From NCBI RefSeq assembly GCF_900089605.1, contig NZ_LT594324.1, positions 1,488,001-1,552,000 of the forward strand: DNA of 64,000 nucleotides, given 5' to 3'. The stretch's first letter is position 1. The number at the start of each line of letters is the position of its first letter. A program made the translations under genes and the position numbers. The notes under the pieces are model-generated. The model saw only the letters and a list, made by a program, of their open reading frames with translations, was not told where the DNA came from and searched no databases. This DNA comes from Micromonospora narathiwatensis. GTDB lineage: Bacteria; Actinomycetota; Actinomycetes; Mycobacteriales; Micromonosporaceae. Of this stretch, positions 1 through 64,000 are shown piece by piece.

Positions 1-547
1 GCGTCGTGTCGCCAACGAGGATTGTGTTACCACGGTCGAACTCGGTGTCGTACTTGCGGCTGGCTTTGGTCTGGGAAGCCGCCACCAGGTCGGCTCGAAC
101 CATGCTGTCCGACCCGAAGCCGCCGACCTCGAAGTCAAGATGCCTGTGCAGCCCGAAGGTCGCCAGCTTGGTGAATGCGTTCTCAGGGATATTGCCTGTC
201 AACACGGATTGGACGAAGGCTGGGTCTTGGCCGACGGCGGTCAGGGCAGCCTCGGCACCAGGCAGAGCGTGGCCGCGAAGCCGAAGCGCGTCGGCGTTCT
301 GCGTCATGGCCGCGACGAGCGTCGGAAAGAGGCGGTCACGGTGGGCCTGGGTAACGTCGACACCGTTAGCCGCGAACAGCTCCGCCATGATGGACTGGTC
401 AGTGCGTCCGTCCGTCTGAGGCCGAACGGTCGGCGGCATGCCGATCATCAGCTCGAAGGCGAGCGCGTAGGTCTCTTTGCTGACGCCGCCGTTCTCGATC
501 AGCGTGTGGTCGACGTCCCAGAGGATCAGCGTCTTCGGCGTGGTCAC
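1..547 (-). CDS. HAD-superfamily hydrolase, 3' end outside the window
   Basis: Reading leftwards from a GTG at 547, the protein opens with a HAD motif I (LILWDVDHTLIENGG; nucleophile Asp11, general acid Asp13). Motif II is the Thr in SVLTGN, and the acidic motif III (LVGDTT) lies at the window edge. The spacing between motifs I and II suggests a helical cap, as in phosphoglycolate phosphatase or beta-phosphoglucomutase relatives. The ATG just upstream is out of frame and meets a stop after two codons, so GTG is the start. The substrate cannot be told. About 182 residues are visible and the C-terminus is cut. GC bias is milder than in the core genes further right. Confidence 0.85.
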   Translation of the reverse strand, partial: MTTPKTLILWDVDHTLIENGGVSKETYALAFELMIGMPPTVRPQTDGRTDQSIMAELFAANGVDVTQAHRDRLFPTLVAAMTQNADALRLRGHALPGAEAALTAVGQDPAFVQSVLTGNIPENAFTKLATFGLHRHLDFEVGGFGSDSMVRADLVAASQTKASRKYDTEFDRGNTILVGDTT

Positions 548-670
548 GCTGCCATCATCGCAGCTACCTCCGATAACCACACGGGACGAACGACCCGGTA
601 GCACTTGCGGGGCCACTGATGAGCAGGGCCGGTCCGGCCGGGCTGCCGGCGATGTGGTTCAAAGTTTCTG

Positions 671-760
671 TACGTCTTCAAGGCGGCCCTTGACGGGCCG
701 CACGCGCCGCCGCCTGGGCGCGCGCCGGCCGCTGCCGCTGTCGCTCTGCGGCCGTCACGC
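671..760. repeat. Inverted-repeat element, copy 1
   Basis: TCAAGG (678-683) and CCTTGA (688-693) form a perfect inverted repeat with a 4-base spacer. It is preceded by GTACG and followed by a GGGCCGC-rich tail. A related arrangement recurs at 1091-1140. It may be a dispersed intergenic repeat; searching the genome for 678-760 would show this. Confidence 0.4.
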
Positions 761-1090
761 CTGACGCCCGGCGGCTGGCGCGGAGAGCGGGGAGCCCGGT
801 GGGCCGCCGCAGAACGACAGATCGTTGATGGGTGGTGTGGTGGGCCGGCAGCCGGCCGGGCCGCGCGGCCACGAGCCCGCGCGGCGTAGGGGAGCGGACG
901 CCGGCCGCGTCGGCGAACTGGCGGCGGTCGCGGGGTTGCGGTTACTGCGCCTCCGGCGGGGGCGCTCCGGCTCCAGGATGGCCGGGGCACCGTCGGCGGG
1001 TCACGGTCCGTGGGTGGTTGCGGTAGGCCATCCCGCCCACCGTCGACCCGGGCGAGCCGAGCAGACCACCGCCCGACCCGCCAGCGTCCG

Positions 1091-1140
1091 TACGAGCCGT
1101 CAAGGTCCGCTTGACGTGGCGGGCCGGGCGGCGGCCCGCT
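1091..1140. repeat. Inverted-repeat element, copy 2
   Basis: GTCAAG (1099-1104) and CTTGAC (1110-1115) are a perfect inverted repeat with a 5-base spacer. It is again preceded by GTACG and followed by a GGCGGGCC-rich tail, matching the layout of the copy near 678. Confidence 0.4.
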
Positions 1141-1193
1141 CCCCAGGAGGGCGGGTCGACGGCAGACGGGATGGCTGAGCGCTTCAGGTCGGA

Positions 1194-2147
1194 CTACTCC
1201 CTAATTCCAGTTCTCTTGCTGAACAGATCGAGCCACGTCTCGAATTCGGCAATCCTGCTCGGATCCCCATACTGCTTTCTCAGCCAGAAAGGATTGAACA
1301 TCCTTGCCTTCGATGCCAAGGTTTGTTCGACGCTGTGCACAAATCGCAGGGCGCGCTCATTGATGTAGTTTTCAAGCTGGCTGAATTCGACAACCTCGAT
1401 CAGGTATTTCTTGGTCTTGGTCCCATCGCTTAGATGTCGGACGACCGGAGCCCATGGGACGCGCCTAACGGACGGGCTCTCCTGGCCGATGGAGACCGTA
1501 TAGACAGGACCGTTGGTTACGAGTATCGGGAAGTACAGGTGGTAGGTGGGATGTTCATCTTCGGGCTCGTAACTCGGCTTCTCCATCAGTGACACAGTGG
1601 CCTTGATCAGCGGCATGACAATGCTGTCGTAGACACTGTTGTTGTCGGCGCGCCACTTGCCGCTCTGCCTGTTCAGGCGGACGAGTTGGTTGCCCTCGAA
1701 GCCCCCTTCGAATGCTCGACCAAGAAGGGAGCCAGAATTGAGGAGAAAGGCCGCCGAGTAGGGTCCTCGGTTCCAGCCGAGTCGAAGGGGATCGAAAACC
1801 GGCACATATACGTTGTCGAACCTGTAGAGGGCCGCTTCGGGTGCGACATCTCTTCCCACTACAATGAAAGGGTTATCGGTATTCTTGCATTCAACAATAA
1901 TGTCAGCGGAGACCCACGGGCATGCCATATTGCGGTCGCCTACAAAGGCTCCATAGTCGGCAACAACATCGATCTCTCGTGACTTTCCCGTATCGGGATC
2001 TGTGTAAGGGACGCTAATGCGGACGTCATCGAAGCTCGAATGCTCCTCAAAGAGGCGATAGACTCGTTGCTCAAGAAGAAATCCTGTTTGATCCAGGGCG
2101 GAAAGGATGTCCTCATTCGTCGGATCGGTGGCAGTCTTGCTATCCAC
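1194..2147 (-). CDS. PD-(D/E)XK nuclease-like protein, possible defence gene
   Basis: A 317-residue protein starting at GTG 2147, chosen because GGAGGGG lies 6 bases upstream; in-frame starts further up (2237, 2261) lack such a site. The N-terminal part shows a PD-(D/E)XK fold signature: a helix with Glu26 (FLLEQRV), Asp60 in REIDVVAD, and Glu86-x-Lys88 in ADIIVECKN. This fits a metal-dependent nuclease core of the restriction-endonuclease or Mrr type. The remaining 200 residues match nothing I recognise. Codon use is less GC-biased than the surroundings, suggesting transfer. It lies downstream of the AbiTii gene on the same strand, about 400 bases away. A role in phage defence is inference. 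Confidence 0.65.
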   Translation of the reverse strand: MDSKTATDPTNEDILSALDQTGFLLEQRVYRLFEEHSSFDDVRISVPYTDPDTGKSREIDVVADYGAFVGDRNMACPWVSADIIVECKNTDNPFIVVGRDVAPEAALYRFDNVYVPVFDPLRLGWNRGPYSAAFLLNSGSLLGRAFEGGFEGNQLVRLNRQSGKWRADNNSVYDSIVMPLIKATVSLMEKPSYEPEDEHPTYHLYFPILVTNGPVYTVSIGQESPSVRRVPWAPVVRHLSDGTKTKKYLIEVVEFSQLENYINERALRFVHSVEQTLASKARMFNPFWLRKQYGDPSRIAEFETWLDLFSKRTGIRE

Positions 2148-2558
2148 TGGGAACCCCTCCGCCCGTCGCTGCGGTATTGACCGTAAATCGGTCCACAGCG
2201 GGTTGGTTGCTGTCGGCTCTTCTCCGTCATTCTTCACTACCCCGGCAGCGGTTTCTACCAACCTCGCGGCCGTTCTCTATGGAATGCCGGCCCTGCGCTG
2301 CCTCCTGAAGCGCATAGCCTGAGAGCGGTGTGGGGCACACTGGGGGCACCAGACACCGTGGAACGTCGTGAACCAGTGACCAACCATGGCAGCCCGTGAC
2401 GCCGTGTGAGCAGGCATTGAGCGGCGTTGCCGCTGGTTGCGGGGTAGCGGCTCCAAGTTCCGCTTCAACGTCTGAGGACGCGGCTCCGCCTAGGCGGTGG
2501 CACGCTAAGCGCACTCCTCTACTTCGGCTGAGCAGCGGGCGTTGGCCGGCCGCCTGTC
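2148..2558. other. Gap between AbiTii and nuclease genes
   Basis: About 410 bases with no supported gene. A 63-codon minus-strand frame at 2277-2468 has no ribosome-binding site and resembles no family I know. The ribosome-binding site of the downstream nuclease (GGAGGGG) sits near 2155-2161. No terminator-like hairpin was seen. Confidence 0.5.
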
Positions 2559-3353
2559 TCAGCCTCTGAGCTGCAGATACGCCATGTACAAGGCGGCGAT
2601 CGCTACGACAACGCCGAGGACGGTCCAGTACGTCTGTCGCTTGGTCCACCGTACGGCTTCGTTGTCGCCTGCAGAAGCGGTGCCCGCGTGGCCGTGGACC
2701 GATTTATTCGTGGTGACGTTGATGCTATGCCGACTCCCGCCTTCTACATGCAGGTGGATGGCGTTGCTGGCGGCCTCGGTACCTGACATACCTACCTCGG
2801 CAGACTCGACCCGGATCTCGGTCAGGATCGACACAGCCGTGGTGCGAACCTGGTCGATCAAGCCGCGAAAGACTGAGGCACTTACGTTCCAGTACACATC
2901 GTCGATGTACGCGCCCGCTGAGGTTGCCTTGTTGAGGTGTGACTTGACTTCTTCGGCGCAGGGCACAGGCAAGTGCACTGATCCGGCCCAGTGCGCGTCC
3001 GCGTGAGCGGCCATGGCCTCCACCTCAGCTACGCCTGCGCGAACGTCGCAGCGACCACCCATGGCGCTCAGTTGCTCTCGAACTGACGCGGGTACGTTGT
3101 TGATCGACGTGACCTTGGCGATTCTGCCCCCGGCCCTCAGATCAGCGGCCAAACCCCCGGGGACCTTGCGATATGCCGGCGGCTCCACTTCGGCGGGGTA
3201 CCCGGTCAACTCCCTCTGCGCCCACTCTCGTAGAGGAGCCGAACGGAGATCCGCACCGAGCGCAATGCACTTGCGCAGACAGTCGGGCAGGGGCGAGCCG
3301 TTCAGAAGGTCGTCCTCGATCGAATTCAGCCGCCGCTGCACCAGATCCGTCAT
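2559..3353 (-). CDS. AbiTii-domain protein with C-terminal membrane anchor
   Basis: 264 residues. The first 55 match the AbiTii domain pattern: DLVQRRLNSIEDDLLNGSPL, then LRKCIALGADL and LREWAQRELTGYP. AbiTii is an abortive-infection-associated N-terminal domain. The middle (60-225) is an unassigned mixed region. A single hydrophobic segment (TVLGVVVAIAALYMAYLQL, about 243-261) ends the protein, so it is probably a tail-anchored membrane protein with a cytoplasmic sensor or effector. It lies upstream of, and collinear with, the PD-(D/E)XK gene. A role in phage-triggered membrane damage or dormancy is inference. Confidence 0.7.
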   Translation of the reverse strand: MTDLVQRRLNSIEDDLLNGSPLPDCLRKCIALGADLRSAPLREWAQRELTGYPAEVEPPAYRKVPGGLAADLRAGGRIAKVTSINNVPASVREQLSAMGGRCDVRAGVAEVEAMAAHADAHWAGSVHLPVPCAEEVKSHLNKATSAGAYIDDVYWNVSASVFRGLIDQVRTTAVSILTEIRVESAEVGMSGTEAASNAIHLHVEGGSRHSINVTTNKSVHGHAGTASAGDNEAVRWTKRQTYWTVLGVVVAIAALYMAYLQLRG

Positions 3354-3563
3354 GGCTCCATAGTGTCATTCTGGCTACCGTGGGCTGCGGCCCGGGGACG
3401 ACAGCAACGCTGACAGCAACCGTCCGAGACGAGGGCAGCCGTCAGCGGCCGGTCATGGACAGCCGCCCGAGGCGGTAGACGTGAACGGACCTCGCCGAAC
3501 GGAGCGCCCAGAACTTACAAGCGAGGGGTCGTGGTGAGCAGCCGGGTCGTGGGGCAAGCTGCG

Positions 3564-3782
3564 CTACTCGAACTCCTCGCGGAAGTAGACCGTGACTGAG
3601 TACCAGTCCCCATCGGCCGTGACCTCGTTGTGCAGGACCAGGTCTTGGACCCACACCTGTCCGAGCGCCTCGATCGAGTCGGCGACCCGACGCAGTAGGG
3701 CCGGGACGTCGCCCTGGCCCGGCCCTTCAGGATTGCTCTGCGAGAAGTGCCGCGAGGGGAAGGACTCTGTCTTCTGGGGCAT
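3564..3782 (-). CDS. Small conserved hypothetical protein (72 aa)
   Basis: The C-terminal half (DVPALLRRVADSIEALGQ, then VQDLVLHNEVTADGDWYS and VTVYF) reads as a compact alpha/beta unit that I recall as a recurrent actinobacterial small protein of unknown function. The start at 3782 (MPQKTES) is preferred, but an in-frame upstream start at 3869 cannot be excluded. No partner is visible. It may belong to the accessory block with the AbiTii and nuclease genes. Confidence 0.55.
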   Translation of the reverse strand: MPQKTESFPSRHFSQSNPEGPGQGDVPALLRRVADSIEALGQVWVQDLVLHNEVTADGDWYSVTVYFREEFE

Positions 3783-4142
3783 CAAGGCAGTATCCAGCAG
3801 GTAGCCGCCGCCGTGGAGACCCCTGGGTGACGATCGGGCGTCCTGGCGTACCACCGAGGGAAGCCCCAAGATCAGGCCGTATCCAGGCCGTCAGAGGTGG
3901 ACCAAGAGCAACGAACGTTGACCATCGACCACCAATGAACGGGCAGCTCAGGCGGCATCTTGTCCGCGTTGATCGACTATGCCCTTACCTTTCATCAATA
4001 CAACGCCAAATAGTCGGGGCAAGTGGCCGCATCGACCATCCGCAGCCGCCGCAACTCCTCGTGACGCGGCTGCGACGCGGACACCATTGCCCACCCTCAC
4101 GCAGAGTATTCAATCAAATTGACTTGATGTATTCTGTCGATC
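3783..4142. other. Intergenic region upstream of the arsR fusion
   Basis: About 360 bases with no supported gene. Its right end is unusually AT-rich for this chromosome and carries the probable operator and promoter of the ArsR fusion, annotated separately. The rest shows nothing recognisable. Confidence 0.5.
4113..4128 (+). promoter_or_regulatory. Probable ArsR operator and leaderless promoter
   Basis: ATCAA (4113-4117), six bases, then TTGAT (4124-4128) form an inverted repeat of the kind bound by ArsR/SmtB repressors. It directly precedes TATTCT (4130-4135), a good -10 box seven bases before the ATG at 4143. Autoregulation by the fusion protein is inferred. Confidence 0.5.
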
Positions 4143-4916
4143 ATGGCGTCGTCGAGTCAAACCACCCCGGCGTTCGTGCGCTTGGCCGCCCATCCGCTGA
4201 GGTGGCGACTGCTGACTGAACTCGCGGTCAGCGACTACCGAGTCCGGGAATTGGTGGCACGGACGGGTGAGTCGCAGAACCTCGTCTCCTATCACCTGCG
4301 GCTGCTACGAGACGGTGGACTGGTCACCGCCACGCGCAGCAGCTTCGACGGCCGCGACAGCTACTACCACCTGGACCTGGATCGCTGCGCGGACGCACTG
4401 GCCGATGCCGGAGCCGCGCTGCACCCGGAGCTGCACCGGGAGTCGGCGCCACGGACACCCCCGGTTGACCTGCGGCGATCTCCCCGCGTCCGCGTGCTGT
4501 TCCTGTGCACGGGCAACAGCGCTCGTTCACCGGTCGCTGAGGCGCTGCTACGCCACCGCACCGGCGGCCAGGCCGAATCGGTCAGCGCCGGCAGCCGCCC
4601 CAAGGCCCGCCTTCATCCCAACGCTGTCCGGGTCCTGCATGACGAGTTCGGCATCGACACCGCTGGGCAGCGCCCCCGGCACTTCGACACGGTGACCGGT
4701 CGCCGCTTCGACTACGTGATCAGCCTGTGTGACAAGGCCCGCGAGGTTCTTCCTGACTTCCCGGAGCATCCCCGGCGCGTGCACTGGAGCATTCCCGACC
4801 CCGCCGCTGCCGGCGACACCGACCAGGTCAGCTACCCCGCCTTCCAGCACGCCGCAGCCGACATCGACACCCGCATCAGGCACCTGCTGCCAGTCCTCAA
4901 CGCAAATCGTTCATGA
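4143..4916 (+). CDS. ArsR-type repressor fused to arsenate-reductase-like LMW phosphatase
   Basis: 257 residues with two domains. Residues 1-95 are an ArsR winged helix (SQNLVSYHLRLLRDGGLV recognition helix). Residues 115-257 are a low-molecular-weight protein tyrosine phosphatase/arsenate reductase domain with the P-loop C122-TGNSA-R128-S and a later DP pair near the C-terminus. One further Cys (SLCDKAREVL) is in place, but the second resolving Cys of thioredoxin-linked ArsC enzymes is absent, so a mycothiol-dependent route or plain phosphatase activity is possible. The ATG follows a TATTCT box by seven bases, suggesting a leaderless transcript. The next gene starts 13 bases downstream. Confidence 0.88.
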   Translation: MASSSQTTPAFVRLAAHPLRWRLLTELAVSDYRVRELVARTGESQNLVSYHLRLLRDGGLVTATRSSFDGRDSYYHLDLDRCADALADAGAALHPELHRESAPRTPPVDLRRSPRVRVLFLCTGNSARSPVAEALLRHRTGGQAESVSAGSRPKARLHPNAVRVLHDEFGIDTAGQRPRHFDTVTGRRFDYVISLCDKAREVLPDFPEHPRRVHWSIPDPAAAGDTDQVSYPAFQHAAADIDTRIRHLLPVLNANRS

Positions 4917-4929
4917 AGGAGGTTCAGCC

Positions 4930-5319
4930 GTGACAGCATCCGACCAGTACGCCAGTGTTCGCTACCTCGTTGATGACGTCCAAGCCGCCGTCGACTTCTA
5001 CACCACCCATCTCGGCTTCACCCTGAACACCAGCGCCGCGCCCGCCTTCGCCGACGTGGTCCGCGGCCCGCTGCGACTGCTGCTGTCCGGGCCGGCTAGC
5101 TCCGGCGCTCGTGCCACCCCCGCCGACGCCACCACCGCCGGCCGCAACAGGATCCACCTGACCGTCGACGACCTCGACGCTGAAATCGACCGACTGCACG
5201 CCGCCGGCCTACCATTCCGCAGCGACCTGATCAGCGGCCCCGGTGGACGCCAGATCCTGCTCACCGACCCTGCCGGCAACCTCATCGAATTGTTCCAACC
5301 CGCCCACCGGCCTTCGTGA
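4930..5319 (+). CDS. VOC-family (glyoxalase/bleomycin-resistance-like) protein
   Basis: 129 residues from GTG 4930, with a full AAGGAGG site at 4916-4922 overlapping the end of the previous gene. The fold signature is two beta-alpha-beta-beta-beta modules: VRYLVDDVQAAVDFYTTHLG at the N-terminus, and IHLTVDDLDAEIDRL with LLTDPAGNLIELFQP at the C-terminus. The final Glu is in the usual metal-binding position. There is no cysteine, so it is not an ArsI-type C-As lyase. Tight spacing makes an operon with the ArsR fusion very likely. The substrate is unknown. Confidence 0.85.
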   Translation: MTASDQYASVRYLVDDVQAAVDFYTTHLGFTLNTSAAPAFADVVRGPLRLLLSGPASSGARATPADATTAGRNRIHLTVDDLDAEIDRLHAAGLPFRSDLISGPGGRQILLTDPAGNLIELFQPAHRPS

Positions 5320-5544
5320 GTGACTAACCGAGTGACGACGGGAACGCACGCCCACGGACGGGCGTGGACAGCAACGGACTGTCACAAGAGGTGAGAGCGC
5401 GTCGCGGCGCAGGTTTGCGTCCGGGGCGCTTCCGCTGGCGGCGACCACCCGGGCGACGGCGGAGGCGATCCCGTCGGTCGAGGTTCAAGCTGCAACTCGT
5501 TCGTGACGTTCCGGCGGGCCCGGCACCCGAACTCCTCAGGGGGC

Positions 5545-6426
5545 GTGAGTGGCACGATCATCGCCGTGGAGAGCTTCAGGTCCTGGGACGGCACCGAACT
5601 GGCGTACCGAGCGGTCGGCTCCGGGCCGCCGCTGGTGTGCATCCCCGGTGGCCCCGGGCAGGCGGTGGAATACCTGGGCGAGCTGGGCGGGCTCGGCAGT
5701 CGCCGTACCCTGATCCTGCTGGACAACCGGGGCACCGGCGCGTCGCGCGTTCCCGCCGACCCCGCCACCTATCGGGTCGACCGCCTCCTCGATGACGTGG
5801 AGGCACTGCGGCAGCACCTGGGCTTCGACCGCATGGACCTCTTCGGGCACTCCGCCAGCGGCGGGACCTGCCTGCTCTACGCGGCCCGACACCCCGGGCG
5901 GCTGACCCACCTGGTGCTGGTCGCCCCGTCGTTGCGGGTGGTCGGGTTGCCCTCGGACCTCGACGTCGACAGCGTGCTGGCCCGGCGGGCGCACGAGCCG
6001 TGGCACGCAGCCGCGGTGGCGGCGCTGCACGCCGAGCCGACGACCCCGGAGGAGCAACAGCGGTACCGGTGGCAGGCGGCGCCGCTGCTGTACGGTCGCT
6101 GGAGTTCCGCGGCTCAGGCGCAGGCCGCGGCCGAGCCCGCCCAGTTCGCGTCGGCCGCCACCGACGGGTTCTACGCGGGGTTCGAACCCGACCCGGCGCT
6201 TCCCGCACGCCTGGCGGAGTTCACCGTGCCGACCCTCCTCGTGGCCGGCGAGCACGACATCTGGCCGACCGCTGCCGCGGTGCGGCAGCTCGCCGCTCTC
6301 TTCGGCAACGTCGACATGGTGACCCAGCCGGAGAGCGGCCACTTCCCCTGGGTCGACGATCCGGCGGTCTTCGCGGCGTCGGTGGAGGAGTTCCTGTCCC
6401 GGTGTCGAGCGGCCCGCTCGGGGTAG
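5545..6426 (+). CDS. Alpha/beta hydrolase, proline-iminopeptidase-like
   Basis: About 293 residues from GTG 5545. Canonical features are the oxyanion segment CIPGGPGQAVEYL, LLDNRGTGAS, the nucleophile elbow GHSASGG, a late Asp (VAGEHDIWPT) and the final His (ESGHFPWVDDP). The GGPG and DNRGTGAS motifs are typical of the proline iminopeptidase/peptidase S33 branch, although the real substrate may be another amide or ester. GTG 5503 and GTG 5566 are alternative in-frame starts; none has a good ribosome-binding site. Cytosolic; no signal peptide seen. Confidence 0.85.
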   Translation: MSGTIIAVESFRSWDGTELAYRAVGSGPPLVCIPGGPGQAVEYLGELGGLGSRRTLILLDNRGTGASRVPADPATYRVDRLLDDVEALRQHLGFDRMDLFGHSASGGTCLLYAARHPGRLTHLVLVAPSLRVVGLPSDLDVDSVLARRAHEPWHAAAVAALHAEPTTPEEQQRYRWQAAPLLYGRWSSAAQAQAAAEPAQFASAATDGFYAGFEPDPALPARLAEFTVPTLLVAGEHDIWPTAAAVRQLAALFGNVDMVTQPESGHFPWVDDPAVFAASVEEFLSRCRAARSG

Positions 6427-6523
6427 TTGCACGGTGTGGGCCACTCGGAGACCTGAACAGCTCGGAAGATGCCGGCGCCGGGCGGCGTCGGCGAAGATAA
6501 GGTGACGAGGGAAGGGGACGACG

Positions 6524-6700
6524 ATGGCCGACGACACGCCAGTCCAGGCTCGGCGGGCCACACCCACGATCGTCGGTGTGTCAGCCGACTCTCCCGAGGA
6601 ACCGCCGAGCAGCCTCGACCTGTGGGCCAAGGCCCAGGTGCTGCACCGCTGTTTCGGCGAGGACGACGGGGAGCCCCACATCATGCGCGGCCTCGACTGA
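6524..6700 (+). CDS. Small acidic hypothetical protein (58 aa)
   Basis: ATG 6524 follows GAAGGGG at 6511-6517. The product is rich in Asp, Glu and Pro, with a central LDLWAKAQVLHRCFGEDDG segment and no membrane helix. It converges with the sigma factor gene 15 bases away. Codon use fits a real gene; the function is unknown. Confidence 0.55.
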   Translation: MADDTPVQARRATPTIVGVSADSPEEPPSSLDLWAKAQVLHRCFGEDDGEPHIMRGLD

Positions 6701-6715
6701 GATCTGCCGCCGCGC

Positions 6716-7945
6716 TCAGCCCAGCCGGGCAGCGCGGGCGTGCAGGTAGCGCTGCTGGGCCAGGTTCATCGACCGGCGGGCCGCCGCCAGGTACGCCTGC
6801 CGTGCCGCCTCCGCGTCGCCGGCCAGCTCCAGCAGGTGCGCGCGGGCGGCGTACCGGCGTGGGTCCTCGGCGACCCGACGGTCGGCACCGAGCGCGTCGA
6901 GCAGCCGCAGCCCGGCCCGGGGACCGCGCGCCATGGCCACCGCCACCGCGTGGTTGAGGCGTACCACCGGGTTGTCGGCGACGGCCAGCAGCATCTCGTA
7001 CAGGGCGACGATCTGCGGCCAGTCGGTGGCCTCGACGCTGGGGGCCTCGTCGTGCAGGGCGGCGATGGCGGCCTGGAGCTGGTACGGGCCCACCGCGCCC
7101 CGGGGCAGGGCGGCGTCGACGAGCCGGGTCCCCTCGGCGATCTGCTCACCCCGCCAACGGCGCCGGTCCTGCTCGGCCATCGGCACCAGCGATCCGTCCG
7201 GTCCGGTTCGCGCCGGGGTACGCGCGTCGGTGAGCAGCATCAACGCCAGCAGCCCGGCCGCCTCCGGGTCGTCGGTGAGCCGGTGCAGCAGCCGGGCCAG
7301 CCGGATCGCCTCGGCGCGCAGGTCCGTGCGGTGCAGCCGTTCCCCGGCGGTGCTCGCGTACCCCTCGTTGAAGATCAGGTAGAGGACGTGCAGCACGGCG
7401 TCGAGCCGGGTGGCCCGGTCCGCGCCGACGGGCAGCGCGAACGGCAGGCCGCTGTCGCGGATGCGCTGCTTGGCCCGGGTGATCCGCCGGGTCATGGTGG
7501 CCTCCGGCACCAGGAACGCCCGGGCCACCTCGGCGGTGCTCAGCCCGCCGACCGCGCGCAGGGTGAGCGCGATCTGGCCGGCCGGGGGCAGCGACGGATG
7601 GCAGCAGAGGAACAGCAGGATCAGCGTGTCGTCGGCGTCGTCCGACCCGTGGTCGGCCGGCGGTGCCAGCCACCGGTCCGGCGGAAGCTGGCGGGCGACG
7701 GCGTCCTCCCGTCGGCGCCGGGCCTGTTCGGCACGGAGCAGATCGGTCAGCCGACGGGAGGCGACGGTGATCAGCCACGCCTTCGGGTCGTCGGGCGGTC
7801 CGGTGCCGGGCCACCCGCGGGCGGCGGCGAGCAGCGCCTCCTGGGTGGCGTCCTCGGCGGTGTCGAAATGCCCGTACCGACGCACGAGCGCGCCGAGGAC
7901 CTGCGGCGCCAGGGCGCGCAGCAGGTCCTCGACGCCGTCGGCCAC
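6716..7945 (-). CDS. ECF sigma factor with long C-terminal extension (ECF42 type)
   Basis: 409 residues. Region 2 (about 10-80) includes EDATQEALLAAARGWPG and AWLITVASRRLTDLLR. Region 4 (about 115-170) includes LTLRAVGGLSTAEVARAF and TRRITRAKQRIR. From 180 onward is a long helical extension beginning LDAVLHVLYLIFNEGY, the hallmark of the ECF42 group, where it resembles TPR repeats. These sigma factors lack a classical anti-sigma factor and are encoded next to DGPF/YCII-domain proteins, as here. The DGPF gene is upstream and ends 3 bases before this start, so the pair is an operon. Confidence 0.9.
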   Translation of the reverse strand: MADGVEDLLRALAPQVLGALVRRYGHFDTAEDATQEALLAAARGWPGTGPPDDPKAWLITVASRRLTDLLRAEQARRRREDAVARQLPPDRWLAPPADHGSDDADDTLILLFLCCHPSLPPAGQIALTLRAVGGLSTAEVARAFLVPEATMTRRITRAKQRIRDSGLPFALPVGADRATRLDAVLHVLYLIFNEGYASTAGERLHRTDLRAEAIRLARLLHRLTDDPEAAGLLALMLLTDARTPARTGPDGSLVPMAEQDRRRWRGEQIAEGTRLVDAALPRGAVGPYQLQAAIAALHDEAPSVEATDWPQIVALYEMLLAVADNPVVRLNHAVAVAMARGPRAGLRLLDALGADRRVAEDPRRYAARAHLLELAGDAEAARQAYLAAARRSMNLAQQRYLHARAARLG

Positions 7946-7948
7946 CGG

Positions 7949-8350
7949 TCAGCCCTGGAGGTTTTCGAAGCCAGCCACGATCGGGCGCACGTCGACGTAC
8001 TCGCCCTCGGCGTCCGGGTTCACGAACCGGGCGGCGATCTCGGTGGCCCGGTCGAAGCTGGCGCACTCGACCACGGTGTAGCCGGCGAGCACCTCCTGCG
8101 TCTCGGCGTACGGGCCGTCGGTGACCACGGGCGCGCCGCCGCGCAGCCGGACCCGGCGGGCGTGCACCGGGGCGGTCAGGCCCTGGGCGTCCACCAGCTC
8201 CCCGGACTCGACCAACTCCTTGTGGACCGACTCCATGTGCGCGTGCATCGCCGCGATCTGCTCGGGGCTCATCGACGGCCGGTCACCCGGTCGCCCGGCG
8301 ATGGCGTCGTAGTCCTGCTGGCTGCCGTAGAGCATGATCAGATACTTCAC
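7949..8350 (-). CDS. YCII/DGPF-domain protein, partner of the ECF sigma factor
   Basis: 133 residues from GTG 8350, preceded by GAGGAGAGACC. It opens KYLIMLYGSQQDYD, and the family's DGP(F/Y) motif appears as VTDGPYAETQEVLAGYTVVE. YCII-related proteins have a ferredoxin-like fold. In ECF42 loci they are conserved partners of unclear role, possibly sensing or antibiotic-stress related. It is the first gene of a two-gene operon with the sigma factor. Confidence 0.88.
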   Translation of the reverse strand: MKYLIMLYGSQQDYDAIAGRPGDRPSMSPEQIAAMHAHMESVHKELVESGELVDAQGLTAPVHARRVRLRGGAPVVTDGPYAETQEVLAGYTVVECASFDRATEIAARFVNPDAEGEYVDVRPIVAGFENLQG

Positions 8351-8497
8351 GGTCTCTCCTCTCGGCCGGCGTCGGTCGCGCCGCTCACCCGGGACGTCGG
8401 AGCCGGGCAGCCGCCCCGGACACCAGCCTAGGGAGGTGCGCCGCCCGGGCCCTGCGGTCGCCTCCGACGGGTGCGCCACGGTCCTACCGTGGACGGC

Positions 8498-8710
8498 ATG
8501 ACGACGATTCTGATTGTGCTGGCGGTGGTCGCCGTGGCCGCGGCGGCGTTCGGGTTCGTGTCCTGGCGGGACCGGTCGCGGTCCGTCGCGGGCGAGGACC
8601 GGACGGCCGTCCGCGACGCCGAGGTCCGCCACCAGCAGCACGAGGGACAGCGCCACGCCGCCCAGGGCGACACGGTCCGCCGGAACCAGTTCAGTTCGGG
8701 TAACTGGTGA
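8498..8710 (+). CDS. Small single-pass membrane protein (70 aa)
   Basis: One N-terminal hydrophobic helix (TILIVLAVVAVAAAAFGFVSW) is followed by a charged, Gln/His-rich tail ending RRNQFSSGNW. ATG 8498 is chosen because TACCGT (8485-8490) lies seven bases upstream, a leaderless-type arrangement; an upstream in-frame start would put the promoter inside the gene. No family recognised. Confidence 0.6.
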   Translation: MTTILIVLAVVAVAAAAFGFVSWRDRSRSVAGEDRTAVRDAEVRHQQHEGQRHAAQGDTVRRNQFSSGNW

Positions 8711-8863
8711 CCTCGCGACCCGGGCCGCCCGTCGGACCGTCGGTGGCCGTGGCGGGGCTCGCCGGGCACCTGCGGACCGGGCTGATGCCGTAGGTCACCC
8801 AAGCCGGGTGGGCCGGGCGCCGGCCCGTACCCGGCTGGGAGGATCGGCGGGTACGCCCAGCGC

Positions 8864-9550
8864 GTGAAGGAGGCCCCGCTGATCAGCAAGCATCCCGCCG
8901 CCGTGCTCTTCGACATGGACGGCACCCTGGTCGACAGCGAGAAGCTGTGGGACGTCGCGTTGCAGGAGCTGGCCGCGGTCTACGGCGGCGAGCTGTCGGA
9001 GACGGCCCGCAAGGCGATCATCGGCACCAGCATGGCCGCCTCGATGCGGATCGTGCACGACGATCTCGGCCAACCGGAACGAGACCCGCAGGCCAGCGCC
9101 GAGTGGATCAACGCGCGGATCCTGGAGCTGTTCCGCACCGGGCTGCGCTGGCGGCCGGGCGCGCTGGCGCTGCTGCGGGCGGTCCGTACGGCCGGCATCC
9201 CGACCGCCCTGGTCACCTCCAGCGGCCGACCGCTGGTCGAGGTCGCCCTCGACACCCTCGGCCGGGACAGCTTCGACGCGGTGGTGTGCGGGGACGAGGT
9301 GGGCGCGGCCAAGCCGCACCCGGAGCCGTACCTGACCGCCGCCCGGCTGCTCGACGTGCCGATCGAGCGGTGCGTGGCGATCGAGGACTCGCCGACCGGG
9401 GTGGCCAGCGCCCTGGCCGCCGGGGCGGCCGTGCTGGCCGTACCGGCCGAGGTGCCGCTGCCGCCGACGGACGGCGTACACCAGTTGGAGAGCCTGACCG
9501 GGGCGGACCTGGAGCTGCTCGCGGCGCTGCTCGGCGACCCGCCGGTGTGA
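8864..9550 (+). CDS. HAD-superfamily phosphatase (beta-phosphoglucomutase-like)
   Basis: 228 residues. Motif I is VLFDMDGTLVDSE, motif II is the Ser in ALVTSSGRP, the motif III Lys lies in GAAKPHPEPYL, and motif IV is VAIEDSPTGVASALAAG. A helical C1 cap lies between motifs I and II. This pattern fits phosphatases or phosphomutases acting on sugar phosphates; the substrate is unknown. Start GTG 8864 is the only sensible one before motif I. A bidirectional terminator follows the stop. Confidence 0.9.
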   Translation: MKEAPLISKHPAAVLFDMDGTLVDSEKLWDVALQELAAVYGGELSETARKAIIGTSMAASMRIVHDDLGQPERDPQASAEWINARILELFRTGLRWRPGALALLRAVRTAGIPTALVTSSGRPLVEVALDTLGRDSFDAVVCGDEVGAAKPHPEPYLTAARLLDVPIERCVAIEDSPTGVASALAAGAAVLAVPAEVPLPPTDGVHQLESLTGADLELLAALLGDPPV

Positions 9551-9551
9551 C

Positions 9552-9582
9552 AGGAGGGGCCCCTTGGTCAGGGGCCCCTCCT
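9552..9582. terminator. Bidirectional terminator between convergent genes
   Basis: AGGAGGGGCCCC (9552-9563), a seven-base loop, and the perfect complement GGGGCCCCTCCT (9571-9582) form a 12-bp stem. It sits exactly between the HAD phosphatase and the convergent ABC permease. Confidence 0.8.
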
Positions 9583-9587
9583 TCATC

Positions 9588-12140
9588 TCACTCGTGGGCG
9601 ATGGCGCCCAGCACGTTGATCCGGGCGGCCCGGATCGCCGGCAGGACCGCGGCGACCACCCCGACGATCGCGGCCAGGCCGAGCATGATCGCCATCTGGC
9701 CCCAGGGCAGGATCAGGTCCTTGATGCCCTCGTCCTTCAGGGCCCGGACCACGGCGGCGCCCAGGCCGCTGCCGACCGCGACGCCCAGCAGCGCGCCGAA
9801 CACCGAGATCACCACCGCCTCGACGGTGATCATGCGCATGGTCTGCGCCCGGCGCAGCCCGATCGCCCGCAGCAGGCCCAACTCCCGGGTGCGTTCCAGC
9901 ACCGACAGCGCCAGGGTGTTCACGATGCCCAGCACCGCGATCACGATGGCCAGCGCCAGCAGGATCTGGATCATCGTGAGCAGCCCGTCGAGCGAGCTGG
10001 TCTGCTGCTTGATGAAGGCGTCCCGGTCGGCCACCGACACCTCGGGGGAATCCGCGAGCAGCCGTTCCACCTGCGGCTGGACGTCCGCCACCCGGGCGCC
10101 CGGCGCGAGCTGCACGAAGCCCTGGATCGGCTGCGGGATGGCGAAGTCGCGGGCCGCCTGCGGGGGCAGCATCATCGGGTTGGTCAGCTGCGAGCTCTCG
10201 TAGATGCCGCTGACCGTGTACGTGCGGGCATCACCGCGGGACAGCTGCACGGTCACCTGGGAGCCGACGGAGAGATTCCGTGACTTCGCCGTGTCCGAGC
10301 TGACCAGCATCTGTTCCGGGGTGAGCCGGCTGATGTCGCCGGAGGAGGACTTCGCCCCGAAGATCCGCTCCAACGCGGCCACGTTGCTGGACGCCGACAC
10401 CCAGGTCCGTTCCCCGTTGACCAGGGCCATGTCGCCGTACTCGCCGTCGACCAGCTGCACGCCGGGCAGCGCCGCCGCCTTGTCCAGCACCGCCGGGTCG
10501 AAGCTCGGCGGTCGCGGGCCGCTCTGCGTCCCGGCGATCACCAGTTCGGCCTTGATGGTGTCCTTCGCCAGCGCGCTGATGCTGCCCTTCGCCGAGTCCA
10601 GGATCACCGTCACGCCGGTGACCAGGGCGATGCCGACCATCAGCGCGGCGGCGGTGATCGCCGTACGGCGGGGGTTGCGCCCGGAGTTGAGCCGCCCCAG
10701 CTTGCCCGGCACCGACCAGGCGAAGATCGCCCCCAGCAGGGAGACCACCGGGCGGCTGATCAACGGGGTCAGCAGCGCCACGCCGATGAAGGCGAACAGC
10801 ACCCCGCTCAGGATGGTGGCCAGGGTGTTGTCCCCCGCGTTGCCGTTGAGCCCGAGGAAGAGCAGCGCGGCGCCGACCGAGGTGACCAGCGCACCGGCCA
10901 CCGTGATCCGGGTCAGCGGCCGGTCGGGGGTGGCCACGTCCTGCATCGCCGCGATCGGCGGGATCCGGGACGCGCGCAGCGCCGGCAGCACCGCCGCCAC
11001 CACGGTGATCACCAGGCCGACCCCGAACGCGCCGATCACCGCCGCCGCCGGTACGCCGATCCCGGCCAGGGTGAGCCCGCCGGCGAAATTGCCGAACACC
11101 CACGCCAGCAGCGCGCCGATGCCGATGCCGGCGGCCAGGCCGAACACCGAGGCGATCAGGCCCACCGCGATGGCCTCCAGCACCACCGAGCCGATGATCT
11201 GCCGGCGGCTCGCCCCGACGGCCCGCATCAGGGCCAGCTCACGGGTCCGCTGCGCGACGATGATCGAGAAGGTGTTGAGGATCAGGAACGTGCCGACCAG
11301 CAGCGCCACCGCCGCGAAGCCGAGCAGGATCCGGTTGAAGAAGGACAGGGCCTCCTTGAAGCTCTGCGCGGCCTCGGTGGAGAGCTGCTCGCCGGTCTTG
11401 ACCACGTATCCGTCACCCACGGCGGCGGCCACCGCGTCGCGCAGCGAGTCGTCGGTGACCCCGCCGGTGGCCTTGACCGTCACACTGCTGAAGGTGTTCG
11501 GCTCGCCCAGCATCAGCCGCTGCGCCGTCGGGGTGGTGAACATGATCTCGCTGCTGCCGCCGATCGAGTCGCGGCCGCCGCTGTAGCCGGTGATCCCGAC
11601 GATCGTGAACTCCTGCTTCGGCTCCAGGGGGGTGAGCACCCCCACCCGGTCGCCGAGCTTCACCTTGCCGGCGGTCGCGAGCCCCTGGTTGATGACGATC
11701 TCGTCGTCGGCCCGTGGCTCGTGCCCCTCGCGCAGCTGCAACTGCTCGGACTCGCCGGTCCAGTTCTCGCCCAGCTGCGGCGGGCCGAACGAGGCGACCG
11801 CCTTGCCGTTGCTGCCGATCAGCCGGGCCCCGTCGACGGCGACCACGCCGGTGGCCGAGGCCACCCCGGGCACCTCGCGGACCTTGTCCAGCGTCGCCGC
11901 CGGGAGCGGCGGCGACGTCTGCTCGCCCTCCATCTCCGACACGGCGATCTTCGGCTTGGCCGCGACGTTGACGTCCACCCCCTGGTACGCGTCGGCGAAG
12001 ATCGCGTCGAAGGTACGGCCGAGAGTGTCGGTCAGCACGAACGCGCCGGAGACGAACATCACGCCCAGCACCACCGCCAGGCCGGAGAGGATCAGCCGCA
12101 GCTTCCGGGCCAACAGGCTCTTCAGCGTTGCCCGAATCAT
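9588..12140 (-). CDS. ABC transporter permease with two FtsX domains (MacB type)
   Basis: 850 residues. It begins with a membrane helix (LRLILSGLAVVLGVMFVSGAF) and a MacB-like periplasmic domain, then a three-helix FtsX block (about 275-395), a second extracellular domain, and a second FtsX block at the C-terminus (about 730-845, with NTLALSVLERTRELGLLRAI). This duplicated layout is typical of actinobacterial exporters or mechanotransmission systems for lipids, peptides or antibiotics. Its start overlaps the stop of the ATPase gene by four bases (ATGA), so the two are translationally coupled. Confidence 0.93.
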   Translation of the reverse strand: MIRATLKSLLARKLRLILSGLAVVLGVMFVSGAFVLTDTLGRTFDAIFADAYQGVDVNVAAKPKIAVSEMEGEQTSPPLPAATLDKVREVPGVASATGVVAVDGARLIGSNGKAVASFGPPQLGENWTGESEQLQLREGHEPRADDEIVINQGLATAGKVKLGDRVGVLTPLEPKQEFTIVGITGYSGGRDSIGGSSEIMFTTPTAQRLMLGEPNTFSSVTVKATGGVTDDSLRDAVAAAVGDGYVVKTGEQLSTEAAQSFKEALSFFNRILLGFAAVALLVGTFLILNTFSIIVAQRTRELALMRAVGASRRQIIGSVVLEAIAVGLIASVFGLAAGIGIGALLAWVFGNFAGGLTLAGIGVPAAAVIGAFGVGLVITVVAAVLPALRASRIPPIAAMQDVATPDRPLTRITVAGALVTSVGAALLFLGLNGNAGDNTLATILSGVLFAFIGVALLTPLISRPVVSLLGAIFAWSVPGKLGRLNSGRNPRRTAITAAALMVGIALVTGVTVILDSAKGSISALAKDTIKAELVIAGTQSGPRPPSFDPAVLDKAAALPGVQLVDGEYGDMALVNGERTWVSASSNVAALERIFGAKSSSGDISRLTPEQMLVSSDTAKSRNLSVGSQVTVQLSRGDARTYTVSGIYESSQLTNPMMLPPQAARDFAIPQPIQGFVQLAPGARVADVQPQVERLLADSPEVSVADRDAFIKQQTSSLDGLLTMIQILLALAIVIAVLGIVNTLALSVLERTRELGLLRAIGLRRAQTMRMITVEAVVISVFGALLGVAVGSGLGAAVVRALKDEGIKDLILPWGQMAIMLGLAAIVGVVAAVLPAIRAARINVLGAIAHE

Positions 12141-12907
12141 CGGCCGTTCACCTCGGCCGGGGCGTCCAGCTTCTTCATGGTGTCCAGCACCGTGTCGGCG
12201 GTCGGCTCGATCAGCTCGGAGACGATCTGCCCGTCGGCGAGGAAGACCACCCGGTCGGCGTACGCGGCGGCGGTCGGGTCGTGGGTCACCATCACGATGG
12301 TCTGGCCGTGCTCGCGAACCGAGTTACGCAGGAAGTTGAGCACCTCCGCGCCGGAGCGGGAGTCCAGGTTTCCGGTCGGCTCGTCCGCGAAGATCACCTC
12401 GGGGCGGGCGACCAGGGCGCGGGCGCACGCCACCCGCTGCTGCTGGCCGCCGGAGAGCTGCGCCGGCCGGTGCCCCAGCCGGTCCCGCAGGCCGACCGTG
12501 TTGATCACCGTGTCGTACCAGGCCGGATCCGGTTTGCGGCCGGCGATCGACATCGGCAACAGGATGTTCTCCTGGGCGGTCAGCGTGGGCAGCAGATTGA
12601 ACTGCTGGAAGATGAAGCCCACCTTGTCCCGGCGCAGCCTCGTCAGCCCGGCGTCACCGAGCCCGGTCACCGTGGTGTCGCCGACCATCACGGTGCCCCG
12701 GGTCACCGTGTCCAGACCGGCCAGGCAGTGCATCAGCGTCGACTTGCCCGAGCCGGACGGTCCCATGATCGCGGTGAACCGGCCCCGTTCGAACTCGGCG
12801 CTCACCCCCCGCAGCGCGGTGACCTGAGCCTCACCGCTGCCGTACACCTTCCACACGTCGTTCGCCCGGGCCGCGGCCTGCGCCTGCCGGCCTATCGTCG
12901 CGGTCAC
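12137..12907 (-). CDS. ABC transporter ATP-binding protein (MacB/LolD type)
   Basis: 256 residues from GTG 12907, preceded by GAGG. It contains Walker A GPSGSGKST, a Q-loop (GFIFQQFNLLP), the signature LSGGQQQRVACARALV, Walker B VIFADEPTGNLD and the switch His in VMVTHDP. Sequence style is the MacB/LolD/FtsE family that pairs with FtsX-type permeases. A C-terminal stretch after the core (TADTVLDTMKKLDAP) is common in actinobacterial members. It forms an operon with the downstream permease and lies just after a two-component system on the same strand. Confidence 0.95.
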   Translation of the reverse strand: MTATIGRQAQAAARANDVWKVYGSGEAQVTALRGVSAEFERGRFTAIMGPSGSGKSTLMHCLAGLDTVTRGTVMVGDTTVTGLGDAGLTRLRRDKVGFIFQQFNLLPTLTAQENILLPMSIAGRKPDPAWYDTVINTVGLRDRLGHRPAQLSGGQQQRVACARALVARPEVIFADEPTGNLDSRSGAEVLNFLRNSVREHGQTIVMVTHDPTAAAYADRVVFLADGQIVSELIEPTADTVLDTMKKLDAPAEVNGR

Positions 12908-13098
12908 GTCATCTACCTCTTCCGTCTGCCTGCTGATCCGCACCGCCCCCGCTGGCCGGTGCGGCAGTTCTCATCCTCGGTGCCGCCGAGTGGGAATCCG
13001 TCCGACCCCGGGCGGAGCCGCCGCCGGAAATCACGGTGGGGGTCGACCCCGAGACCGGCTCAGGGTCCCCCCTGACCCGCCGTCGCACGGCGCCGCCG

Positions 13099-13127
13099 AC
13101 GCTAGGACGTCACGTCACGTCGCGTCA
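13099..13127 (-). promoter_or_regulatory. Promoter with tandem pentamers upstream of the ABC exporter
   Basis: On the minus strand TGACGC (13122-13127) and TAGCGT (13099-13104) are 17 bases apart, as a -35/-10 pair. The spacer is made of tandem CGTCA units on the plus strand (13108, 13113, a CGTCG variant at 13118, and 13123). A repeated site over the promoter suggests binding by the adjacent response regulator; that link is inference. Confidence 0.4.
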
Positions 13128-13190
13128 TGGTCAACCCTGCCGCGCCGCCGATGGTCACGGTAGGTGATCGGCGCCACGCGCGTACGCCGC

Positions 13191-13877
13191 TCAGGCGCCC
13201 GGGCGCACCAGCCCCGTCTCGTACGCCAGCACGACCGCCTGCACCCGGTCACGCAGCCCCAACTTGGTCAGCACGTGCCCGACGTGGGTCTTGATGGTGG
13301 TCTCGCTGACCGACAGCGCCCGGGCGATCTCGGCGTTGGACAGCCCGCGCGCCACCTGCACCAGCACCTCCCGCTCCCGCTCGGTCAGCGCGCTCAGCGC
13401 CCTCGGCGGGGTCGCCGCGGGGTCCGGCAGCACGTCGGCGAAGCGGTCCAGCAGCCGGCGCAGGATCCGCGGCGCCACCACCGCCTCCCCGGCGGCCACC
13501 GTACGGATCGCGGTGACCAGGTCCTCGGCCGGCACGTCCTTGGCCAGGAAGCCGCTCGCCCCCGCCCGCAGCGCGCCCACCACGTACTCGTCCAGGTCGA
13601 AGGTGGTGAGGATGAGCACCCGCACCGGCAGCCGGGCGTCCACGATCGCCCGGGTCGCCGCCACCCCGTCCATCCGGGGCATCCGGATGTCCATCAGCAC
13701 CACGTCCGGCAGCAGCCGCCGGGACAGCTCCACCGCCTCCAACCCGTCCCCGGCCTCGGCGACGATGTCCAGGTCGTCCTCGGTGCCGAGCACCATCCGG
13801 AAGCCGGTACGCAGCAACGGCTGGTCGTCGGCGAGCAGAATCCGCACCGGTCGTGGGGTCGCCGTGCTGTCGGTCAT
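13191..13877 (-). CDS. LuxR/NarL-family response regulator
   Basis: 228 residues from ATG 13877, preceded by GAGGAGACGG. The receiver domain has acidic residues in RILLADDQ, the phosphoacceptor Asp in DVVLMDIRMPRMDG, and Lys in GFLAKDVPAED. The C-terminal GerE-type helix-turn-helix reads LTEREREVLVQVARGLSNAE followed by SETTIKTHVGHVLTKL. Its cognate kinase is directly upstream (34-base gap). About 280 bases downstream lies the MacB-type ABC pair, the likely target. Confidence 0.94.
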   Translation of the reverse strand: MTDSTATPRPVRILLADDQPLLRTGFRMVLGTEDDLDIVAEAGDGLEAVELSRRLLPDVVLMDIRMPRMDGVAATRAIVDARLPVRVLILTTFDLDEYVVGALRAGASGFLAKDVPAEDLVTAIRTVAAGEAVVAPRILRRLLDRFADVLPDPAATPPRALSALTEREREVLVQVARGLSNAEIARALSVSETTIKTHVGHVLTKLGLRDRVQAVVLAYETGLVRPGA

Positions 13878-13911
13878 CCGTCTCCTCGTCGTGCCGGCGG
13901 GCCGGGAACGG

Positions 13912-15105
13912 TCACGCCGCGACCGCCCCGACGGACTCGAGCGGAATCCGCGCGTACACCCGGAAGCCGCCGCCGGTCCGCGGACCGGTCCGCAGGATCC
14001 CACCGTAGAGGGCGACCCGCTCCCGCATACCGACCAGGCCGTGCCCGATCCGGTCGGGCAGCGGCGCCGGACCGCGGCCGGTGTCGGTCACCTCCACGGC
14101 CAGGAAGTCGTCGGTGACGGTGAGCCGGACCAGCGCGGTGGCCGCCCCGGCGTGCTTGAGGGCGTTCGTCAGCGCCTCCTGCACGATCCGGTAGACGGTG
14201 AGCGCCACCCCCTCCTCCAACGGCCCGAACCTGCCGTCGACCCGCAGTGTCACCGGCAGCCCCGCCTCCCGGACCTGCTCGACGAGCGCCTCGATGCCGG
14301 TCAGCCCCGGCTGCGGGGCCAGCTCGGCGGCCGGCTCCGAGTCGGTGCGCAGCACGTCCAGCAGCCGGCGCAGCTCGCGCAGGGTGGCCCGGCCGGTCTC
14401 CTCGACCGTGGCCATCGCCGCGTCGGCCGCGTCCGGGTCGCGGCGCAGCACCCGGCGGGCCCCGGTGGCCAGCACTCCCATCACGCTGACCTGGTGCGCG
14501 ACCACGTCGTGCAGCTCCCGGGCGATCCGGCGCCGCTCGTCGGCGACGGCCTGCTCGGCGAGGGACCGCTGCGTCGCCTCGGCGACCCGGGCCCGCTCGC
14601 GCAGCATCCGCGTCGACTGCCGGCGCGCCTGCACCGCCCGCCCCACCGCGTACGCCCCGGACGCGGCGAGCAGATTGTTGAGCGCCAGATAGGCCGGGCC
14701 CACGTCGAGCACACCACCCCGCGGCACGACCAGGGTGGCCAGCACCACCGGCGCCCAGAGCAGCGACGAGGCGAGCACGGCCGGCCGCAGCCGCTGGTGC
14801 GCCGCCATCGTGTAGGTGAGCACGACGAAGGTCAGCCCCTGCGCGGTCGGCGCCTGCCCGAGCAGCACCGGCACGGCCAGGGTGGCCACCGCCGCCCCCA
14901 CCGCCGGCCACGGCGCGATCCGGCGTACCGCCACCGGGGCGGCGCACAGCGCGGCCCAGCCCAGCGCCGCCCACAGCTGGGCGGGGCGCAGCTCCCGCGG
15001 GGTGAGCAGCAGGAACGCCGCGTCCAGCAGGACCAGTGCGACCGCCACGCAGGCGTCGGCGGCCAGCGGCCGACCGCGTACCCACGCCCGCACCCGGTTG
15101 CTCAT
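13912..15105 (-). CDS. NarL-type sensor histidine kinase
   Basis: 397 residues. The N-terminal 150 residues form several membrane helices without a large extracellular domain. The HisKA_3 box has the phosphorylated His in RRRIARELHDVVAHQVSVMG, followed by a HATPase_c domain (VYRIVQEALTNALKHAG, then GRGPAPLPDRIGHGLVGMRE). Short extracellular loops suggest intramembrane sensing, as in kinases that respond to cell-envelope stress and control ABC exporters. ATG 15105 lies six bases after TAGCGT (15112-15117, minus strand), so the transcript may be leaderless. Confidence 0.93.
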   Translation of the reverse strand: MSNRVRAWVRGRPLAADACVAVALVLLDAAFLLLTPRELRPAQLWAALGWAALCAAPVAVRRIAPWPAVGAAVATLAVPVLLGQAPTAQGLTFVVLTYTMAAHQRLRPAVLASSLLWAPVVLATLVVPRGGVLDVGPAYLALNNLLAASGAYAVGRAVQARRQSTRMLRERARVAEATQRSLAEQAVADERRRIARELHDVVAHQVSVMGVLATGARRVLRRDPDAADAAMATVEETGRATLRELRRLLDVLRTDSEPAAELAPQPGLTGIEALVEQVREAGLPVTLRVDGRFGPLEEGVALTVYRIVQEALTNALKHAGAATALVRLTVTDDFLAVEVTDTGRGPAPLPDRIGHGLVGMRERVALYGGILRTGPRTGGGFRVYARIPLESVGAVAA

Positions 15106-15181
15106 GCTCCGACGCTAGCCGCCGCCCGGCCCGACCCCTCGTCGTCGAAGCCGAACCCGGCCTCCTCCCCGAGGATGAGGG

Positions 15182-16090
15182 TCACTCGTCCGCCCCTGGG
15201 ACGGCCGGCCGGGACCGGGCGTCGGTCAGCGGATCCCCGGCGCCGGCCGCCGGGAACGGCGGTGGGGTGCCGCCGAAGCTCGGGCAGAGCGCCTGATGGG
15301 CGCACCAGTCGCAGAGCCGGCTCGGCCGGGGACGGAAATCCTGCCGCTCGGTGGCCTGCTCGATGGCCTGCCAGAGCGCCACCACGGTGCGCTCGAAGCG
15401 CAGCAGCTCCTCCGCGTCGGGTGCGTAGTCGCAGACCTCGGCGTCCTTGAGGTATAGCAGCCGGAGCACCCGCGGCACCACCCCGCGGGTGCGCCACAGC
15501 ACCAGCGCGTAGAACTTGAGCTGGAACAGGGCCCGGGCCTCGAACGCCTCGCGCGGCGCACCGCCGGTCTTGTAGTCGACGACCCGCAGCGCGCCGTCCG
15601 GCGCCACGTCGAGCCGGTCCAGGTAGCCCCGGATCAGCAGCTCCTCGTCGACCACCGCCGAGATCAACGCCTCTCGCTCCGCCGGCTCCAGCCGGCGCGG
15701 GTCCTCCACCGCGAAGTAGCCCTCCAGCAGCGCGGCGGCCGAGCGGAGGAACTCGGCCGGCCCCGTGGCGTCGCCCTCGGCGAAGAGCGTCGCCAGCTCC
15801 GGCTGCTCGGTGACCAGCCGGTCCCACTGCGGGGCGACCAGGTCGCCGGCGGACCGCGGGGTGCGCGCCGCCGCCGGCAGGTCGAACAGGCGCTCCAGCA
15901 CCGCGTGCACCAGCGTGCCCCGGGCCTGCTCCACGGTGGGGCGCTCGGGCAGCCGGTCGATGCTGCGGAACCGGTAGAGCAACGGGCAGGTCTTGAAATC
16001 CGCCGCCCGTGACGGCGACAGCGACGCCCGCACCGTGGGCGGCGCCGCCGTGGGGGAGTCCTGCCTGTCGATCACCGGTTCCGCCGTCAT
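15182..16090 (-). CDS. RecB-family exonuclease (PD-(D/E)XK, PDDEXK_1)
   Basis: 302 residues. It opens with the family's S-x-S motif (RASLSPSRAADFKTCPLLYRF), then RGTLVHAVLERLF. The nuclease centre is IRGYLDRLDV followed by LRVVDYKTG (Asp...Asp-x-Lys), then AKFYAL-like QLKFYALVLW. Four Cys near the C-terminus (C in CDWCAHQALCPSF plus the early CPLLY Cys) match the iron-sulfur cluster of AddB/RecB-like nucleases. It is a stand-alone actinobacterial member of unknown pathway, probably in DNA repair. A TAACCT box lies seven bases before ATG. Confidence 0.9.
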   Translation of the reverse strand: MTAEPVIDRQDSPTAAPPTVRASLSPSRAADFKTCPLLYRFRSIDRLPERPTVEQARGTLVHAVLERLFDLPAAARTPRSAGDLVAPQWDRLVTEQPELATLFAEGDATGPAEFLRSAAALLEGYFAVEDPRRLEPAEREALISAVVDEELLIRGYLDRLDVAPDGALRVVDYKTGGAPREAFEARALFQLKFYALVLWRTRGVVPRVLRLLYLKDAEVCDYAPDAEELLRFERTVVALWQAIEQATERQDFRPRPSRLCDWCAHQALCPSFGGTPPPFPAAGAGDPLTDARSRPAVPGADE

Positions 16091-16161
16091 GTCCGGAAGG
16101 TTAGGGCACCGGTGTGACAGGGCCACCGCCGCCGCACCGGGGCATGATCCGCACCGCGTAG

Positions 16162-18297
<2,136 letters not shown>

Positions 18298-18463
18298 CCC
18301 GGCGGCACGGACGGGCATGAGTGGGCGTCGTAGAGATCAGACATCTCGGCGGGGACGACACCGGAACGGGCGGAGGCGGTGGGGTGAGCGAGCGTAGCGA
18401 GGGAACCGTCGGGCTCGGCGCGGTTCAGCCTCATGCCGGCGCCGACCGCAGGGAGGTGACGGC
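18298..18463. other. Short intergenic segment with an imperfect palindrome
   Basis: It holds a GAGCGAGCGTAGCGAGG near-palindrome around 18386-18402 that looks like a dispersed intergenic repeat. The ribosome-binding site GGGAGGTGAC of the next gene is near 18450-18459. No gene seen. Confidence 0.35.
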
Positions 18464-19036
18464 ATGAGCAACCCCGGCTACGGCAACGGCGACCTGCCCG
18501 CCGTCTTCCCGGACTGGTCGCCCTACGCCGACCTGGAGTCGGCCGCCCGGGCGTACCTGCGCGACCCGGACATCGCCCTGGACGCCCTCGGCGGGGTGCT
18601 GCGCGGCGCCTCGGTGCTCGGCTTCACGCTGGAGCGCTTCGTCAACGAGGTCAACGGGGTGTGGCAGGAGGTCGTCGTCTGCGACGGCAGCCGGTTGATC
18701 CTCTGGCACGGCGAGGACGTCCCGCCGGGGGAGGGGCCGGCCGGCTCGATGACCTCGTCGCTGCGGGTGGTGCCGGTCTCCACGGTCACCGAGGTCGGCT
18801 GCCGGCGGCGGCTCACCCGCTCGGAGACCGGCGAGGTCCGGGTCGACAGCATCGACGTGTACCTGCTGCTCTCCTCGCTGGACGAGGCGCCACCCAGCGA
18901 CGAGATGGTCGGCGCGCCCCGGCACGACGCGCTGCGCTTCGGCAAGACCCTCGACGACGGCGGCGCCGGGCAGATCGCCCGGCTGGAGGAGTTCGCCCGC
19001 CTGGTCGCCTCGGTCGTCGGCCGTCCCCTGCTGTGA
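18464..19036 (+). CDS. Conserved actinobacterial protein of unknown function
   Basis: 190 residues, ATG 18464 preceded by GGGAGGTGACGGC. No membrane segment or known catalytic motif. The sequence starts with an acidic, aromatic stretch (FPDWSPYADLESAARAYLRD) and contains WQEVVVCDGSRLILWHGEDV, a beta-rich region, and a C-terminal helix. I recall such proteins between trmI and the ARC ATPase in actinomycetes, which is the context here. Function unknown. It converges with the ferredoxin gene across a terminator. Confidence 0.75.
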   Translation: MSNPGYGNGDLPAVFPDWSPYADLESAARAYLRDPDIALDALGGVLRGASVLGFTLERFVNEVNGVWQEVVVCDGSRLILWHGEDVPPGEGPAGSMTSSLRVVPVSTVTEVGCRRRLTRSETGEVRVDSIDVYLLLSSLDEAPPSDEMVGAPRHDALRFGKTLDDGGAGQIARLEEFARLVASVVGRPLL

Positions 19037-19044
19037 GACGCCGC

Positions 19045-19075
19045 GCGGGCCGGGGGACGCTCGTCCCCGGCCCGC
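19045..19075. terminator. Hairpin terminator between convergent genes
   Basis: GCGGGCCGGGGGAC (19045-19058) pairs with GTCCCCGGCCCGC (19063-19075) across a GCTC loop, with one bulged G. It lies between the stops of the 190-residue gene and the ferredoxin. Confidence 0.7.
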
Positions 19076-19105
19076 ACCGTGCGGCTCTTCGTCGCCTGTC
19101 CGGGG

Positions 19106-19414
19106 TCAGTCCTCGGCGTCGGGCCCGGCCACCGCGGCGCCGTCGCTGCCGCGTACCACGTGGATGCACTCGCCCGGACACTCCTTCGCCGAGTCGATCA
19201 CCTCGAGGCGCAGGTGCTCCGGCACGTCGACCCGGGCGCCCGGGGCCTGCCGCAGCTCGCCGTCCGGGCCCTTGACGTACGCCAGGCCGTCGACGTCGAA
19301 CTCGAAGACCTCGGGCGCGTACTGGACGCACAGCCCGTCGCCCGTGCAGAGATCCTGATCCACCCAGACCTGAAGCTGGTCCGTCGCGACCTCCGCCACC
19401 GGTGCACCCCCCAT
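19106..19414 (-). CDS. Single-cluster ferredoxin
   Basis: 102 residues from ATG 19414, preceded by GGGAG. Cluster ligands are Cys in [19 protein letters not shown] and in [11 protein letters not shown]. This is the small actinobacterial ferredoxin type that binds one [3Fe-4S] or [4Fe-4S] cluster. It is soluble and probably feeds a redox enzyme such as a P450 elsewhere. The gene is divergent from the proteasome ATPase. The acidic C-terminal tail is ordinary. A GTG a few codons in (VAEVATDQL) is an alternative start. Confidence 0.88.
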
Positions 19415-19577
19415 GTTCTCCCGTCCCACCCTCCGACGGTACCCGAACGCCCGTACCCGCCCGACGACCAGCCCGTGGCGATCAAGCTTCGGTGACGAGC
19501 GCGTTGCGGAGGACCGAATCGAGCTCACAGCGGCTAGTGTTAGCTCAGAACGTTCAAGCCCCCCGGGGAGGTGGGAC

Positions 19578-21359
19578 GTGGCACGCAGCGACGACGCGGA
19601 CTCGCGCGCCGCACGGTGGGAGAAGGAGGCCCACGATCTCTCCACGCAGGTCGCGTTCCTGCAAGAGGAACTCGCCCTGGTGCGGCGCAAGTTGACCGAA
19701 AGCCCCCGACACGTCCGGCAGCTCGAAGAGCGGCTGGCGGCCGCCCAGGCCCAGTTGGCGCGGCTGACCGAGAACAACGAACGGCTCGTGAGCACCCTCA
19801 AGGAGGCTCGCGCGCAGATCGTGACGCTCAAGGAGGAGATCGACCGCCTCGCCCAGCCGCCGAGTGGCTACGGCGTCTTTCTGGCCAAGCACGAAGACGG
19901 CACGGTGGACGTGTTCACCGGCGGGCGCAAGCTCCGGGTGGCCGTCTCGCCCTCGCTGGACGCCGACGAGTTGCGGCGCGGCCAGGAGGTCCTGCTCAAC
20001 GACGCGCTCAACATCGTCGACGCGTTCGGCTACGAGCGGGTCGGCGAGGTCGTGATGCTCAAGGAGGTGCTCGCCGGGCCCGGCGGCGCTCCGGGCGACC
20101 GGGCGCTGGTGGTCTCGCACTCCGACGAGGAACGGATCGTGCACCTCGCCGAGACCCTGATCGGCTCCGCGATACGGGCCGGCGACTCGCTCATGATCGA
20201 GCCCCGCTCGGCGTACGCGTACGAGCGGATCCCGAAGAGCGAGGTCGAGGAGCTCGTGCTGGAGGAGGTGCCCGACGTCGACTACGAGGACATCGGTGGC
20301 CTCCAGGCGCAGATCGAGCAGATCCGCGACGCGGTGGAGTTGCCGTTCCTGCACGCCGACCTGTTCCGTGAGCACCAGCTCCGGCCGCCGAAGGGCATCC
20401 TGCTCTACGGTCCGCCCGGCTGCGGCAAGACGCTGATCGCCAAGGCGGTGGCCAACTCGCTGGCCAAGAAGATCGCCGAGCGGCGTGGCGAGGAGAAGCA
20501 CACCAGCTTCTTCCTCAACATCAAGGGCCCCGAGCTGCTCAACAAGTACGTCGGCGAGACCGAGCGGCACATCCGGTTGATCTTCCAGCGGGCGCGGGAG
20601 AAGGCCGGCGAGGGCACCCCGGTGATCGTGTTCTTCGACGAGATGGACTCCGTCTTCCGTACCCGCGGCTCCGGTGTCTCCTCCGACGTGGAGAACACCA
20701 TCGTCCCGCAGCTGCTCAGCGAGATCGACGGCGTCGAGGGCCTGGAGAACGTCATCGTCATCGGCGCCTCCAACCGGGAGGACATGATCGACCCGGCGAT
20801 CCTGCGCCCCGGCCGGCTCGACGTCAAGATCAAGATCGAGCGGCCGGACGCCGAGGCGGCCAAGGACATCTTCTCCAAGTACATCCTCGCCGGCCTGCCG
20901 CTGCACGCGGACGACCTGGCCGAGCACGGCGGCGACTCGCAGGCCACCGTGGCGGCGATGATCGACGCCGTCGTGCTGCGGATGTACTCGGAGACCGAGG
21001 AGAACCGCTTCCTCGAGGTCACCTACGCCAACGGCGACAAGGAAGTCCTCTACTTCAAGGACTTCAACTCCGGCGCGATGATCCAGAACATCGTCGACCG
21101 GGGCAAGAAGATGGCCATCAAGGAGTTCCTCACCTCCGGGCGCAAGGGGCTGCGGTTGCAGCACCTCCTCGACGCCTGCGTCGACGAGTTCCGCGAGAAC
21201 GAGGACCTGCCCAACACCACCAACCCCGACGACTGGGCGCGCATCTCCGGCAAGAAGGGCGAGCGGATCGTCTACATCCGTACGCTCGTCTCCGGTGGCA
21301 AGGGCGCGGAGGCCGGCAGGTCGATAGAGACCGCCAGCAACACCGGCCAGTACCTGTAG
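19578..21359 (+). CDS. arc: Proteasome-activating AAA ATPase ARC/Mpa
   Basis: 593 residues from GTG 19578, with GGGAGGTGGGAC upstream; earlier in-frame starts lack this site. Residues 1-90 form a coiled coil that captures Pup. Two OB folds follow (about 95-240), then one AAA domain with Walker [12 protein letters not shown] (about 275-285), Walker [12 protein letters not shown] (about 349-359) and arginine fingers in LRPGRLD. The C-terminus GQYL is the Mpa-type tail that docks into the 20S core. The hexamer unfolds pupylated proteins for PrcAB. It is followed by a strong terminator, so it is transcribed apart from dop. Confidence 0.97.
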
Positions 21360-21371
21360 TCCGACGGCACG

Positions 21372-21408
21372 ACGGAGGCCCGCGACGCACCGCGTCGCGG
21401 GCCTCCGT
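21372..21408 (+). terminator. Terminator after arc
   Basis: A perfect 16-bp stem, ACGGAGGCCCGCGACG (21372-21387) with its complement at 21393-21408 and a five-base loop, begins 12 bases after the arc stop. Confidence 0.8.
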
Positions 21409-21534
21409 ACGTCCGGCCGACCCCGCCGCGGCCCGCCACACCGTACGCCCCGGGGCGGCCACGCCCTTTTCCCTGTGACGGCGACTACGCTCGACGTGAC
21501 GGGGGACCGGAACGGCGAGCGGAGCGGCAGGTCG

Positions 21535-23052
21535 ATGAGCGTCAGACGGATCATGGGCACCGAGGTCGAGTACGGCATCTCCGTGCCCGGCCAGGCCGGG
21601 GCCAACCCGATGGTCACCTCCTCGCAGGTGGTCAACGCCTACGGGGCGCGCCCGGAGCTCAACCGGGGCGGCCGGGCCCGTTGGGACTACGAGGAGGAGT
21701 CGCCGCTGCGCGACGCCCGCGGTTTCACCTACTCCGGGGCCGCGTACGACCCCGCCGAGGCGCTCGCCGACGAGGACCTGGGGCTGGCCAACGTCATACT
21801 CACCAACGGGGCCCGGCTCTACGTCGACCACGCCCACCCGGAATACTCCACCCCCGAGGTGACCAACCCCCTCGACCTGGTGCGCTGGGACAAGGCGGGC
21901 GAGCGGGTGATGGCCGAGGCGGCCCGGCGGGCCGCCACCATCCCGGGCACCCAGCCCATCCACCTCTACAAGAACAACACCGACAACAAGGGCGCCAGCT
22001 ACGGCGCCCACGAGAACTACCTGATGCGGCGGCAGACCCCGTTCGCCGACATCGTGGCGTACCTGACGCCGTTCTTCGTCACCCGTCAGGTGGTGTGCGG
22101 CGCCGGCCGGGTCGGCATCGGCCAGGACGGTGGCCAGAGCGGCTTCCAGATCTCCCAGCGGGCCGACTTCTTCGAGGTCGAGGTGGGGCTGGAGACCACC
22201 CTGAAGCGGCCGATCATCAACACCCGGGACGAGCCGCACGCGGACGCCGACAAGTACCGCCGGCTGCACGTCATCATCGGCGACGCCAACCTGTCGGAGA
22301 TCTCCACGTACCTCAAGCTGGGCACCACCGCGCTGATCCTCACCATGATCGAGGAGAAGTCGCTCGGCCCCGACCTCGGCATCGCCGACCCGGTCAGCGA
22401 GCTGCGGGCGGTCAGCCACGACCCGTCGCTCAAGCACCTGATGCGGCTGCGGGACGGCCGGCGGCTGACCGCCCTGGACGTGCAGTGGGCGTACCTGGAG
22501 CGGGTCCGGTCCTTCGTGGACGACCGGTACGGCGACGACGTGGACGCGCAGACCGCCGACGTGCTCGACCGCTGGGAGAGCGTGTTGGACCGGCTCGGCC
22601 GCGACGCGTTCCTCTGCGCCGACGAGCTGGACTGGGTGGCCAAGCTGCGGTTGCTGGAGGGCTACCGGGAGCGGGAGCAGCTCGGCTGGGGCGCGCACAA
22701 GCTCCAGCTGGTCGACCTGCAGTATTCCGACGTCCGGCCGGAGAAGGGCCTCTATCACCGGCTGGTCTCCCGCGGTGCGATGAAGACCCTGCTCGACGAC
22801 GAGCAGACGCGCACCGCGATGACCGAGCCGCCGGAGGACACCCGGGCCTACTTCCGCGGTCGCTGCCTGGCCCAGTACGCCTCCGAGGTGGTCGCCGCCA
22901 GCTGGGACTCGGTCATCTTCGACGTGGGCCGGGAGTCGCTGGTCCGGGTGCCGATGATGGAGCCCGAGCGGGGCACCCGCAAGCACGTCGGGCAGCTGTT
23001 CGACCGGTGCGAGAGCGCCAAGGACCTGCTGGAGACGCTGACCGGGGGCTGA
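21535..23052 (+). CDS. dop: Deamidase/depupylase Dop
   Basis: 505 residues from ATG 21535 ([14 protein letters not shown]); a GTG at 21475 would add 20 residues without a better ribosome-binding site. Glutamine-synthetase-like fold: the metal-binding Glu in [22 protein letters not shown] with the catalytic Asp, [20 protein letters not shown], and [14 protein letters not shown]. An insertion ([19 protein letters not shown]), which Dop has and PafA lacks, forms the Dop loop. The enzyme removes Pup from substrates and deamidates Pup-Gln where needed. It is followed by its own terminator before pup. Confidence 0.96.
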
Positions 23053-23067
23053 GACGTACCCTGCCGG

Positions 23068-23109
23068 AAAGCCCGTCCCGCGCCGGAACCCGGCGCGCGG
23101 CGGGCTTTT
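23068..23109 (+). terminator. Rho-independent terminator between dop and pup
   Basis: An outer stem AAAGCCCG (23068-23075) with CGGGCTTT (23101-23108) encloses CGCGCCGG and CCGGCGCG, followed by a short T run. It suggests that pup-prcBA is transcribed separately from dop. Confidence 0.75.
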
Positions 23110-23160
23110 CGTCGCTCTACCGAGGTAAGTTCATCGCAGGCGATCGTGGAGGAGGCAACG

Positions 23161-23367
23161 ATGGCGACCCAAGAAGGCGGCCAGACCCAGCACGGCAAGT
23201 CGCACGAGGAGGTCGAGGAGGCCACCGCGCAGGCCAACCCCGAGGTTGCCGAGCGGCACGCCGAGATCACCGAGGACGTCGACGACCTGCTCGACGAGAT
23301 CGACTCCGTCCTGGAAGAAAACGCAGAGGAGTTCGTGAGGGGATATGTCCAGAAAGGGGGTGAATGA
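23161..23367 (+). CDS. pup: Prokaryotic ubiquitin-like protein Pup
   Basis: 68 residues, ATG 23161 after GGAGGAGGCAACG. A disordered Gln/Glu-rich N-terminus leads to the ARC-binding helix (AERHAEITEDVDDLLDEIDS, VLEENAEEFVRGYVQKGGE). The last residue is encoded by GAA, so the gene makes Gly-Gly-Glu directly; most actinobacterial Pups end in Gly-Gly-Gln and need deamidation. PafA links this Glu side chain to substrate lysines. The stop overlaps the ATG of the next gene (ATGA). Confidence 0.97.
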   Translation: MATQEGGQTQHGKSHEEVEEATAQANPEVAERHAEITEDVDDLLDEIDSVLEENAEEFVRGYVQKGGE

Positions 23368-23961
23368 GAAGAATGTCCGATTCGCCCAGCGAGTCGGACA
23401 AGAAGTGCCCGCAATGTGAGCGGTTGTTGCCCGTCACGGACTTCCACCGCAACCGGCGGCGGGCGGACGGGCGCGCCTGTTACTGCAAGACTTGTGCGGC
23501 GGCACGCTCGCAGGCGAGCCGCCGCAAGCGCGGGATCGGACCGCAGAAGAGATCTTCGGTTCCGCGGACGGCACTCTTACTGCAAGCCCTGCCACAACGC
23601 CTGCGGTAAGGAGACCGCGCAGCGGCTCTACGGCGGCACGCGCGAGTACCACCTGCGGCGGCGGTACGGGATCGGGGAGAAGGAGTTTCAGGAGCTCCTC
23701 GCCGAGCAGGGCGGTGCCTGCGCGGTCTGCGGCGACCCCGATCCGGAACATGTGGACCACGATCATCGCACCGGGTGGGTGCGCGGGATACTCTGCTTCA
23801 ACTGCAATGGCGGTCTTGGTCAGTTCCGCGACAGTCCGGTGAGGCTGGCCGGGGCGATCACGTACCTGAGAGGAACTACGTGGCAGCGGGCTTTGATCCA
23901 TCCGGGCGTCTACCAGATGCGTTCACCAACGCGGGGACGTCCTCCTTCACAGCGTTCCTGA
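23364..23961 (+). pseudogene. Endonuclease VII-like His-Me finger gene, frameshifted
   Basis: The N-terminal part (from ATG 23364 or 23373) encodes two zinc-ribbon CxxC pairs (KKCPQCERLLPVTDFHRN, then CYCKTCAAARSQASRRKRG). At about 23555-23572 the frame shifts by +1. It continues in the other frame with [20 protein letters not shown], then a recombination endonuclease VII core: [20 protein letters not shown] followed by [20 protein letters not shown]. Removing one base in CCGCGG would restore one protein of about 198 residues. The end overlaps the prcB start by 82 bases. It could be a true pseudogene, a sequencing error or recoding. Confidence 0.75.
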
Positions 23962-24719
23962 GCAAGGTCGCCCCCGAGATGCTGCCCGGCCGGAGGCCGC
24001 TGCCGCCCGGCATGGCCGCCGACATGGCGCCGCACGCAACGACCATCGTGGCCATGTCGGCCGCCGGTGGCGTGGTGATGGCCGGCGACCGGCGCGCCAC
24101 GATGGGCAACCTGATCGCCCAGCGGGACATCGAGAAGGTGCACCCGGCCGACGCGTACTCGCTGGTCGGCATCGCGGGCACCGCGGGCATCGGCATCGAG
24201 CTGATGCGACTGTTCCAGGTGGAGCTCGAACACTACGAGAAGATCGAGGGCGCGATGCTCTCGCTCGACGGCAAGGCCAACCGGCTGGCGTCGATGATCC
24301 GGGGCAACCTGGGCGCGGCCATGCAGGGCCTCGCGGTGATCCCGCTCTTCGCCGGCTTCGACCTGGCGGCCGGCGACCCGGCCCGGGCCGGTCGGATCTT
24401 CAGCTTCGACGTCACCGGCGGCCCGTACGAGGAGACCGGCTACGACGCGATCGGTTCCGGCTCCCTGTTCGCCAAGTCGGCGCTGAAGAAGCGGTTCCGC
24501 GCGGGCCAGTCGATCGACGACGCGGTGCGGCTCGCCGTCGAGGCGCTCTACGACGCGGCCGACGACGACACCGCCACCGGCGGCCCGGATCTCACCCGCC
24601 GGATCTACCCGGTGGTGATGACCGCGACGGCGGAGGGCACCCATCGGCTCACCGATGCCGAGACGGCGGCGATCGCGGAGAGCGTCGTGGCCGGCCGGAT
24701 GGAGAACCCGGGCGGCTGA
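23880..24719 (+). CDS. prcB: 20S proteasome beta subunit PrcB
   Basis: 279 residues from GTG 23880, which follows AGAGGAACTAC; it starts inside the 3' end of the endonuclease gene. A propeptide of about 53 residues ends at His-Ala before the catalytic Thr of [11 protein letters not shown]. Other active-site residues are Asp/Arg in [11 protein letters not shown] and the Lys in [10 protein letters not shown]. The mature subunit forms the two inner rings of the core particle and cleaves substrates. Propeptide length and the [13 protein letters not shown] segment match actinobacterial PrcB. Confidence 0.97.
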
Positions 24720-24785
24720 TCCCGCCCTCACCCCCACCTGAGTCAGCAGTCCCCGCAGCACAGCGCCCGAAGGAGAACCGCCGCC

Positions 24786-25622
24786 GTGGCCATGCAGTTC
24801 TACGCCTCGCCCGAGCAGATCATGCGCGACCGCTCCGAGTTGGCCCGCAAGGGCATCGCCCGGGGCCGCAGCGCGGTGGTCCTGAGCTACGAGGGCGGGG
24901 TGCTCTTCGTCGCGGAGAATCTGTCCAGCACCCTGCACAAGGTCAGCGAGATCTACGACCGGATCGGCTTCGCCGCGGTGGGCCGGTACAACGAGTTCGA
25001 GAACCTGCGCCGCGCCGGGGTGCGGATGGCCGACCTGAACGGCCTGAGCTACGACCGGCGGGACGTGACCGGCCTGGCCCTGGCCAACGCGTTCGCGCAG
25101 ACGCTGGGCGCGATCTTCACCGAGCAGTCGAAGCCGTTCGAGGTGGAGATCTGCGTGGCGGAGGTGGGCGCGACCCCGGACGACGACTCGCTCTACCGGT
25201 TGACCTATGACGGGTCGGTCAACGATGAGCCGGGCCGGATGGCGATGGGCGGTCAGGCCGAGGCGATCACCGGGGTGCTGAAGAACGAGCACCGGCCGGA
25301 CATGTCGCTGTCGGAGGCGGTACGGGCCGCGGTCAAGGCGCTGGGCAGCGTCGGCGGGGAGGGCGGGGCGGCCCGTGCCATCGCCGCCAACCAGATGGAG
25401 GTGGCGGTCCTGGACCGGCGCCGGATCGGGCGTACGTTCCGGCGGGTGACCGGGGCGGCGCTGACCGCGTTGCTGGAGGGGGACGCGAGCGCGGACACCG
25501 CGCCGGCGCCGGGGCGGGCGCAGACCCCCACGGTGCCCACCGAGGAGGCGAAGAAGCCGATCACGTCGGCCGGCTCGGCGGACCTGGAGGGCCAGCAGCA
25601 GGAGGAGCAGCCCGGGGAGTGA
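24786..25622 (+). CDS. prcA: 20S proteasome alpha subunit PrcA
   Basis: 278 residues from GTG 24786 (ATG 24792 is an alternative), preceded by AAGGAGAACC. The N-terminus [22 protein letters not shown] is the gate-forming segment and first helix of actinobacterial alpha subunits. There is no catalytic Thr. Residues after about 238 form a low-complexity Ala/Pro/Gln/Glu tail ending QQQEEQPGE, longer than the core fold needs. It assembles as the outer heptameric rings that dock the ARC GQYL tail. It is 66 bases downstream of prcB in the same operon. Confidence 0.96.
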
Positions 25623-25645
25623 CGGCCGGGGCCGGCGTCGGCGTC

Positions 25646-25735
25646 GGCCCGTACCCGTCGGTCGCCGTCCAACCGGTCCGGCGACGTCGTTCGCCGTCTA
25701 CCTGGGCTGACGTTGGCCCGTACCGTCGGTCGTCG
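25646..25735. repeat. Direct repeat at the 3' end of the dehydratase gene
   Basis: GGCCCGTACCCGTCGGTCGC (25646-25665) recurs with one deletion and one substitution at 25715-25735, inside the end of the antisense dehydratase gene. It looks like a local duplication around a gene end. Confidence 0.5.
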
Positions 25736-26741
25736 CCTTGCCGGGCCGGCGACGGCCGGGGTCAGCGCGGTGCGGCTTGAGCGGTTGCCACCAGGCGCGG
25801 TGGTCGCGGTACCAGTCGACGGTGGCGGCGAGTCCCCGGTCGAGGTCGACGGTGGGGGTCCAGCCCAGTTCGCGGCGGGTGGCGGCGCAGTCCAGCGAGT
25901 ACCGCCGGTCGTGGCCCTGGCGGTCGGCGACGGGTCGGACCCGGTCCCAGCCCGCGGCGCAGGCGGCCAGCAGCCGGCCGGTCAGCTCGCGGTTGGTCAG
26001 TTCGGCGTCGCCGCCCAGGTGGTAGATGCCGCCGGGCCGGCCGTTGGTCTGGGCGAGCGCGATGCCGTGGCAGTGGTCGTCGACGTGCAGCCATTCCCGG
26101 ACGTTGCCGCCGTCGCCGTAGAGGGGGACGTCGTGCCCGTCGAGCAGGTTGGTGACGAAGAGCGGCACGATCTTCTCGGGGTACTGGTACGGGCCGTAGG
26201 TGTTGGCGCCCCGGGTGACGACGACGTCGAGGCCGTGGGTGCGGTGGTAGGCGAGGGCGAGCAGGTCGGCGGCGGCCTTGCTGGCCGAGTACGGGGAGCT
26301 GGGGTCCAGCGGGGCCTGTTCGGTCCAGGAGCCGGTGGCGATGGAGCCGTAGACCTCGTCGGTGGAGACCTGCACGAACCGCGGGACGCCGTGCCGTAGG
26401 GCCGCGTCGAGCAGGATCTGGGTGCCGACCACGTTGGTGGTGACGAAGGCGGCGGCGTCGGCGATGGAGCGGTCGACGTGGGATTCGGCGGCGAGGTGCA
26501 CCACGACGTCGTGGCCGGGGACGGTGGCGTCGACGAGGGCGGCGTCGCGGATGTCGCCGCGGATGATCCGTAGCCGGGGGTCGGCGCGTACCGGGTCGAG
26601 GGCGGCCTCGGTGGCGGCGTAGGTGTACGCGTCGAGCACGGTGACGGCGTCCACGTCGAGGGCCGGCTCGGCGCCGGCGAGCAGCCGCCGGACGTACGCC
26701 GATCCGATGAAGCCGGCCCCGCCGGTGACCAGGATTCTCAC
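25698..26741 (-). CDS. rfbB: dTDP-glucose 4,6-dehydratase (RfbB/RmlB family)
   Basis: 347 residues from GTG 26741, which lies seven bases after a TACTTT box (26749-26754, minus strand). Extended SDR features: NAD-binding VTGGAGFIGSAYVRRLL, VHLAAESHVDRSI, catalytic VSTDEVYG and YSASKAAADLL (Tyr-x3-Lys), and TRGANTYGPYQYPEKIVPLF. The enzyme converts dTDP-glucose to the 4-keto-6-deoxy sugar used for rhamnose and other deoxysugars. No other deoxysugar gene is in the window, and its position antisense between prcA and pafA is odd. The C-terminal 30 residues are Arg/Gly-rich and may be read-on. Confidence 0.9.
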   Translation of the reverse strand: MRILVTGGAGFIGSAYVRRLLAGAEPALDVDAVTVLDAYTYAATEAALDPVRADPRLRIIRGDIRDAALVDATVPGHDVVVHLAAESHVDRSIADAAAFVTTNVVGTQILLDAALRHGVPRFVQVSTDEVYGSIATGSWTEQAPLDPSSPYSASKAAADLLALAYHRTHGLDVVVTRGANTYGPYQYPEKIVPLFVTNLLDGHDVPLYGDGGNVREWLHVDDHCHGIALAQTNGRPGGIYHLGGDAELTNRELTGRLLAACAAGWDRVRPVADRQGHDRRYSLDCAATRRELGWTPTVDLDRGLAATVDWYRDHRAWWQPLKPHRADPGRRRPGKATTDGTGQRQPR

Positions 26742-26831
26742 GGGTCGGAAAGTACCGGTGTCGGGATTTGCCCGCGGCGGGATGCCGTGGACTCCTGCGG
26801 GCGGGCGCCGCGGAGACGGCTGGGTTGAGCG

Positions 26832-26862
26832 TTGCCCATTTGGGGCCACGGGCGGCTAATGT
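26832..26862 (+). promoter_or_regulatory. Probable leaderless promoter of pafA
   Basis: TAATGT (26857-26862) ends six bases before the ATG at 26869. A weak TTGCCC (26832-26837) is 19 bases upstream. There is no Shine-Dalgarno sequence between them, so transcription probably starts at the ATG. Confidence 0.5.
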
Positions 26863-26868
26863 CATTTC

Positions 26869-28227
26869 ATGGAGCGGCGAATCTTCGGCCTCGAAACCGA
26901 GTACGGCGTCACCTGCACGTATCGCGGGCAGCGCCGGCTGTCCCCCGACGAGGTCGCGCGGTACCTGTTCCGGCGGGTGGTGTCGTGGGGCCGGTCGAGC
27001 AACGTGTTCCTGCGCAACGGGGCCCGCCTCTATCTGGACGTGGGCTCGCACCCGGAATATGCGACGCCCGAGTGTGACTCGGTGACCGACCTGGTGGCCC
27101 ACGACCGGGCCGGGGAACGGATCCTGGAGGGGCTGCTCGTCGACGCGGAGAAGCGGCTGCACGACGAGGGCATCGCGGGCGAGATCTACCTGTTCAAGAA
27201 CAACACCGACTCGGCCGGCAACTCGTACGGCTGCCACGAGAACTACCTGGTCTCCCGGCACGGGGAGTTCGGTCGGCTCGCCGATGTGCTGATCCCGTTC
27301 CTGGTGACCCGCCAGTTGATCTGCGGCGCCGGGAAGGTGCTCCAGACGCCGCGCGGAGCGGTCTACTGTCTGTCGCAGCGGGCCGAGCACATCTGGGAGG
27401 GCGTCTCCTCGGCGACCACCCGGAGCCGGCCGATCATCAACACCCGGGACGAGCCGCACGCCGACGCGGAGCGGTACCGCCGGCTGCACGTGATCGTCGG
27501 CGACTCGAACATGAACGAGGTCACCACGCTGCTGAAGGTCGGCACGGCCGACATCGTGCTGCGGATGATCGAGGCCGGGGTGGTGATGCGGGACCTGACG
27601 CTGGAGAACCCGATCCGGGCGATCCGCGAGGTGTCGCACGACATCACCGGCCGGCGGAAGGTGCGGCTGGCCTCCGGCAAGGAGATCTCGGCGCTGGAGA
27701 TCCAGCAGGAGTATCTGGCGAGGGCGACGGAGTTCGTGGAGCGCCGGGGCGGGGACCAGACCGCGAAGCGGGTGGTGGACCTGTGGGCGCGGGTGCTGCG
27801 GTCGGTGGAGACCGGCGACCTGGACCCGGTGGCCCGGGAGATCGACTGGGTGACGAAGCTGCGCCTGATCGAGCGGTACCAGCGCAAGCACGACCTGCCG
27901 CTGTCGCATCCGCGGGTGGCGCAGATGGACCTGGCGTACCACGACCTGCGGCGCGGGCGGGGCCTGTACGGGCTGTTGGAGCGGCGTGGCGAGGTGGACC
28001 GGGTGGCGACCGATCCGGAGATCTTCGAGGCGAAGGAGACCCCGCCGCAGACCACCCGGGCGAGGCTGCGGGGCGAGTTCATCCGGCACGCGCAGGAGAA
28101 GCGGCGGGACTTCACGGTGGACTGGGTGCACCTGAAGCTGAACGACCAGGCGCAGCGGACCGTGCTGTGCAAGGACCCGTTCCGGGCGTACGACGAGCGG
28201 GTGGAGCGGCTGATCGCGAGCATGTGA
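26869..28227 (+). CDS. pafA: Pup-protein ligase PafA
   Basis: 452 residues starting [20 protein letters not shown]. Glutamine-synthetase-like active site: metal ligands in GLETEYG, the catalytic Asp in [35 protein letters not shown], and [20 protein letters not shown]. The small C-terminal domain (after about 395) helps bind Pup. It activates the C-terminal Glu of Pup with ATP and joins it to substrate lysines. It lacks the Dop loop, which separates it from the dop gene nearby. The gene is split from prcBA by an antisense dehydratase and ends in a strong hairpin. Confidence 0.97.
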
Positions 28228-28234
28228 CCGGGCT

Positions 28235-28265
28235 CGGCGGCCGGTGCTGCGGGCACCGGCCGCCG
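28235..28265 (+). terminator. Terminator after pafA
   Basis: CGGCGGCCGGTGC (28235-28247) pairs perfectly with GCACCGGCCGCCG (28253-28265) across a five-base loop, eight bases after the pafA stop. Confidence 0.75.
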
Positions 28266-28289
28266 GCGCACGGGTACGCTGGCGTCGCG

Positions 28290-28484
28290 ATGAACACTTC
28301 CGAACCCTCCGGCCGGGACAGCGGCACCGAGAAGCTCAACTGGATCGACCGGCGCCGGGAGAAGATCCGCGCCGAGATCGAGCGGAACCGCCGCGGCGAG
28401 TACCGGGTGCCGACCTGGGTGCTGGCGGCGACCCTGATCATCATCGTGGGCGCCTGGCTCGCGTTGATCTTCCTCGCCGGCTGA
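28290..28484 (+). CDS. Small single-pass membrane protein downstream of pafA (64 aa)
   Basis: ATG 28290. The N-terminal 45 residues are charged (NWIDRRREKIRAEIERNRRG), followed by one C-terminal membrane helix (VPTWVLAATLIIIVGAWLAL). It is probably tail-anchored with a basic cytoplasmic part. Its placement right after pafA is recorded, but a link to pupylation is not shown. A TACGCT box 10 bases upstream could be the promoter. Confidence 0.7.
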   Translation: MNTSEPSGRDSGTEKLNWIDRRREKIRAEIERNRRGEYRVPTWVLAATLIIIVGAWLALIFLAG

Positions 28485-28557
28485 GCCGGCCCGGCCCGGG
28501 GCGCGTTGCTCGCGCCGCCCCGGCAGTTCCGGCCCGTCGAGGGCCGGGAGGGCGCAC

Positions 28558-28617
28558 GTCAGCCGAGGCGCGGGAGCCCAGGTCAGCCGAGGGCCGCGAG
28601 AGCGCAGGTCAGCCGAG
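28558..28617. repeat. Three imperfect direct repeats at the DUF3866 gene end
   Basis: GTCAGCCGAG occurs at 28558, 28582 and 28608, with GC-rich spacers giving 24- and 26-base periods. The last copy contains the stop codon of the DUF3866 gene, so the other two look like duplicated gene ends. Confidence 0.6.
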
Positions 28618-29694
28618 CAGTCGGGCCGCGTGTCGGCCGGCGGCGGCCGCGGCCAGGAAGTAGGCGTGGTCGGCGTCGAGGCCCCGGCCCATCGTCGACA
28701 GCCCCACCGGGCTGGCCCGCAGCGCCGCGTCCAGGCCGTCGGTGGGCACGGCGACGATCCGGTGCCGCTCCGCGAGGGGGGCCAGCGCCGCGGCGACCTC
28801 GGCCGCGAGGGCCGGCTCCAGGCCGTCCGGTACGACCAGCTCCGCGGCGGCGAGGGCCACCCGACCGTACGCGGTGAGGCTGTGGTGGGAGACGCCACGG
28901 TGCCGGGGCCGGGGGTCGGCGGCGGAGATGCGCAGCGAGCCGACGGCCCGCCCGCCGAGGGTGGCGACCGCGTTGACCGCCTCGCCGACCGCCACGCCGG
29001 AGAAGCCCCACCGGGTGCCGGTGCCGAGGTTACCCGGGCCCTGGGCGACGATCGCCACGTCGGCGCGGAGCACGTGCCGGGCGGCGAGCAGGCCGGCGTG
29101 CAGGGTGCTCGCCTCCAGGTCGCCGCCGAACGCCTGCCCGACGCTGACCGTGCCCACCAGGTGGCCGGCGAGCCCGGCGAGGGTGCGGGAGAACCAGGCC
29201 GGCAGCGCTCCGCCGTCGGTGAGCAGGTACGCCACCCGGGCACCGGGGGCGTCGGCGTGCACGCCGGCCAGGATCGCCGGGAGGGCGGAGTGCAGGTCGG
29301 CGGTGACCACCGGCATCCCGTCGACGCTCTCCGCCGTGGCCAGTCGGGCGTGGTGCGGGGAGGCGTCCTCGTCGACGCCGAGCAGGATCGGCTGCAACGG
29401 GGTGTAGCGGGCCTTGACCAGGTGGCCGGCGGCGCGGGTGTCGGCGGCCTGCGGCGGGTCGGCGGGGAGCCGGTCGGGCAGGGCGACGACCAGCGCGTAC
29501 CCGCCGGTGCCGAGGCCCATCAGCAGGGCGCCGACGTTGAGCAGCACCCGGTCGCCGGGCTCCGGGTCGCCGACCAGCGCCGGGTAGGCGAGGGCCCGCA
29601 TCCGGCCGCCGTCGGGCAGGTCGACGTCGAGTTCCGTCGCGCCGGCCCACCGTCGCCGTACCGCCGTGACCGTGCCGGACCGCCATCGCACCAT
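28609..29694 (-). CDS. DUF3866 family protein
   Basis: 361 residues from ATG 29694, seven bases after TAGCGT (29702-29707, minus strand). The family signature is visible: MVRWRSGTVTAVRRRW, YPALVGDPEPGDRVLLNVGA, LGTGGYALVVALPD, and a C-terminal QGPGNLGTGTRWGFSGVAVG with HHSLTAYGRVALAAAELVVP. No membrane segment or known active site. Function unknown; the family is common in actinobacteria and Firmicutes. It converges on the 64-residue membrane protein and is transcribed on the same strand as the CDF gene. Confidence 0.85.
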   Translation of the reverse strand: MVRWRSGTVTAVRRRWAGATELDVDLPDGGRMRALAYPALVGDPEPGDRVLLNVGALLMGLGTGGYALVVALPDRLPADPPQAADTRAAGHLVKARYTPLQPILLGVDEDASPHHARLATAESVDGMPVVTADLHSALPAILAGVHADAPGARVAYLLTDGGALPAWFSRTLAGLAGHLVGTVSVGQAFGGDLEASTLHAGLLAARHVLRADVAIVAQGPGNLGTGTRWGFSGVAVGEAVNAVATLGGRAVGSLRISAADPRPRHRGVSHHSLTAYGRVALAAAELVVPDGLEPALAAEVAAALAPLAERHRIVAVPTDGLDAALRASPVGLSTMGRGLDADHAYFLAAAAAGRHAARLLG

Positions 29695-29774
29695 GCGGGG
29701 CACGCTATCGGCCGGCGGTGGGCCGGGGCGCGGCCGGGTCGCCGGCACGCGGGACAGGACCGGTACGCCGGTGG

Positions 29775-30746
29775 TCAGTCCTCGTTCTGGGTACGCCGGG
29801 CGCGGCCCCGGTCGGTGCCGGGCATCGAGCGCGTCGGGTCGAGGAAGACGTACCCGATCTCCGGGTAGCGTTCGGTCAGCCGCCGCTCGGCCTCGTCGGC
29901 GGCGGCCTCGATGTCGGCGCCGGTGGCGTCGTTGTGGAAGTCGACCTTGGCGGCGACCAGGATGTCGTCCGGGCCGAGCAGCATGGTCATCAGCGTGTCG
30001 ACCCGGTCCACCGTCGGCAGCGCCAACATCTCCCGCTCGATCTGCCGGTGGATGCGCTCGGAGACGGCCCGGCCGACGAGCAGCGAGACGTTGCTCCTGG
30101 CCAGGATGGTGGCGACCGCCAACAACAGCACGCCGATGAGGATCGAGGCGATCCCGTCGTAGAGCTCGCTGCCGGTGAGCTCGGACAGCCCGAGGCCGAC
30201 ACCGGCGACGACCAGGCCGACGAGGGCGGCGGAGTCCTCCAGGAAGACCGCCTTGACGGTGGTGTCGGCGGTCAGGCGGAGATAGCGGCGCGGGGTGGCC
30301 CGCCAGCGGCGGGACTCCCGGCGGATCTGCCGTACCGCCCGGGCCAGGGAGACCGACTCGATCGCGAAGGAGACCACCAGCACGACGTACGACACCAGGT
30401 AGTTTCCGGTGTGCTGGTGCACGAGGATGGTGGTCACGCCGTGGGTGATGGCGAATCCGGCACCCACCACGAACGTGAACAGCGCGGCGAGAAACGCCCA
30501 GACGTAGCTCTCCTTGCCGTACCCGAACGGGTGCCGGGTGTCGGCGGGGCGGGCCCCGCGGCGCAGCGCCAGGTAGAGCAGCACCTCGGTGGTGGTATCG
30601 GCGATCGAGTGGGCGGCCTCGGAGAGCATCGCCGCCGAGCCGGAGAGCAGGCCGGCGATCGTCTTGGCGATCGCGATGGCGAGGTTCGCCGAGCCGGCCA
30701 CGACGACGGTGCCGACGCTCTCGGCCTTGACCTCGGCCTCCGCCAT
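29775..30746 (-). CDS. Cation diffusion facilitator (CDF) family transporter
   Basis: 323 residues. Membrane helices span about 10-205, with the metal-site motif SAAMLSEAAHSIADTTTEVL in TM2 and EDSAALVGLVVAGVGLGLSE in TM5. The C-terminal cytoplasmic domain (from about 210) is the ferredoxin-like CDF dimer module with VDTLMTMLLGPDDILVAAKV. It exports divalent metals such as Zn2+, Mn2+ or Fe2+ in exchange for protons; specificity is not determinable. ATG follows TAGGGT (30753-30758, minus strand) by six bases. Divergent from pafB. Confidence 0.9.
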   Translation of the reverse strand: MAEAEVKAESVGTVVVAGSANLAIAIAKTIAGLLSGSAAMLSEAAHSIADTTTEVLLYLALRRGARPADTRHPFGYGKESYVWAFLAALFTFVVGAGFAITHGVTTILVHQHTGNYLVSYVVLVVSFAIESVSLARAVRQIRRESRRWRATPRRYLRLTADTTVKAVFLEDSAALVGLVVAGVGLGLSELTGSELYDGIASILIGVLLLAVATILARSNVSLLVGRAVSERIHRQIEREMLALPTVDRVDTLMTMLLGPDDILVAAKVDFHNDATGADIEAAADEAERRLTERYPEIGYVFLDPTRSMPGTDRGRARRTQNED

Positions 30747-30884
30747 GCGCTCACCCTATGACCGGTGCGGGCGGCCCGCCGGGCGAGCGGAATCACCCGC
30801 GGTCGCGGGGTGGCGGACGGCGGCCGTGGCGGGCCCACACCGCGGCACGCCCGCGCGGGTGCACGCCCACGGCGCGCGGGCTGC

Positions 30885-30890
30885 TAGCGT
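30885..30890 (+). promoter_or_regulatory. Probable leaderless -10 box of pafB
   Basis: TAGCGT ends six bases before GTG 30897 and there is no Shine-Dalgarno sequence between them. Confidence 0.45.
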
Positions 30891-30896
30891 TCACAC

Positions 30897-31895
30897 GTGT
30901 CGCGGAGCCGTACCGAACGCCTGGTCAACCTGGTGATCTGTCTGCTGTCCACGCGACGGTTCCTCACCGCCGCGCAGATCGCCGCGACCGTGCCCGGATA
31001 CGAGCACGATCCGGAGGACGCCAAGGACCACGAGGCGTTCCAGCGTAAGTTCGAGCGGGACAAGGCCGAGCTGCGGGAGCTCGGGGTGCCGTTGGAGACG
31101 GGGACGGCGAGCGTGTTCGACGCCGAGCCCGGCTACCGGATCGCCCCCCGCGAGTACGCCCTGCCCGACATTCCCCTGGAACCGGACGAGGCCGCCGCCG
31201 TCGGCATCGCGGCGCGGCTGTGGCAGCACGCCGGCCTGGCCGCCGCGGCGTCGTCCGGGCTGGCGAAGCTGCGCGCCGCCGGGATCGACGTGGACCCGCA
31301 GGCCACCCTGGGCCTGGAGCCGATGGTGACGGTCGACCCGGCGTTCGCCCCGCTGACCGCCGCCGCCCGGGACCGGCGGGAGGTCAACTTCGACTACCGG
31401 GTGCCGGACCGGGACGCGCCGACCCGCCGCCGGCTGCAGCCGTGGGGCGTGGTCTGCTGGCGCGGCCGGTGGTACGTGGTCGGCCACGACCTGGACCGGG
31501 CGGCCACCCGCTGCTTCCGGCTCTCCCGAGTGGTCGGTGCGGTCCGGGTGACCGGCGACACCGGGGCGTACGAGCCGCCCGCCGGGGTGGACCTGATCAG
31601 CCACGTGGCCCGCTGGTCCGGGCCGGTGGAGCGGTCCAACCGGGCCACCGTGCTGGTCGCGCCGGGGCGGGCCGCCGGGCTGCGTCGCTGGGCGACGGAG
31701 TGCAGTTCCGGGCCGGACGGCGACCGGCTGATCCTGCCGTACGCCGACGCGGACTACCTGGCCGGCCAGATCGTCGGGTACGGCCCGGAGGTGCGGGTGC
31801 TGGAGCCGCCAGAGGTGCGGGAGGCGGTCATCCAGCGGTTGAAGGAGATCGCCGCCCGGCACGACGAGCTGGCGGTGGCCGGGGGTGCCCGGTGA
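30897..31895 (+). CDS. pafB: WYL-domain transcriptional regulator PafB
   Basis: 332 residues. An N-terminal winged helix (RTERLVNLVICLLSTRRFLT) is followed by a WYL domain at about 140-235 (VNFDYRVPDRDAPTRRRLQP, then WRGRWYVVGHDLDR and FRLSRVVGAV) and a C-terminal WCX extension. PafB and PafC act as one complex, known in mycobacteria as a LexA-independent activator of the DNA-damage response. Only the Pup locus places it near the proteasome; a direct proteasome role is not established. GTGA overlap with pafC shows translational coupling. Confidence 0.93.
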   Translation: MSRSRTERLVNLVICLLSTRRFLTAAQIAATVPGYEHDPEDAKDHEAFQRKFERDKAELRELGVPLETGTASVFDAEPGYRIAPREYALPDIPLEPDEAAAVGIAARLWQHAGLAAAASSGLAKLRAAGIDVDPQATLGLEPMVTVDPAFAPLTAAARDRREVNFDYRVPDRDAPTRRRLQPWGVVCWRGRWYVVGHDLDRAATRCFRLSRVVGAVRVTGDTGAYEPPAGVDLISHVARWSGPVERSNRATVLVAPGRAAGLRRWATECSSGPDGDRLILPYADADYLAGQIVGYGPEVRVLEPPEVREAVIQRLKEIAARHDELAVAGGAR

Positions 31896-32899
31896 CCCGG
31901 CCGGCGGCCCGGGGTGGCCGCGCCTCGGCGGACCGGCTCGCCCGGCTGCTGAACCTGGTGCCCTACCTGCTGGCCCGCCCCGGCATCGAGATCGCCGAGG
32001 CGGCGCGGGACCTGGGGGTGACCGAGCGGCAGCTCCGCGAGGACCTGGAACTGCTCTGGGTGTGCGGGCTGCCCGGCTACGGCCCGGGTGACCTGATCGA
32101 CATGGCGTTCGACGGTGACCGGGTCACCATCACCTACGACGCCGGCATCGACCGGCCGCTGCGGCTCACCCCGGACGAGGCGCTCGCCCTGGTGGTGGCG
32201 CTGCGGATGCTCGCCGAGACGCCCGGGGTGGCCAACCGGGAGGCCGTGGAACGGGCCCTCGCCAAGATCGAGGACGCCGCCGGGGACCTGGCCGGCGCCC
32301 CGGTGGAGGTGCGGCTGCCCGGCGACTCCCCACGGGTACGCGAGCTGCGGGCCGCCGTGGCGCGCGGCCAGGCGCTGCGGATCACCTACTACACCGCCGC
32401 CCGGGACGAGACCACCGAGCGGACCATCGACCCGCTGCGGATGCTGATGGTCGGCGGGCGGGCGTACGTGGAGGCGTGGTGCCGCCGCGCCGAGGCGGTG
32501 CGGCTGTTCCGGGCCGACCGGATCGACGCGGTCACCGAGCTGGACGAGCCGGCGGTGGTGCCGGCGCAGGCCCGCCCGTACGACCTCAGCGACGGGGTGT
32601 TCCGCCCCTCGGCCGACCTGCCGTCGATCACCCTGCGGATCGGCCGCGGCGAGCGGTGGATCACCGAGTACTACCCCTGCGAACGGGTGGAGGCCGACGG
32701 CGAGCAGTGGCTGGTGTCGCTGCGCGTCACCGACCTGGGCTGGGCGCGGCGGTTCGTGCTCGGGTTGGGTCCGGACGTCACCGTGGTCGCCCCGGCCGAG
32801 CTGGCCGAGCAGGTCCGCGCCCAGGCGGTCGCCGCGCTCGACGCGTACGCGACGCCGGCGGATCGCGCCGACCCGGCGGCGGCCGGCCGTACCCAGTAG
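31892..32899 (+). CDS. pafC: WYL-domain transcriptional regulator PafC
   Basis: 335 residues from GTG 31892, overlapping the pafB stop. An N-terminal winged helix (RLLNLVPYLLARPGIEIAEA, followed by DLGVTERQLREDLELLWVCG) leads into a WYL domain (LRITYYTAARDETTERTIDP, then GGRAYVEAWCRRAEAVRLFR) and a WCX domain. It is the partner of PafB; the WYL domains are thought to sense single-stranded DNA or nucleotide ligands after DNA damage. The stop codon overlaps the TAGGCT box used by the next gene. Confidence 0.93.
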   Translation: MTRPAARGGRASADRLARLLNLVPYLLARPGIEIAEAARDLGVTERQLREDLELLWVCGLPGYGPGDLIDMAFDGDRVTITYDAGIDRPLRLTPDEALALVVALRMLAETPGVANREAVERALAKIEDAAGDLAGAPVEVRLPGDSPRVRELRAAVARGQALRITYYTAARDETTERTIDPLRMLMVGGRAYVEAWCRRAEAVRLFRADRIDAVTELDEPAVVPAQARPYDLSDGVFRPSADLPSITLRIGRGERWITEYYPCERVEADGEQWLVSLRVTDLGWARRFVLGLGPDVTVVAPAELAEQVRAQAVAALDAYATPADRADPAAAGRTQ

Positions 32900-32909
32900 G
32901 CTGACCGCC

Positions 32910-33158
32910 GTGGTGACGTGGATCGTGCTCGGGGTCGTCCTGTTCGCGCTCGTCGTGCTGGCCCTGGCGGTCCGGCCGGTGCTGGCGCGGCTGCCCCGGC
33001 TGCGTCGGGCCGCGGTGGCGCTGCAACGTCGCCAGGCCGAGGCGGAGGCGCTGCGGTCCGCCGCCGAGGCGCTCCAGGAGCGGGCCGGCGCGCTGCAGGA
33101 GCAGGCGGCCGTCACGCAGGAGCGGCTGGCGTTGATCAAGACCCGGCGCGGGCGGTGA
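32910..33158 (+). CDS. Small membrane protein with coiled coil (82 aa)
   Basis: One N-terminal helix (VLGVVLFALVVLALAVRPVL) is followed by an Ala/Glu/Gln-rich region (about 35-75) with heptad-like spacing, ending in a basic tail. GTG 32910 lies seven bases after TAGGCT (32897-32902), which overlaps the pafC stop. It sits between pafBC and tatAC. Its shape resembles small scaffold proteins, but I recognise no family. Confidence 0.65.
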   Translation: MVTWIVLGVVLFALVVLALAVRPVLARLPRLRRAAVALQRRQAEAEALRSAAEALQERAGALQEQAAVTQERLALIKTRRGR

Positions 33159-33375
33159 TCGACGGCCGTCGGTCGGGTGCGCGGTAGCTGCGCGTTCGCC
33201 GGTGTTTGCGTGCACAATCGTGCCGCGGTGGGTGGTTGACGGGACACTTCGGGTTGGTCGAGACTTCACCGACCAGGCCCGCACCGACGGGCCGGGTGGG
33301 GTGGCAACCCACCGTGCCGCACGTACGATGGGCTCCGACCACCCCTCACCGACACTTGAGCGACTGGAGCTTCCC

Positions 33376-33681
33376 ATGGGTGCCCTCAAGCCGTGGCACA
33401 TCGCCGTACTCGTGGTCGTGCTGATCCTGCTCTTCGGCGCGAAGCGGCTCCCCGACGCGGCCCGTTCGCTGGGCCGCTCGCTGCGGATCATCAAGGCCGA
33501 GACCAAGAGCCTGCACGACGACGACCGTGACCTGGCGGAGAAGGCCGACGCGCAGGCCGGCTACCAGCCGCTCCCGCCGAACGCCGGCCAGCAGCAGTAC
33601 GCGCAGCAGCCGCCCCAGCAGCAGTACGTGCAGCAGCCGCAGCAGCCGGTCGACCCGGTGCAGCGCGTCCGCGACAACTGA
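33376..33681 (+). CDS. tatA: Twin-arginine translocase subunit TatA
   Basis: 101 residues from ATG 33376, preceded by CTGGAG. A short N-terminal membrane helix (WHIAVLVVVLILLFGAKRLP) is followed by the amphipathic helix AARSLGRSLRIIKAETKSL, the TatA signature. The C-terminal 50 residues are Gln/Pro-rich (QQYAQQPPQQQYVQQPQQP). TatA polymerises around TatBC to let folded proteins cross the membrane. It is 17 bases upstream of tatC. The GH5 cellulase in this window has a twin-arginine signal and is a possible client. Confidence 0.95.
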   Translation: MGALKPWHIAVLVVVLILLFGAKRLPDAARSLGRSLRIIKAETKSLHDDDRDLAEKADAQAGYQPLPPNAGQQQYAQQPPQQQYVQQPQQPVDPVQRVRDN

Positions 33682-33698
33682 CCGGAGGGCCCACCACC

Positions 33699-34652
33699 GT
33701 GGCCTTCGCGTTGAAGAAGCGCGGCCCGACCAACTTCGAGCGGGCCTCCGACGGTTCGATGACGCTCATCGAGCACATCCGTGAGCTGCGCAACCGGCTG
33801 TTCCGTGCGTCGCTGGCGATCGTGGTCGGCCTGGCGGGCGGCTTCTGGCTGGCAAACCCGGTCTTCGAATTGCTGAAGCGGCCGTACTGCCGGCTGCCCG
33901 ACACGACGAACGCGCTCGGCGAGTGTCAGGATCTGCTGGCCCTGGCGCCGACGACCGGTTTCCTGCTGAAGCTGAAGCTGGCGCTCTGGCTCGGCCTGAT
34001 CATCGGCGGCCCGGTCTGGCTCTACCAGCTCTGGGCGTTCATCGCCCCCGGCCTGCACCGGCACGAGCGCAAGTGGGCGTACGTCTTCGTGTCGATCGCC
34101 GCGCCGTTGTTCGCCGCCGGCGCGGTGCTGGCCTACTTCGTGGTGGACAAGGGCCTCGGGTTCCTGATGGACGCCGGGGTGGGCGGGCTGTCCAACCAGT
34201 TCGAGGTCACCGCGTACATCGCGTTCATCACCAACATGATCCTGCTGTTCGGGGTGGCGTTCGAGTTCCCGCTGATCCTGCTCATGCTCAACTTCACCGG
34301 GGTGGCCAGCGCCCGGCGGCTGCTGAGCTGGTGGCGTGTGGTGATCTTCGTGGCGTTCGCGTTCGCCGCGATCGCCACGCCGGACCCGGGCCCGTTCGGC
34401 ATGACGCTGCTGGCCACCGCGCTCTCCCTGCTCTACTTCGTCGCGGTCGGCGTGGCCTTCCTCAACGACAAGCGTCGCGGCCGGGGCCGGGAGATGTACG
34501 CGGGCGTCGCCGACGACGAGGTCTCGCCGCTGGACCTGTCCAGCGAGCCGGTGGAGGTCGGCGGGCGGACCGAGGCCGTCACTCCGATCGAGTCGCCGGA
34601 ACCGATCGCCAAACCGGCGCCGATCGAACGCCGCTACGACGACATGACCTGA
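33699..34652 (+). CDS. tatC: Twin-arginine translocase subunit TatC
   Basis: 317 residues. MTLIEHIRELRNRLFRASLA is the conserved TatC N-terminus, followed by six membrane helices with the conserved YQLWAFIAPGLHRHERKWAY and FGVAFEFPLILLMLNFTGVA segments. It recognises the twin-arginine signal. The C-terminal 70 residues are a charged cytoplasmic tail (ending RRYDDMT), longer than in E. coli TatC but usual in actinobacteria. Operon with tatA; a hairpin terminator follows. Confidence 0.96.
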   Translation: MAFALKKRGPTNFERASDGSMTLIEHIRELRNRLFRASLAIVVGLAGGFWLANPVFELLKRPYCRLPDTTNALGECQDLLALAPTTGFLLKLKLALWLGLIIGGPVWLYQLWAFIAPGLHRHERKWAYVFVSIAAPLFAAGAVLAYFVVDKGLGFLMDAGVGGLSNQFEVTAYIAFITNMILLFGVAFEFPLILLMLNFTGVASARRLLSWWRVVIFVAFAFAAIATPDPGPFGMTLLATALSLLYFVAVGVAFLNDKRRGRGREMYAGVADDEVSPLDLSSEPVEVGGRTEAVTPIESPEPIAKPAPIERRYDDMT

Positions 34653-34673
34653 CCGGTTCACGCCGAGCAGCAC

Positions 34674-34706
34674 CGGAACGCCGTCCCCGCGCGGGGCGGC
34701 GTTCCG
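34674..34706 (+). terminator. Terminator after tatC
   Basis: CGGAACGCCG (34674-34683) pairs with CGGCGTTCCG (34697-34706), enclosing CCCC/GGGG, about 20 bases after the tatC stop. Confidence 0.7.
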
Positions 34707-34869
34707 CGTATCGGGACCGGGCCGGCCCGCCTCCGGTGATCCCGCCGCGCCGCCGAGCCCGTACCGGTCGGCCCGGCCGCCTGGCGGCACGCTTAGACTC
34801 ACGTGATTCTGCCGTGGGTGCCGCCGGTTCTTCGCGGCGGCCCCGGTCCTGGTCTGTCACGGAGCGTCG

Positions 34870-35565
34870 ATGAAGATCCGTACCGCCCTCGTCGTGGTCG
34901 CCGCGGCCTGCGCCACCGCCCTCACCGGCTGCGGTGACGAGGAGGCCGCCCCGACGGGCGCCGAGGTGGCGCTCACCGCCACCGACACCACGTGTGAGGT
35001 GGCCGCGACCAGCTTCGCCCCGGGCCCGGTGACCTTCGCGGTGACCAACCGGGGGCAGCAGACCACCGAGGTGTACCTCTACGGCCGGGAGGACGACGGC
35101 TTCACCAAGGTGGTCGCCGAGGTGGAGAACGTCGGCCCGGGGCTCACCCGAAACCTGCGGGCGACCCTGTCCGGCGGCGAGTACGAGATCGCCTGCAAGC
35201 CCGGCCAGAAGGGCGACGGGATCCGCACCCGGATCACCGTCTCGGACGGCGCCACCGATGCTCCCGCCGCCGAACCGGCGTACGACCGGGAGGTCGAGAT
35301 CGAGGTGGCCGCGTCCGGGATCACGGGCCTGGACGGGCTGATCGCCGAGCCCGGCGACAAGATCGAGTTCAAGCTGACGAACAAGACGCCCACGGCCCGG
35401 ACGCTGACGGTCGCCGACCCGTCCGGGAAGACGGTCGCCGAGGTCACGGCGGACCCGAACGGCGGGGCCGAGAAGATCGTGTCGCTCGGCGGCGAGGGGG
35501 ACTGGAAGCTGACGGTCGAGGGTCAGGGCGCCACCCCGGTGACCAGCCGACTCGTCGTCCGCTGA
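34870..35565 (+). CDS. Lipoprotein with two cupredoxin-like (EfeO-type) domains
   Basis: 231 residues. A signal peptide with lipobox ALTGC puts the lipidated Cys at position 21. The region 30-130 matches the cupredoxin-like domain of EfeO proteins (CEVAATSFAPGPVTFAVTNR, TEVYLYGREDDG, GGEYEIACKPGQKG). A second beta-sandwich (about 140-231) has KIEFKLTNKTPTARTLTVAD. EfeO partners with EfeU and EfeB in ferrous iron uptake, but neither is nearby and no M75 peptidase domain follows. It may be a surface metal-binding or structural lipoprotein. ATG follows ACGGAGCG. Confidence 0.75.
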   Translation: MKIRTALVVVAAACATALTGCGDEEAAPTGAEVALTATDTTCEVAATSFAPGPVTFAVTNRGQQTTEVYLYGREDDGFTKVVAEVENVGPGLTRNLRATLSGGEYEIACKPGQKGDGIRTRITVSDGATDAPAAEPAYDREVEIEVAASGITGLDGLIAEPGDKIEFKLTNKTPTARTLTVADPSGKTVAEVTADPNGGAEKIVSLGGEGDWKLTVEGQGATPVTSRLVVR

Positions 35566-35577
35566 CCACCGCCGGGG

Positions 35578-35880
35578 CTAGTGCGGGTACCTGCCGAAGA
35601 GGTTGCTCAGCGCGACCCCCGACGTGCAGGGCAGCTCGCCCGGGTGTGCGACGGTCGCCAGATCTCGGCGCCGACGGCCGGGTCGAGGCCGAGGCCGGCC
35701 ACGGCCCACCGGACGGCGGACTCGTCCGGGTCGGCCGAGCCGAGGGCCCGCTTCAGCCGGTCGTCGACGCCGTCGAGCGACGGATCGCGCGGGACCGGCA
35801 GCGGATCGCCCGCCGGGCAGGCGATGTCGTCGTCGCGGCGGTCACGCGCTGGGCCGAGCCGCAGCGCGTGGTCCCGGGCC
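35578..35880 (-). pseudogene. Possible decayed gene remnant
   Basis: On the minus strand two adjacent frames read like protein with nearly all G/C third positions. One contains DPSLDGVDDRLKRALGSADP and AVRWAVAGLGLDPAVGAEIW. The other picks up near 35650 with LATVAHPGELPCTSGVALSN followed by LFGRYPH and a TAG stop at 35578-35580. A single frameshift would join them. No start is visible and no family is recognised. The plus strand also carries open frames, so this is tentative. Confidence 0.35.
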
Positions 35881-35992
35881 TGGCGATCACCGGCCGATCG
35901 CCCGTGCGCGGCAGCACGCCCACCGGGCGGCCCGCTGCGGCCGACCCCGACGAGGCTGGAGGTGCCGCCCGCCGTGCCGTACGGTGCTCGCC

Positions 35993-36910
35993 GTGACCGC
36001 GCACGATCCTGTCCCGCCCGGCCCCGTCGCCGTGCTCGCCAACCCGACCGCCGGCCGGGGACGGCACCGTGGCCTGCTGCCCCGGCTGGTGGACCGGCTG
36101 GAGGGCGCCGGCCGACCGGTCCGGCTGCTGGCGGCCCGTACCCCGGAGGAGGCGGAGGCCGCCTGCCACGCAGCGGTCGCCGACGGCGCCGGCGCGCTGG
36201 TCGCGGTGGGCGGGGACGGCACGATCCACCGGGCGGTGCAGGCCGTCGCCGGTACGGCCGTGCCGTTCGGCCCGGTCCCCGCCGGCACCGGCAACGACTT
36301 CGCGGCCGACACCGGTTTTCCCGCCGACCCGCTCGCGGCCGTCGAGGTGATCGTCGAGGCGCTGCGCGGCGGCCGGACCCGCCCGGTCGACCTGGCCCGG
36401 GTGACCACCGCCGACGGCGACGTGCGGTGGTACGGGGCGGTGCTGGCGGCCGGCTTCGACGCGATCGTCAACGAGCGGGCCAACCGGATGCGCTGGCCGC
36501 GCGGGCCGCGCCGCTACGACCTGGCCATCCTGGTCGAGCTGGCCCGGCTGCGCCCGCGCCGCTACCGGCTGCGCCTCGACGGCGTGGAGCAGGAGGTGGA
36601 CGCGGTCCTCGTCGCGGTCGGCAACTGCGCCAGCTACGGCGGCGGCATGCGGATCTGCCCCGACGCCGACCCCACCGACGGCCTGCTGGACGTGGTGGTC
36701 GGCGGGCGCTTCGACCGGCGCACCCTGATCCGCGTCAAGCCGCGCATCTACCAGGGCACCCACGTCGCGCACCCGCTGGTGCGCGTACACCGGGCCCGGA
36801 CCGTGGAGCTGGACGCCGACGGCATCACCACCTACGCCGACGGGGAACGGACGGCCGGCCTGCCGCTGCGGATCACCGCCGTGCCGGCGGCGCTGCGGCT
36901 GCTGCGCTGA
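35993..36910 (+). CDS. Diacylglycerol kinase/sphingosine kinase family lipid kinase
   Basis: 305 residues from GTG 35993, seven bases after TACGGT (35980-35985). The nucleotide site is VAVLANPTAGRGRHRG, and the signature loop is LVAVGGDGTIHRAVQAVAGT followed by PAGTGNDFA. A later acidic patch (NCASYGGGMRICPDADPTDG) matches DgkB/YegS-type kinases. These phosphorylate diacylglycerol or related lipids in membrane turnover. Soluble, membrane-associated. Downstream the gene end is duplicated in an 18-base direct repeat. Confidence 0.92.
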   Translation: MTAHDPVPPGPVAVLANPTAGRGRHRGLLPRLVDRLEGAGRPVRLLAARTPEEAEAACHAAVADGAGALVAVGGDGTIHRAVQAVAGTAVPFGPVPAGTGNDFAADTGFPADPLAAVEVIVEALRGGRTRPVDLARVTTADGDVRWYGAVLAAGFDAIVNERANRMRWPRGPRRYDLAILVELARLRPRRYRLRLDGVEQEVDAVLVAVGNCASYGGGMRICPDADPTDGLLDVVVGGRFDRRTLIRVKPRIYQGTHVAHPLVRVHRARTVELDADGITTYADGERTAGLPLRITAVPAALRLLR

Positions 36911-36938
36911 CCGGCTCGACCGCGCTGACCGGCTCGAC
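36904..36938. repeat. 18-base direct repeat spanning the kinase stop codon
   Basis: GCGCTGACCGGCTCGAC occurs at 36904-36920 and 36922-36938. The first copy contains the TGA stop of the lipid kinase, so it looks like a small tandem duplication of the gene end. Confidence 0.7.
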
Positions 36939-36974
36939 GTCGCCCCGTCTGGCTCGGCGGGGCCGGCGAACCGG

Positions 36975-37739
36975 TCAGGAGGGCACGGCGAGGTCGAGCA
37001 CCGCGCCCAGGCCGTTGGGGCGCCCGGCGTCGGCGCAGGGCAGCACCAGCACCGCGCAGCCGGCCCCGACCGCGCCCGCGTCGGCGGGCGTGTCGCCCAC
37101 CATCAGCGCCCGCTCCGGGTCGACGCCGAGCATCCCGCAGGCGCGCAGGAAGATCCCCGGATCCGGTTTGCACCGCCCCACCTCGTACGACAGGGCGTAC
37201 GCGTCGATCAGCTCGGCGAGCCCCCAGGCGTCGACCAGCGGCCGGATGTCGAAGCCGATGTTGCTGACCACCGCCACCTTCACCCCGGCCCCGCGCAGCG
37301 TCCTGAGCACCGCCTCGGTGTCCGGGTACGGCACCCAGCCGTCGGGGACCAGCACCCGCTCGTAGAGCGCGTCGGCGAACCCCTCGATGCCCACGTCGAC
37401 GGTCTCCGCCAGCCCGGTGTACGCGCCCCGGTGGGCGTGCGGGTAGAGATCCCGGTCGGCCCACAGCTCGGCCAGCCGGGGCGGCACCCGGGTCGGCAGC
37501 GGCCCGCCCGCCCGGCCGGCGGTGAGCAGCCGGTCGGCCAGCGCGGTGGCGCGGACGCGGTCAAGTTCCACCCCGCACGCCGCCGCGGCGGCCAGCACCC
37601 ACTCCCGGGGCTCCTCCACCTGGGCGAGGGTGCCGTGGAAGTCGAAGAGCACCGCCTCCACGGGCCGGCGGGACGTGCTCGGGCGGACGACGTCGTCGGC
37701 GCCGCTCGAGGCATGGGGCGGTTCGGCATGATCCGGCAC
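36975..37739 (-). CDS. HAD-superfamily hydrolase
   Basis: 254 residues from GTG 37739, chosen because TAGGGT (37747-37752, minus strand) lies seven bases upstream; GTG 37748 would overlap the promoter. Motif I is AVLFDFHGTLAQVEEP (Asp-x-His replaces Asp-x-Asp, so the general-acid Asp is His), motif II the Ser in VAVVSNIGFD, motif III CKPDPGIFL and motif IV LMVGDTPADAGAVGAG. A long cap (about 35-110) carries several conserved aromatic residues. The substrate is unknown, and the His in motif I may alter activity. Confidence 0.85.
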   Translation of the reverse strand: MPDHAEPPHASSGADDVVRPSTSRRPVEAVLFDFHGTLAQVEEPREWVLAAAAACGVELDRVRATALADRLLTAGRAGGPLPTRVPPRLAELWADRDLYPHAHRGAYTGLAETVDVGIEGFADALYERVLVPDGWVPYPDTEAVLRTLRGAGVKVAVVSNIGFDIRPLVDAWGLAELIDAYALSYEVGRCKPDPGIFLRACGMLGVDPERALMVGDTPADAGAVGAGCAVLVLPCADAGRPNGLGAVLDLAVPS

Positions 37740-37825
37740 GTCGTGCACCCTACCGACCCGCTCCTACCCGGTTGCCGGATGGCCTTGTCCGGTGGTCGTC
37801 GGACGGACCGATTAATCTTGGAGGC

Positions 37826-40624
37826 ATGTCGAGCCCCGCCGAGCGGTACGCCGCGGCGCGCCGCCGGGCCGCGCAGGCCTCCACCTTCCCGGCCCTGGAC
37901 GAATTCGCGCGCGAGCTGGGGTTCGACCTCGACGACTTCCAGCGCGAGGCGTGCGAGGCCCTGGAACGGGGCAGCGGCGTGCTGGTCTGTGCCCCGACCG
38001 GGGCCGGCAAGACCGTGGTCGGCGAGTTCGCCGTACACCTGGCGCTGCGGGGCACGCCCGGCGAGCCGGCGGCGGCCGACGGCGGCCCGGGGCCGACCGC
38101 CCGGCGCAAGTGCTTCTACACCACGCCGATCAAGGCGCTGTCGAACCAGAAGTACCACGACCTGGTGGACCGCTACGGCGCCGAGCAGGTCGGCCTGCTC
38201 ACCGGCGACAACGCGATCAACGGCGACGCGCCCGTGGTGGTGATGACCACCGAGGTGCTGCGCAACATGCTCTACGCCGGCTCGGCCACCCTGGAGGGCC
38301 TGGCCTACGTGGTGATGGACGAGGTGCACTACCTCGCCGACCGGTTCCGCGGCGGGGTCTGGGAAGAGGTGATCATCCACCTGCCCGCCTCGGTCACCCT
38401 GGTCTCCCTGTCGGCCACCGTCTCCAACGCCGAGGAGTTCGCCGACTGGCTGGTCACCGTGCGGGGCGAGACCGCCGTGGTGGTCAGCGAGCACCGGCCG
38501 GTGCCGCTGTGGCAGCACATGCTGGTCGGCCGGCGGATGTTCGACCTGTTCCACGACGCCGACGCCGCCCGCAAGCACGACGTGCACCCGGAGCTGCTGC
38601 GCTACACCCGGGACACGATGCGCCGGCTCGAACTGGGGGAGGGACGCAGCGCCGGCCCCGGCGGCGGGCGGCGCGGACCGCGCTGGCGCGGCCCGATGCG
38701 CCCCGACATCGTCGACCGGCTCGACCGGGAGGGGCTGCTCCCGGCGATCCTGTTCATCTTCAGCCGGGCCGGCTGCGACGCGGCCGTGCAGCAGTGTCTC
38801 GCCGCCGGCCTGCGGCTGACCTCCCCGGAGGAACGCGCCGAGATCCGCCGGGTGGTCGAGTCCCGGGTCACCGCCATTCCGGGCGAGGACCTCTCCGTGC
38901 TCGGCTACTGGGAGTGGCTCGACGGCCTGGAGCGCGGGCTCGCCGCCCACCACGCCGGCATGCTGCCCGCGTTCAAGGAGGTCGTCGAGGAGCTGTTCGT
39001 CCGCGGCCTGGTGAAGGCGGTCTTCGCCACCGAGACCCTGGCGCTGGGCATCAACATGCCGGCCCGCTGCGTCGTGCTCGAACGCCTGGTGAAGTTCAAC
39101 GGCGAGGCGCACGTCGACCTCACCCCGGGGGAATACACCCAGCTCACCGGCCGGGCCGGCCGCCGGGGCATCGACGTGGAGGGGCACGCGGTGGTGGTCT
39201 GGTCGCCGGAGACCGACCCCCGGCACGTCGCGGGCCTCGCCTCCACCCGCACCTATCCGCTGCGGTCCAGCTTCCGGCCGTCGTACAACATGGCGGTCAA
39301 TCTGGTCGGCACGGTCGGCGCCGAGCCGGCCCGGGCGCTGCTGGAGTCCTCGTTCGCCCAGTTCCAGGCGGACCGGTCGGTGGTCGGCCTGGCCCGGCAG
39401 GTGCAGCGCAACACCGAGACCATCGAGGCGTACGGCGTGGAGGCGGCCTGCCACCACGGCGACTTCGACGAGTACTTCGCCCTGCGGGTGGCCATCGCCG
39501 ACCGGGAGCGGGCCATCGCCCGGCAGGGCCAGACCCAGCGCAAGGCCGCCGCCGTCGCCTCGCTGGAGCGGCTGCGGGTCGGTGACGTGATCCGGGTGCC
39601 CTCCGGCCGCCGGGCCGGTCTCGCCGTGGTGCTCGACCCGGCGACCGGCGGCTTCGGTGAGCCTCGCCCGCTGGTACTCACCCAGGACCGCTGGGCCGGC
39701 CGGGTCACCCCGGGCGACTTCACCACCCCGGCCGAGGTGCTCGCCCGGATCCGGGTGCCGAAGCATTTCAACCACCGGTCCCCGGCCGCCCGGCGGGACC
39801 TCGCCGCCGCGGTCAGCGGTACCGGGCTGGACCGGCACGGCGGCCGACGCGGCGGGCGGTCCCGGCAGGCCGCCGGCGAGGACCATCGGCTCAGCCAGCT
39901 CCGCACCGAGCTGCGCCGGCACCCGTGCCACGCCTGCCCGGAGCGGGAGGAGCACGCCCGCTGGGCGGAGCGGCGGCGCCGCCTGGAACGCGACACCGAG
40001 GAGCTGCGCCAGCGGGTCGCCGGCCGGACCGGCTCTCTCGCCCGCACCTTCGACCGGATCGTGGCGTTGCTGACCGCGCGGGGCTACCTCTCCGCCGAGG
40101 GTGAGGTCACCGACGCCGGGCGGATGCTCGGCCGGATCTGGACCGAGGCGGACCTGCTGGTCGCCGAGTGCCTGCGCCGCAAGGTCTGGGACGGGCTCTC
40201 GCCGGCCGAGCTGGCCGCCGCCGTCTCCGTGGTGGTCTTCGAGGCGCGCCGGGACGTCGACGAACGGGCCTCCCTGCCGCGCGGCCCGGTCGCCGACGCG
40301 GTCGACGAGACGCTCAAGCTGTGGACCGACATCGAGGCGGACGAGGCCGCCCGGGGGCTCGCCGTCACCCGGGAGCCCGACCTCGGCTTCGCCTGGCCGA
40401 TCTATCGCTGGGCGCGGGGCGAGGCGCTGGCCAAGGTGCTGGCCAGCGGCCACCAGATCGACGGCGAGATGCCTGCGGGCGACTTCGTCCGCTGGGCCCG
40501 GCAGGTGGTCGACCTGCTCGGCCAGCTCGCCGACTCCGGCGGCGCGTCCGTGGAGCTGCGGGCCACCGCCCGGCAGGCGATCGCCGCGGTCAAGCGGGGC
40601 GTGCTGGCCTACCACGGCGCCTGA
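37826..40624 (+). CDS. DEAD/DEAH superfamily 2 helicase, HelY/Mtr4-like
   Basis: 932 residues from ATG 37826, preceded by TTGGAGGC. Helicase motifs are Walker A LVCAPTGAGKTVVGEFA, motif Ib LRNMLYAG, DEVH box VVMDEVHYLADRFRGG, and motif III LSATVSNAEEF. Domain 2 has HHAGMLPAFKEVVEELFVRG followed by QLTGRAGRRGIDVEGHAVVV. A long C-terminal region contains a beta-barrel (VIRVPSGRRAGLAVVLDP), a CHACPEREEH segment and the DSHCT domain. The actinobacterial HelY family resembles Ski2/Mtr4 RNA helicases and may act in RNA turnover. Confidence 0.93.
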   Translation: MSSPAERYAAARRRAAQASTFPALDEFARELGFDLDDFQREACEALERGSGVLVCAPTGAGKTVVGEFAVHLALRGTPGEPAAADGGPGPTARRKCFYTTPIKALSNQKYHDLVDRYGAEQVGLLTGDNAINGDAPVVVMTTEVLRNMLYAGSATLEGLAYVVMDEVHYLADRFRGGVWEEVIIHLPASVTLVSLSATVSNAEEFADWLVTVRGETAVVVSEHRPVPLWQHMLVGRRMFDLFHDADAARKHDVHPELLRYTRDTMRRLELGEGRSAGPGGGRRGPRWRGPMRPDIVDRLDREGLLPAILFIFSRAGCDAAVQQCLAAGLRLTSPEERAEIRRVVESRVTAIPGEDLSVLGYWEWLDGLERGLAAHHAGMLPAFKEVVEELFVRGLVKAVFATETLALGINMPARCVVLERLVKFNGEAHVDLTPGEYTQLTGRAGRRGIDVEGHAVVVWSPETDPRHVAGLASTRTYPLRSSFRPSYNMAVNLVGTVGAEPARALLESSFAQFQADRSVVGLARQVQRNTETIEAYGVEAACHHGDFDEYFALRVAIADRERAIARQGQTQRKAAAVASLERLRVGDVIRVPSGRRAGLAVVLDPATGGFGEPRPLVLTQDRWAGRVTPGDFTTPAEVLARIRVPKHFNHRSPAARRDLAAAVSGTGLDRHGGRRGGRSRQAAGEDHRLSQLRTELRRHPCHACPEREEHARWAERRRRLERDTEELRQRVAGRTGSLARTFDRIVALLTARGYLSAEGEVTDAGRMLGRIWTEADLLVAECLRRKVWDGLSPAELAAAVSVVVFEARRDVDERASLPRGPVADAVDETLKLWTDIEADEAARGLAVTREPDLGFAWPIYRWARGEALAKVLASGHQIDGEMPAGDFVRWARQVVDLLGQLADSGGASVELRATARQAIAAVKRGVLAYHGA

Positions 40625-40637
40625 GCGGCGCCGCCGG

Positions 40638-41558
40638 TCAGGACCCGCCGGCCAGGGCGTCCACCAGCCGCCGGCAGGAGCCGGCCAGGTTCCACCGCTG
40701 CGCCAGCTCCAGCAGCCGGTCCGGGTCCGCCGGCGCCGTCGGCAGCGCCGTGGTCAGCTCCGGCAGCGGTACGTCGGTGGCCACCCGCACCACCTTCGGC
40801 GCGACCGCCAGGTAGTCCCGGGCCGCCTCCAGCTTGGTCCGCAGCCCGGGAGCGAAGCCGGATGCCCGGTCGTCGAGCGCGGCGAGGATGCCGGGCAGCC
40901 CGTCGTACCGGTCGATGAGCCGGGCGGCCGTCTTCTCGCCCACGCCGGGCACGCCGGGCAGCCCGTCGCTCGGGTCGCCACGCAGGGCGGCGAAGTCGGC
41001 GTACCGGTTGGCGGGGACGCCGTAGCGGGTGCGTACGGCCGCGTCGTCGCAGTCCTCCAGCTTGGCCACGCCGCGCCCGATGTAGAGCAGCCGCACCTGG
41101 CGGGCGTCGTCGACGAGCTGGAACAGGTCACGGTCGCCGGAGACCACCTCCACCGGGCCGGGCTGGGTCACCGAGAGGGTGCCGAGCACGTCGTCGGCCT
41201 CGTAGCCGGTGGCGCCGACCACGGCGATGCCGAGCGCGTCGAGGACCTCCAGGATCATCGGCACCTGCGGGGAGAGGGTGTCCGGCACCACCTCGCCGCC
41301 CTCCGGCGCGACCCGGTGCGCCTTGTACGACGGCAGCAGCTCCACCCGCCACGCCGGCCGCCAGTCGTGGTCGAGCGCGCAGACCATCCGGTCCGGCCGG
41401 CGGGTGCGGACGAGCTGGGCGAGCATGTCGAGGAAGCCGCGGACGGCGTTGACCGGCTGGCCGTCGGCGGTCCTCGCCGCCAACTCCGGGATGCCGAAGT
41501 AGGCGCGGAAATAGAGGCTGGGGGAGTCGATCAGCAGGATCGGGGGTTGGTGTGCCAC
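40638..41558 (-). CDS. 5'-3' exonuclease (DNA polymerase I N-domain family)
   Basis: 306 residues from GTG 41558. Metal-binding acidic clusters are visible: PPILLIDSPSLYFRAYFGIP, VCALDHDWRPAWRVELLPSY, the helical-arch segment, ATGYEADDVLGTL and VVSGDRDLFQLVDD. The helix-hairpin-helix GDPSDGLPGVPGVGEKTAAR ends the nuclease core. It is a stand-alone flap-type exonuclease without a polymerase domain, as often in actinobacteria, acting on Okazaki flaps or RNA primers. It converges with the helicase. The start codon lies inside an inverted repeat. Confidence 0.93.
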   Translation of the reverse strand: MAHQPPILLIDSPSLYFRAYFGIPELAARTADGQPVNAVRGFLDMLAQLVRTRRPDRMVCALDHDWRPAWRVELLPSYKAHRVAPEGGEVVPDTLSPQVPMILEVLDALGIAVVGATGYEADDVLGTLSVTQPGPVEVVSGDRDLFQLVDDARQVRLLYIGRGVAKLEDCDDAAVRTRYGVPANRYADFAALRGDPSDGLPGVPGVGEKTAARLIDRYDGLPGILAALDDRASGFAPGLRTKLEAARDYLAVAPKVVRVATDVPLPELTTALPTAPADPDRLLELAQRWNLAGSCRRLVDALAGGS

Positions 41559-41575
41559 GCCACCAGCGTGGCACA
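41551..41575. repeat. Inverted repeat over the exonuclease start codon
   Basis: TGTGCCACGC (41551-41560) and GCGTGGCACA (41566-41575) are perfect complements separated by five bases. The minus-strand GTG start (41556-41558) is inside the left arm. It could be an operator over a leaderless promoter or a hairpin controlling initiation. Confidence 0.5.
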
Positions 41576-41621
41576 GCGGTGTGACGAGGTGGGGGACCGG
41601 CGAGGCGGTGCCGCCGGGGCG

Positions 41622-41852
41622 TCAGCCGTCGTCGTGCCGGTAGAGGGTCTCCCGGCGGGCCACCCGCTGCAACAGGTAGCTCGCGACGAGCAGCACGAAC
41701 GCCAGCACCACCTCGACCCAGGCCAGGGTCCCGTTGGCGACGATCAGGCCGAGCAGGAGCAGCGCCAGCCCGACCACGGCGAGGAGGCCGGCCCACCACA
41801 GCCGGCGACGCCGTACGGCCGCCCGGTCCCGACCCCTGTCCGACACCGTCAC
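41622..41852 (-). CDS. Small two-helix membrane protein (76 aa)
   Basis: GTG start at 41852. A basic N-terminus (DRGRDRAAVRRRRLW) is followed by two hydrophobic helices (AGLLAVVGLALLLLGLIVAN and WVEVVLAFVLLVASYLLQRV) and a short charged tail. A hairpin membrane protein of unknown function. It lies between the exonuclease and the divergent DUF4037 gene and shows no recognisable motif. Confidence 0.65.
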   Translation of the reverse strand: MTVSDRGRDRAAVRRRRLWWAGLLAVVGLALLLLGLIVANGTLAWVEVVLAFVLLVASYLLQRVARRETLYRHDDG

Positions 41853-41944
41853 CCTCCTCCACCCGCATTCAGGCTATCGACGCGAGCCGGCCGGTGGACC
41901 GATAACCGCTGGGTGGAGCGGCAGTCGGCCGGCAGACTGGCGGC

Positions 41945-43018
41945 ATGGATTTCGTACCCGGCCTGACGCTCTGCCGGCGCTTCCACGACGAGGTCCTCGC
42001 CCCGCTGCTGGCCCGCCGCCTGCCCGGCCTCCGCTACGCCGCCGGGCTGCTCGACGGCGGCTCCGAGCTGCTCGGGCTGGACACCCCGCGCTCGACCGAC
42101 CACGACTGGGGGCCGCGTACCCAGCTCTTCGTCGCCGACGCCGCCGACGTCGCGCGGGTACGGGCAGCCCTCGACGCCGAGCTGCCGGCGGAGTTCCTCG
42201 GCTGGCCGACCCGGTTCGTCGGCGGCCCGGACGTGCGCCTCGGCGTGGTGAGCACCGACGGCGACCGGCACGGGGTGGGCGTCGACGAGCTGGGCGGCTG
42301 GCTGCGCGGGCGGCTCGGCTGCGACCCGCGCACCGGGATGGCGGCGGTGGACTGGCTCGGCGCACCCACCCAGCGGCTCGCCGAACTGACCGGCGGGGCG
42401 GTGTTCCACGACGGGCTCGACGGGGAGCTGACCGCCGCCCGCGCCCGGCTCGCCTGGTATCCGGACGACGTCTGGCGGTACGTGCTGGCGGCCGGCTGGC
42501 AGCGGGTCGGCCAGGCCGAGCACCTGGTCGGCCGCTGCGCCGAGGTGGGCGACGAGCTGGGCAGCCGGGTGGTGGCCGCCGGGCTGGGCCGGGACCTGAT
42601 GCGCCTCGGGCTGCTGCTGCACCGGCGCTGGCCGCCGTACGCGAAGTGGCTCGGCACGGTCTTCGCCGCGCTGCCGGCGGCGGACCCGGTGCTGGACGCG
42701 CTGGCCACCGCCCTGGGCCCCGGCGACTGGCCGCAGCGGCAGGCCGGGCTGGTCCGGGCGTTGGAGACGGTCGCGGCCTGGACCAACGACACCGGGCTGG
42801 CCGCTCCGGTCGACCCGACCGCCCGGCCGTTCCACGACCGGCCCTTCCTGGTCCTGGACGCGAACCGGTTCGTCGCCGCGCTGCGCGCGGCGGTCGAGGA
42901 CCCGGGCCTGCGGGCCCGCCCGCCGATCGGCGCCGTCGACCAGTACCTCGACAACGTCGACGTGCTCACCCACCCCGAGCGGGTACGCCGGGTCGCCGCG
43001 GCGGTGCTGCCGGAGTGA
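41945..43018 (+). CDS. DUF4037 nucleotidyltransferase-like protein
   Basis: 357 residues, ATG 41945. The family motif is GLLDGGSELLGLDTPRSTDH followed by DWGPR, a Gly-Ser...Asp-x-Asp nucleotidyltransferase-type pattern seen in DUF4037. The remaining residues are helical, with GAVFHDGLDGELTAARARLA and WYPDDVWRYVLAAGWQRVGQ. No substrate is known for the family; it may modify a small molecule or protein with a nucleotide. The box CAGACT six bases before ATG is a possible leaderless promoter. The downstream neighbour is a decayed gene on the other strand. Confidence 0.85.
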   Translation: MDFVPGLTLCRRFHDEVLAPLLARRLPGLRYAAGLLDGGSELLGLDTPRSTDHDWGPRTQLFVADAADVARVRAALDAELPAEFLGWPTRFVGGPDVRLGVVSTDGDRHGVGVDELGGWLRGRLGCDPRTGMAAVDWLGAPTQRLAELTGGAVFHDGLDGELTAARARLAWYPDDVWRYVLAAGWQRVGQAEHLVGRCAEVGDELGSRVVAAGLGRDLMRLGLLLHRRWPPYAKWLGTVFAALPAADPVLDALATALGPGDWPQRQAGLVRALETVAAWTNDTGLAAPVDPTARPFHDRPFLVLDANRFVAALRAAVEDPGLRARPPIGAVDQYLDNVDVLTHPERVRRVAAAVLPE

Positions 43019-43028
43019 CCGCCGGGCG

Positions 43029-43393
43029 TCAGCCGGTCGCGTTGTCGAAGCCGAACCAGCGTTCGCCGTCGGTGCCGGAGTACGTGACCCAGCGCGGATC
43101 GTGGGCCCAGTGCGCCCGGGGGCGACGGTCACTGCGGGTGACCGTCGCCGCCCGATGCTCGGTTTCGTGCAGGGTGCACCCGTGCGGCTGGGAAGTCTGC
43201 CAGGCCACCGGTGTGGTCCCGGTGCAGGTGGGTCACCACGATGTGGCGGACGTCGGCCGGCGAGTGGCCGAGCCGCTCGATCTGGCGTACGGCCGTCTCG
43301 TGCGGGTCGAGGTCGGGCTGAGCGCAGGCGAGGAAGTCCTGCCCGAGCCTCGCCTCGGGGTCCCGGATGTCGAGCGTGCCGAAGCCGGTCTCA
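43029..43393 (-). pseudogene. Decayed metallo-beta-lactamase-fold hydrolase
   Basis: The minus strand encodes the central and terminal parts of an MBL-fold enzyme in two frames. The first has FGTLDIRDPEARLGQDFLAC, GHSPADVRHIVVTHLHRDHT (the HxHxDH zinc motif) and GGLADFPAARVH. The second has CTLHETEHRAATVTRSDRRP and HWAHDPRWVTYSGTDGERWF followed by GFDNATG and a stop at 43029-43031. There is no N-terminal part and most of the C-terminal half is missing. It abuts the MFS gene end. It is almost certainly non-functional. Confidence 0.75.
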
Positions 43394-44656
43394 ACCGGCC
43401 GCCGCGGCCGGCTCCCGCTCGGCCGGGTCGTCGACCCGCAGGTCGGTGAGGTCGCGCAGCCGGCGTACCGGGGACAGCAGCAGGGCCAGCGGCGCCAGCA
43501 CGGTCGCCGCGGCGAACGCGACGAGGGTGAGCCGGGCGCCGGCGAGCCCGGCGAGCGCCCCGGCCGCCAGCCCACCGACCGGGATCGCCCCCCAGGAGAC
43601 GAAGCGGACGGTGGCCATCACCCGGGACAGCAGGTCGGGCGGGCTGGCGGTCTGCCGGTAGGTGCGGGTGGTCACGCTGAGCACCACCACGCCCCCGGCG
43701 AAGAGCACGTTCCCGGCGCTGAAGGCCAGGTACGCCGGCCAGCCGACGCCCAGTGGCACCAGGAACGCGCCACCGACGGCGACGACGCAGGCGACCACCA
43801 GGGACCGCGCGGTGCCCCACTGCCGGGTGATCCACGGCGTCAGGGTCGCGCCGACCAGTGACCCGACCCCTTCGACGGCGAGCAGCACGCCCACCAGCGC
43901 GGCCGGGGCGTGCAGTTCCCGGACCAGATACAGCGGGTACCCGGCGAGCTGCGCCCCGCAGACGAAGTTGACCGCGGTGGCCGTCCACATCGTCGGCCCC
44001 ATCACCGGGTGGCGGGTGACGTACCGCCAGCCCTCGCCGATCATCGCGCGTACCGGCGGCCAACGGTCCGGGGCGTCGACCCGGCGGGCCGGCAGGGACC
44101 ACAGCAGCGCGGCGGAGAGCAGGTAGCTGGCCGCGTCGACCAGCACCGCCGGCACCGCGCCGAGCGCCTGCACGGCCAGGCCGCCGAGGGGCGGGCCGCT
44201 GAGCTGGGTGCCGGCGTGGGTGGCCGAGGTGAGGCTGTTGCGGCCGTGCAGCTGCTCCCGGCCGACGATGGCCGGCAGGAAGGTGGCGTTGGCGACGTCG
44301 AAGAGCACGTTGGCGAAGCTGACCACCAGCGCGACGACGACCAGTTGGGCGACGGTCAGCATCTCCCACCACCAGGCGAGCGGGACGGAGGCGACCGCGA
44401 GCGCCCGGGCCAGATCGGCGCCGACCTGGGCGCCGCGCAGCGGCAGCCGCTGCACGATGACCCCGGCCGGCAGCCCGATCACCAGCCAGGCCACGTAGCC
44501 GGCGGCGGCGACCAGCCCCATTTCGAACGCGGACGCGTCCAGCACGGTCAGCGCGGTCAACGGCAGCGCCACCGCGCCGACCGCCGACCCCACCGAGCTG
44601 GTCGTGCCGGCGGCCCACCAGCGCCAGAACACTCCGGCTCCCTGCCCGACGGACAT
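43391..44656 (-). CDS. MFS transporter, drug-exporter type
   Basis: 421 residues with about twelve membrane helices. Family features are ALTVLDASAFEMGLVAAAGY, the VIVQRLPLRGAQVGADLARA loop after TM2, and FDVANATFLPAIVGREQLHG. This resembles the MFS-3/enterobactin-exporter-like efflux family. It is divergent from an HxlR-redoxin regulator gene, which probably controls it. The substrate is unknown. The N-terminus begins inside the cytoplasm without a signal. Its 3' end abuts the decayed MBL gene. Confidence 0.9.
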   Translation of the reverse strand: MSVGQGAGVFWRWWAAGTTSSVGSAVGAVALPLTALTVLDASAFEMGLVAAAGYVAWLVIGLPAGVIVQRLPLRGAQVGADLARALAVASVPLAWWWEMLTVAQLVVVALVVSFANVLFDVANATFLPAIVGREQLHGRNSLTSATHAGTQLSGPPLGGLAVQALGAVPAVLVDAASYLLSAALLWSLPARRVDAPDRWPPVRAMIGEGWRYVTRHPVMGPTMWTATAVNFVCGAQLAGYPLYLVRELHAPAALVGVLLAVEGVGSLVGATLTPWITRQWGTARSLVVACVVAVGGAFLVPLGVGWPAYLAFSAGNVLFAGGVVVLSVTTRTYRQTASPPDLLSRVMATVRFVSWGAIPVGGLAAGALAGLAGARLTLVAFAAATVLAPLALLLSPVRRLRDLTDLRVDDPAEREPAAAAG

Positions 44657-44739
44657 GCCGTCAACCCCCGATCCGAGCCAGTGAGTTCCAAACTGAAACG
44701 GACTATAGTCGAGGCGGCCGGACGAGCGGGAGGTGGGAT
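44657..44739. promoter_or_regulatory. Divergent control region of the MFS and HxlR genes
   Basis: This 83-base region contains the short palindrome AGTT-CCA-AACT near 44684-44694 and a TATAGT element near 44704-44709 that may be the -10 of the plus-strand gene. AGGTGGGA at 44731-44738 is its ribosome-binding site. The palindrome is a candidate HxlR operator. Confidence 0.35.
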
Positions 44740-45621
44740 GTGAGGCGGGCGGAACTCGGCGACGTCGACTGCGGCATCGCCCAGGCGCTCGGCGTGCTCG
44801 GCGACTGGTGGACCTTCCTGATCGTCCGCGAGGTCGCCGGCGGCACCACCCGCTTCGACGCGATGCAGCGGGAACTGGGCGTCAGCCGGCGGGCACTCAC
44901 CGAGCGGCTGGCCGGCCTGGTCGAGCACGGGGTGCTGCACCGCCGGCCGTACTCCGCGCACCCGCCGCGCCACGACTACCTGCTGACCGTCAAGGGAGAG
45001 GCCCTGCTGCCGGTCCTCGTCGCGTTGCAGGACTGGGGCACCCGGCACGTGATGGGCGACGGTGCGCTCACCGCCACCGCCGGCGCGGACTCCGCCGAGG
45101 CGCGCCGGGTGCACCGCCTGGTCGGCCGCCGCGTACCGGAGATGACCCTGCGGCGGCACGACGGCGGCGCGGAGCCACCGGCCGTGCCCGACCGGTGGAC
45201 CGTCCTCTACCTCTTCCCGGGGGCGTTCGCGCCGGGCGGGCAGGGTCTCCCGCCGGGCTGGGGGGAGATCCCCGGCGCCGTCGGGTGCACGCTCGAGTCC
45301 CGGACGTACGCCGACCGGCATGCCCGCTTCCGCGCCGCCGGTGCCGAGGTACGCGGCGTGAGCACCCAGCGCCCGGACCAGTTGCGGGCCTTCGCCGAGC
45401 ACGCCCGGCTGCCGTACCCGCTGCTGTCCGACGAGGACGGTCGGCTCGCCGCCGGCCTGCTGCTACCCACCTTCCGGGCCGGCGGGGTGGCGCGGCTCAA
45501 GCGGCTGACGCTGCTGGTCGACCCGGAGTCGGTGGTGCGCGCGGTGCAGTTCCCGGTGACCGACCCGGCCGGCTCCGTCGACGAGATGCTCGACCAGGTA
45601 CGCCGGCGCGCGAGCCGGTAG
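44740..45621 (+). CDS. HxlR-type regulator fused to a peroxiredoxin-like domain
   Basis: 293 residues from GTG 44740 (the overlapping ATG meets a stop at once). Residues 1-105 are an HxlR winged helix (CGIAQALGVLGDWWTFLIVR, TRFDAMQRELGVSRRALTER). Residues 125-290 are an AhpC/TSA-like domain (TVLYLFPGAFAPGGQGLPPG, IPGAVGCTLESRTYADRHAR, GVSTQRPDQLRAFAEHARLP). The first Cys of the usual GCT...C pair is kept (GCTLESR) while the second is replaced by Arg. A thiol-based redox switch on DNA binding is the simplest idea, but it is inference. Divergent from the MFS gene. Confidence 0.85.
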   Translation: MRRAELGDVDCGIAQALGVLGDWWTFLIVREVAGGTTRFDAMQRELGVSRRALTERLAGLVEHGVLHRRPYSAHPPRHDYLLTVKGEALLPVLVALQDWGTRHVMGDGALTATAGADSAEARRVHRLVGRRVPEMTLRRHDGGAEPPAVPDRWTVLYLFPGAFAPGGQGLPPGWGEIPGAVGCTLESRTYADRHARFRAAGAEVRGVSTQRPDQLRAFAEHARLPYPLLSDEDGRLAAGLLLPTFRAGGVARLKRLTLLVDPESVVRAVQFPVTDPAGSVDEMLDQVRRRASR

Positions 45622-45660
45622 CGGCGGCGCCGGCCGCCGGTCCGTCAGATGGACGGTCCG

Positions 45661-45689
45661 TTGTCGGCGACCGCGACGTTCCGTAAACT
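45661..45689 (+). promoter_or_regulatory. Promoter of the CE1 esterase gene
   Basis: TTGTCG (45661-45666) and TAAACT (45684-45689) are separated by 17 bases. The predicted transcript would have a leader of about 128 bases before ATG 45824. No CebR-type palindrome was seen in the leader. Confidence 0.45.
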
Positions 45690-45823
45690 CCAGGGCGGCC
45701 GCACTGATCTGCGGCTGTCTATCTCGTCTCCGAGGGTCCGGGCCGCCGTGGAGGCGCCTCGCCGGCGAGGCCGTCGCGCGTGCCTGCCGCCGCGCGGCCG
45801 TCCCCACCACCCCGAGGAGAACC

Positions 45824-47155
45824 ATGTTGAGAAAGAGGCTCCGACTGCTCGGCGCGGCCCTGGTCGCCGCCGGGCTGACCGCTCTGGCGGCCGTCACCAC
45901 CGCGACTCCCGCCTCGGCGGCGGCGCTGACCGAGGTGACGAACTTCGGCACCAACCCGAGCAACCTGCGGATGTACCTGTACGTGCCGGACCGGGTCGCG
46001 CCGCAGCCGGCCCTGGTGGTGGCGATCCACTACTGCACCGGCACCGGACCGGCGTTCTACTCCGGCACCCAGTTCGCGTCGCTGGCCGACCGGTACGGCT
46101 ACATCGTGGTCTACCCGTCGGTCACCCGCAGCAGCCAGTGCTTCGACGTGTCCTCCCCGCAGGCGCTGCGCCGCGACGGCGGCAGCGACCCGGTGGGCAT
46201 CATGTCGATGGTCAACTACGTGCGGCAGCGCTACAACGTGGACCCGAACCGGATCTTCGCCACCGGCGTCTCGTCCGGCGCCATGATGACGAACGTCATG
46301 CTGGGGCTCTACCCCGACGTGTTCAACGCCGGCGCGGCCTTCGCCGGCGTGCCGTTCGGCTGTTTCGCCACCACCAACGGCTCCGAGTGGAACAGCGAGT
46401 GCGCCAACGGGCAGGTCATCAAGACCGCGCAGCAGTGGGGCGACCTGGTCCGCAACGCGTACCCGGGGTACTCCGGCAAGCGACCGCGGATGCAGCTCTG
46501 GCACGGCACCAACGACGAGACCCTGCGCTACCCGAACTTCGGCGAAGAGATCAAGCAGTGGACCAACCTGAACGGGTTGAGCCAGACCCCGACGTTCACC
46601 GACACCCCGCAGTCCGGCTACACCCGTACCCGGTACGGCAGCAGCGGCGGCACCGCGCCGGTCGAGGCGATCAGCATGCAGGGGGTGTCGCACAACCTCC
46701 CGGTCGACGCCGCCCAGGCGATCCGCTTCTTCGGCCTGGACACCAGCACTCCGCCGCCCACCACCGCGCCGCCCACGACCGCGCCGCCGACCACCGCGCC
46801 GCCGACCACCGCGCCGCCCACCACGCCGCCGCCGTCCGGCGGATGCCGCGTGGCGTACGTCGTGAACGCCTGGAACACCGGCCTGACCGCGGACGTGACC
46901 ATCACCAACACCGGTGCCGCGACGGTCAACGGCTGGAGCCTGGCGTTCACGCTGCCGGCCGGGCAGACCATCACCAGCGGCTGGAACGCCACGTACTCGC
47001 CGACCAGCGGTGCGGTGACCGCCCGCAACGTCTCCTACAACGCGACCATCCCGCCGAACGGGTCGGTCAGCATCGGCTTCCAGGCCAATCACACCGGCAA
47101 CACCGGGAGGCCCGCCTCGTTCACGCTCAACGGCGCCACCTGCGCAGTCGCCTGA
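45824..47155 (+). CDS. Secreted CE1/PHB-depolymerase-type esterase with CBM2
   Basis: 443 residues. A signal peptide (LRLLGAALVAAGLTALAAVT ... ASA) is followed by a CE1/LpqC-type alpha/beta hydrolase (about 35-310): LVVAIHYCTGTGPAFYSGTQ, nucleophile elbow ATGVSSGAMMTNVML and the His in GVSHNLPVD. A (PPTTA)n linker leads to a family 2 cellulose-binding module (about 345-443) with CRVAYVVNAWNTGLTADVTI and paired Cys. It probably deacetylates xylan or releases feruloyl groups while bound to cellulose. The neighbouring GH5 cellulase also carries CBM2. Confidence 0.92.
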   Translation: MLRKRLRLLGAALVAAGLTALAAVTTATPASAAALTEVTNFGTNPSNLRMYLYVPDRVAPQPALVVAIHYCTGTGPAFYSGTQFASLADRYGYIVVYPSVTRSSQCFDVSSPQALRRDGGSDPVGIMSMVNYVRQRYNVDPNRIFATGVSSGAMMTNVMLGLYPDVFNAGAAFAGVPFGCFATTNGSEWNSECANGQVIKTAQQWGDLVRNAYPGYSGKRPRMQLWHGTNDETLRYPNFGEEIKQWTNLNGLSQTPTFTDTPQSGYTRTRYGSSGGTAPVEAISMQGVSHNLPVDAAQAIRFFGLDTSTPPPTTAPPTTAPPTTAPPTTAPPTTPPPSGGCRVAYVVNAWNTGLTADVTITNTGAATVNGWSLAFTLPAGQTITSGWNATYSPTSGAVTARNVSYNATIPPNGSVSIGFQANHTGNTGRPASFTLNGATCAVA

Positions 47156-47283
47156 CGACCGGCACCGCCGGACGCCCCACGCGGGCGTCCGGCGGTGCGC
47201 GCCCGAGCGTGCCGCATGAGCCCGTTTCCGGCGGGTACGCGCAATCCGAAGGCAGCTCCACCCGGGAACGGAGGTGAACCGGA

Positions 47284-47406
47284 ATGAAGGTACGAAGCTC
47301 ACTGCGCGGGCTGAAGCGGAAGGTCAACTCGATCGTGGTACGCCGTCGAGGCAAGGTCTTCGTGCTCAACAAGGCGGATCCCCGGCAGAAGGCCCGACAG
47401 GGCTGA
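47284..47406 (+). CDS. rpmJ: Ribosomal protein L36, zinc-free (C-minus) form
   Basis: 40 residues ([20 protein letters not shown] then [19 protein letters not shown]), ATG 47284 preceded by GGAGG. Typical L36 has a C-x2-C-x12-C-x4-H zinc ribbon; here all zinc ligands are gone, marking the YkgO-like paralogue that replaces the zinc form under zinc starvation. It stands alone between secreted hydrolase genes, away from the ribosomal operons. I did not see a clear Zur box in the 130 bases upstream. Confidence 0.93.
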
Positions 47407-47444
47407 CCGGGCGGGAAACACAGCTCAGGCAGTTGTTTTTGGAC

Positions 47445-47463
47445 TTTTCACAAGAGGTGAAAA
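47445..47463. repeat. AT-rich stem-loop downstream of rpmJ
   Basis: TTTTCAC (47445-47451), AAGAG and GTGAAAA (47457-47463) form a perfect 7-bp stem in an unusually AT-rich stretch. It may be a terminator for rpmJ or an operator. Confidence 0.4.
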
Positions 47464-47526
47464 AAGGCGGGCGAGAGCGCCGAAGCCATTGACATATGCC
47501 ACTGCGACAGGGAATCTCCACCCGAC

Positions 47527-47562
47527 CGGACGGGTGTCCGCGACACCGCGGACACCCGTCCG
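47527..47562 (+). terminator. Long hairpin between rpmJ and the discoidin gene
   Basis: A 16-bp perfect stem, CGGACGGGTGTCCGCG (47527-47542) with its complement at 47547-47562 and an ACAC loop, lies 120 bases after rpmJ and 33 bases before the next start. It could end rpmJ transcription or act in the leader of the next gene. Confidence 0.6.
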
Positions 47563-47595
47563 TCATCCCGGCTCCCCACCGCCACGGAGATGCCC

Positions 47596-50184
47596 ATGTC
47601 ACCGGTCCCACCGCACCGCACCCCGCCCCGGCGCCCGGCACGGCGGCTGCTCGCCGCGCTGGCGTCGCTGCTCGCCGCGACCGCGCTGGTCGCCCCGCCG
47701 TCCGCGGCCCACGCGGCCGACCCGCTGCTCTCGCAGGGCCGGCCGACCACCGCGTCGTCGGCCGAGAACGCCGGCATGTCGGCGGCGAACGCCACCGACG
47801 GCAACACCGGCACCCGCTGGTCCAGCGCCTTCAGCGATCCACAGTGGCTCCAGGTGGACCTCGGCGCCACCGCCACCGTCTCCCGGGTCGTGCTGAACTG
47901 GGAGGCCGCGTACGCGCGGGCGTACCAGATCCAGACCTCGACCGACGGCGCCACCTGGACCACGATCTGGTCCACCACCACGGGTACCGGCGGCACCGTC
48001 GACCTGACCGTCAGCGGCACCGGCCGGTACGTGCGCATGTACGGCACCGCCCGGGCCACCGCGTACGGCTACTCGCTCTGGGAGTTCCAGGTCTACGGCA
48101 GCACCGGCGGCGGCACCGGCTGCGACACCGCGACCAACGCCGCCCTGGGCCGGCCCGCGACCGCCTCCTCCACCGAGAACGCCGGCTTCCCCGCCACCGC
48201 GGCGGTCGACGGCAACCTGGGCACCCGCTGGTCCAGCGCCGCCAGCGACCCGCAGTGGCTCCAGGTCGACCTGGGCAGCGCCCGCACCCTGTGCCGGGTC
48301 GTGCTGAACTGGGAGGCCGCGTACGCGCGGGCGTACCAGATCCAGACCTCGACCGACGGCACCGGCTGGACCACCGTCTACTCCACCACCACCGGCGCCG
48401 GTGGCACCGAGACCCTCACCCTTACCGGCACCGGCCGCTACGTGCGCGTGTACGGCACCGCCCGGGCCACCGGCTACGGCTACTCGCTCTGGGAGTTCAC
48501 CGTGAACACCACCGGAGGGGGTGGCACCATCCCGGGCGGCGGGTCGCTCGGACCCAACGTGATCACCTTCGATCCGACGATGTCCAGCGCCACCATCCAG
48601 AGCCAGCTCGACACCGTCTTCCGGACCCAGGAGTCGAACCAGTTCGGCACCCAGCGGTACGCGCTGATGTTCAAGCCCGGTGACTACAGCGGGATCAACG
48701 CGCAGATCGGCTTCTACACCTCGATCATGGGGCTCGGTCGGAACCCCGGCGACGTGCGCATCCACGGTGACATCACCGTCGACGCCGGCTGGTTCAACGG
48801 CAACGCCACCCAGAACTTCTGGCGCTCGGCGGCCAACATGCAGGTGTTCCCGTCCGCCGGGTTCACCCGCTGGGCCGTCTCCCAGGCCGCGCCGTTCCGG
48901 CGGATGGACATCCAGGGCAACCTGAACCTGGCCCCCAACGGCTACGGCTGGGCCAGCGGCGGGTACATCGCCGACAGCCGGGTCACCGGCACCGTGCAGC
49001 CGTACTCGCAGCAGCAGTGGTACACCCGGGACAGCAACGTCGGCGGCTTCCAGAACGCGGTGTGGAACATGGTCCAGTCCGGCGTCGTGGGTGCACCCGC
49101 CACCAGCTTCCCCAACCCGCCCTACACCACCCTCGCCCAGACCCCGGTCAGCCGGGACGCGCCGTACCTCTACCTCGACGCGTCCGGCAACTACCAGGTC
49201 TTCGTACCGTCCACCCGGACGAACGCCTCCGGGGCCTCCTGGCTGGGCGGCGCCACCCCCGGCACCGCCATCCCGCTGAGCCAGTTCTACGTGGCGCGCC
49301 CCAGCGACTCCACGGCGACCATCAACGCCGCCCTGGCGCAGGGGCTGAACCTGCTGTTCACCCCCGGGGTCTACCCGGTCACCCAGACCATCGCCGTCAA
49401 CCGGCCGGGCACCGTGGTCCTCGGCATCGGCTTCCCGACGCTGATCCCGCAGAACGGCGTCACCGCCATGTCGGTGGCCGACGTCGACGGGGTCCGGCTG
49501 GCCGGAATGCTCTTCGACGCCGGACCGGTCAACTCGCCGGTCCTGCTCCAGGTCGGGCCCACCGGCTCGACCGCGAGCCACGCCGCCAACCCCACCTCGG
49601 TCCAGGACGTCTTCTTCCGCATCGGCGGCGCCGGCGCGGGCAAGGCCACCACCAGCCTGGTGGTCAACCAGAACGACACCCTGATCGACCACATCTGGGC
49701 CTGGCGGGCCGACCACGGCACCGGCGTGGGCTGGACCGTCAACACCGCCGACACCGGCCTGATCGTCAACGGGAACAACGTCACCGCGCTCGGCCTCTTC
49801 GTCGAGCACTACCAGAAGTACGAGGTGATCTGGAACGGCAACAACGGCCGGACCGTCTTCTTCCAGAACGAGCTGCCGTACGACCCGCCCAACGCCGGCG
49901 CCTGGATGAACGGCTCGATGGTGGGCTACGCCGCCTTCAAGGTGGCCAACGCGGTCACCTCGTTCGAGGGCTGGGGGATGGGCAGCTACTGCTACTTCAA
50001 CGTCGACCCGACCATCGCCGCGTACCACGGCTTCGAGGCGCCGAACGCGGCCGGCGTCCGGTTCCACGACCTGCTCACCGTCTCGTTGGGCGGCAACGGG
50101 TCGATCACGCACGTCATCAACGACACCGGCGCCACGGCGCAGGGCACCAACACCGTGCCGGTGTACCTGGTCAACTACCCCTGA
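47596..50184 (+). CDS. Secreted protein with two F5/8C domains and a beta-helix domain
   Basis: 862 residues from ATG 47596 (GGAG at 47586-47589; the ATG at 47590 overlaps that spacing). An arginine-containing signal peptide ends near AAHA. Two discoidin (F5/8 type C) domains follow at about 38-175 and 180-312, near-duplicates sharing QVDLG, VLNWEAAYARAYQIQTSTDG and YGYSLWEF. A Gly-rich linker leads to a large C-terminal domain (about 325-862) resembling right-handed beta-helix polysaccharide enzymes (IQSQLDTVFRTQESNQFGTQ; ATINAALAQGLNLLFTPGVY). The catalytic class is not clear from sequence; a glycan-active enzyme is inferred from neighbours. Confidence 0.82.
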   Translation: MSPVPPHRTPPRRPARRLLAALASLLAATALVAPPSAAHAADPLLSQGRPTTASSAENAGMSAANATDGNTGTRWSSAFSDPQWLQVDLGATATVSRVVLNWEAAYARAYQIQTSTDGATWTTIWSTTTGTGGTVDLTVSGTGRYVRMYGTARATAYGYSLWEFQVYGSTGGGTGCDTATNAALGRPATASSTENAGFPATAAVDGNLGTRWSSAASDPQWLQVDLGSARTLCRVVLNWEAAYARAYQIQTSTDGTGWTTVYSTTTGAGGTETLTLTGTGRYVRVYGTARATGYGYSLWEFTVNTTGGGGTIPGGGSLGPNVITFDPTMSSATIQSQLDTVFRTQESNQFGTQRYALMFKPGDYSGINAQIGFYTSIMGLGRNPGDVRIHGDITVDAGWFNGNATQNFWRSAANMQVFPSAGFTRWAVSQAAPFRRMDIQGNLNLAPNGYGWASGGYIADSRVTGTVQPYSQQQWYTRDSNVGGFQNAVWNMVQSGVVGAPATSFPNPPYTTLAQTPVSRDAPYLYLDASGNYQVFVPSTRTNASGASWLGGATPGTAIPLSQFYVARPSDSTATINAALAQGLNLLFTPGVYPVTQTIAVNRPGTVVLGIGFPTLIPQNGVTAMSVADVDGVRLAGMLFDAGPVNSPVLLQVGPTGSTASHAANPTSVQDVFFRIGGAGAGKATTSLVVNQNDTLIDHIWAWRADHGTGVGWTVNTADTGLIVNGNNVTALGLFVEHYQKYEVIWNGNNGRTVFFQNELPYDPPNAGAWMNGSMVGYAAFKVANAVTSFEGWGMGSYCYFNVDPTIAAYHGFEAPNAAGVRFHDLLTVSLGGNGSITHVINDTGATAQGTNTVPVYLVNYP

Positions 50185-50193
50185 TCCGGCCGT

Positions 50194-50294
50194 GGGCGGC
50201 GCGGTCGCCGCGCCGCCCCCGACCGCCGGGGCCACCGCCCCGACCCGCGCCGGGTCAACGTCCGGCGGCGGCCCACGCCGGGCCGCCGCCGGAC
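50194..50294. terminator. Two hairpins between convergent secreted-enzyme genes
   Basis: GGGCGGCGCGG/CCGCGCCGCCC (50194-50218, TCG loop) and GTCCGGCGGCGGCCC/GGGCCGCCGCCGGAC (50260-50294, five-base loop) are perfect stems. They probably terminate the discoidin and GH5 genes respectively. Confidence 0.75.
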
Positions 50295-50301
50295 GAACCG
50301 G

Positions 50302-51765
50302 TCAGCTGGTGGGGAAGTTGTCCGGGGTACGGATGCGGCTGCGCATGTAGTTCCCCGACGTGGTCAGGTTCGCCGTGCCGGCGTACTGGCCGCCGGCGCA
50401 GGTGCCCGGCCGGAACGCGGCGCTGCCCTCGTTGGCGTCGGAGTACGTCCAGTTCGCGTAGCTGATCTTCAGCCGGTCGAGCAGGTCGAGCCAGGCGTTG
50501 CTGCTGGCCGTGTCGACCGCCCCGTCGCCGGTGTAGGTGACGGTGCCGAACTCGGTGACGAACAGCGGGATCCGGGACGCGGCCCGCTGCACCTCGTTGC
50601 GGTAGTTGTCCTTGTGCGACGCGGCGTAGAAGTGGAACGTGTACATGATGTTGCTGGCCCGGACCGGGTTGTTGACAATCTCGTCGGAGTTGCCGCCCTC
50701 GGAGACGCCCAGGGACGACCAGCCGCGGGTGCCGACGAGGACGACGGCGTCCGGGTGGTTGGCCCGGATGACCGGGATCACCTGCTCGGCGTAGTTCTTG
50801 ATGGTGGTCCAGCTGACGCCGTTCGGCTCGTTGGTGATCTCGTAGATCACGTTCTTCTTGCCGGCGTTGCGGGCCGAGACCGCGGCGAAGAAGGTCTTCG
50901 CCCGCTCCAGGTTGTACGTCGGGTCACCGGGCGTCAGGGTGTGGAAGTCGATCAGCGCGTACATGCCGCGCGCCGTGGCCTTGTCCACCAGGTTGTTGAC
51001 CTGGTTGGTGAAGCCGGTCGGGTTGGTCTCGTAGCCCTGCTCCTGCACGTACATGGAGATCCGCAGCAGGTCGGCCTGCCAGTCGTTGGCGAGGGCGTCG
51101 AGCGAGGCGTCGTTGTAGCAGTTGGCGAACCACTGCAACCCGTGGGTGCTCATGCCGCGCAACTGGATCGGCCGGCCGTACTGGTTGCAGAGGTTGACCC
51201 CGCAGACGCGCAGCTGGCCGTTGATGGCCGCCGGGGTGGTGCCGGTCGGCGGCGGAGTGGTCGGCGGCGGGGTCGTCGGCGGGGGCGTGCTGGGCGGGGG
51301 AGCGGTGGTCGGCGGCGGCGTGCTGGGCGGGGTGGTGGTGCTGCCGGTGCAGGTCGTGCCGTTGAGGGTGAACGCGGTCGGGGCCGGGTTGGCGGTGGTC
51401 CAGGTGCCGTTGAAGCCGACGGTGGTGCTCGCCCCGGTGGCCAGCGCGCCGTTGTAGTCGAGGCTCTTCGCGGTGACCGCGCTGCCGCTCTGCTGGAAGG
51501 TCGCCGACCAGCCCTGGGTGACGCGCTGCCCGGAGTTGGGGAAGGTGAAGCCGAGCGTCCACTGGTTCACCGGGTCGCCCAGGTTCTTGATGGTGATGTT
51601 GGCGGTGAACCCGCCCTGCCAGTCGTTGGTCGTGTAGGTGACGGCGCAGCCGGTCGCGGCCATGGCGTTGGTCGACGGCAGCAGGGCCGCCCCGGCCAGG
51701 GCGAGCGTGCCGACGGCGCCGGCCGCGAGCAGGGAGCGCCGTGACGGGCGCGGAATCGTGGTCAT
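50302..51765 (-). CDS. Secreted GH5 endoglucanase with N-terminal CBM2
   Basis: 487 residues from ATG 51765. The twin-arginine-type signal (PRPSRRSLLAAGAVG ... AMA) suggests Tat export. A family 2 cellulose-binding module (about 38-140) has GCAVTYTTNDWQGGFTANIT and a closing Cys. A Pro/Thr linker (PPSTPPPTTAPPPSTPPPTT) follows, then a GH5_2 catalytic domain (about 180-487): LRGMSTHGLQWF, LLRISMYVQEQGY, acid/base Glu in VIYEITNEPNGVSW, YTFHFYAASHK, and nucleophile Glu in PLFVTEFGTV. It cleaves internal beta-1,4-glucan bonds of cellulose. A CebR-type operator is 85 bases upstream. Confidence 0.95.
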   Translation of the reverse strand: MTTIPRPSRRSLLAAGAVGTLALAGAALLPSTNAMAATGCAVTYTTNDWQGGFTANITIKNLGDPVNQWTLGFTFPNSGQRVTQGWSATFQQSGSAVTAKSLDYNGALATGASTTVGFNGTWTTANPAPTAFTLNGTTCTGSTTTPPSTPPPTTAPPPSTPPPTTPPPTTPPPTGTTPAAINGQLRVCGVNLCNQYGRPIQLRGMSTHGLQWFANCYNDASLDALANDWQADLLRISMYVQEQGYETNPTGFTNQVNNLVDKATARGMYALIDFHTLTPGDPTYNLERAKTFFAAVSARNAGKKNVIYEITNEPNGVSWTTIKNYAEQVIPVIRANHPDAVVLVGTRGWSSLGVSEGGNSDEIVNNPVRASNIMYTFHFYAASHKDNYRNEVQRAASRIPLFVTEFGTVTYTGDGAVDTASSNAWLDLLDRLKISYANWTYSDANEGSAAFRPGTCAGGQYAGTANLTTSGNYMRSRIRTPDNFPTS

Positions 51766-51849
51766 GCGGGATCGTCCCATCTGGTGGGTGGTGGTGAGTC
51801 ATGGCGGTGCCGTCGCGAACTCGCCCGGACAGTCCGGCGCGGCAAGCCT

Positions 51850-51863
51850 CGGGAGCGCTCCCA
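51850..51863 (-). promoter_or_regulatory. CebR-type operator upstream of the GH5 cellulase
   Basis: CGGGAGCGCTCCCA matches 13 of 14 bases of the TGGGAGCGCTCCCA palindrome bound by the LacI-family cellulose-utilisation repressor CebR in actinomycetes. Cello-oligosaccharides release the repressor. Confidence 0.8.
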
Positions 51864-51907
51864 CGAGAGAGTAGAGGGGCCCGTGGCGCAGTGCAACACA
51901 TCGACGG

Positions 51908-52642
51908 TTACGCCTTGACCGCCTTGACGATGGCGGGGATGGAACCGATCAGCAGGACCAGCGCCCAGACGACCGCCACCACGGCGAAGACCAGCGCGCC
52001 GAGGTCGTCGGTGATGCTGACCAGGATCACCGGCACCAGCCGGTGCAGGAACTCCAGCACCACCGTGCACAGCAGCGTGGTCAGCGCCAGCAGCACCAGG
52101 CCCTTGTTCTGGACGAAACGCGGCTGGGCGAGCAGCAGCAGGCCGGCCCAGACCAGCTTCAGCAGCAGCACCAGGCCGAGCAGCACGCCCGCGTCGCCGA
52201 CCGGGAAGAACCCCCACACCACCAGGTACGCCAGCGTGCCGAACGGCGCCGCCAGGAAGAGCGAGACCATCACGGTCAGCTCGACGAAGGCCACGATCAG
52301 CAGGACCACCGACACGATCAGCAGCACGATCGAGAAGACCAGGGTGGCCGCGCCCTGCACCCGGCCCTGGACCCGTTCCGGCACCACCAGGCTCAGGCAG
52401 AACAGCCCGGTGGTCCAGAGCGCCACCACGTCGATCAGGGCCAGGTGACCGGTGCCCCGGCCGGAGGGCTGGGCGACCCGCCCGACGTCATCGAGTTCCA
52501 CGCCGAGCTGGCCGGCGCTGTCCCGCAGCGCCCCGCCCGCGTCGCCGCCGCCGGTGAGCAGCGCCGCGCCCAGTTCCAGCCCCACCACCAGGGCCACCGC
52601 GAGCAGCGCCAGCAGCAGGAACGGTCTGCGCAGCTCACCCAT
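51908..52642 (-). CDS. Polytopic membrane protein at the 3' end of the eCIS operon
   Basis: 244 residues with about six hydrophobic segments (LLLALLAVALVVGLELGAAL, TLVFSIVLLIVSVVLLIVAF, and others). An early loop (about 32-62) is Gly/Asp-rich and predicted outside the membrane. No family recognised. It lies 30 bases downstream of the 158-residue gene on the same strand, so it probably belongs to the injection-system transcript. Whether it serves the particle is unknown. Confidence 0.65.
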   Translation of the reverse strand: MGELRRPFLLLALLAVALVVGLELGAALLTGGGDAGGALRDSAGQLGVELDDVGRVAQPSGRGTGHLALIDVVALWTTGLFCLSLVVPERVQGRVQGAATLVFSIVLLIVSVVLLIVAFVELTVMVSLFLAAPFGTLAYLVVWGFFPVGDAGVLLGLVLLLKLVWAGLLLLAQPRFVQNKGLVLLALTTLLCTVVLEFLHRLVPVILVSITDDLGALVFAVVAVVWALVLLIGSIPAIVKAVKA

Positions 52643-52672
52643 GGCGTACCTCCGGGCCGGGCGGCCTCACGG

Positions 52673-53149
52673 TCAGGACCGGGCGACGACGACCGTGCAT
52701 CCGCCACCTCCCGGGCAGGTCAGGACGACGTCGACGGCCCGGTCCACGGCCACCCGCGCCAGCGCCGTACCGTCCGCGCCGGGCGTCACCTCGTCGTGCA
52801 CGGTGACGTCGGCGTCGCCGGGCGCGGTAGCGGTCACCACGAACGGCGCCCGGCTGCGCAGCACCAGGCTGCGCAGCCCGCCCGGGTCGGCGACCCGCAG
52901 CAGGCAGCCGGAGGTGAAGGCGACCACCGTGCCCTCGGCGGACGCGGTCGGCGGTGCGGCGGGCGGCACGCAGTCGGCGGTGACCGTGGCCGGGTCGACC
53001 GTGGCGGCGCGACCGCCGAGCCGGCCCAGCCAGCCGGGCCCGGCGGTCGGATCCCCCCGATCGTGCCGGCCCCCGGCCGCCGCTACCAGGTACAGCGCCG
53101 CCAGCAACCCGGCCAGCGCCGCCAGCAGGACCTTCTGCCGTCCGCTCAT
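52673..53149 (-). CDS. Membrane-anchored hypothetical protein in the eCIS operon
   Basis: 158 residues. One N-terminal helix (VLLAALAGLLAALYLVAAAG) is followed by an extracytoplasmic region of about 130 residues with three Cys (TADCVPPAAPP, TSGCLLRVADP, LTCPGGGGC) and a beta-rich pattern. The start overlaps the stop of the upstream bitopic gene (ATGA). It could be a small beta-sandwich on the outer face of the membrane. No family recognised. Confidence 0.65.
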   Translation of the reverse strand: MSGRQKVLLAALAGLLAALYLVAAAGGRHDRGDPTAGPGWLGRLGGRAATVDPATVTADCVPPAAPPTASAEGTVVAFTSGCLLRVADPGGLRSLVLRSRAPFVVTATAPGDADVTVHDEVTPGADGTALARVAVDRAVDVVLTCPGGGGCTVVVARS

Positions 53150-54066
53150 GGCTGTAGGAGCTGGGTGAACCGGAGCTGGTCGACGCCGGCGTAGTACCGG
53201 TCGGTGCCCTGTGTCTTGCCCACCACCGCCAGGGTGACCTGGTGCGGACCCTTGACCAGGGTGAGGGTGGCGACGTCGATCCAGTCGGTGCGTACCACGG
53301 TGGGGGTGAAGCCGAAGAACGGTTCCCCGACCTGTCGGCCGTCCACCAGGAAGACGGTGTTGGCGTAGTCGTAGGACGTGGTGCGTACCGTCGAGAAGCG
53401 CCAGGTGCCGTCGACCGGGAGATTCACGGTGACCGTCACCCGGTCACCGACGGCCCGCCCCTGGAAGAACAGCTGGGCGTCGCCGGACCAGGTCACCCCG
53501 CAACAGTTCGGCTGGGCGACCACCTCGGCCTTGACGCCGGTCGACTCGACCGCCGCGCCCGACACCAGGCTCTCCGCCTCCACGGTCACCACCTCGGCCC
53601 GGGGCGGCGGCGCCGGAGGCTCGCCGTCCCGGGAGACCAGCCAGACCACCACCCCGGCCACCACCAGCACCAGCGCCGCCGCGGCCGCCAGCCACGGCCA
53701 CGGCGTGCGCTTCGGGGGTACGACCGCCTGCACGTCGTACGTCACCCGGCCGCTGGAGCGGGAACTCTCCTCCGGCGCGGTGTTCGCCGAGTACGCGAAC
53801 CCGGTCATGTCGTAGCGCCGGGGCGGGGTGCCCGCCGGCACGGCCAGTCGGACCAGGAACGAGACCGAACCCTGCCCGGGCACCACCCGCTGGGGTTCGG
53901 CGACGGTGAACCAGGCGCGCTGACCGCCCTCGCCGGGTGCCACGTCGAAGACCACGGTGTCCGGGGCCCGGCCCGGGTTGGAGACGGTGAAGGTCAACTC
54001 ACCGCTGTTGCGGGCGTCCAGGGTGAACTGCCCGGCGGCGGCGACGACGGCCCATTCGGTGGTCAT
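53146..54066 (-). CDS. Bitopic membrane protein with a carbohydrate-binding-like domain
   Basis: 306 residues from ATG 54066 (ATGA overlap with the gpI-like gene). Residues 1-115 read as an Ig-like/NEW3-type beta-sandwich (GELTFTVSNPGRAPDTVVFD; FLVRLAVPAGTPPRRYDMTG). A helix at about 121-143 (PWPWLAAAAALVLVVAGVVV) is the only membrane segment. The C-terminal 150 residues resemble a CBM6/35-type module (VTVEAESLVSGAAVESTG at its start, YYAGVDQLRF at its end). With no signal peptide, the N-terminal domain is probably cytoplasmic and the CBM-like domain outside. Coupling to the baseplate genes suggests a membrane anchor for the particle. Confidence 0.75.
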   Translation of the reverse strand: MTTEWAVVAAAGQFTLDARNSGELTFTVSNPGRAPDTVVFDVAPGEGGQRAWFTVAEPQRVVPGQGSVSFLVRLAVPAGTPPRRYDMTGFAYSANTAPEESSRSSGRVTYDVQAVVPPKRTPWPWLAAAAALVLVVAGVVVWLVSRDGEPPAPPPRAEVVTVEAESLVSGAAVESTGVKAEVVAQPNCCGVTWSGDAQLFFQGRAVGDRVTVTVNLPVDGTWRFSTVRTTSYDYANTVFLVDGRQVGEPFFGFTPTVVRTDWIDVATLTLVKGPHQVTLAVVGKTQGTDRYYAGVDQLRFTQLLQP

Positions 54067-54668
54067 GACGGCTCCTCGGTGGACGACACGGGCGGCGGGG
54101 ACGGGACCCGGGCGCGGCCGATCGCCGGCCCGCTCGGCAGCGGCGGGTCCGCGTCCGCGCCGGATTCGGCGGCGGTCACCTCGACGGTCACCGCGGCGGG
54201 CTTCTCCGCCTCGACGATCCGGGTGATCAACGCGAGCTGGTCGGCGGCGGCCGGCGGCACCCGGACCAGCAGGTGGAAGGGCCGGTCCGCCGGCTCGTCC
54301 AGCACGAAACCGGTCACCCCGGTGGCCAGCTCCAGCGCGGTGCGCATCCCGTACGGGGTGCCCCGCCACCGGGCCAGCAGCGCCCCGTGCGCGACCAGGT
54401 CCCGCAGCCGGCCCAACGGCAGCGGCAGCGGCGTGTCCGCCCGGGGCGCGGCGACCACGTGGTCCAGCGCCACCCACCGGGTCAGGTACGCCACGAACCC
54501 GTCCCGCGTCCGGTACGGCCCGAACAGCGCGTCGACGTCGGCCAGCACCGCCTCGTCCGGGGCGTGCAGGGTCTCCATCACGTCCAGCAGCGCGCCCAGC
54601 ACGCTGCCCGGCCCGGCGGCCCGCTGGTACGCGGCGGGCAGCAGCCGCTCAATCGCCGTTCGGCGCAT
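54063..54668 (-). CDS. Phage tail protein gpI-like baseplate component
   Basis: 201 residues. It opens RLLPAAYQRAAGPGSVLGAL and has LDVMETLHAPDEAVLADVDA, LFGPYRTRDGFVAYLTRWVA and GTPYGMRTALELATGVTGFV, the pattern of the P2 gpI/Afp12 tail family that seals the baseplate with gpJ. The last 40 residues are Pro/Ala-rich. It overlaps the gpJ-like gene by 20 bases at its start and the bitopic gene at its end, so all are coupled. Confidence 0.85.
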   Translation of the reverse strand: MRRTAIERLLPAAYQRAAGPGSVLGALLDVMETLHAPDEAVLADVDALFGPYRTRDGFVAYLTRWVALDHVVAAPRADTPLPLPLGRLRDLVAHGALLARWRGTPYGMRTALELATGVTGFVLDEPADRPFHLLVRVPPAAADQLALITRIVEAEKPAAVTVEVTAAESGADADPPLPSGPAIGRARVPSPPPVSSTEEPS

Positions 54669-57315
54669 CCTGCCGCACCACCTCGATGTCGTGCTCGCCG
54701 GAGCAGAGCAGCCAGGTCCCGGGCACGGTGACCACGTCGGCGGTGGCCTGGTTGGCGCTGGCCGTCCAGTCGACGGCGTCGCCGCTGCGATACACCCCGC
54801 GCTCCCCGCCGGCGAGGATCAACCGGTCGGCGCCGTCAGCGCCGGCGGACGGCACGGTGGCCGCGATCGCGTCGACCGGCACGAACCTCGTCCGATCCCG
54901 CAGCGGCAGCCCGCAATTGACCATCACCGGCTGCCACTGCGGCTGGGCCGCGAGGGTGTCCAGCCGGACCACCCCGCCGCTCTGCGTGGCGGCGAGCGCC
55001 AGCGTGCCGCTGAACGCGAGGTCCCGGCAGGTGCCGCCGATCCAGCCGGCCGGCACGCCCTGCCACCGGACGTCCGACTCGAACAACCGGGTCCGGTGGC
55101 AGCCCTGACCGGGCTTCTTCGGGTCCGGCTCGCCGGCGCCGCTCCAGAGCAGGGTGGCCGGTCCGTCGTACTGGACGGCGAGGACCCGGTTGTCCACGTT
55201 GGCCAGGCCCACGTGGCCGAAGGTGCCGGGCCGGCCGGCGGCGGTGGACAGGTAGACCCCGAAGCCGGCCTGCGCGGCCACCGCCACGCCGGGCGCGCCG
55301 CGCTCGGAGACGAACGCCCGGACGGCGTAGAAGCCGCGGTCGGCGTCGGCGGGGTCGACCAGGATCTGCAACGGCACCGACCCGGGCAGCAGGGAGACCT
55401 CGAACAGGCCGGTGTCGGTGGCGAGCAGCAGCGCCCCCGCGCCGTCCCGGTCGATCCAGGCCAGATCCTGCACCCGGGAGTCCAGGTCGGTCAGCAGGGT
55501 CCAGGTCTCGCCGAGGTCGGTGCTCAGGCGTACCCGGGAGCCACCGGAGTCGCGGGTGGTGACCACGGCCACCGAACCGGCCCGGGCCACGATGCCGGGG
55601 CGGACCGGGGCCGGCGCCGGGACCACCCGGACCACGCTCTCGTCGTCGAACCGGCCGGCCGGCTCCCAACCCGCCCCGGCGTCGGTGGAGCGGAACAGCA
55701 CCGGGCCGCGCCCGGCGTACCAGGTCCCCGGCTGGTACTGGTCCACGGCGACGGTCCGGACCTGCGCGTCGGGCGCCTCGTCGACCACGAACCGGACCGA
55801 CTCGACGTACCGCACGCCCGGCTCGGCGTGCTCCAGCATCCGGTACACGTTGGACGCCCGCAGCGGCTCGCCGAACGCCCAGCCGGACGGGTTGAGCGGG
55901 GTCGGCAGCGGGCTGAGCGTCTGGTGCAGCCGGTCGTGGATGCGGCGGCGGACCGCGTCCACGTCCTCCTCCCGGCGGACCACCACCCGGGCCCGGACGG
56001 AGACCGCCTTGTACCGGGCCCACCCGGCCCGTACCGCGGTGCCCAGCGCGCGGCGTCGCTCCAGGTCGGCCTCCACCCGCCGGCGGGCCTCCTCGACCTC
56101 GTGCTCGCGCAGCACGTCCACCGGCAGCCGGCCGCCGGGGCGGGCCTGCTCCGGCACGTACGGCACCAGCACCACCTCGACCTCGCCGGGGCGGGCGAAG
56201 CTGTAGACGGCGGCGCGGGTGAACGCCCTTGCCCGGGCCACCGCCCCGGAGCCGGCGGCGAGGATCTCGTAGTCGCGGGCGGTGACCGCGCGCTGCTGGG
56301 CGAAGAACTCGTACGGCCCGCGCGCGAGGGCCGACTCCAGCGACTCCAGGTCCCGGCCGCCGCCGGCCGGCTCGGGATTGTCCACCCGCAGCCCGGGCAG
56401 CGGGTCGCGCAGGCTGGTCAAGGTTCCCGCGGCCACGTTCCCGGCCGGCCCGCCCCCGCTGCGGTACCAGAGCCGGATCTGCCGGCCGGCCGGCGGCACC
56501 GCCGCCACGGTCGTCGGCCCGGGCGCCCCCTCGACGCCCGGGCCGGCAACCGCGTCCAACGCGCCCGGGCCGGCAGCCGCGTCCGGTGCGGCCGGCGGGC
56601 GCAGGTCCAGCGCCGGGGCGAAGGTGACCACCCCGGAGGCCCGGTCGACCAGGTAGACCTTGGCCTGCGGGCCGACGCCGGCGAAGCTGTCCACCGGCCG
56701 CCAGATCTCGTACGTGCGTCCCTCGTGCTCGCGGGCCGCCGCGCCCAACTCCACCGAACCGGTCGGCACCTCCACCCCGAGCAGCAGGTCCAGCGCCTCG
56801 GCGGTACGGGTCAGCGGCGCCCGGTCCGCCCGGAACACCTGGCCGGCCTGGCCGGTGCCGGTGCCGAGCAGTTCCGCCTCGACCGGCTCGCAGTGGTGCA
56901 CGCGTACCGTGACCTCCGTGTCCCCGGCGGGCAGCAGGGCCGGCTCGGTGGTGACGAAGACGACCGGCCGGGGGTCGGCGCCACGGGCGGCGGCGACCCG
57001 GGTGCCGGCGGGGACGCGTACCGCGCCCCGGTCCGGGCCGGTCCGGCTGAACCGGACGTCCGCCCAGGCGGCGGTGGGCGGGTGCCGGGTCACCCCGAGC
57101 AGGTTGAGGAACGCGACGTACGCCTTCTCCGGCAACTGGTTCAGCCGGTAGATCATCACCTCGGTGAGGTACGCGAACGCCTCCAGCAGCGCCATCCCCG
57201 GATCGTGCGCGGAGAGGTCCGTCCAGTCCGGGCAGGACCGGCGGATCCGTTCCCGCGCCTCGGTGACCAGGTCGAGGAAGGCGCGGTCGTCGAGATGCGG
57301 CACCGGCAGCGTCAT
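54649..57315 (-). CDS. Baseplate J-like protein with C-terminal Asp-box beta-propeller
   Basis: 888 residues from ATG 57315 (ATGA overlap with gp25). The first 510 residues match gpJ-like baseplate assembly proteins: RIRRSCPDWTDLSAHDPGMA, LLEAFAYLTEVMIYRLNQLP and VTARDYEILAAGSG. The last 370 residues contain Asp-box repeats (RSTDAGAGWEP near 538-548, STDLGETWTLL near 595-605, VYRSGDAVDWTAS near 840-852) with LLLATDTGLFEV and LALAATQSGGVVRL strands. This indicates a sialidase/Vps10-type beta-propeller. Such a propeller is not part of the phage gpJ fold and may add binding surface to the baseplate. Confidence 0.88.
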   Translation of the reverse strand: MTLPVPHLDDRAFLDLVTEARERIRRSCPDWTDLSAHDPGMALLEAFAYLTEVMIYRLNQLPEKAYVAFLNLLGVTRHPPTAAWADVRFSRTGPDRGAVRVPAGTRVAAARGADPRPVVFVTTEPALLPAGDTEVTVRVHHCEPVEAELLGTGTGQAGQVFRADRAPLTRTAEALDLLLGVEVPTGSVELGAAAREHEGRTYEIWRPVDSFAGVGPQAKVYLVDRASGVVTFAPALDLRPPAAPDAAAGPGALDAVAGPGVEGAPGPTTVAAVPPAGRQIRLWYRSGGGPAGNVAAGTLTSLRDPLPGLRVDNPEPAGGGRDLESLESALARGPYEFFAQQRAVTARDYEILAAGSGAVARARAFTRAAVYSFARPGEVEVVLVPYVPEQARPGGRLPVDVLREHEVEEARRRVEADLERRRALGTAVRAGWARYKAVSVRARVVVRREEDVDAVRRRIHDRLHQTLSPLPTPLNPSGWAFGEPLRASNVYRMLEHAEPGVRYVESVRFVVDEAPDAQVRTVAVDQYQPGTWYAGRGPVLFRSTDAGAGWEPAGRFDDESVVRVVPAPAPVRPGIVARAGSVAVVTTRDSGGSRVRLSTDLGETWTLLTDLDSRVQDLAWIDRDGAGALLLATDTGLFEVSLLPGSVPLQILVDPADADRGFYAVRAFVSERGAPGVAVAAQAGFGVYLSTAAGRPGTFGHVGLANVDNRVLAVQYDGPATLLWSGAGEPDPKKPGQGCHRTRLFESDVRWQGVPAGWIGGTCRDLAFSGTLALAATQSGGVVRLDTLAAQPQWQPVMVNCGLPLRDRTRFVPVDAIAATVPSAGADGADRLILAGGERGVYRSGDAVDWTASANQATADVVTVPGTWLLCSGEHDIEVVRQDAPNGD

Positions 57316-57755
57316 GAGCTTCCCTCCTCGGCGTGGTCCTCGGGGTCCTCGTCGGGCAGCAGGTCGACCGGGAAGACGAGCTGCCCGGGGGAGAGGCTGG
57401 CCCGGACCCGGTAGTCCAGCCGGATCACCAGCCGCCACGGATCGTCCGGGTCGGGCCCGGCGTCCACGTCGATCACCTCGACCCGGGGCTCCCAGCGCCG
57501 GATCGCCTGCCGGACGTAGTGGATGGCAAGGCCGGCCGTGGTGTCGTCGTTGGGCGCGAAGACCAGCCGGTGCAGCCGGGAGCCGTACCCGGGGCGCATC
57601 AGCCGCTCGCCGGGTGTGGTCGACAGCAGCAGGAAGAGCGCCTGGCGTACCGTCTCGTCGCCCTCGGTCATGGCGAGCCCGCCGGCGGCGGTCAGCGCGA
57701 GACCGCCGGTGCGACCCGCGTCGAAGCCGGCGCCCACGAAGCGGAAGGCCCTCAT
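57312..57755 (-). CDS. gp25-like baseplate wedge protein
   Basis: 147 residues. GPW/gp25 signature: LAMTEGDETVRQALFLLLST, TPGERLMRPGYGSRLHRLVF, IHYVRQAIRRWEPRVEVIDV and LVIRLDYRVRASLSPGQLVF. T4 gp25/Afp9 proteins start sheath assembly at the baseplate. Four-base overlaps with both neighbours (gpJ-like and PAAR-like genes) show coupling. Length is slightly above the usual 110-140 residues because of an acidic C-terminal tail. Confidence 0.92.
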   Translation of the reverse strand: MRAFRFVGAGFDAGRTGGLALTAAGGLAMTEGDETVRQALFLLLSTTPGERLMRPGYGSRLHRLVFAPNDDTTAGLAIHYVRQAIRRWEPRVEVIDVDAGPDPDDPWRLVIRLDYRVRASLSPGQLVFPVDLLPDEDPEDHAEEGSS

Positions 57756-58090
57756 CCGTCCGCCCCCAGGAAGGTCTGCCGCGGGTCGCGGACGGTGTGG
57801 TGGACCGACCCGGGCGGGGTGCCGTCGGTGCGGCCGTCCAGGTTCGACAGCACCACCCGGTGCCCGTCGACCCGCAGCCACGCGCTGTAGCCGACGGTCA
57901 CGCCGAGGGTCTTGGCGCAGGGCTTGATGGTGGGGCCGTAGTTCGGGCAGCCGCCGATGTCCCGCCCCTCGGGGTCGGCCTCGACGAGCACCGGGACGCC
58001 TTCGACGGTCAGCCACTGCTGCGACGCGCGGTTGGCGATCCGGCCGCCGTGGTCACAGGTGATCAGCGAGTCGCGGTGGATCCAACGCAT
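57752..58090 (-). CDS. PAAR-like spike tip protein
   Basis: 112 residues. The N-terminus (SLITCDHGGRIANRASQQWL, then VEGVPVLVEADPEGRDIGGC and PNYGPTIKPCAKTL) has paired His/Cys ligands and Gly turns like PAAR-type beta-cone tips. The rest (YSAWLRVDGHRVVLSNLDGR) is beta-rich. Its position between spike and gp25 fits a needle tip that caps the VgrG-like trimer. The family assignment is by position and style, not by a strict PAAR match. Confidence 0.7.
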   Translation of the reverse strand: MRWIHRDSLITCDHGGRIANRASQQWLTVEGVPVLVEADPEGRDIGGCPNYGPTIKPCAKTLGVTVGYSAWLRVDGHRVVLSNLDGRTDGTPPGSVHHTVRDPRQTFLGADG

Positions 58091-59661
58091 CAGCCACCTC
58101 CCTGGGCGCGGACGAGGGTGCGGGCCTGGGCGGCGGCGGTGTCGGCGTCCTCGGCCGCCTCGGCCCGCCGGAAGTCGACGGTCCGGGCGCGGACCACCAT
58201 GGCCCGACCGGGAGCGGAGAGCACCAGGTCGCCGGCCGCGTGCACGGTGGTCAGCTCGGGTCGCAGCTCCACGAAGCTGCCCGCGTCGGTGGCCAGCCGC
58301 AGGGTGCGGCCGTCGTCGTCGATGACGATCGACTGGCCGGTGCCAGTCCGCATCGACCAGCGCCGCGACCGCCCCGCCACGATCCCCGCGTCGTACGGCT
58401 CGACGGCACCGAACAGCGAGCCGAGCACGATCCCCGCCGCCGGTTCGCCGCCGGGCAGCGCCACCAGCACGGTGTCGTCCGGGTCGGGCAGCGCGACGAT
58501 GCCCTTGCCCCGGCCCGCGCCCGGGCAGACCACGGCCAGCCAGCCGGCGTCCAGGTCTCCGTACGCGGGCAGCGTCACCCGGGCCCGGCCCAGCCCGTCG
58601 GGGTCGTCGACGTCGGTGACCGTGCCCAGGGTGACCGTGGCCGGGGCGGGCGCGGCGGCCGGCGGCGGTGCCGGCGGGGCGGTGGAGAAGCGGGTCAGGT
58701 GGCCGTTCGCGTCGACCGTGTGCACCACCTCGGTGAGCACGTACACCCCGGCGACCGGGCCGGGTACGCCGGCCAGGGCGATCCGCCGGCCGGGACGCAG
58801 CGCCGGGTCGCCCTCGGCCGTGCCGTCGGCGGTGACCAGCGCGGCGACCCGCGCGTCCAGCCCGGCCTGGGCCAGCGCGGCCAGCTCGTCGTCGCTGCGC
58901 CCGGGCTGGTCCACGGCGGTCCGTACGCCGTCCGCGCCCACCTCGCCCGGCTCGGGGCGCAGCGGGACGTGCCGGCCGGAGCGCGCCTCGGTGGCCTGCT
59001 GGCGCAGCGGCTCGGCGCGCTGCGGGTGCCAGCCGAGCGCGGCGCACTCCCCGCCGGCCCGGTCCAGGTTCTCCGCGATCCGCACCGCGTGCACGGTGTC
59101 GCCGAGGGTCAGCGGGACCGGCTCGCCGTACCCGTCGAGGGTCAGCAGCCGCAGCCGGTCGCCGTCCACAGCCAGGTGCAGCCCGGCCCGGCCGGTGACC
59201 TCACGCAGCAGCTCCAGGTCGGTGTGCCGGTGCTGGAGCAGCCGGTCCAGGCGCGGCCCGTCGGCGTCCGCGTCGACGGTGAGCCCGAGATCGGCGCAGA
59301 GCGCCCCGGCCAGGTCGGCGGCCGTCACCGACTCGAAGACCCGCAGCTCCTGCCGCTTGCGCAGCCGGTGCAGCGGGTCGTACGCCCGGATCCGCAGCTC
59401 GGCGGCGCCATCGGCGGCGTACGCCACCTCGACGCCGGTGACCTCGCCGGTGAACAGGGCGTCCGGCTGGCCGTCCAGGCGCACGTCGAGGGCGGCGCCG
59501 GGGCGTACCGGCGGGTCGAGGGCGGCGCTGCCCGGCGCGGTGGCGAGGGTGAGTTCGCACTGGGTCGGCTGGTCGAGGCGGGCGGCGACCCGTACCCCGC
59601 GCAGCCGTCGGCCGTCGGCCAGCGGGGTGCCGTCGATCGTCACGGTGACGGCCCGGTTCAC
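58090..59661 (-). CDS. VgrG-like spike protein (phage late-control D plus gpV parts)
   Basis: 523 residues from GTG 59661. The N-terminal 320 residues are a phage D/gp27-like hub (LTLATAPGSAALDPPVRPGA; LFTGEVTGVEVAY; IRAYDPLHRLRKRQELRVFE). An Ala/Pro linker is followed by a gp5-type OB fold (VTLGTVTDVDDPDGLGRARV; AGWLAVVCPGAGRGKGIVAL, then DPDDTVLVAL) and a short beta-helical tail. It forms the central trimeric spike pierced by the contracting sheath. Its GTG start overlaps the stop of the 43-residue gene. Confidence 0.93.
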   Translation of the reverse strand: MNRAVTVTIDGTPLADGRRLRGVRVAARLDQPTQCELTLATAPGSAALDPPVRPGAALDVRLDGQPDALFTGEVTGVEVAYAADGAAELRIRAYDPLHRLRKRQELRVFESVTAADLAGALCADLGLTVDADADGPRLDRLLQHRHTDLELLREVTGRAGLHLAVDGDRLRLLTLDGYGEPVPLTLGDTVHAVRIAENLDRAGGECAALGWHPQRAEPLRQQATEARSGRHVPLRPEPGEVGADGVRTAVDQPGRSDDELAALAQAGLDARVAALVTADGTAEGDPALRPGRRIALAGVPGPVAGVYVLTEVVHTVDANGHLTRFSTAPPAPPPAAAPAPATVTLGTVTDVDDPDGLGRARVTLPAYGDLDAGWLAVVCPGAGRGKGIVALPDPDDTVLVALPGGEPAAGIVLGSLFGAVEPYDAGIVAGRSRRWSMRTGTGQSIVIDDDGRTLRLATDAGSFVELRPELTTVHAAGDLVLSAPGRAMVVRARTVDFRRAEAAEDADTAAAQARTLVRAQGGG

Positions 59662-59789
59662 GGCGTACCTCCGTTCGCGCGGTCGGCCGGCGGGGCGGTC
59701 ACGGCGGGGGCGGCCCCGGTCGTGCGTTCGGCCGGCGTGGCGGTCACGGCGGGGGCTGGCCCGGTGGCGGCGGGCCGCATCGCGGTCAC
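59658..59789 (-). CDS. 43-residue repeat peptide nested between tube and spike genes
   Basis: A 44-codon frame from GTG 59789 overlaps the upstream stop (GTGA) and ends in TGA overlapping the spike GTG (GTGA), so translation could pass through three genes in series. The peptide is Ala/Pro/Thr-rich with a repeated unit (PAPAVTATPAERTTG, then AAPAVTAPPADRANG). No family recognised. The exact double overlap and codon use support a real small gene, but a low-complexity linker remnant is possible. Confidence 0.6.
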   Translation of the reverse strand: MTAMRPAATGPAPAVTATPAERTTGAAPAVTAPPADRANGGTP

Positions 59790-60541
59790 GGTGCGCCTCC
59801 CGGCCCGCCGGGTCCGTCGGGTGGTGTGGCGGCGGTGAGCGGCGGGACGGCCAGCGCGGCGCCGGCCGGCACGGTCAGCGGGTCGCCGATCCGGTTGTGC
59901 TCGGCGAGCAGCCGCCAGCGCAGCGGCGAGCCGAGCGCGTCATGGGCGAGCAGGTCGAAGCGCACCCCCGACCAGCCCGGCTCGGCCGCGCCGTCGGCGG
60001 CGGCGACCACCGCCGAGCCCGGCGGCAGCGGGGTGCTCGCGGCGGCCAGCTCCTCCTCGAACCCGGCTCGGGCCGCCTCGCCGGACTCGGCCACCCGGAC
60101 CAGCTTCAGCCGCAGCCAGGAGCGGCGCGGCGTGCCGGTGCGGGTGAACCCGTCGAAGCGTTCCGCGATCGCCACGATGACCCCGGGCACGTTCCAGGTC
60201 TTGCCCCAGACCAGGCGGACCAGCGGGGGCCGCAGCCAGCCGTGCTCGGTGGCGGAGTTCTCCGCCAGCAGCCACAGCGGACGGGTGAGGGTGCGGACGT
60301 CCTCGGGGCGTACCTGGGACTCCACGAAGTCGGTGTCGAAGAGCAGGTCGAGGACGAGTTCGGTGCGCCCGCCGCCGGTGAAGACCAACGGGTCGTCGGC
60401 CAGCCCGGCGCCGGTGAGCGCGCCGCCGGCGGCGCCCCGGGGGCGTACCCCGGCCAGCCGGGTGACCTGCACGGTCTCCGGGTTGAGCAGGCAGTCCACC
60501 CGGGTGCCGGACTCGTCCACGAGGAAGGCCACCCGTTCCAT
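59786..60541 (-). CDS. Tube-associated LysM-type protein (Afp7-like)
   Basis: 251 residues. The N-terminus VAFLVDESGTRVDCLLNPET and a middle DTDFVESQVRPEDVRTLTRP match the contractile tail tube initiator/Afp7 family. ARPPLVRLVWGKTWNVPGVI-like strands follow, and the C-terminus holds a LysM-like stretch (WRLLAEHNRIGDPLTVPAGA). In other systems it connects the tube to the baseplate hub. The start overlaps the stop of the repeat-rich gene by one base; the end overlaps the 43-codon gene (GTGA). Confidence 0.85.
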   Translation of the reverse strand: MERVAFLVDESGTRVDCLLNPETVQVTRLAGVRPRGAAGGALTGAGLADDPLVFTGGGRTELVLDLLFDTDFVESQVRPEDVRTLTRPLWLLAENSATEHGWLRPPLVRLVWGKTWNVPGVIVAIAERFDGFTRTGTPRRSWLRLKLVRVAESGEAARAGFEEELAAASTPLPPGSAVVAAADGAAEPGWSGVRFDLLAHDALGSPLRWRLLAEHNRIGDPLTVPAGAALAVPPLTAATPPDGPGGPGGAP

Positions 60542-61977
60542 CAGGCGCCCGCCTGTTCCCGGTCCAGCCGGCGCAGGTGCCCGGCGTCCGGCACGCCCGT
60601 CACCGGTGCCCACAGCTCCCGGTCGTCGGGCAGCGCCGGCCAGGGATCCCGCCGGCCCTCACCCCGGGGTACGTCGTGGACCTCGTCGGGCAGCGCCGGC
60701 CACGGCCCGGCGTCCGGCCCGCGCCACTCCGGGCGGCCCGGTGCGCCCCGGCCAGCCGGGCCGGTTCCGCCGGTGCCGGCCGACGCGGCGGGCGGGTTCG
60801 GGTGCGGTCGTGGTCCCTGGCGCGGCGACAACCGGACCCGAGGGTCCGCCGAGCCGGCCGGGGCGAGCCCGGAGCCCGGCGAACCCGGCCCGAGGCCGTG
60901 CGGGCGGCCGATCTCCGGTGGGTCCGTCCACACCGCGGGATCGCCGGGCCGGAGCCGTGGGCCGGCGGGTGCGGGTCCGGTCGCCTCGACGCGGGGTCCC
61001 CGTTGCACCTGGGCGGAATCGCCGAGGGCCCGCCTTGGCCGGCGTACCTCCGGCCCGGTGCCCGCGGTGCTGGCGTACCCCGGTCCGTCGGGGTCGGCAC
61101 CCGGCGGGGCTCCGCGTCGGGCCGCCGCGTCGATGGTCGGGGCTCCGGGCGGGCTGGTCGTCGTGGCCGCAGCGCCGGGCCGGGGTTGCCCGGCGGCGGT
61201 GTCGGGTCCGGTACCGGAGCCGGGCCGGAGGCGCCGGCGGAACGTGCGGGCGCTGACGGAGGCGGACGCCGCTCCGTCGGGCGCCGACGCCGGCCCGCCA
61301 CCCCGGGCGGCGCCGTCCGGGTGGCCGCGCGTCGCAGCGGCGCCGTCCGGGTGTCCGTGGGCCGTGGCCGTGCCGTCCGGGCGGCGGTGGGTCGCGGTCG
61401 CGCCGTCCCGGTGGCGGTGGGTCGCGGCGGTGCCGTCCGGGTGGCGGTGGGTCGCGGCGGTGCCGGTCTGGGCGGGGCGTCGGGGCGAGCCGGGGGCGGA
61501 TGGCCGTAGCGGCAGTTCCCGGGTGACGACGACGGGTTCCCCGCCGGGGTCGACGCCCGCTCCGTGGTCACGCGGGCGGAGCCGTCCGGACCGGCCGTGG
61601 TCGCGGCCCGGGTCGTCCCGGCCCGGCCCGGCGGCCCCGTCTCCCGCACCGGCCGGCCCGGCCCCGGCGCCGTTCCCCGCCGCCCCACCCTCGTCGATCA
61701 GGAGGATCGCGTCGTCCAGGAGCCCGGAGCCGACGGAGACGTCCGGCTCGGCCGGACCGGGGGGCAGGTCGCGGAGGAGGCCGGGTGCGTGGGCGGCGAC
61801 CAGGCGGAGCCAGTGCTCGGGGGGTTCCCCCGGGCGGCGGGGGCGAGGCGGCTCCGCGCGTTCCGGCGCCGCGCCCGGTGGCGGCGGGGCCAGCGCGCGG
61901 GCGAGACGGTCGGCCGTGGCGGCGGCCCGGCGCAGGGCACGGGCCAGCCGGTCACGGGGCGGTCGGGGCGGGCGCAC
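60541..61977 (-). CDS. Repeat-rich, disordered eCIS-linked protein of unknown function
   Basis: 478 residues from GTG 61977, overlapping the tube gene end by 26 bases. The first 95 residues are ordered: ALRRAAATADRLARALAPPP, WLRLVAAHAPGLLRDLPPGP, and GSGLLDDAILLIDEGG. Residues 170-220 are five decapeptide repeats of the type ATHRHPDGTA. The rest is Pro/Gly/Arg-rich. The C-terminus has two PWPALPD(E/D) motifs (about 435-442 and 455-462) and ends DAGHLRRLDREQAGA. This layout of a folded head, a flexible arm and short terminal motifs looks like a scaffold or length-ruler protein. No family recognised. Confidence 0.7.
   Translation of the reverse strand: MRPPRPPRDRLARALRRAAATADRLARALAPPPPGAAPERAEPPRPRRPGEPPEHWLRLVAAHAPGLLRDLPPGPAEPDVSVGSGLLDDAILLIDEGGAAGNGAGAGPAGAGDGAAGPGRDDPGRDHGRSGRLRPRDHGAGVDPGGEPVVVTRELPLRPSAPGSPRRPAQTGTAATHRHPDGTAATHRHRDGATATHRRPDGTATAHGHPDGAAATRGHPDGAARGGGPASAPDGAASASVSARTFRRRLRPGSGTGPDTAAGQPRPGAAATTTSPPGAPTIDAAARRGAPPGADPDGPGYASTAGTGPEVRRPRRALGDSAQVQRGPRVEATGPAPAGPRLRPGDPAVWTDPPEIGRPHGLGPGSPGSGLAPAGSADPRVRLSPRQGPRPHPNPPAASAGTGGTGPAGRGAPGRPEWRGPDAGPWPALPDEVHDVPRGEGRRDPWPALPDDRELWAPVTGVPDAGHLRRLDREQAGA
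61315..61470 (-). repeat. Tandem 30-bp repeats inside the 478-residue gene
   Basis: About five units of 30 bases, with cores such as GTGGCGGTGGGTCGCGGCGG (plus strand), encode the decapeptide ATHRHPDG(T/A)A. Copies at 61411-61440 and 61441-61467 are nearly identical; outer copies are more divergent. Confidence 0.8.
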
Positions 61978-62434
61978 TGCCGGACTCCAGCTCCAGCCCC
62001 TCGTACGCCAGGGTCAGCGCCTCGATGGCGATCTCCTGCGCGAGGGTGTTCAGGTGCGCGCCCCGCCACCGGGTCGGCCACGCGTTGATCATGTTCCAGC
62101 GCAGCATCTCGGCCGTGCCGGCCGGGTCCAGCAGCACCACCGAGACGTTGCGCCGGCTGACCGTCCCCTTCGCCGCCGCGTTCACCCAGTCCCACAGCTC
62201 GCGGGACGAGGTGAGGCCGAAGTGGAGGGTCACCGGGGCGTACTCGACCTGCCCCGGAACGGACCGGATCCGCTCGTTGCCGGCCTCCCGGTACGCCAGC
62301 GACGGAATGGTCACCTCAAGCCCGCTGACCTCCGTGAAGTGCCCGTTCGTGACCCCGTTGATGAGCAGCTTGAAGTGGTAGGCCCGGTACGGGTCGACGG
62401 GCGTGCCCGGTTGCGGGGTGGCCGTGGTCGGCAT
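61952..62434 (-). CDS. Contractile-system inner tube protein
   Basis: 160 residues. T4 gp19/Afp1-like tube signature: YRAYHFKLLINGVTNGHFTE, VSGLEVTIPSLAYREAGNE, VTLHFGLTSSRELWDWVNAA and EALTLAYEGLELE. It forms the rigid hexameric tube inside the sheath. It starts one base after the sheath stop, so the pair is strictly co-translated. Confidence 0.93.
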   Translation of the reverse strand: MPTTATPQPGTPVDPYRAYHFKLLINGVTNGHFTEVSGLEVTIPSLAYREAGNERIRSVPGQVEYAPVTLHFGLTSSRELWDWVNAAAKGTVSRRNVSVVLLDPAGTAEMLRWNMINAWPTRWRGAHLNTLAQEIAIEALTLAYEGLELESGSAPAPTAP

Positions 62435-62435
62435 G

Positions 62436-63677
62436 TCAGCCTCCGATCGTGTCGGTCTCGGTGCCGCCGGCCCACTGGCTCAGCTTGAACACCACGAACT
62501 CCGCGGGCTTGACCACCGCGATGCCGATGTGCGCGACGACCATGCCGGCGTCGCGGACGTCGGCCGGGTTGGTCTCCTCGTCGCACTTGACGAAGAACGC
62601 CTCCTCCGGCGTACGTCCGAGCAGCGCGCCGTCGCGCCACACACGGGTGAGGAACGCGCCGATGTCGCGGCGGATCGAGCGCCAGAGCGTGTAGTCGTTC
62701 GGCTCGAAGACCATCCACCGGGTGCCGTTGGCGATGGCCTGCTCGATGGCGATGGAGAGCCGCCGGACGTTGAGGTATCGCCACTCGCTGGCTTCGGCGG
62801 CGAGGGTACGGGCGCCCCAGAGCCGGATGCCCTCGCCGGCGAAGTAGCGGATCACGTTGACGCCCTTGGGGTTGAGCACGTCGTGCTCGGGGCGGGTGAC
62901 CCGGCAGGCGAGGTCGACCGCGCCGCGTACCGGCTCGTTGGCCGGGGCCTTGTGCACGCCGCGCAGCGCGTCGGTGCGCGCCCAGATGCCGGCCACGTGC
63001 CCGCTCGGCGGGGTGAGTACCAGCTCGCCGGTGAGCGGGTCGCGTACCTTGATCCACGGGAAGTAGAAGGTGGCGAAGTCCGACTGCCGGGGCCGGTACG
63101 CGGCCGGCCCGTCGTCGTCGGGCTTGGGCGTGCCGTCGGCGGGTTTCGGCGTGCCGTCGGCCGGTTTGCCGGACGGCCGCGCCGAGCCCGGCGTGGCGAC
63201 CCGGGTCAGCGTGGAGACGTCGTCCACGTCCGGGGGCGGGTCGCAGATCGCCACCATGGTCCGCAGCCGCTCGGCCATGCTGATCAGCGCCTCGTGGGAC
63301 ACCGGGTCGTGGTAGCCGGGGGCGGCCAGGATGGAGACCTCGTCGACGGCCTCCAGCAGTTGCAGCCCGCTGCGCCGCCCGCCGGCGCCGGTGAGCTGGC
63401 CGCCCGCGCCGACGTTGACCACCCAGCACCGGGTGCCCCCGTTGTCGAGGAAGCCGAACACCGCCCGCGCCAGCGGGGTGCTCGCCAGGTGCTCGCCGTC
63501 GGCGTACAGCCGGAGGAACTCCGACCAGCTGTTGATCGCGAGGGCCTGGCCGACGTGCGCGGTGGGGTCCGGCGCGACCCCGACGAAGGCGGCGGTGCTG
63601 GTGCCGGCCGGCCCGATCGGGCGGGCGCCGCTGGGCACCTCCTCCACGTATATGCCGGGGGAGAAGTAGGTGGGCAT
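62436..63677 (-). CDS. Contractile tail sheath protein
   Basis: 413 residues. Sheath signature at both ends: YFSPGIYVEEVPSGARPIGP, TSTAAFVGVAPDP and GTRCWVVNVGAGGQ at the N-terminus; VNVIRYFAGEGIRLWGARTL, WRYLNVRRLSIAIEQAIANG, WMVFEPNDYTLWRSIRRDIG and FFVKCDEETNPADVRDAGMV at the C-terminus. The middle (about 165-190) carries a Lys/Pro/Asp repeat (KPADGTPKPADGTPKPDDDG) likely exposed on the particle. Length is short compared with phage sheaths, as usual for eCIS. Confidence 0.95.
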   Translation of the reverse strand: MPTYFSPGIYVEEVPSGARPIGPAGTSTAAFVGVAPDPTAHVGQALAINSWSEFLRLYADGEHLASTPLARAVFGFLDNGGTRCWVVNVGAGGQLTGAGGRRSGLQLLEAVDEVSILAAPGYHDPVSHEALISMAERLRTMVAICDPPPDVDDVSTLTRVATPGSARPSGKPADGTPKPADGTPKPDDDGPAAYRPRQSDFATFYFPWIKVRDPLTGELVLTPPSGHVAGIWARTDALRGVHKAPANEPVRGAVDLACRVTRPEHDVLNPKGVNVIRYFAGEGIRLWGARTLAAEASEWRYLNVRRLSIAIEQAIANGTRWMVFEPNDYTLWRSIRRDIGAFLTRVWRDGALLGRTPEEAFFVKCDEETNPADVRDAGMVVAHIGIAVVKPAEFVVFKLSQWAGGTETDTIGG

Positions 63678-63702
63678 CGGGTCCTCCTTGGGGCGGTCCG
63701 GC

Positions 63703-64000
63703 TCAGTCGGGGGCGCAGACGATGACGAGGTCGGGGTCGGCGGGGTCGAGGTCGGCGGTGAAGGTGCGGCCCCGGCCGAGCAGCCGGACCCGGACCGGCC
63801 GGCCCGGGTCGTCCGGGTCGTGGGGGAGCCCGACCAGCCGGAACCGGCCGGCGCCGTCGGTCCGCGTCGCGTACGGGGTGCCGACCACCTCGACCCGCAT
63901 CGCGGCGAGCGGTTGCCGCTCCGGCCCGACCACGCGGCCGTCGAGGGTGCGCATGCCGAGCTGCCGCAGCCGCAGCGGATGCCGCACGGGCGGCACGGGT
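63703..64000 (-). CDS. eCIS protein with carboxypeptidase-regulatory-like domain, 5' end cut
   Basis: The visible 97 residues contain RTLDGRVVGPERQPLAAMRV, followed by VGTPYATRTDGAGRFRLVGL, the Ig-like fold of carboxypeptidase regulatory domains, ending DLVIVCAPD. The reading frame is still open at the window edge, so it may continue into a longer gene; in related loci this module ends a DUF4255/Pvc16-type protein that caps the sheath. That identification is inference. It lies 25 bases upstream of the sheath gene. Confidence 0.65.
   Translation of the reverse strand, partial: PVPPVRHPLRLRQLGMRTLDGRVVGPERQPLAAMRVEVVGTPYATRTDGAGRFRLVGLPHDPDDPGRPVRVRLLGRGRTFTADLDPADPDLVIVCAPD

Follow-up and report, generated by a model that had tools for sequence, protein, structure and literature searches.

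The window analysed here is a 64,000-nucleotide stretch of the Micromonospora narathiwatensis genome (contig NZ_LT594324.1, positions 1,488,001 to 1,552,000). Its final part, from 51908 to 64000, carries genes that all lie on the minus strand and together make up one operon for a contractile injection system (CIS), as the first-pass annotation had proposed. Pfam places a sheath, a gp19-type tube, a spike, gp25 and baseplate J in it, making the system a CIS in the broad sense. The tight packing noted earlier also holds, with overlaps of 1-26 bases at 8 of the 11 junctions from the sheath to the membrane protein M1: tube/X (26 bases), X/adaptor (1), VgrG/PAAR (1), PAAR/gp25 (4), gp25/gpJ (4), gpJ/gpI (20), gpI/M3 (4) and M3/M2 (4). 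Gaps separate sheath and tube (1 base), adaptor and VgrG (124) and M2 and M1 (30). A Pfam scan of 8 flanking genes, beyond which genes were followed by coordinates and first residues only, found no head, packaging or integrase family. A prophage, which the annotation had likewise discounted, is rejected on the lack of such neighbours and on the conservation of one type in 73 Micromonospora genomes.

The contractile sheath (62436..63677, 413 aa) matches Pfam at 4e-17, and its closest solved chain is 8bky (1e-105); in the alignment, the surface domain III stretch that canonical sheaths carry is missing from it. The gene before it (63703..64000 in the window, running on to 64383; L006:703-1383; 226 aa) is a cap or tail terminator candidate. 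The assignment is made because of position, with no Pvc16_N (PF14065) match in the Pfam scan, and in all 22 family loci the gene comes directly ahead of the sheath gene. Its CarboxypepD_reg match (2.5e-6) falls under the Pfam cut-off, and its profile gave partial matches to solved structures in the C-terminal domain only (best 1e-4). The gp19-type inner tube (61952..62434; PF06841, 3e-35) is the sole tube of its kind in the operon, with TIGR02241 above cut-off and the CIS5 and CIS1 families below. X (60541..61977), a Pro/Ala/Gly-rich protein of 478 aa, is probably disordered; its ends are conserved across loci, with identity within the genus of 57% and 52% at the ends and 29% in the middle, and of nine canonical loci inspected in other genomes, 8 have a similar Pro/Ala-rich frame at the place of X. 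The next protein (59786..60541), first described as a tube-associated LysM protein, has no Pfam LysM match and instead matches CIS_tube (PF19266, 8.7e-12), identifying it as a tube-baseplate adaptor. A VgrG-like spike/hub (58090..59661) follows, with PF04717 (Phage_base_V, 4e-18) and PF05954 matches and solved counterparts 7aef and 9gtr. The 112-aa PAAR-like tip candidate (57752..58090) is assigned by position; it has no relevant Pfam family and is weakly matched (1e-4) in a different CIS locus, G095b, by a short protein that follows gp25 there. Two proteins without a family had been reported; X is one, and the other is this PAAR-like protein.

The baseplate wedge comprises gp25, baseplate J and a gpI-like protein. 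The sheath initiator gp25 (57312..57755) matches PF04965 at 7e-25, with a TssE-like match below cut-off, and the gpI-like wedge (54063..54668) matches PF09684 (Tail_P2_I) at 1.5e-4, with TIGR02242 and the CIS12 family below cut-off. The Cis11-type baseplate J protein, gpJ (54649..57315, 888 aa), matches Baseplate_J at 9e-17 and TIGR02243 at 3.9e-81, above cut-off. In the alignment, gpJ lacks ~150 internal residues and has gained ~350 BNR/propeller-like residues at its C-terminus. This end matches F510_1955 (6e-7, below cut-off), Pfam BNR at only 0.11, and PDB 3b7f at 8e-7 over a short stretch; the structure prediction for gpJ failed (mean pLDDT 41.7). Within the genus, conservation of the C-terminus (89%) equals that of the core (87-89%), unlike a diversifying receptor-binding domain.

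The three membrane proteins previously placed at the 3' end are borne out by hydropathy. M3 (53146..54066) has an Ig-like domain, one transmembrane (TM) helix (123-145) and a CBM35/CBM6-like domain, and we infer a cytoplasmic N-terminus. M2 (52673..53149), present in 16 of 22 family loci, has an N-terminal TM anchor and a small outside domain. M1 (51908..52642) is a multi-pass membrane protein and a hallmark of the lineage, which we name here the propeller-J CIS: it occurs in 10 of 10 given genomes with this CIS type, against one (G632) of 20 genomes of the genus in which VgrG had no match. Across family and cross-phylum loci, M1 and M3 are inherited together with the CIS. M3 has the place and layout of CisA, with a CBM35-like C-terminal fold, but profile comparison with five proteins in the CisA position showed no similarity and so gives no support for homology to CisA; M3 matches a canonical Ig-TM protein weakly (E 0.001, probability 21%).

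The annotation expected an AAA+ ATPase and a tape measure beyond the right edge. The co-directional genes stop 2.4 kb past it with neither: the cap gene is followed by a zincin-motif membrane protein (U1), a small membrane protein, a lipoprotein and then unrelated genes. U1 is an HExxH membrane protein that has the motif HExxHxxQxR in common with DUF4157; homology between the two was rejected when profile comparison was not significant (probability 1.5%), and its glycine-zipper Pfam matches lie below cut-off. Pfam matched no tape-measure family in the operon genes or scanned neighbours, and no receptor-binding fibre family in the operon genes.

The canonical CIS ATPase is absent from the complete genome, which gave only generic AAA matches. 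The ATPase (Cis15) search covered 80 genomes (73 Micromonospora, three g175 genomes with VgrG E <1e-200, G503, G434, G506 and the control G095), leaving out other carriers such as G401, G408 and G442. The 73 Micromonospora genomes with the CIS type divide into 58 with a single sheath, none of which has the canonical ATPase, and 15 with further sheaths, 14 of which have a CIS ATPase; genome G564 has three sheaths and no ATPase match. Among six relatives outside Micromonospora, G452, G503, G434 and G506 gave an ATPase match and G431 and G471 none; G452, G503 and G434 have 2-4 sheath matches each, and G506 has one sheath match and a weak ATPase match (1e-24, 32%). In cross-phylum stretches, where the profile failed to pick up an ATPase even at 8 of 10 loci of canonical type, absence is weak evidence alone. 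The cargo-associated eCIS_core domain (DUF4157) was found in none of 10 genomes selected because their only sheath is of the propeller-J type, the window's own included, and in 4 of 4 control genomes with a canonical cluster.

These absences bear on the extracellular particle (eCIS) that the annotation had favoured. According to PMC10020575, eCIS regions "invariably" encode an AAA+ ATPase, a feature that the window's genome lacks. The same paper describes an S. coelicolor ATPase mutant with normal-looking particles and a lost cell-death phenotype, so a CIS without the ATPase might not kill in that way. A particle of the classical extracellular kind, set free by lysis, using the propeller-like end of gpJ as a built-in fibre and with its cargo encoded elsewhere, would fit the homology of the parts to eCIS parts and the potential of a BNR/propeller-like domain to bind glycans. 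We consider it quite unlikely, given that the gpJ region is conserved rather than diverse, that M1 and M3 are co-inherited membrane proteins and that eCIS_core is missing from all 10 propeller-J genomes tested. The lack of a fibre-family match in the operon and the co-inheritance of M1 and M3 point instead to a membrane-bound or cytoplasmic mode. What stands of the earlier description is a CIS with noncanonical parts that is not a prophage; the extracellular particle is unsupported, and the co-directional genes to the right include no ATPase or tape measure.

The propeller-J type is widely conserved. Its VgrG is matched at E <1e-200 in the 73 Micromonospora genomes, at least 20 others in the genus being without the CIS type, and gene order is kept in 22 of 22 family loci. 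The same order, with the propeller-like gpJ end, M3 and M1, recurs in Actinopolymorpha, Mycobacterium, Methylomonas and metagenome-assembled genomes (MAGs) from other phyla, including Anaerolineae and Verrucomicrobia MAGs with the same stripped operon. Phylum labels can be wrong for MAGs, which make up several of the distant members. A decaying remnant might be suspected from the several missing canonical parts and from G503, where sheath and gpJ are in pieces, but it is hardly credible when the frames are intact in the window and conserved across species. In a midpoint-rooted gpJ tree, all 24 propeller-type members form one clade with support of 100, apart from canonical proteins. At the level of sequence, these comparisons establish a separate CIS lineage, a clade that may already be catalogued in the eCIS lineage work of Chen et al. 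2019.

An origin as a Streptomyces IId-type cytoplasmic CIS whose accessory genes were merely lost in this family would agree with the closest solved sheath (8bky) and baseplate J (9gtp), which we take to be S. coelicolor chains. It would also agree with the sheath tree (one outgroup; seven partial or duplicate sheaths removed, 60 to 53, and the G503 fragment earlier), in which family copies nest among actinobacterial IId sheaths. Simple loss is nevertheless improbable: the reduced operon, complete with M1, M3 and the extended gpJ, is also found in Gammaproteobacteria and in the Anaerolineae and Verrucomicrobia MAGs, and the gpJ members form their own clade. Sheath, J core, gp25, adaptor and spike are homologous in the two systems, and the S. 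coelicolor CIS (PMC10066040, PMC10020575, PMC12237407) resembles the propeller-J type in lacking a tape measure and conventional fibre and in that its baseplate genes are followed by the gene for a protein with one TM helix and an outer domain of sugar-binding type. The propeller-J CIS differs in having no Cis15-type ATPase, no DUF4157, a single tube gene, a sheath without the domain III stretch, a gpJ with a propeller-like end, an M3 unrelated by profile to CisA, the additional M1 and M2, and a cap candidate that adjoins the sheath co-directionally.

Outside Micromonospora and Hamadaea, the propeller-J CIS is associated with caspase-clan proteases. A CHAT or caspase gene lies nearby in 13 of 18 propeller-type loci outside Micromonospora/Hamadaea versus 0 of 18 canonical loci (Fisher test, p 4e-6; with genera merged, 10 of 15 and p 3e-5), a comparison of related loci with differing window lengths. 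The 18 loci (L106-L112, L123, L156, L161, L163, L165, L166, L169, L173, L179, L183 and G954) were chosen after seeing the data as distinct, outside Micromonospora/Hamadaea and with the cap in view; the controls were the canonical loci of >=15 kb among 20 searched. Eleven caspase-clan proteins, from 10 of the 13 loci, have a Pfam CHAT or C14 match, and the calls in L108, L161 and L179 come from a profile alone, itself built from Pfam CHAT/C14 matches. A motif-only caspase scan was discarded for its many spurious C14 matches in GC-rich frames, and the profile-found genes were kept. None was found in the Micromonospora stretches searched. Literature searches gave one paper for Micromonospora with contractile injection systems, found no pairing of CHAT domains or of Methylomonas with contractile injection, and the caspase search none among the matches listed, by title and start of abstract. 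Caspase-like proteases beside the CIS in several relatives hint at a self-killing role.

Our preferred reading, at a rough probability of 0.5, has the CIS tethered to the membrane and firing through the producer's own envelope, perhaps gated by a protease. We infer the mechanism as a whole as follows. The particle would assemble in the cytoplasm and dock baseplate-first at the inner face of its own membrane via M1, M3 and the conserved propeller-like gpJ end, with the Ig-like part of M3 inside and its sugar-binding part in the wall. It would then fire outward across the producer's envelope, no AAA+ enzyme having loaded it with cargo, and firing would kill or permeabilise the producer, or discharge into a neighbour. 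Release or triggering might fall to the caspase or CHAT protease at the operon head in a number of relatives, and in Micromonospora perhaps to U1. There are published precedents. In S. coelicolor the CIS works within the producing cells and depends on CisA (PMC12237407), which has one TM helix and is described as sugar-binding (PMC10066040), and in haloarchaea a six-TM protein goes with membrane docking (PMC11566945). Against this reading stand the lost cell-death phenotype of the S. coelicolor ATPase mutant, the ATPase results for G506 and G564, the lack of caspase-clan genes in the Micromonospora stretches searched, and profile comparisons that link neither M3 to CisA nor U1 to DUF4157. More tentatively, it is possible that the family represents a cross-phylum lineage that gave up AAA+ loading and turned into a suicide device under protease control. 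Activation of a caspase/CHAT protease, or of U1 in Micromonospora, would then make the tethered syringe pierce its own envelope, much as gasdermin-type pores kill but by contraction.

The multi-pass, co-inherited M1 could also anchor the baseplate of a T6SS-like membrane-docked weapon that drives its spike into a touching cell, as in haloarchaea, where the putative anchor is a six-TM protein; the Gram-negative Methylomonas has a propeller-J system as well. This is unlikely, as the thick Micromonospora wall stands in the way, no toxin-immunity pair was noticed in the operon short of a dedicated search, and the caspase-clan genes next to the operon in relatives suggest that what is controlled is the fate of the producer itself.

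Other contractile systems share single features with the membrane-tethered CIS proposed here. The haloarchaeal type VI system also has no tape measure, and its docking at the membrane is tied to a conserved protein with several TM helices; M1 and its Hbor_38620 are compared here by description. Unlike the propeller-J CIS, its cluster has an ATPase by the gene list in PMC11566945. AlgoCIS has a Cis11 homologue whose extension domains form a cage with two potential carbohydrate-binding modules (PMC13314943, PMC12237407); it is extracellular and has fibres, and the propeller-J extension looks BNR/propeller. R-type bacteriocins (PMC12210884) likewise have no AAA+ ATPase, but have fibres and a tape measure, neither of which was matched in the propeller-J CIS, where membrane proteins are added.

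In S. coelicolor, the AAA+ ATPase is needed for activity, according to PMC10020575. A conserved lineage naturally without it makes the role of the ATPase testable by comparison, and Micromonospora can be cultured in the laboratory. The recurrent pairing with caspase-clan proteases in other genera offers a way to test whether contractile machines are tied to programmed cell death in bacteria.

Propeller-J contractile injection systems (CISs), in which the baseplate protein gpJ carries a BNR/propeller-like C-terminus, are a lineage and not the quirk of one genome. The genome under study is one contig of 6.6 Mb, with the window at bases 1488001-1552000; its proteins have near-identical counterparts whose names assign it to Micromonospora. 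The gene models of its operon are co-directional on the minus strand, in the order sheath, tube, a Pro/Ala/Gly-rich protein (X, 60541-61977), CIS_tube adaptor, VgrG, PAAR-like, gp25, gpJ, gpI and the membrane proteins M3, M2 and M1, the last of which ends the operon at position 51908. To the right of the window, 36 kb were fetched; frames were listed along their whole length and gene starts along the initial 19 kb. Coordinates above 64000 carry the window numbering on through stretch L006. The first-pass annotation had placed any AAA+ ATPase beyond this edge, where we find instead the operon head, all on the minus strand: a cap candidate whose gene model crosses the edge (up to 64383), the membrane protein U1 (64380-64997), U2 (65005-65349) and an LppM-type lipoprotein (65451-66401), followed by unrelated plus-strand genes. 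The left flank (45824-51780) encodes CBM2 esterase-like, F5/8-type C and CBM2-GH5 cellulase proteins.

The order cap-sheath-tube-X slot-adaptor-VgrG-PAAR-gp25-gpJ-gpI-M3 is common to all 22 family loci; in G503 sheath and gpJ lie in pieces (locus L106), and in G642 an opposite-strand frame is called between gpI and M3. By single-sequence search, M1 occurs in 20 and M2 in 16 of these loci; M1 is present in 10/10 type-carrying genomes given versus 1/20 genus genomes without a VgrG match. Two genomes from other classes of the phylum carry the same operon. When a gpJ alignment was scanned against named genomes and the best 80 of 158 relatives were kept, 65 had a complete propeller-type gpJ, 10 were canonical-type (none with M1) and five were truncated or partial. 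Among the carriers in the best 80, Methylomonas and Actinopolymorpha appear twice each, alongside Mycobacterium sp. ST-F2 and metagenome-assembled genomes whose labels read Gammaproteobacteria (two), Anaerolineae, Verrucomicrobia and Actinomycetes. In a midpoint-rooted gpJ tree (41 sequences, 492 columns), all 24 propeller-type proteins form one clade with support 100, unlike the sheath tree (single outgroup), in which family copies nest among actinobacterial IId sheaths.

A canonical CIS ATPase (L053:320-2503, from G216) used as query found counterparts in 6/9 other canonical loci fetched versus 0/22 propeller-J loci, and across the window's whole genome only generic AAA proteins matched (best E 1e-8). 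An AAA domain at 20397-20840, inside a 661-residue frame, gives one such weak, generic match (E 2.5e-6). Among 73 Micromonospora genomes with the propeller-J type (VgrG E <1e-200), the ATPase is missing from 59 at E 1e-20; the 14 matches are explained by further sheaths, since the ATPase occurs in 14 of the 15 genomes with more than one sheath and in none of the 58 with a single sheath match (Fisher p 4e-14, for species related to one another). Four of six relatives outside the genus match, three of them with further sheaths; the fourth, G506, has one sheath and a weak match. An ATPase profile found nothing in the 65 propeller-type stretches of the best-80 set (7.5-22.7 kb), an absence that is weak taken alone because the profile matched only 2/10 canonical-type stretches.

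The eCIS_core domain is missing from 10/10 genomes picked for a single propeller-J sheath and occurs in 4/4 genomes with a canonical cluster, among them G602, which carries both CIS types. No operon gene matched the tape-measure or fibre families. A long Pro/Ala-rich frame between the tube and adaptor genes is also present in 8/9 canonical loci examined, and this frame, at 60541-61977 in the window and in the canonical loci, is probably disordered. Particles of the S. coelicolor CIS are described, in the available part of PMC12237407, as uniform in length with no tape measure gene; the X-slot protein could be a candidate ruler.

Genes for caspase-clan proteases lie beside a number of these operons. 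At 13 of 18 propeller-type loci outside Micromonospora and Hamadaea with the cap in view, a set chosen after the data had been seen, a gene with a CHAT (PF12770) or a caspase C14 (PF00656) domain is present; at 11 of the 13 it sits immediately upstream of the cap or separated from it by one or two small genes, and in L109 and L123 it is downstream. Of 18 canonical loci spanning 15 kb or more, none carries such a gene. Seven genomes tested hold 2 to 19 CHAT genes each, so chance proximity within 20 kb would be about 0.5 to 4 per cent. Two Methylomonas loci (L156, L161) have a C14 frame abutting the cap gene directly and a CHAT frame just upstream. In G434 (matching contig in L168: Rhizocola hellebori), two propeller-type loci share one contig (L107, L108), one with a 593-residue DUF4157-like-motif protein after M3 and the other with a CHAT gene before the cap. 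The searched Micromonospora and Hamadaea stretches yielded no CHAT/C14 gene; there, U1 fills the pre-cap place, its HEDVH motif invariant in 12/12 aligned copies, and in the distant genome G954 a U1 relative likewise stands before the cap. From its motif, one might guess that U1 is a protease.

The available portions of PMC12237407, PMC12998442, PMC13277306, PMC12923769, PMC11495950, PMC12210884, PMC8213781, PMC10066040, PMC10020575, PMC11566945 and PMC13314943 do not describe the propeller-J lineage; Chen et al. 2019 lies outside this comparison. As far as their available text goes, the catalogue in PMC8213781 filters on ten core genes plus one eCIS-specific gene and that in PMC12923769 excludes fibreless clusters, and such filters could miss propeller-J CISs. 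G095, a Micromonospora without the window's CIS type, has two other CIS loci (L044, L045), one with a 2524-residue frame matching eCIS_core.

Beyond the observed composition, kept gene order, absences, lineage and neighbours of the propeller-J CIS, we infer that M1 and M3 may dock the particle on the producer's own membrane, that it would fire without AAA+ loading and that a protease may gate it. The main rival is a T6SS-like use against neighbours. The ATPase of the S. coelicolor CIS, according to the accessible part of PMC10020575, is required for the death phenotype and dispensable for particle formation. Given that requirement, either the propeller-J lineage would have solved loading otherwise, or contraction would itself be the act.
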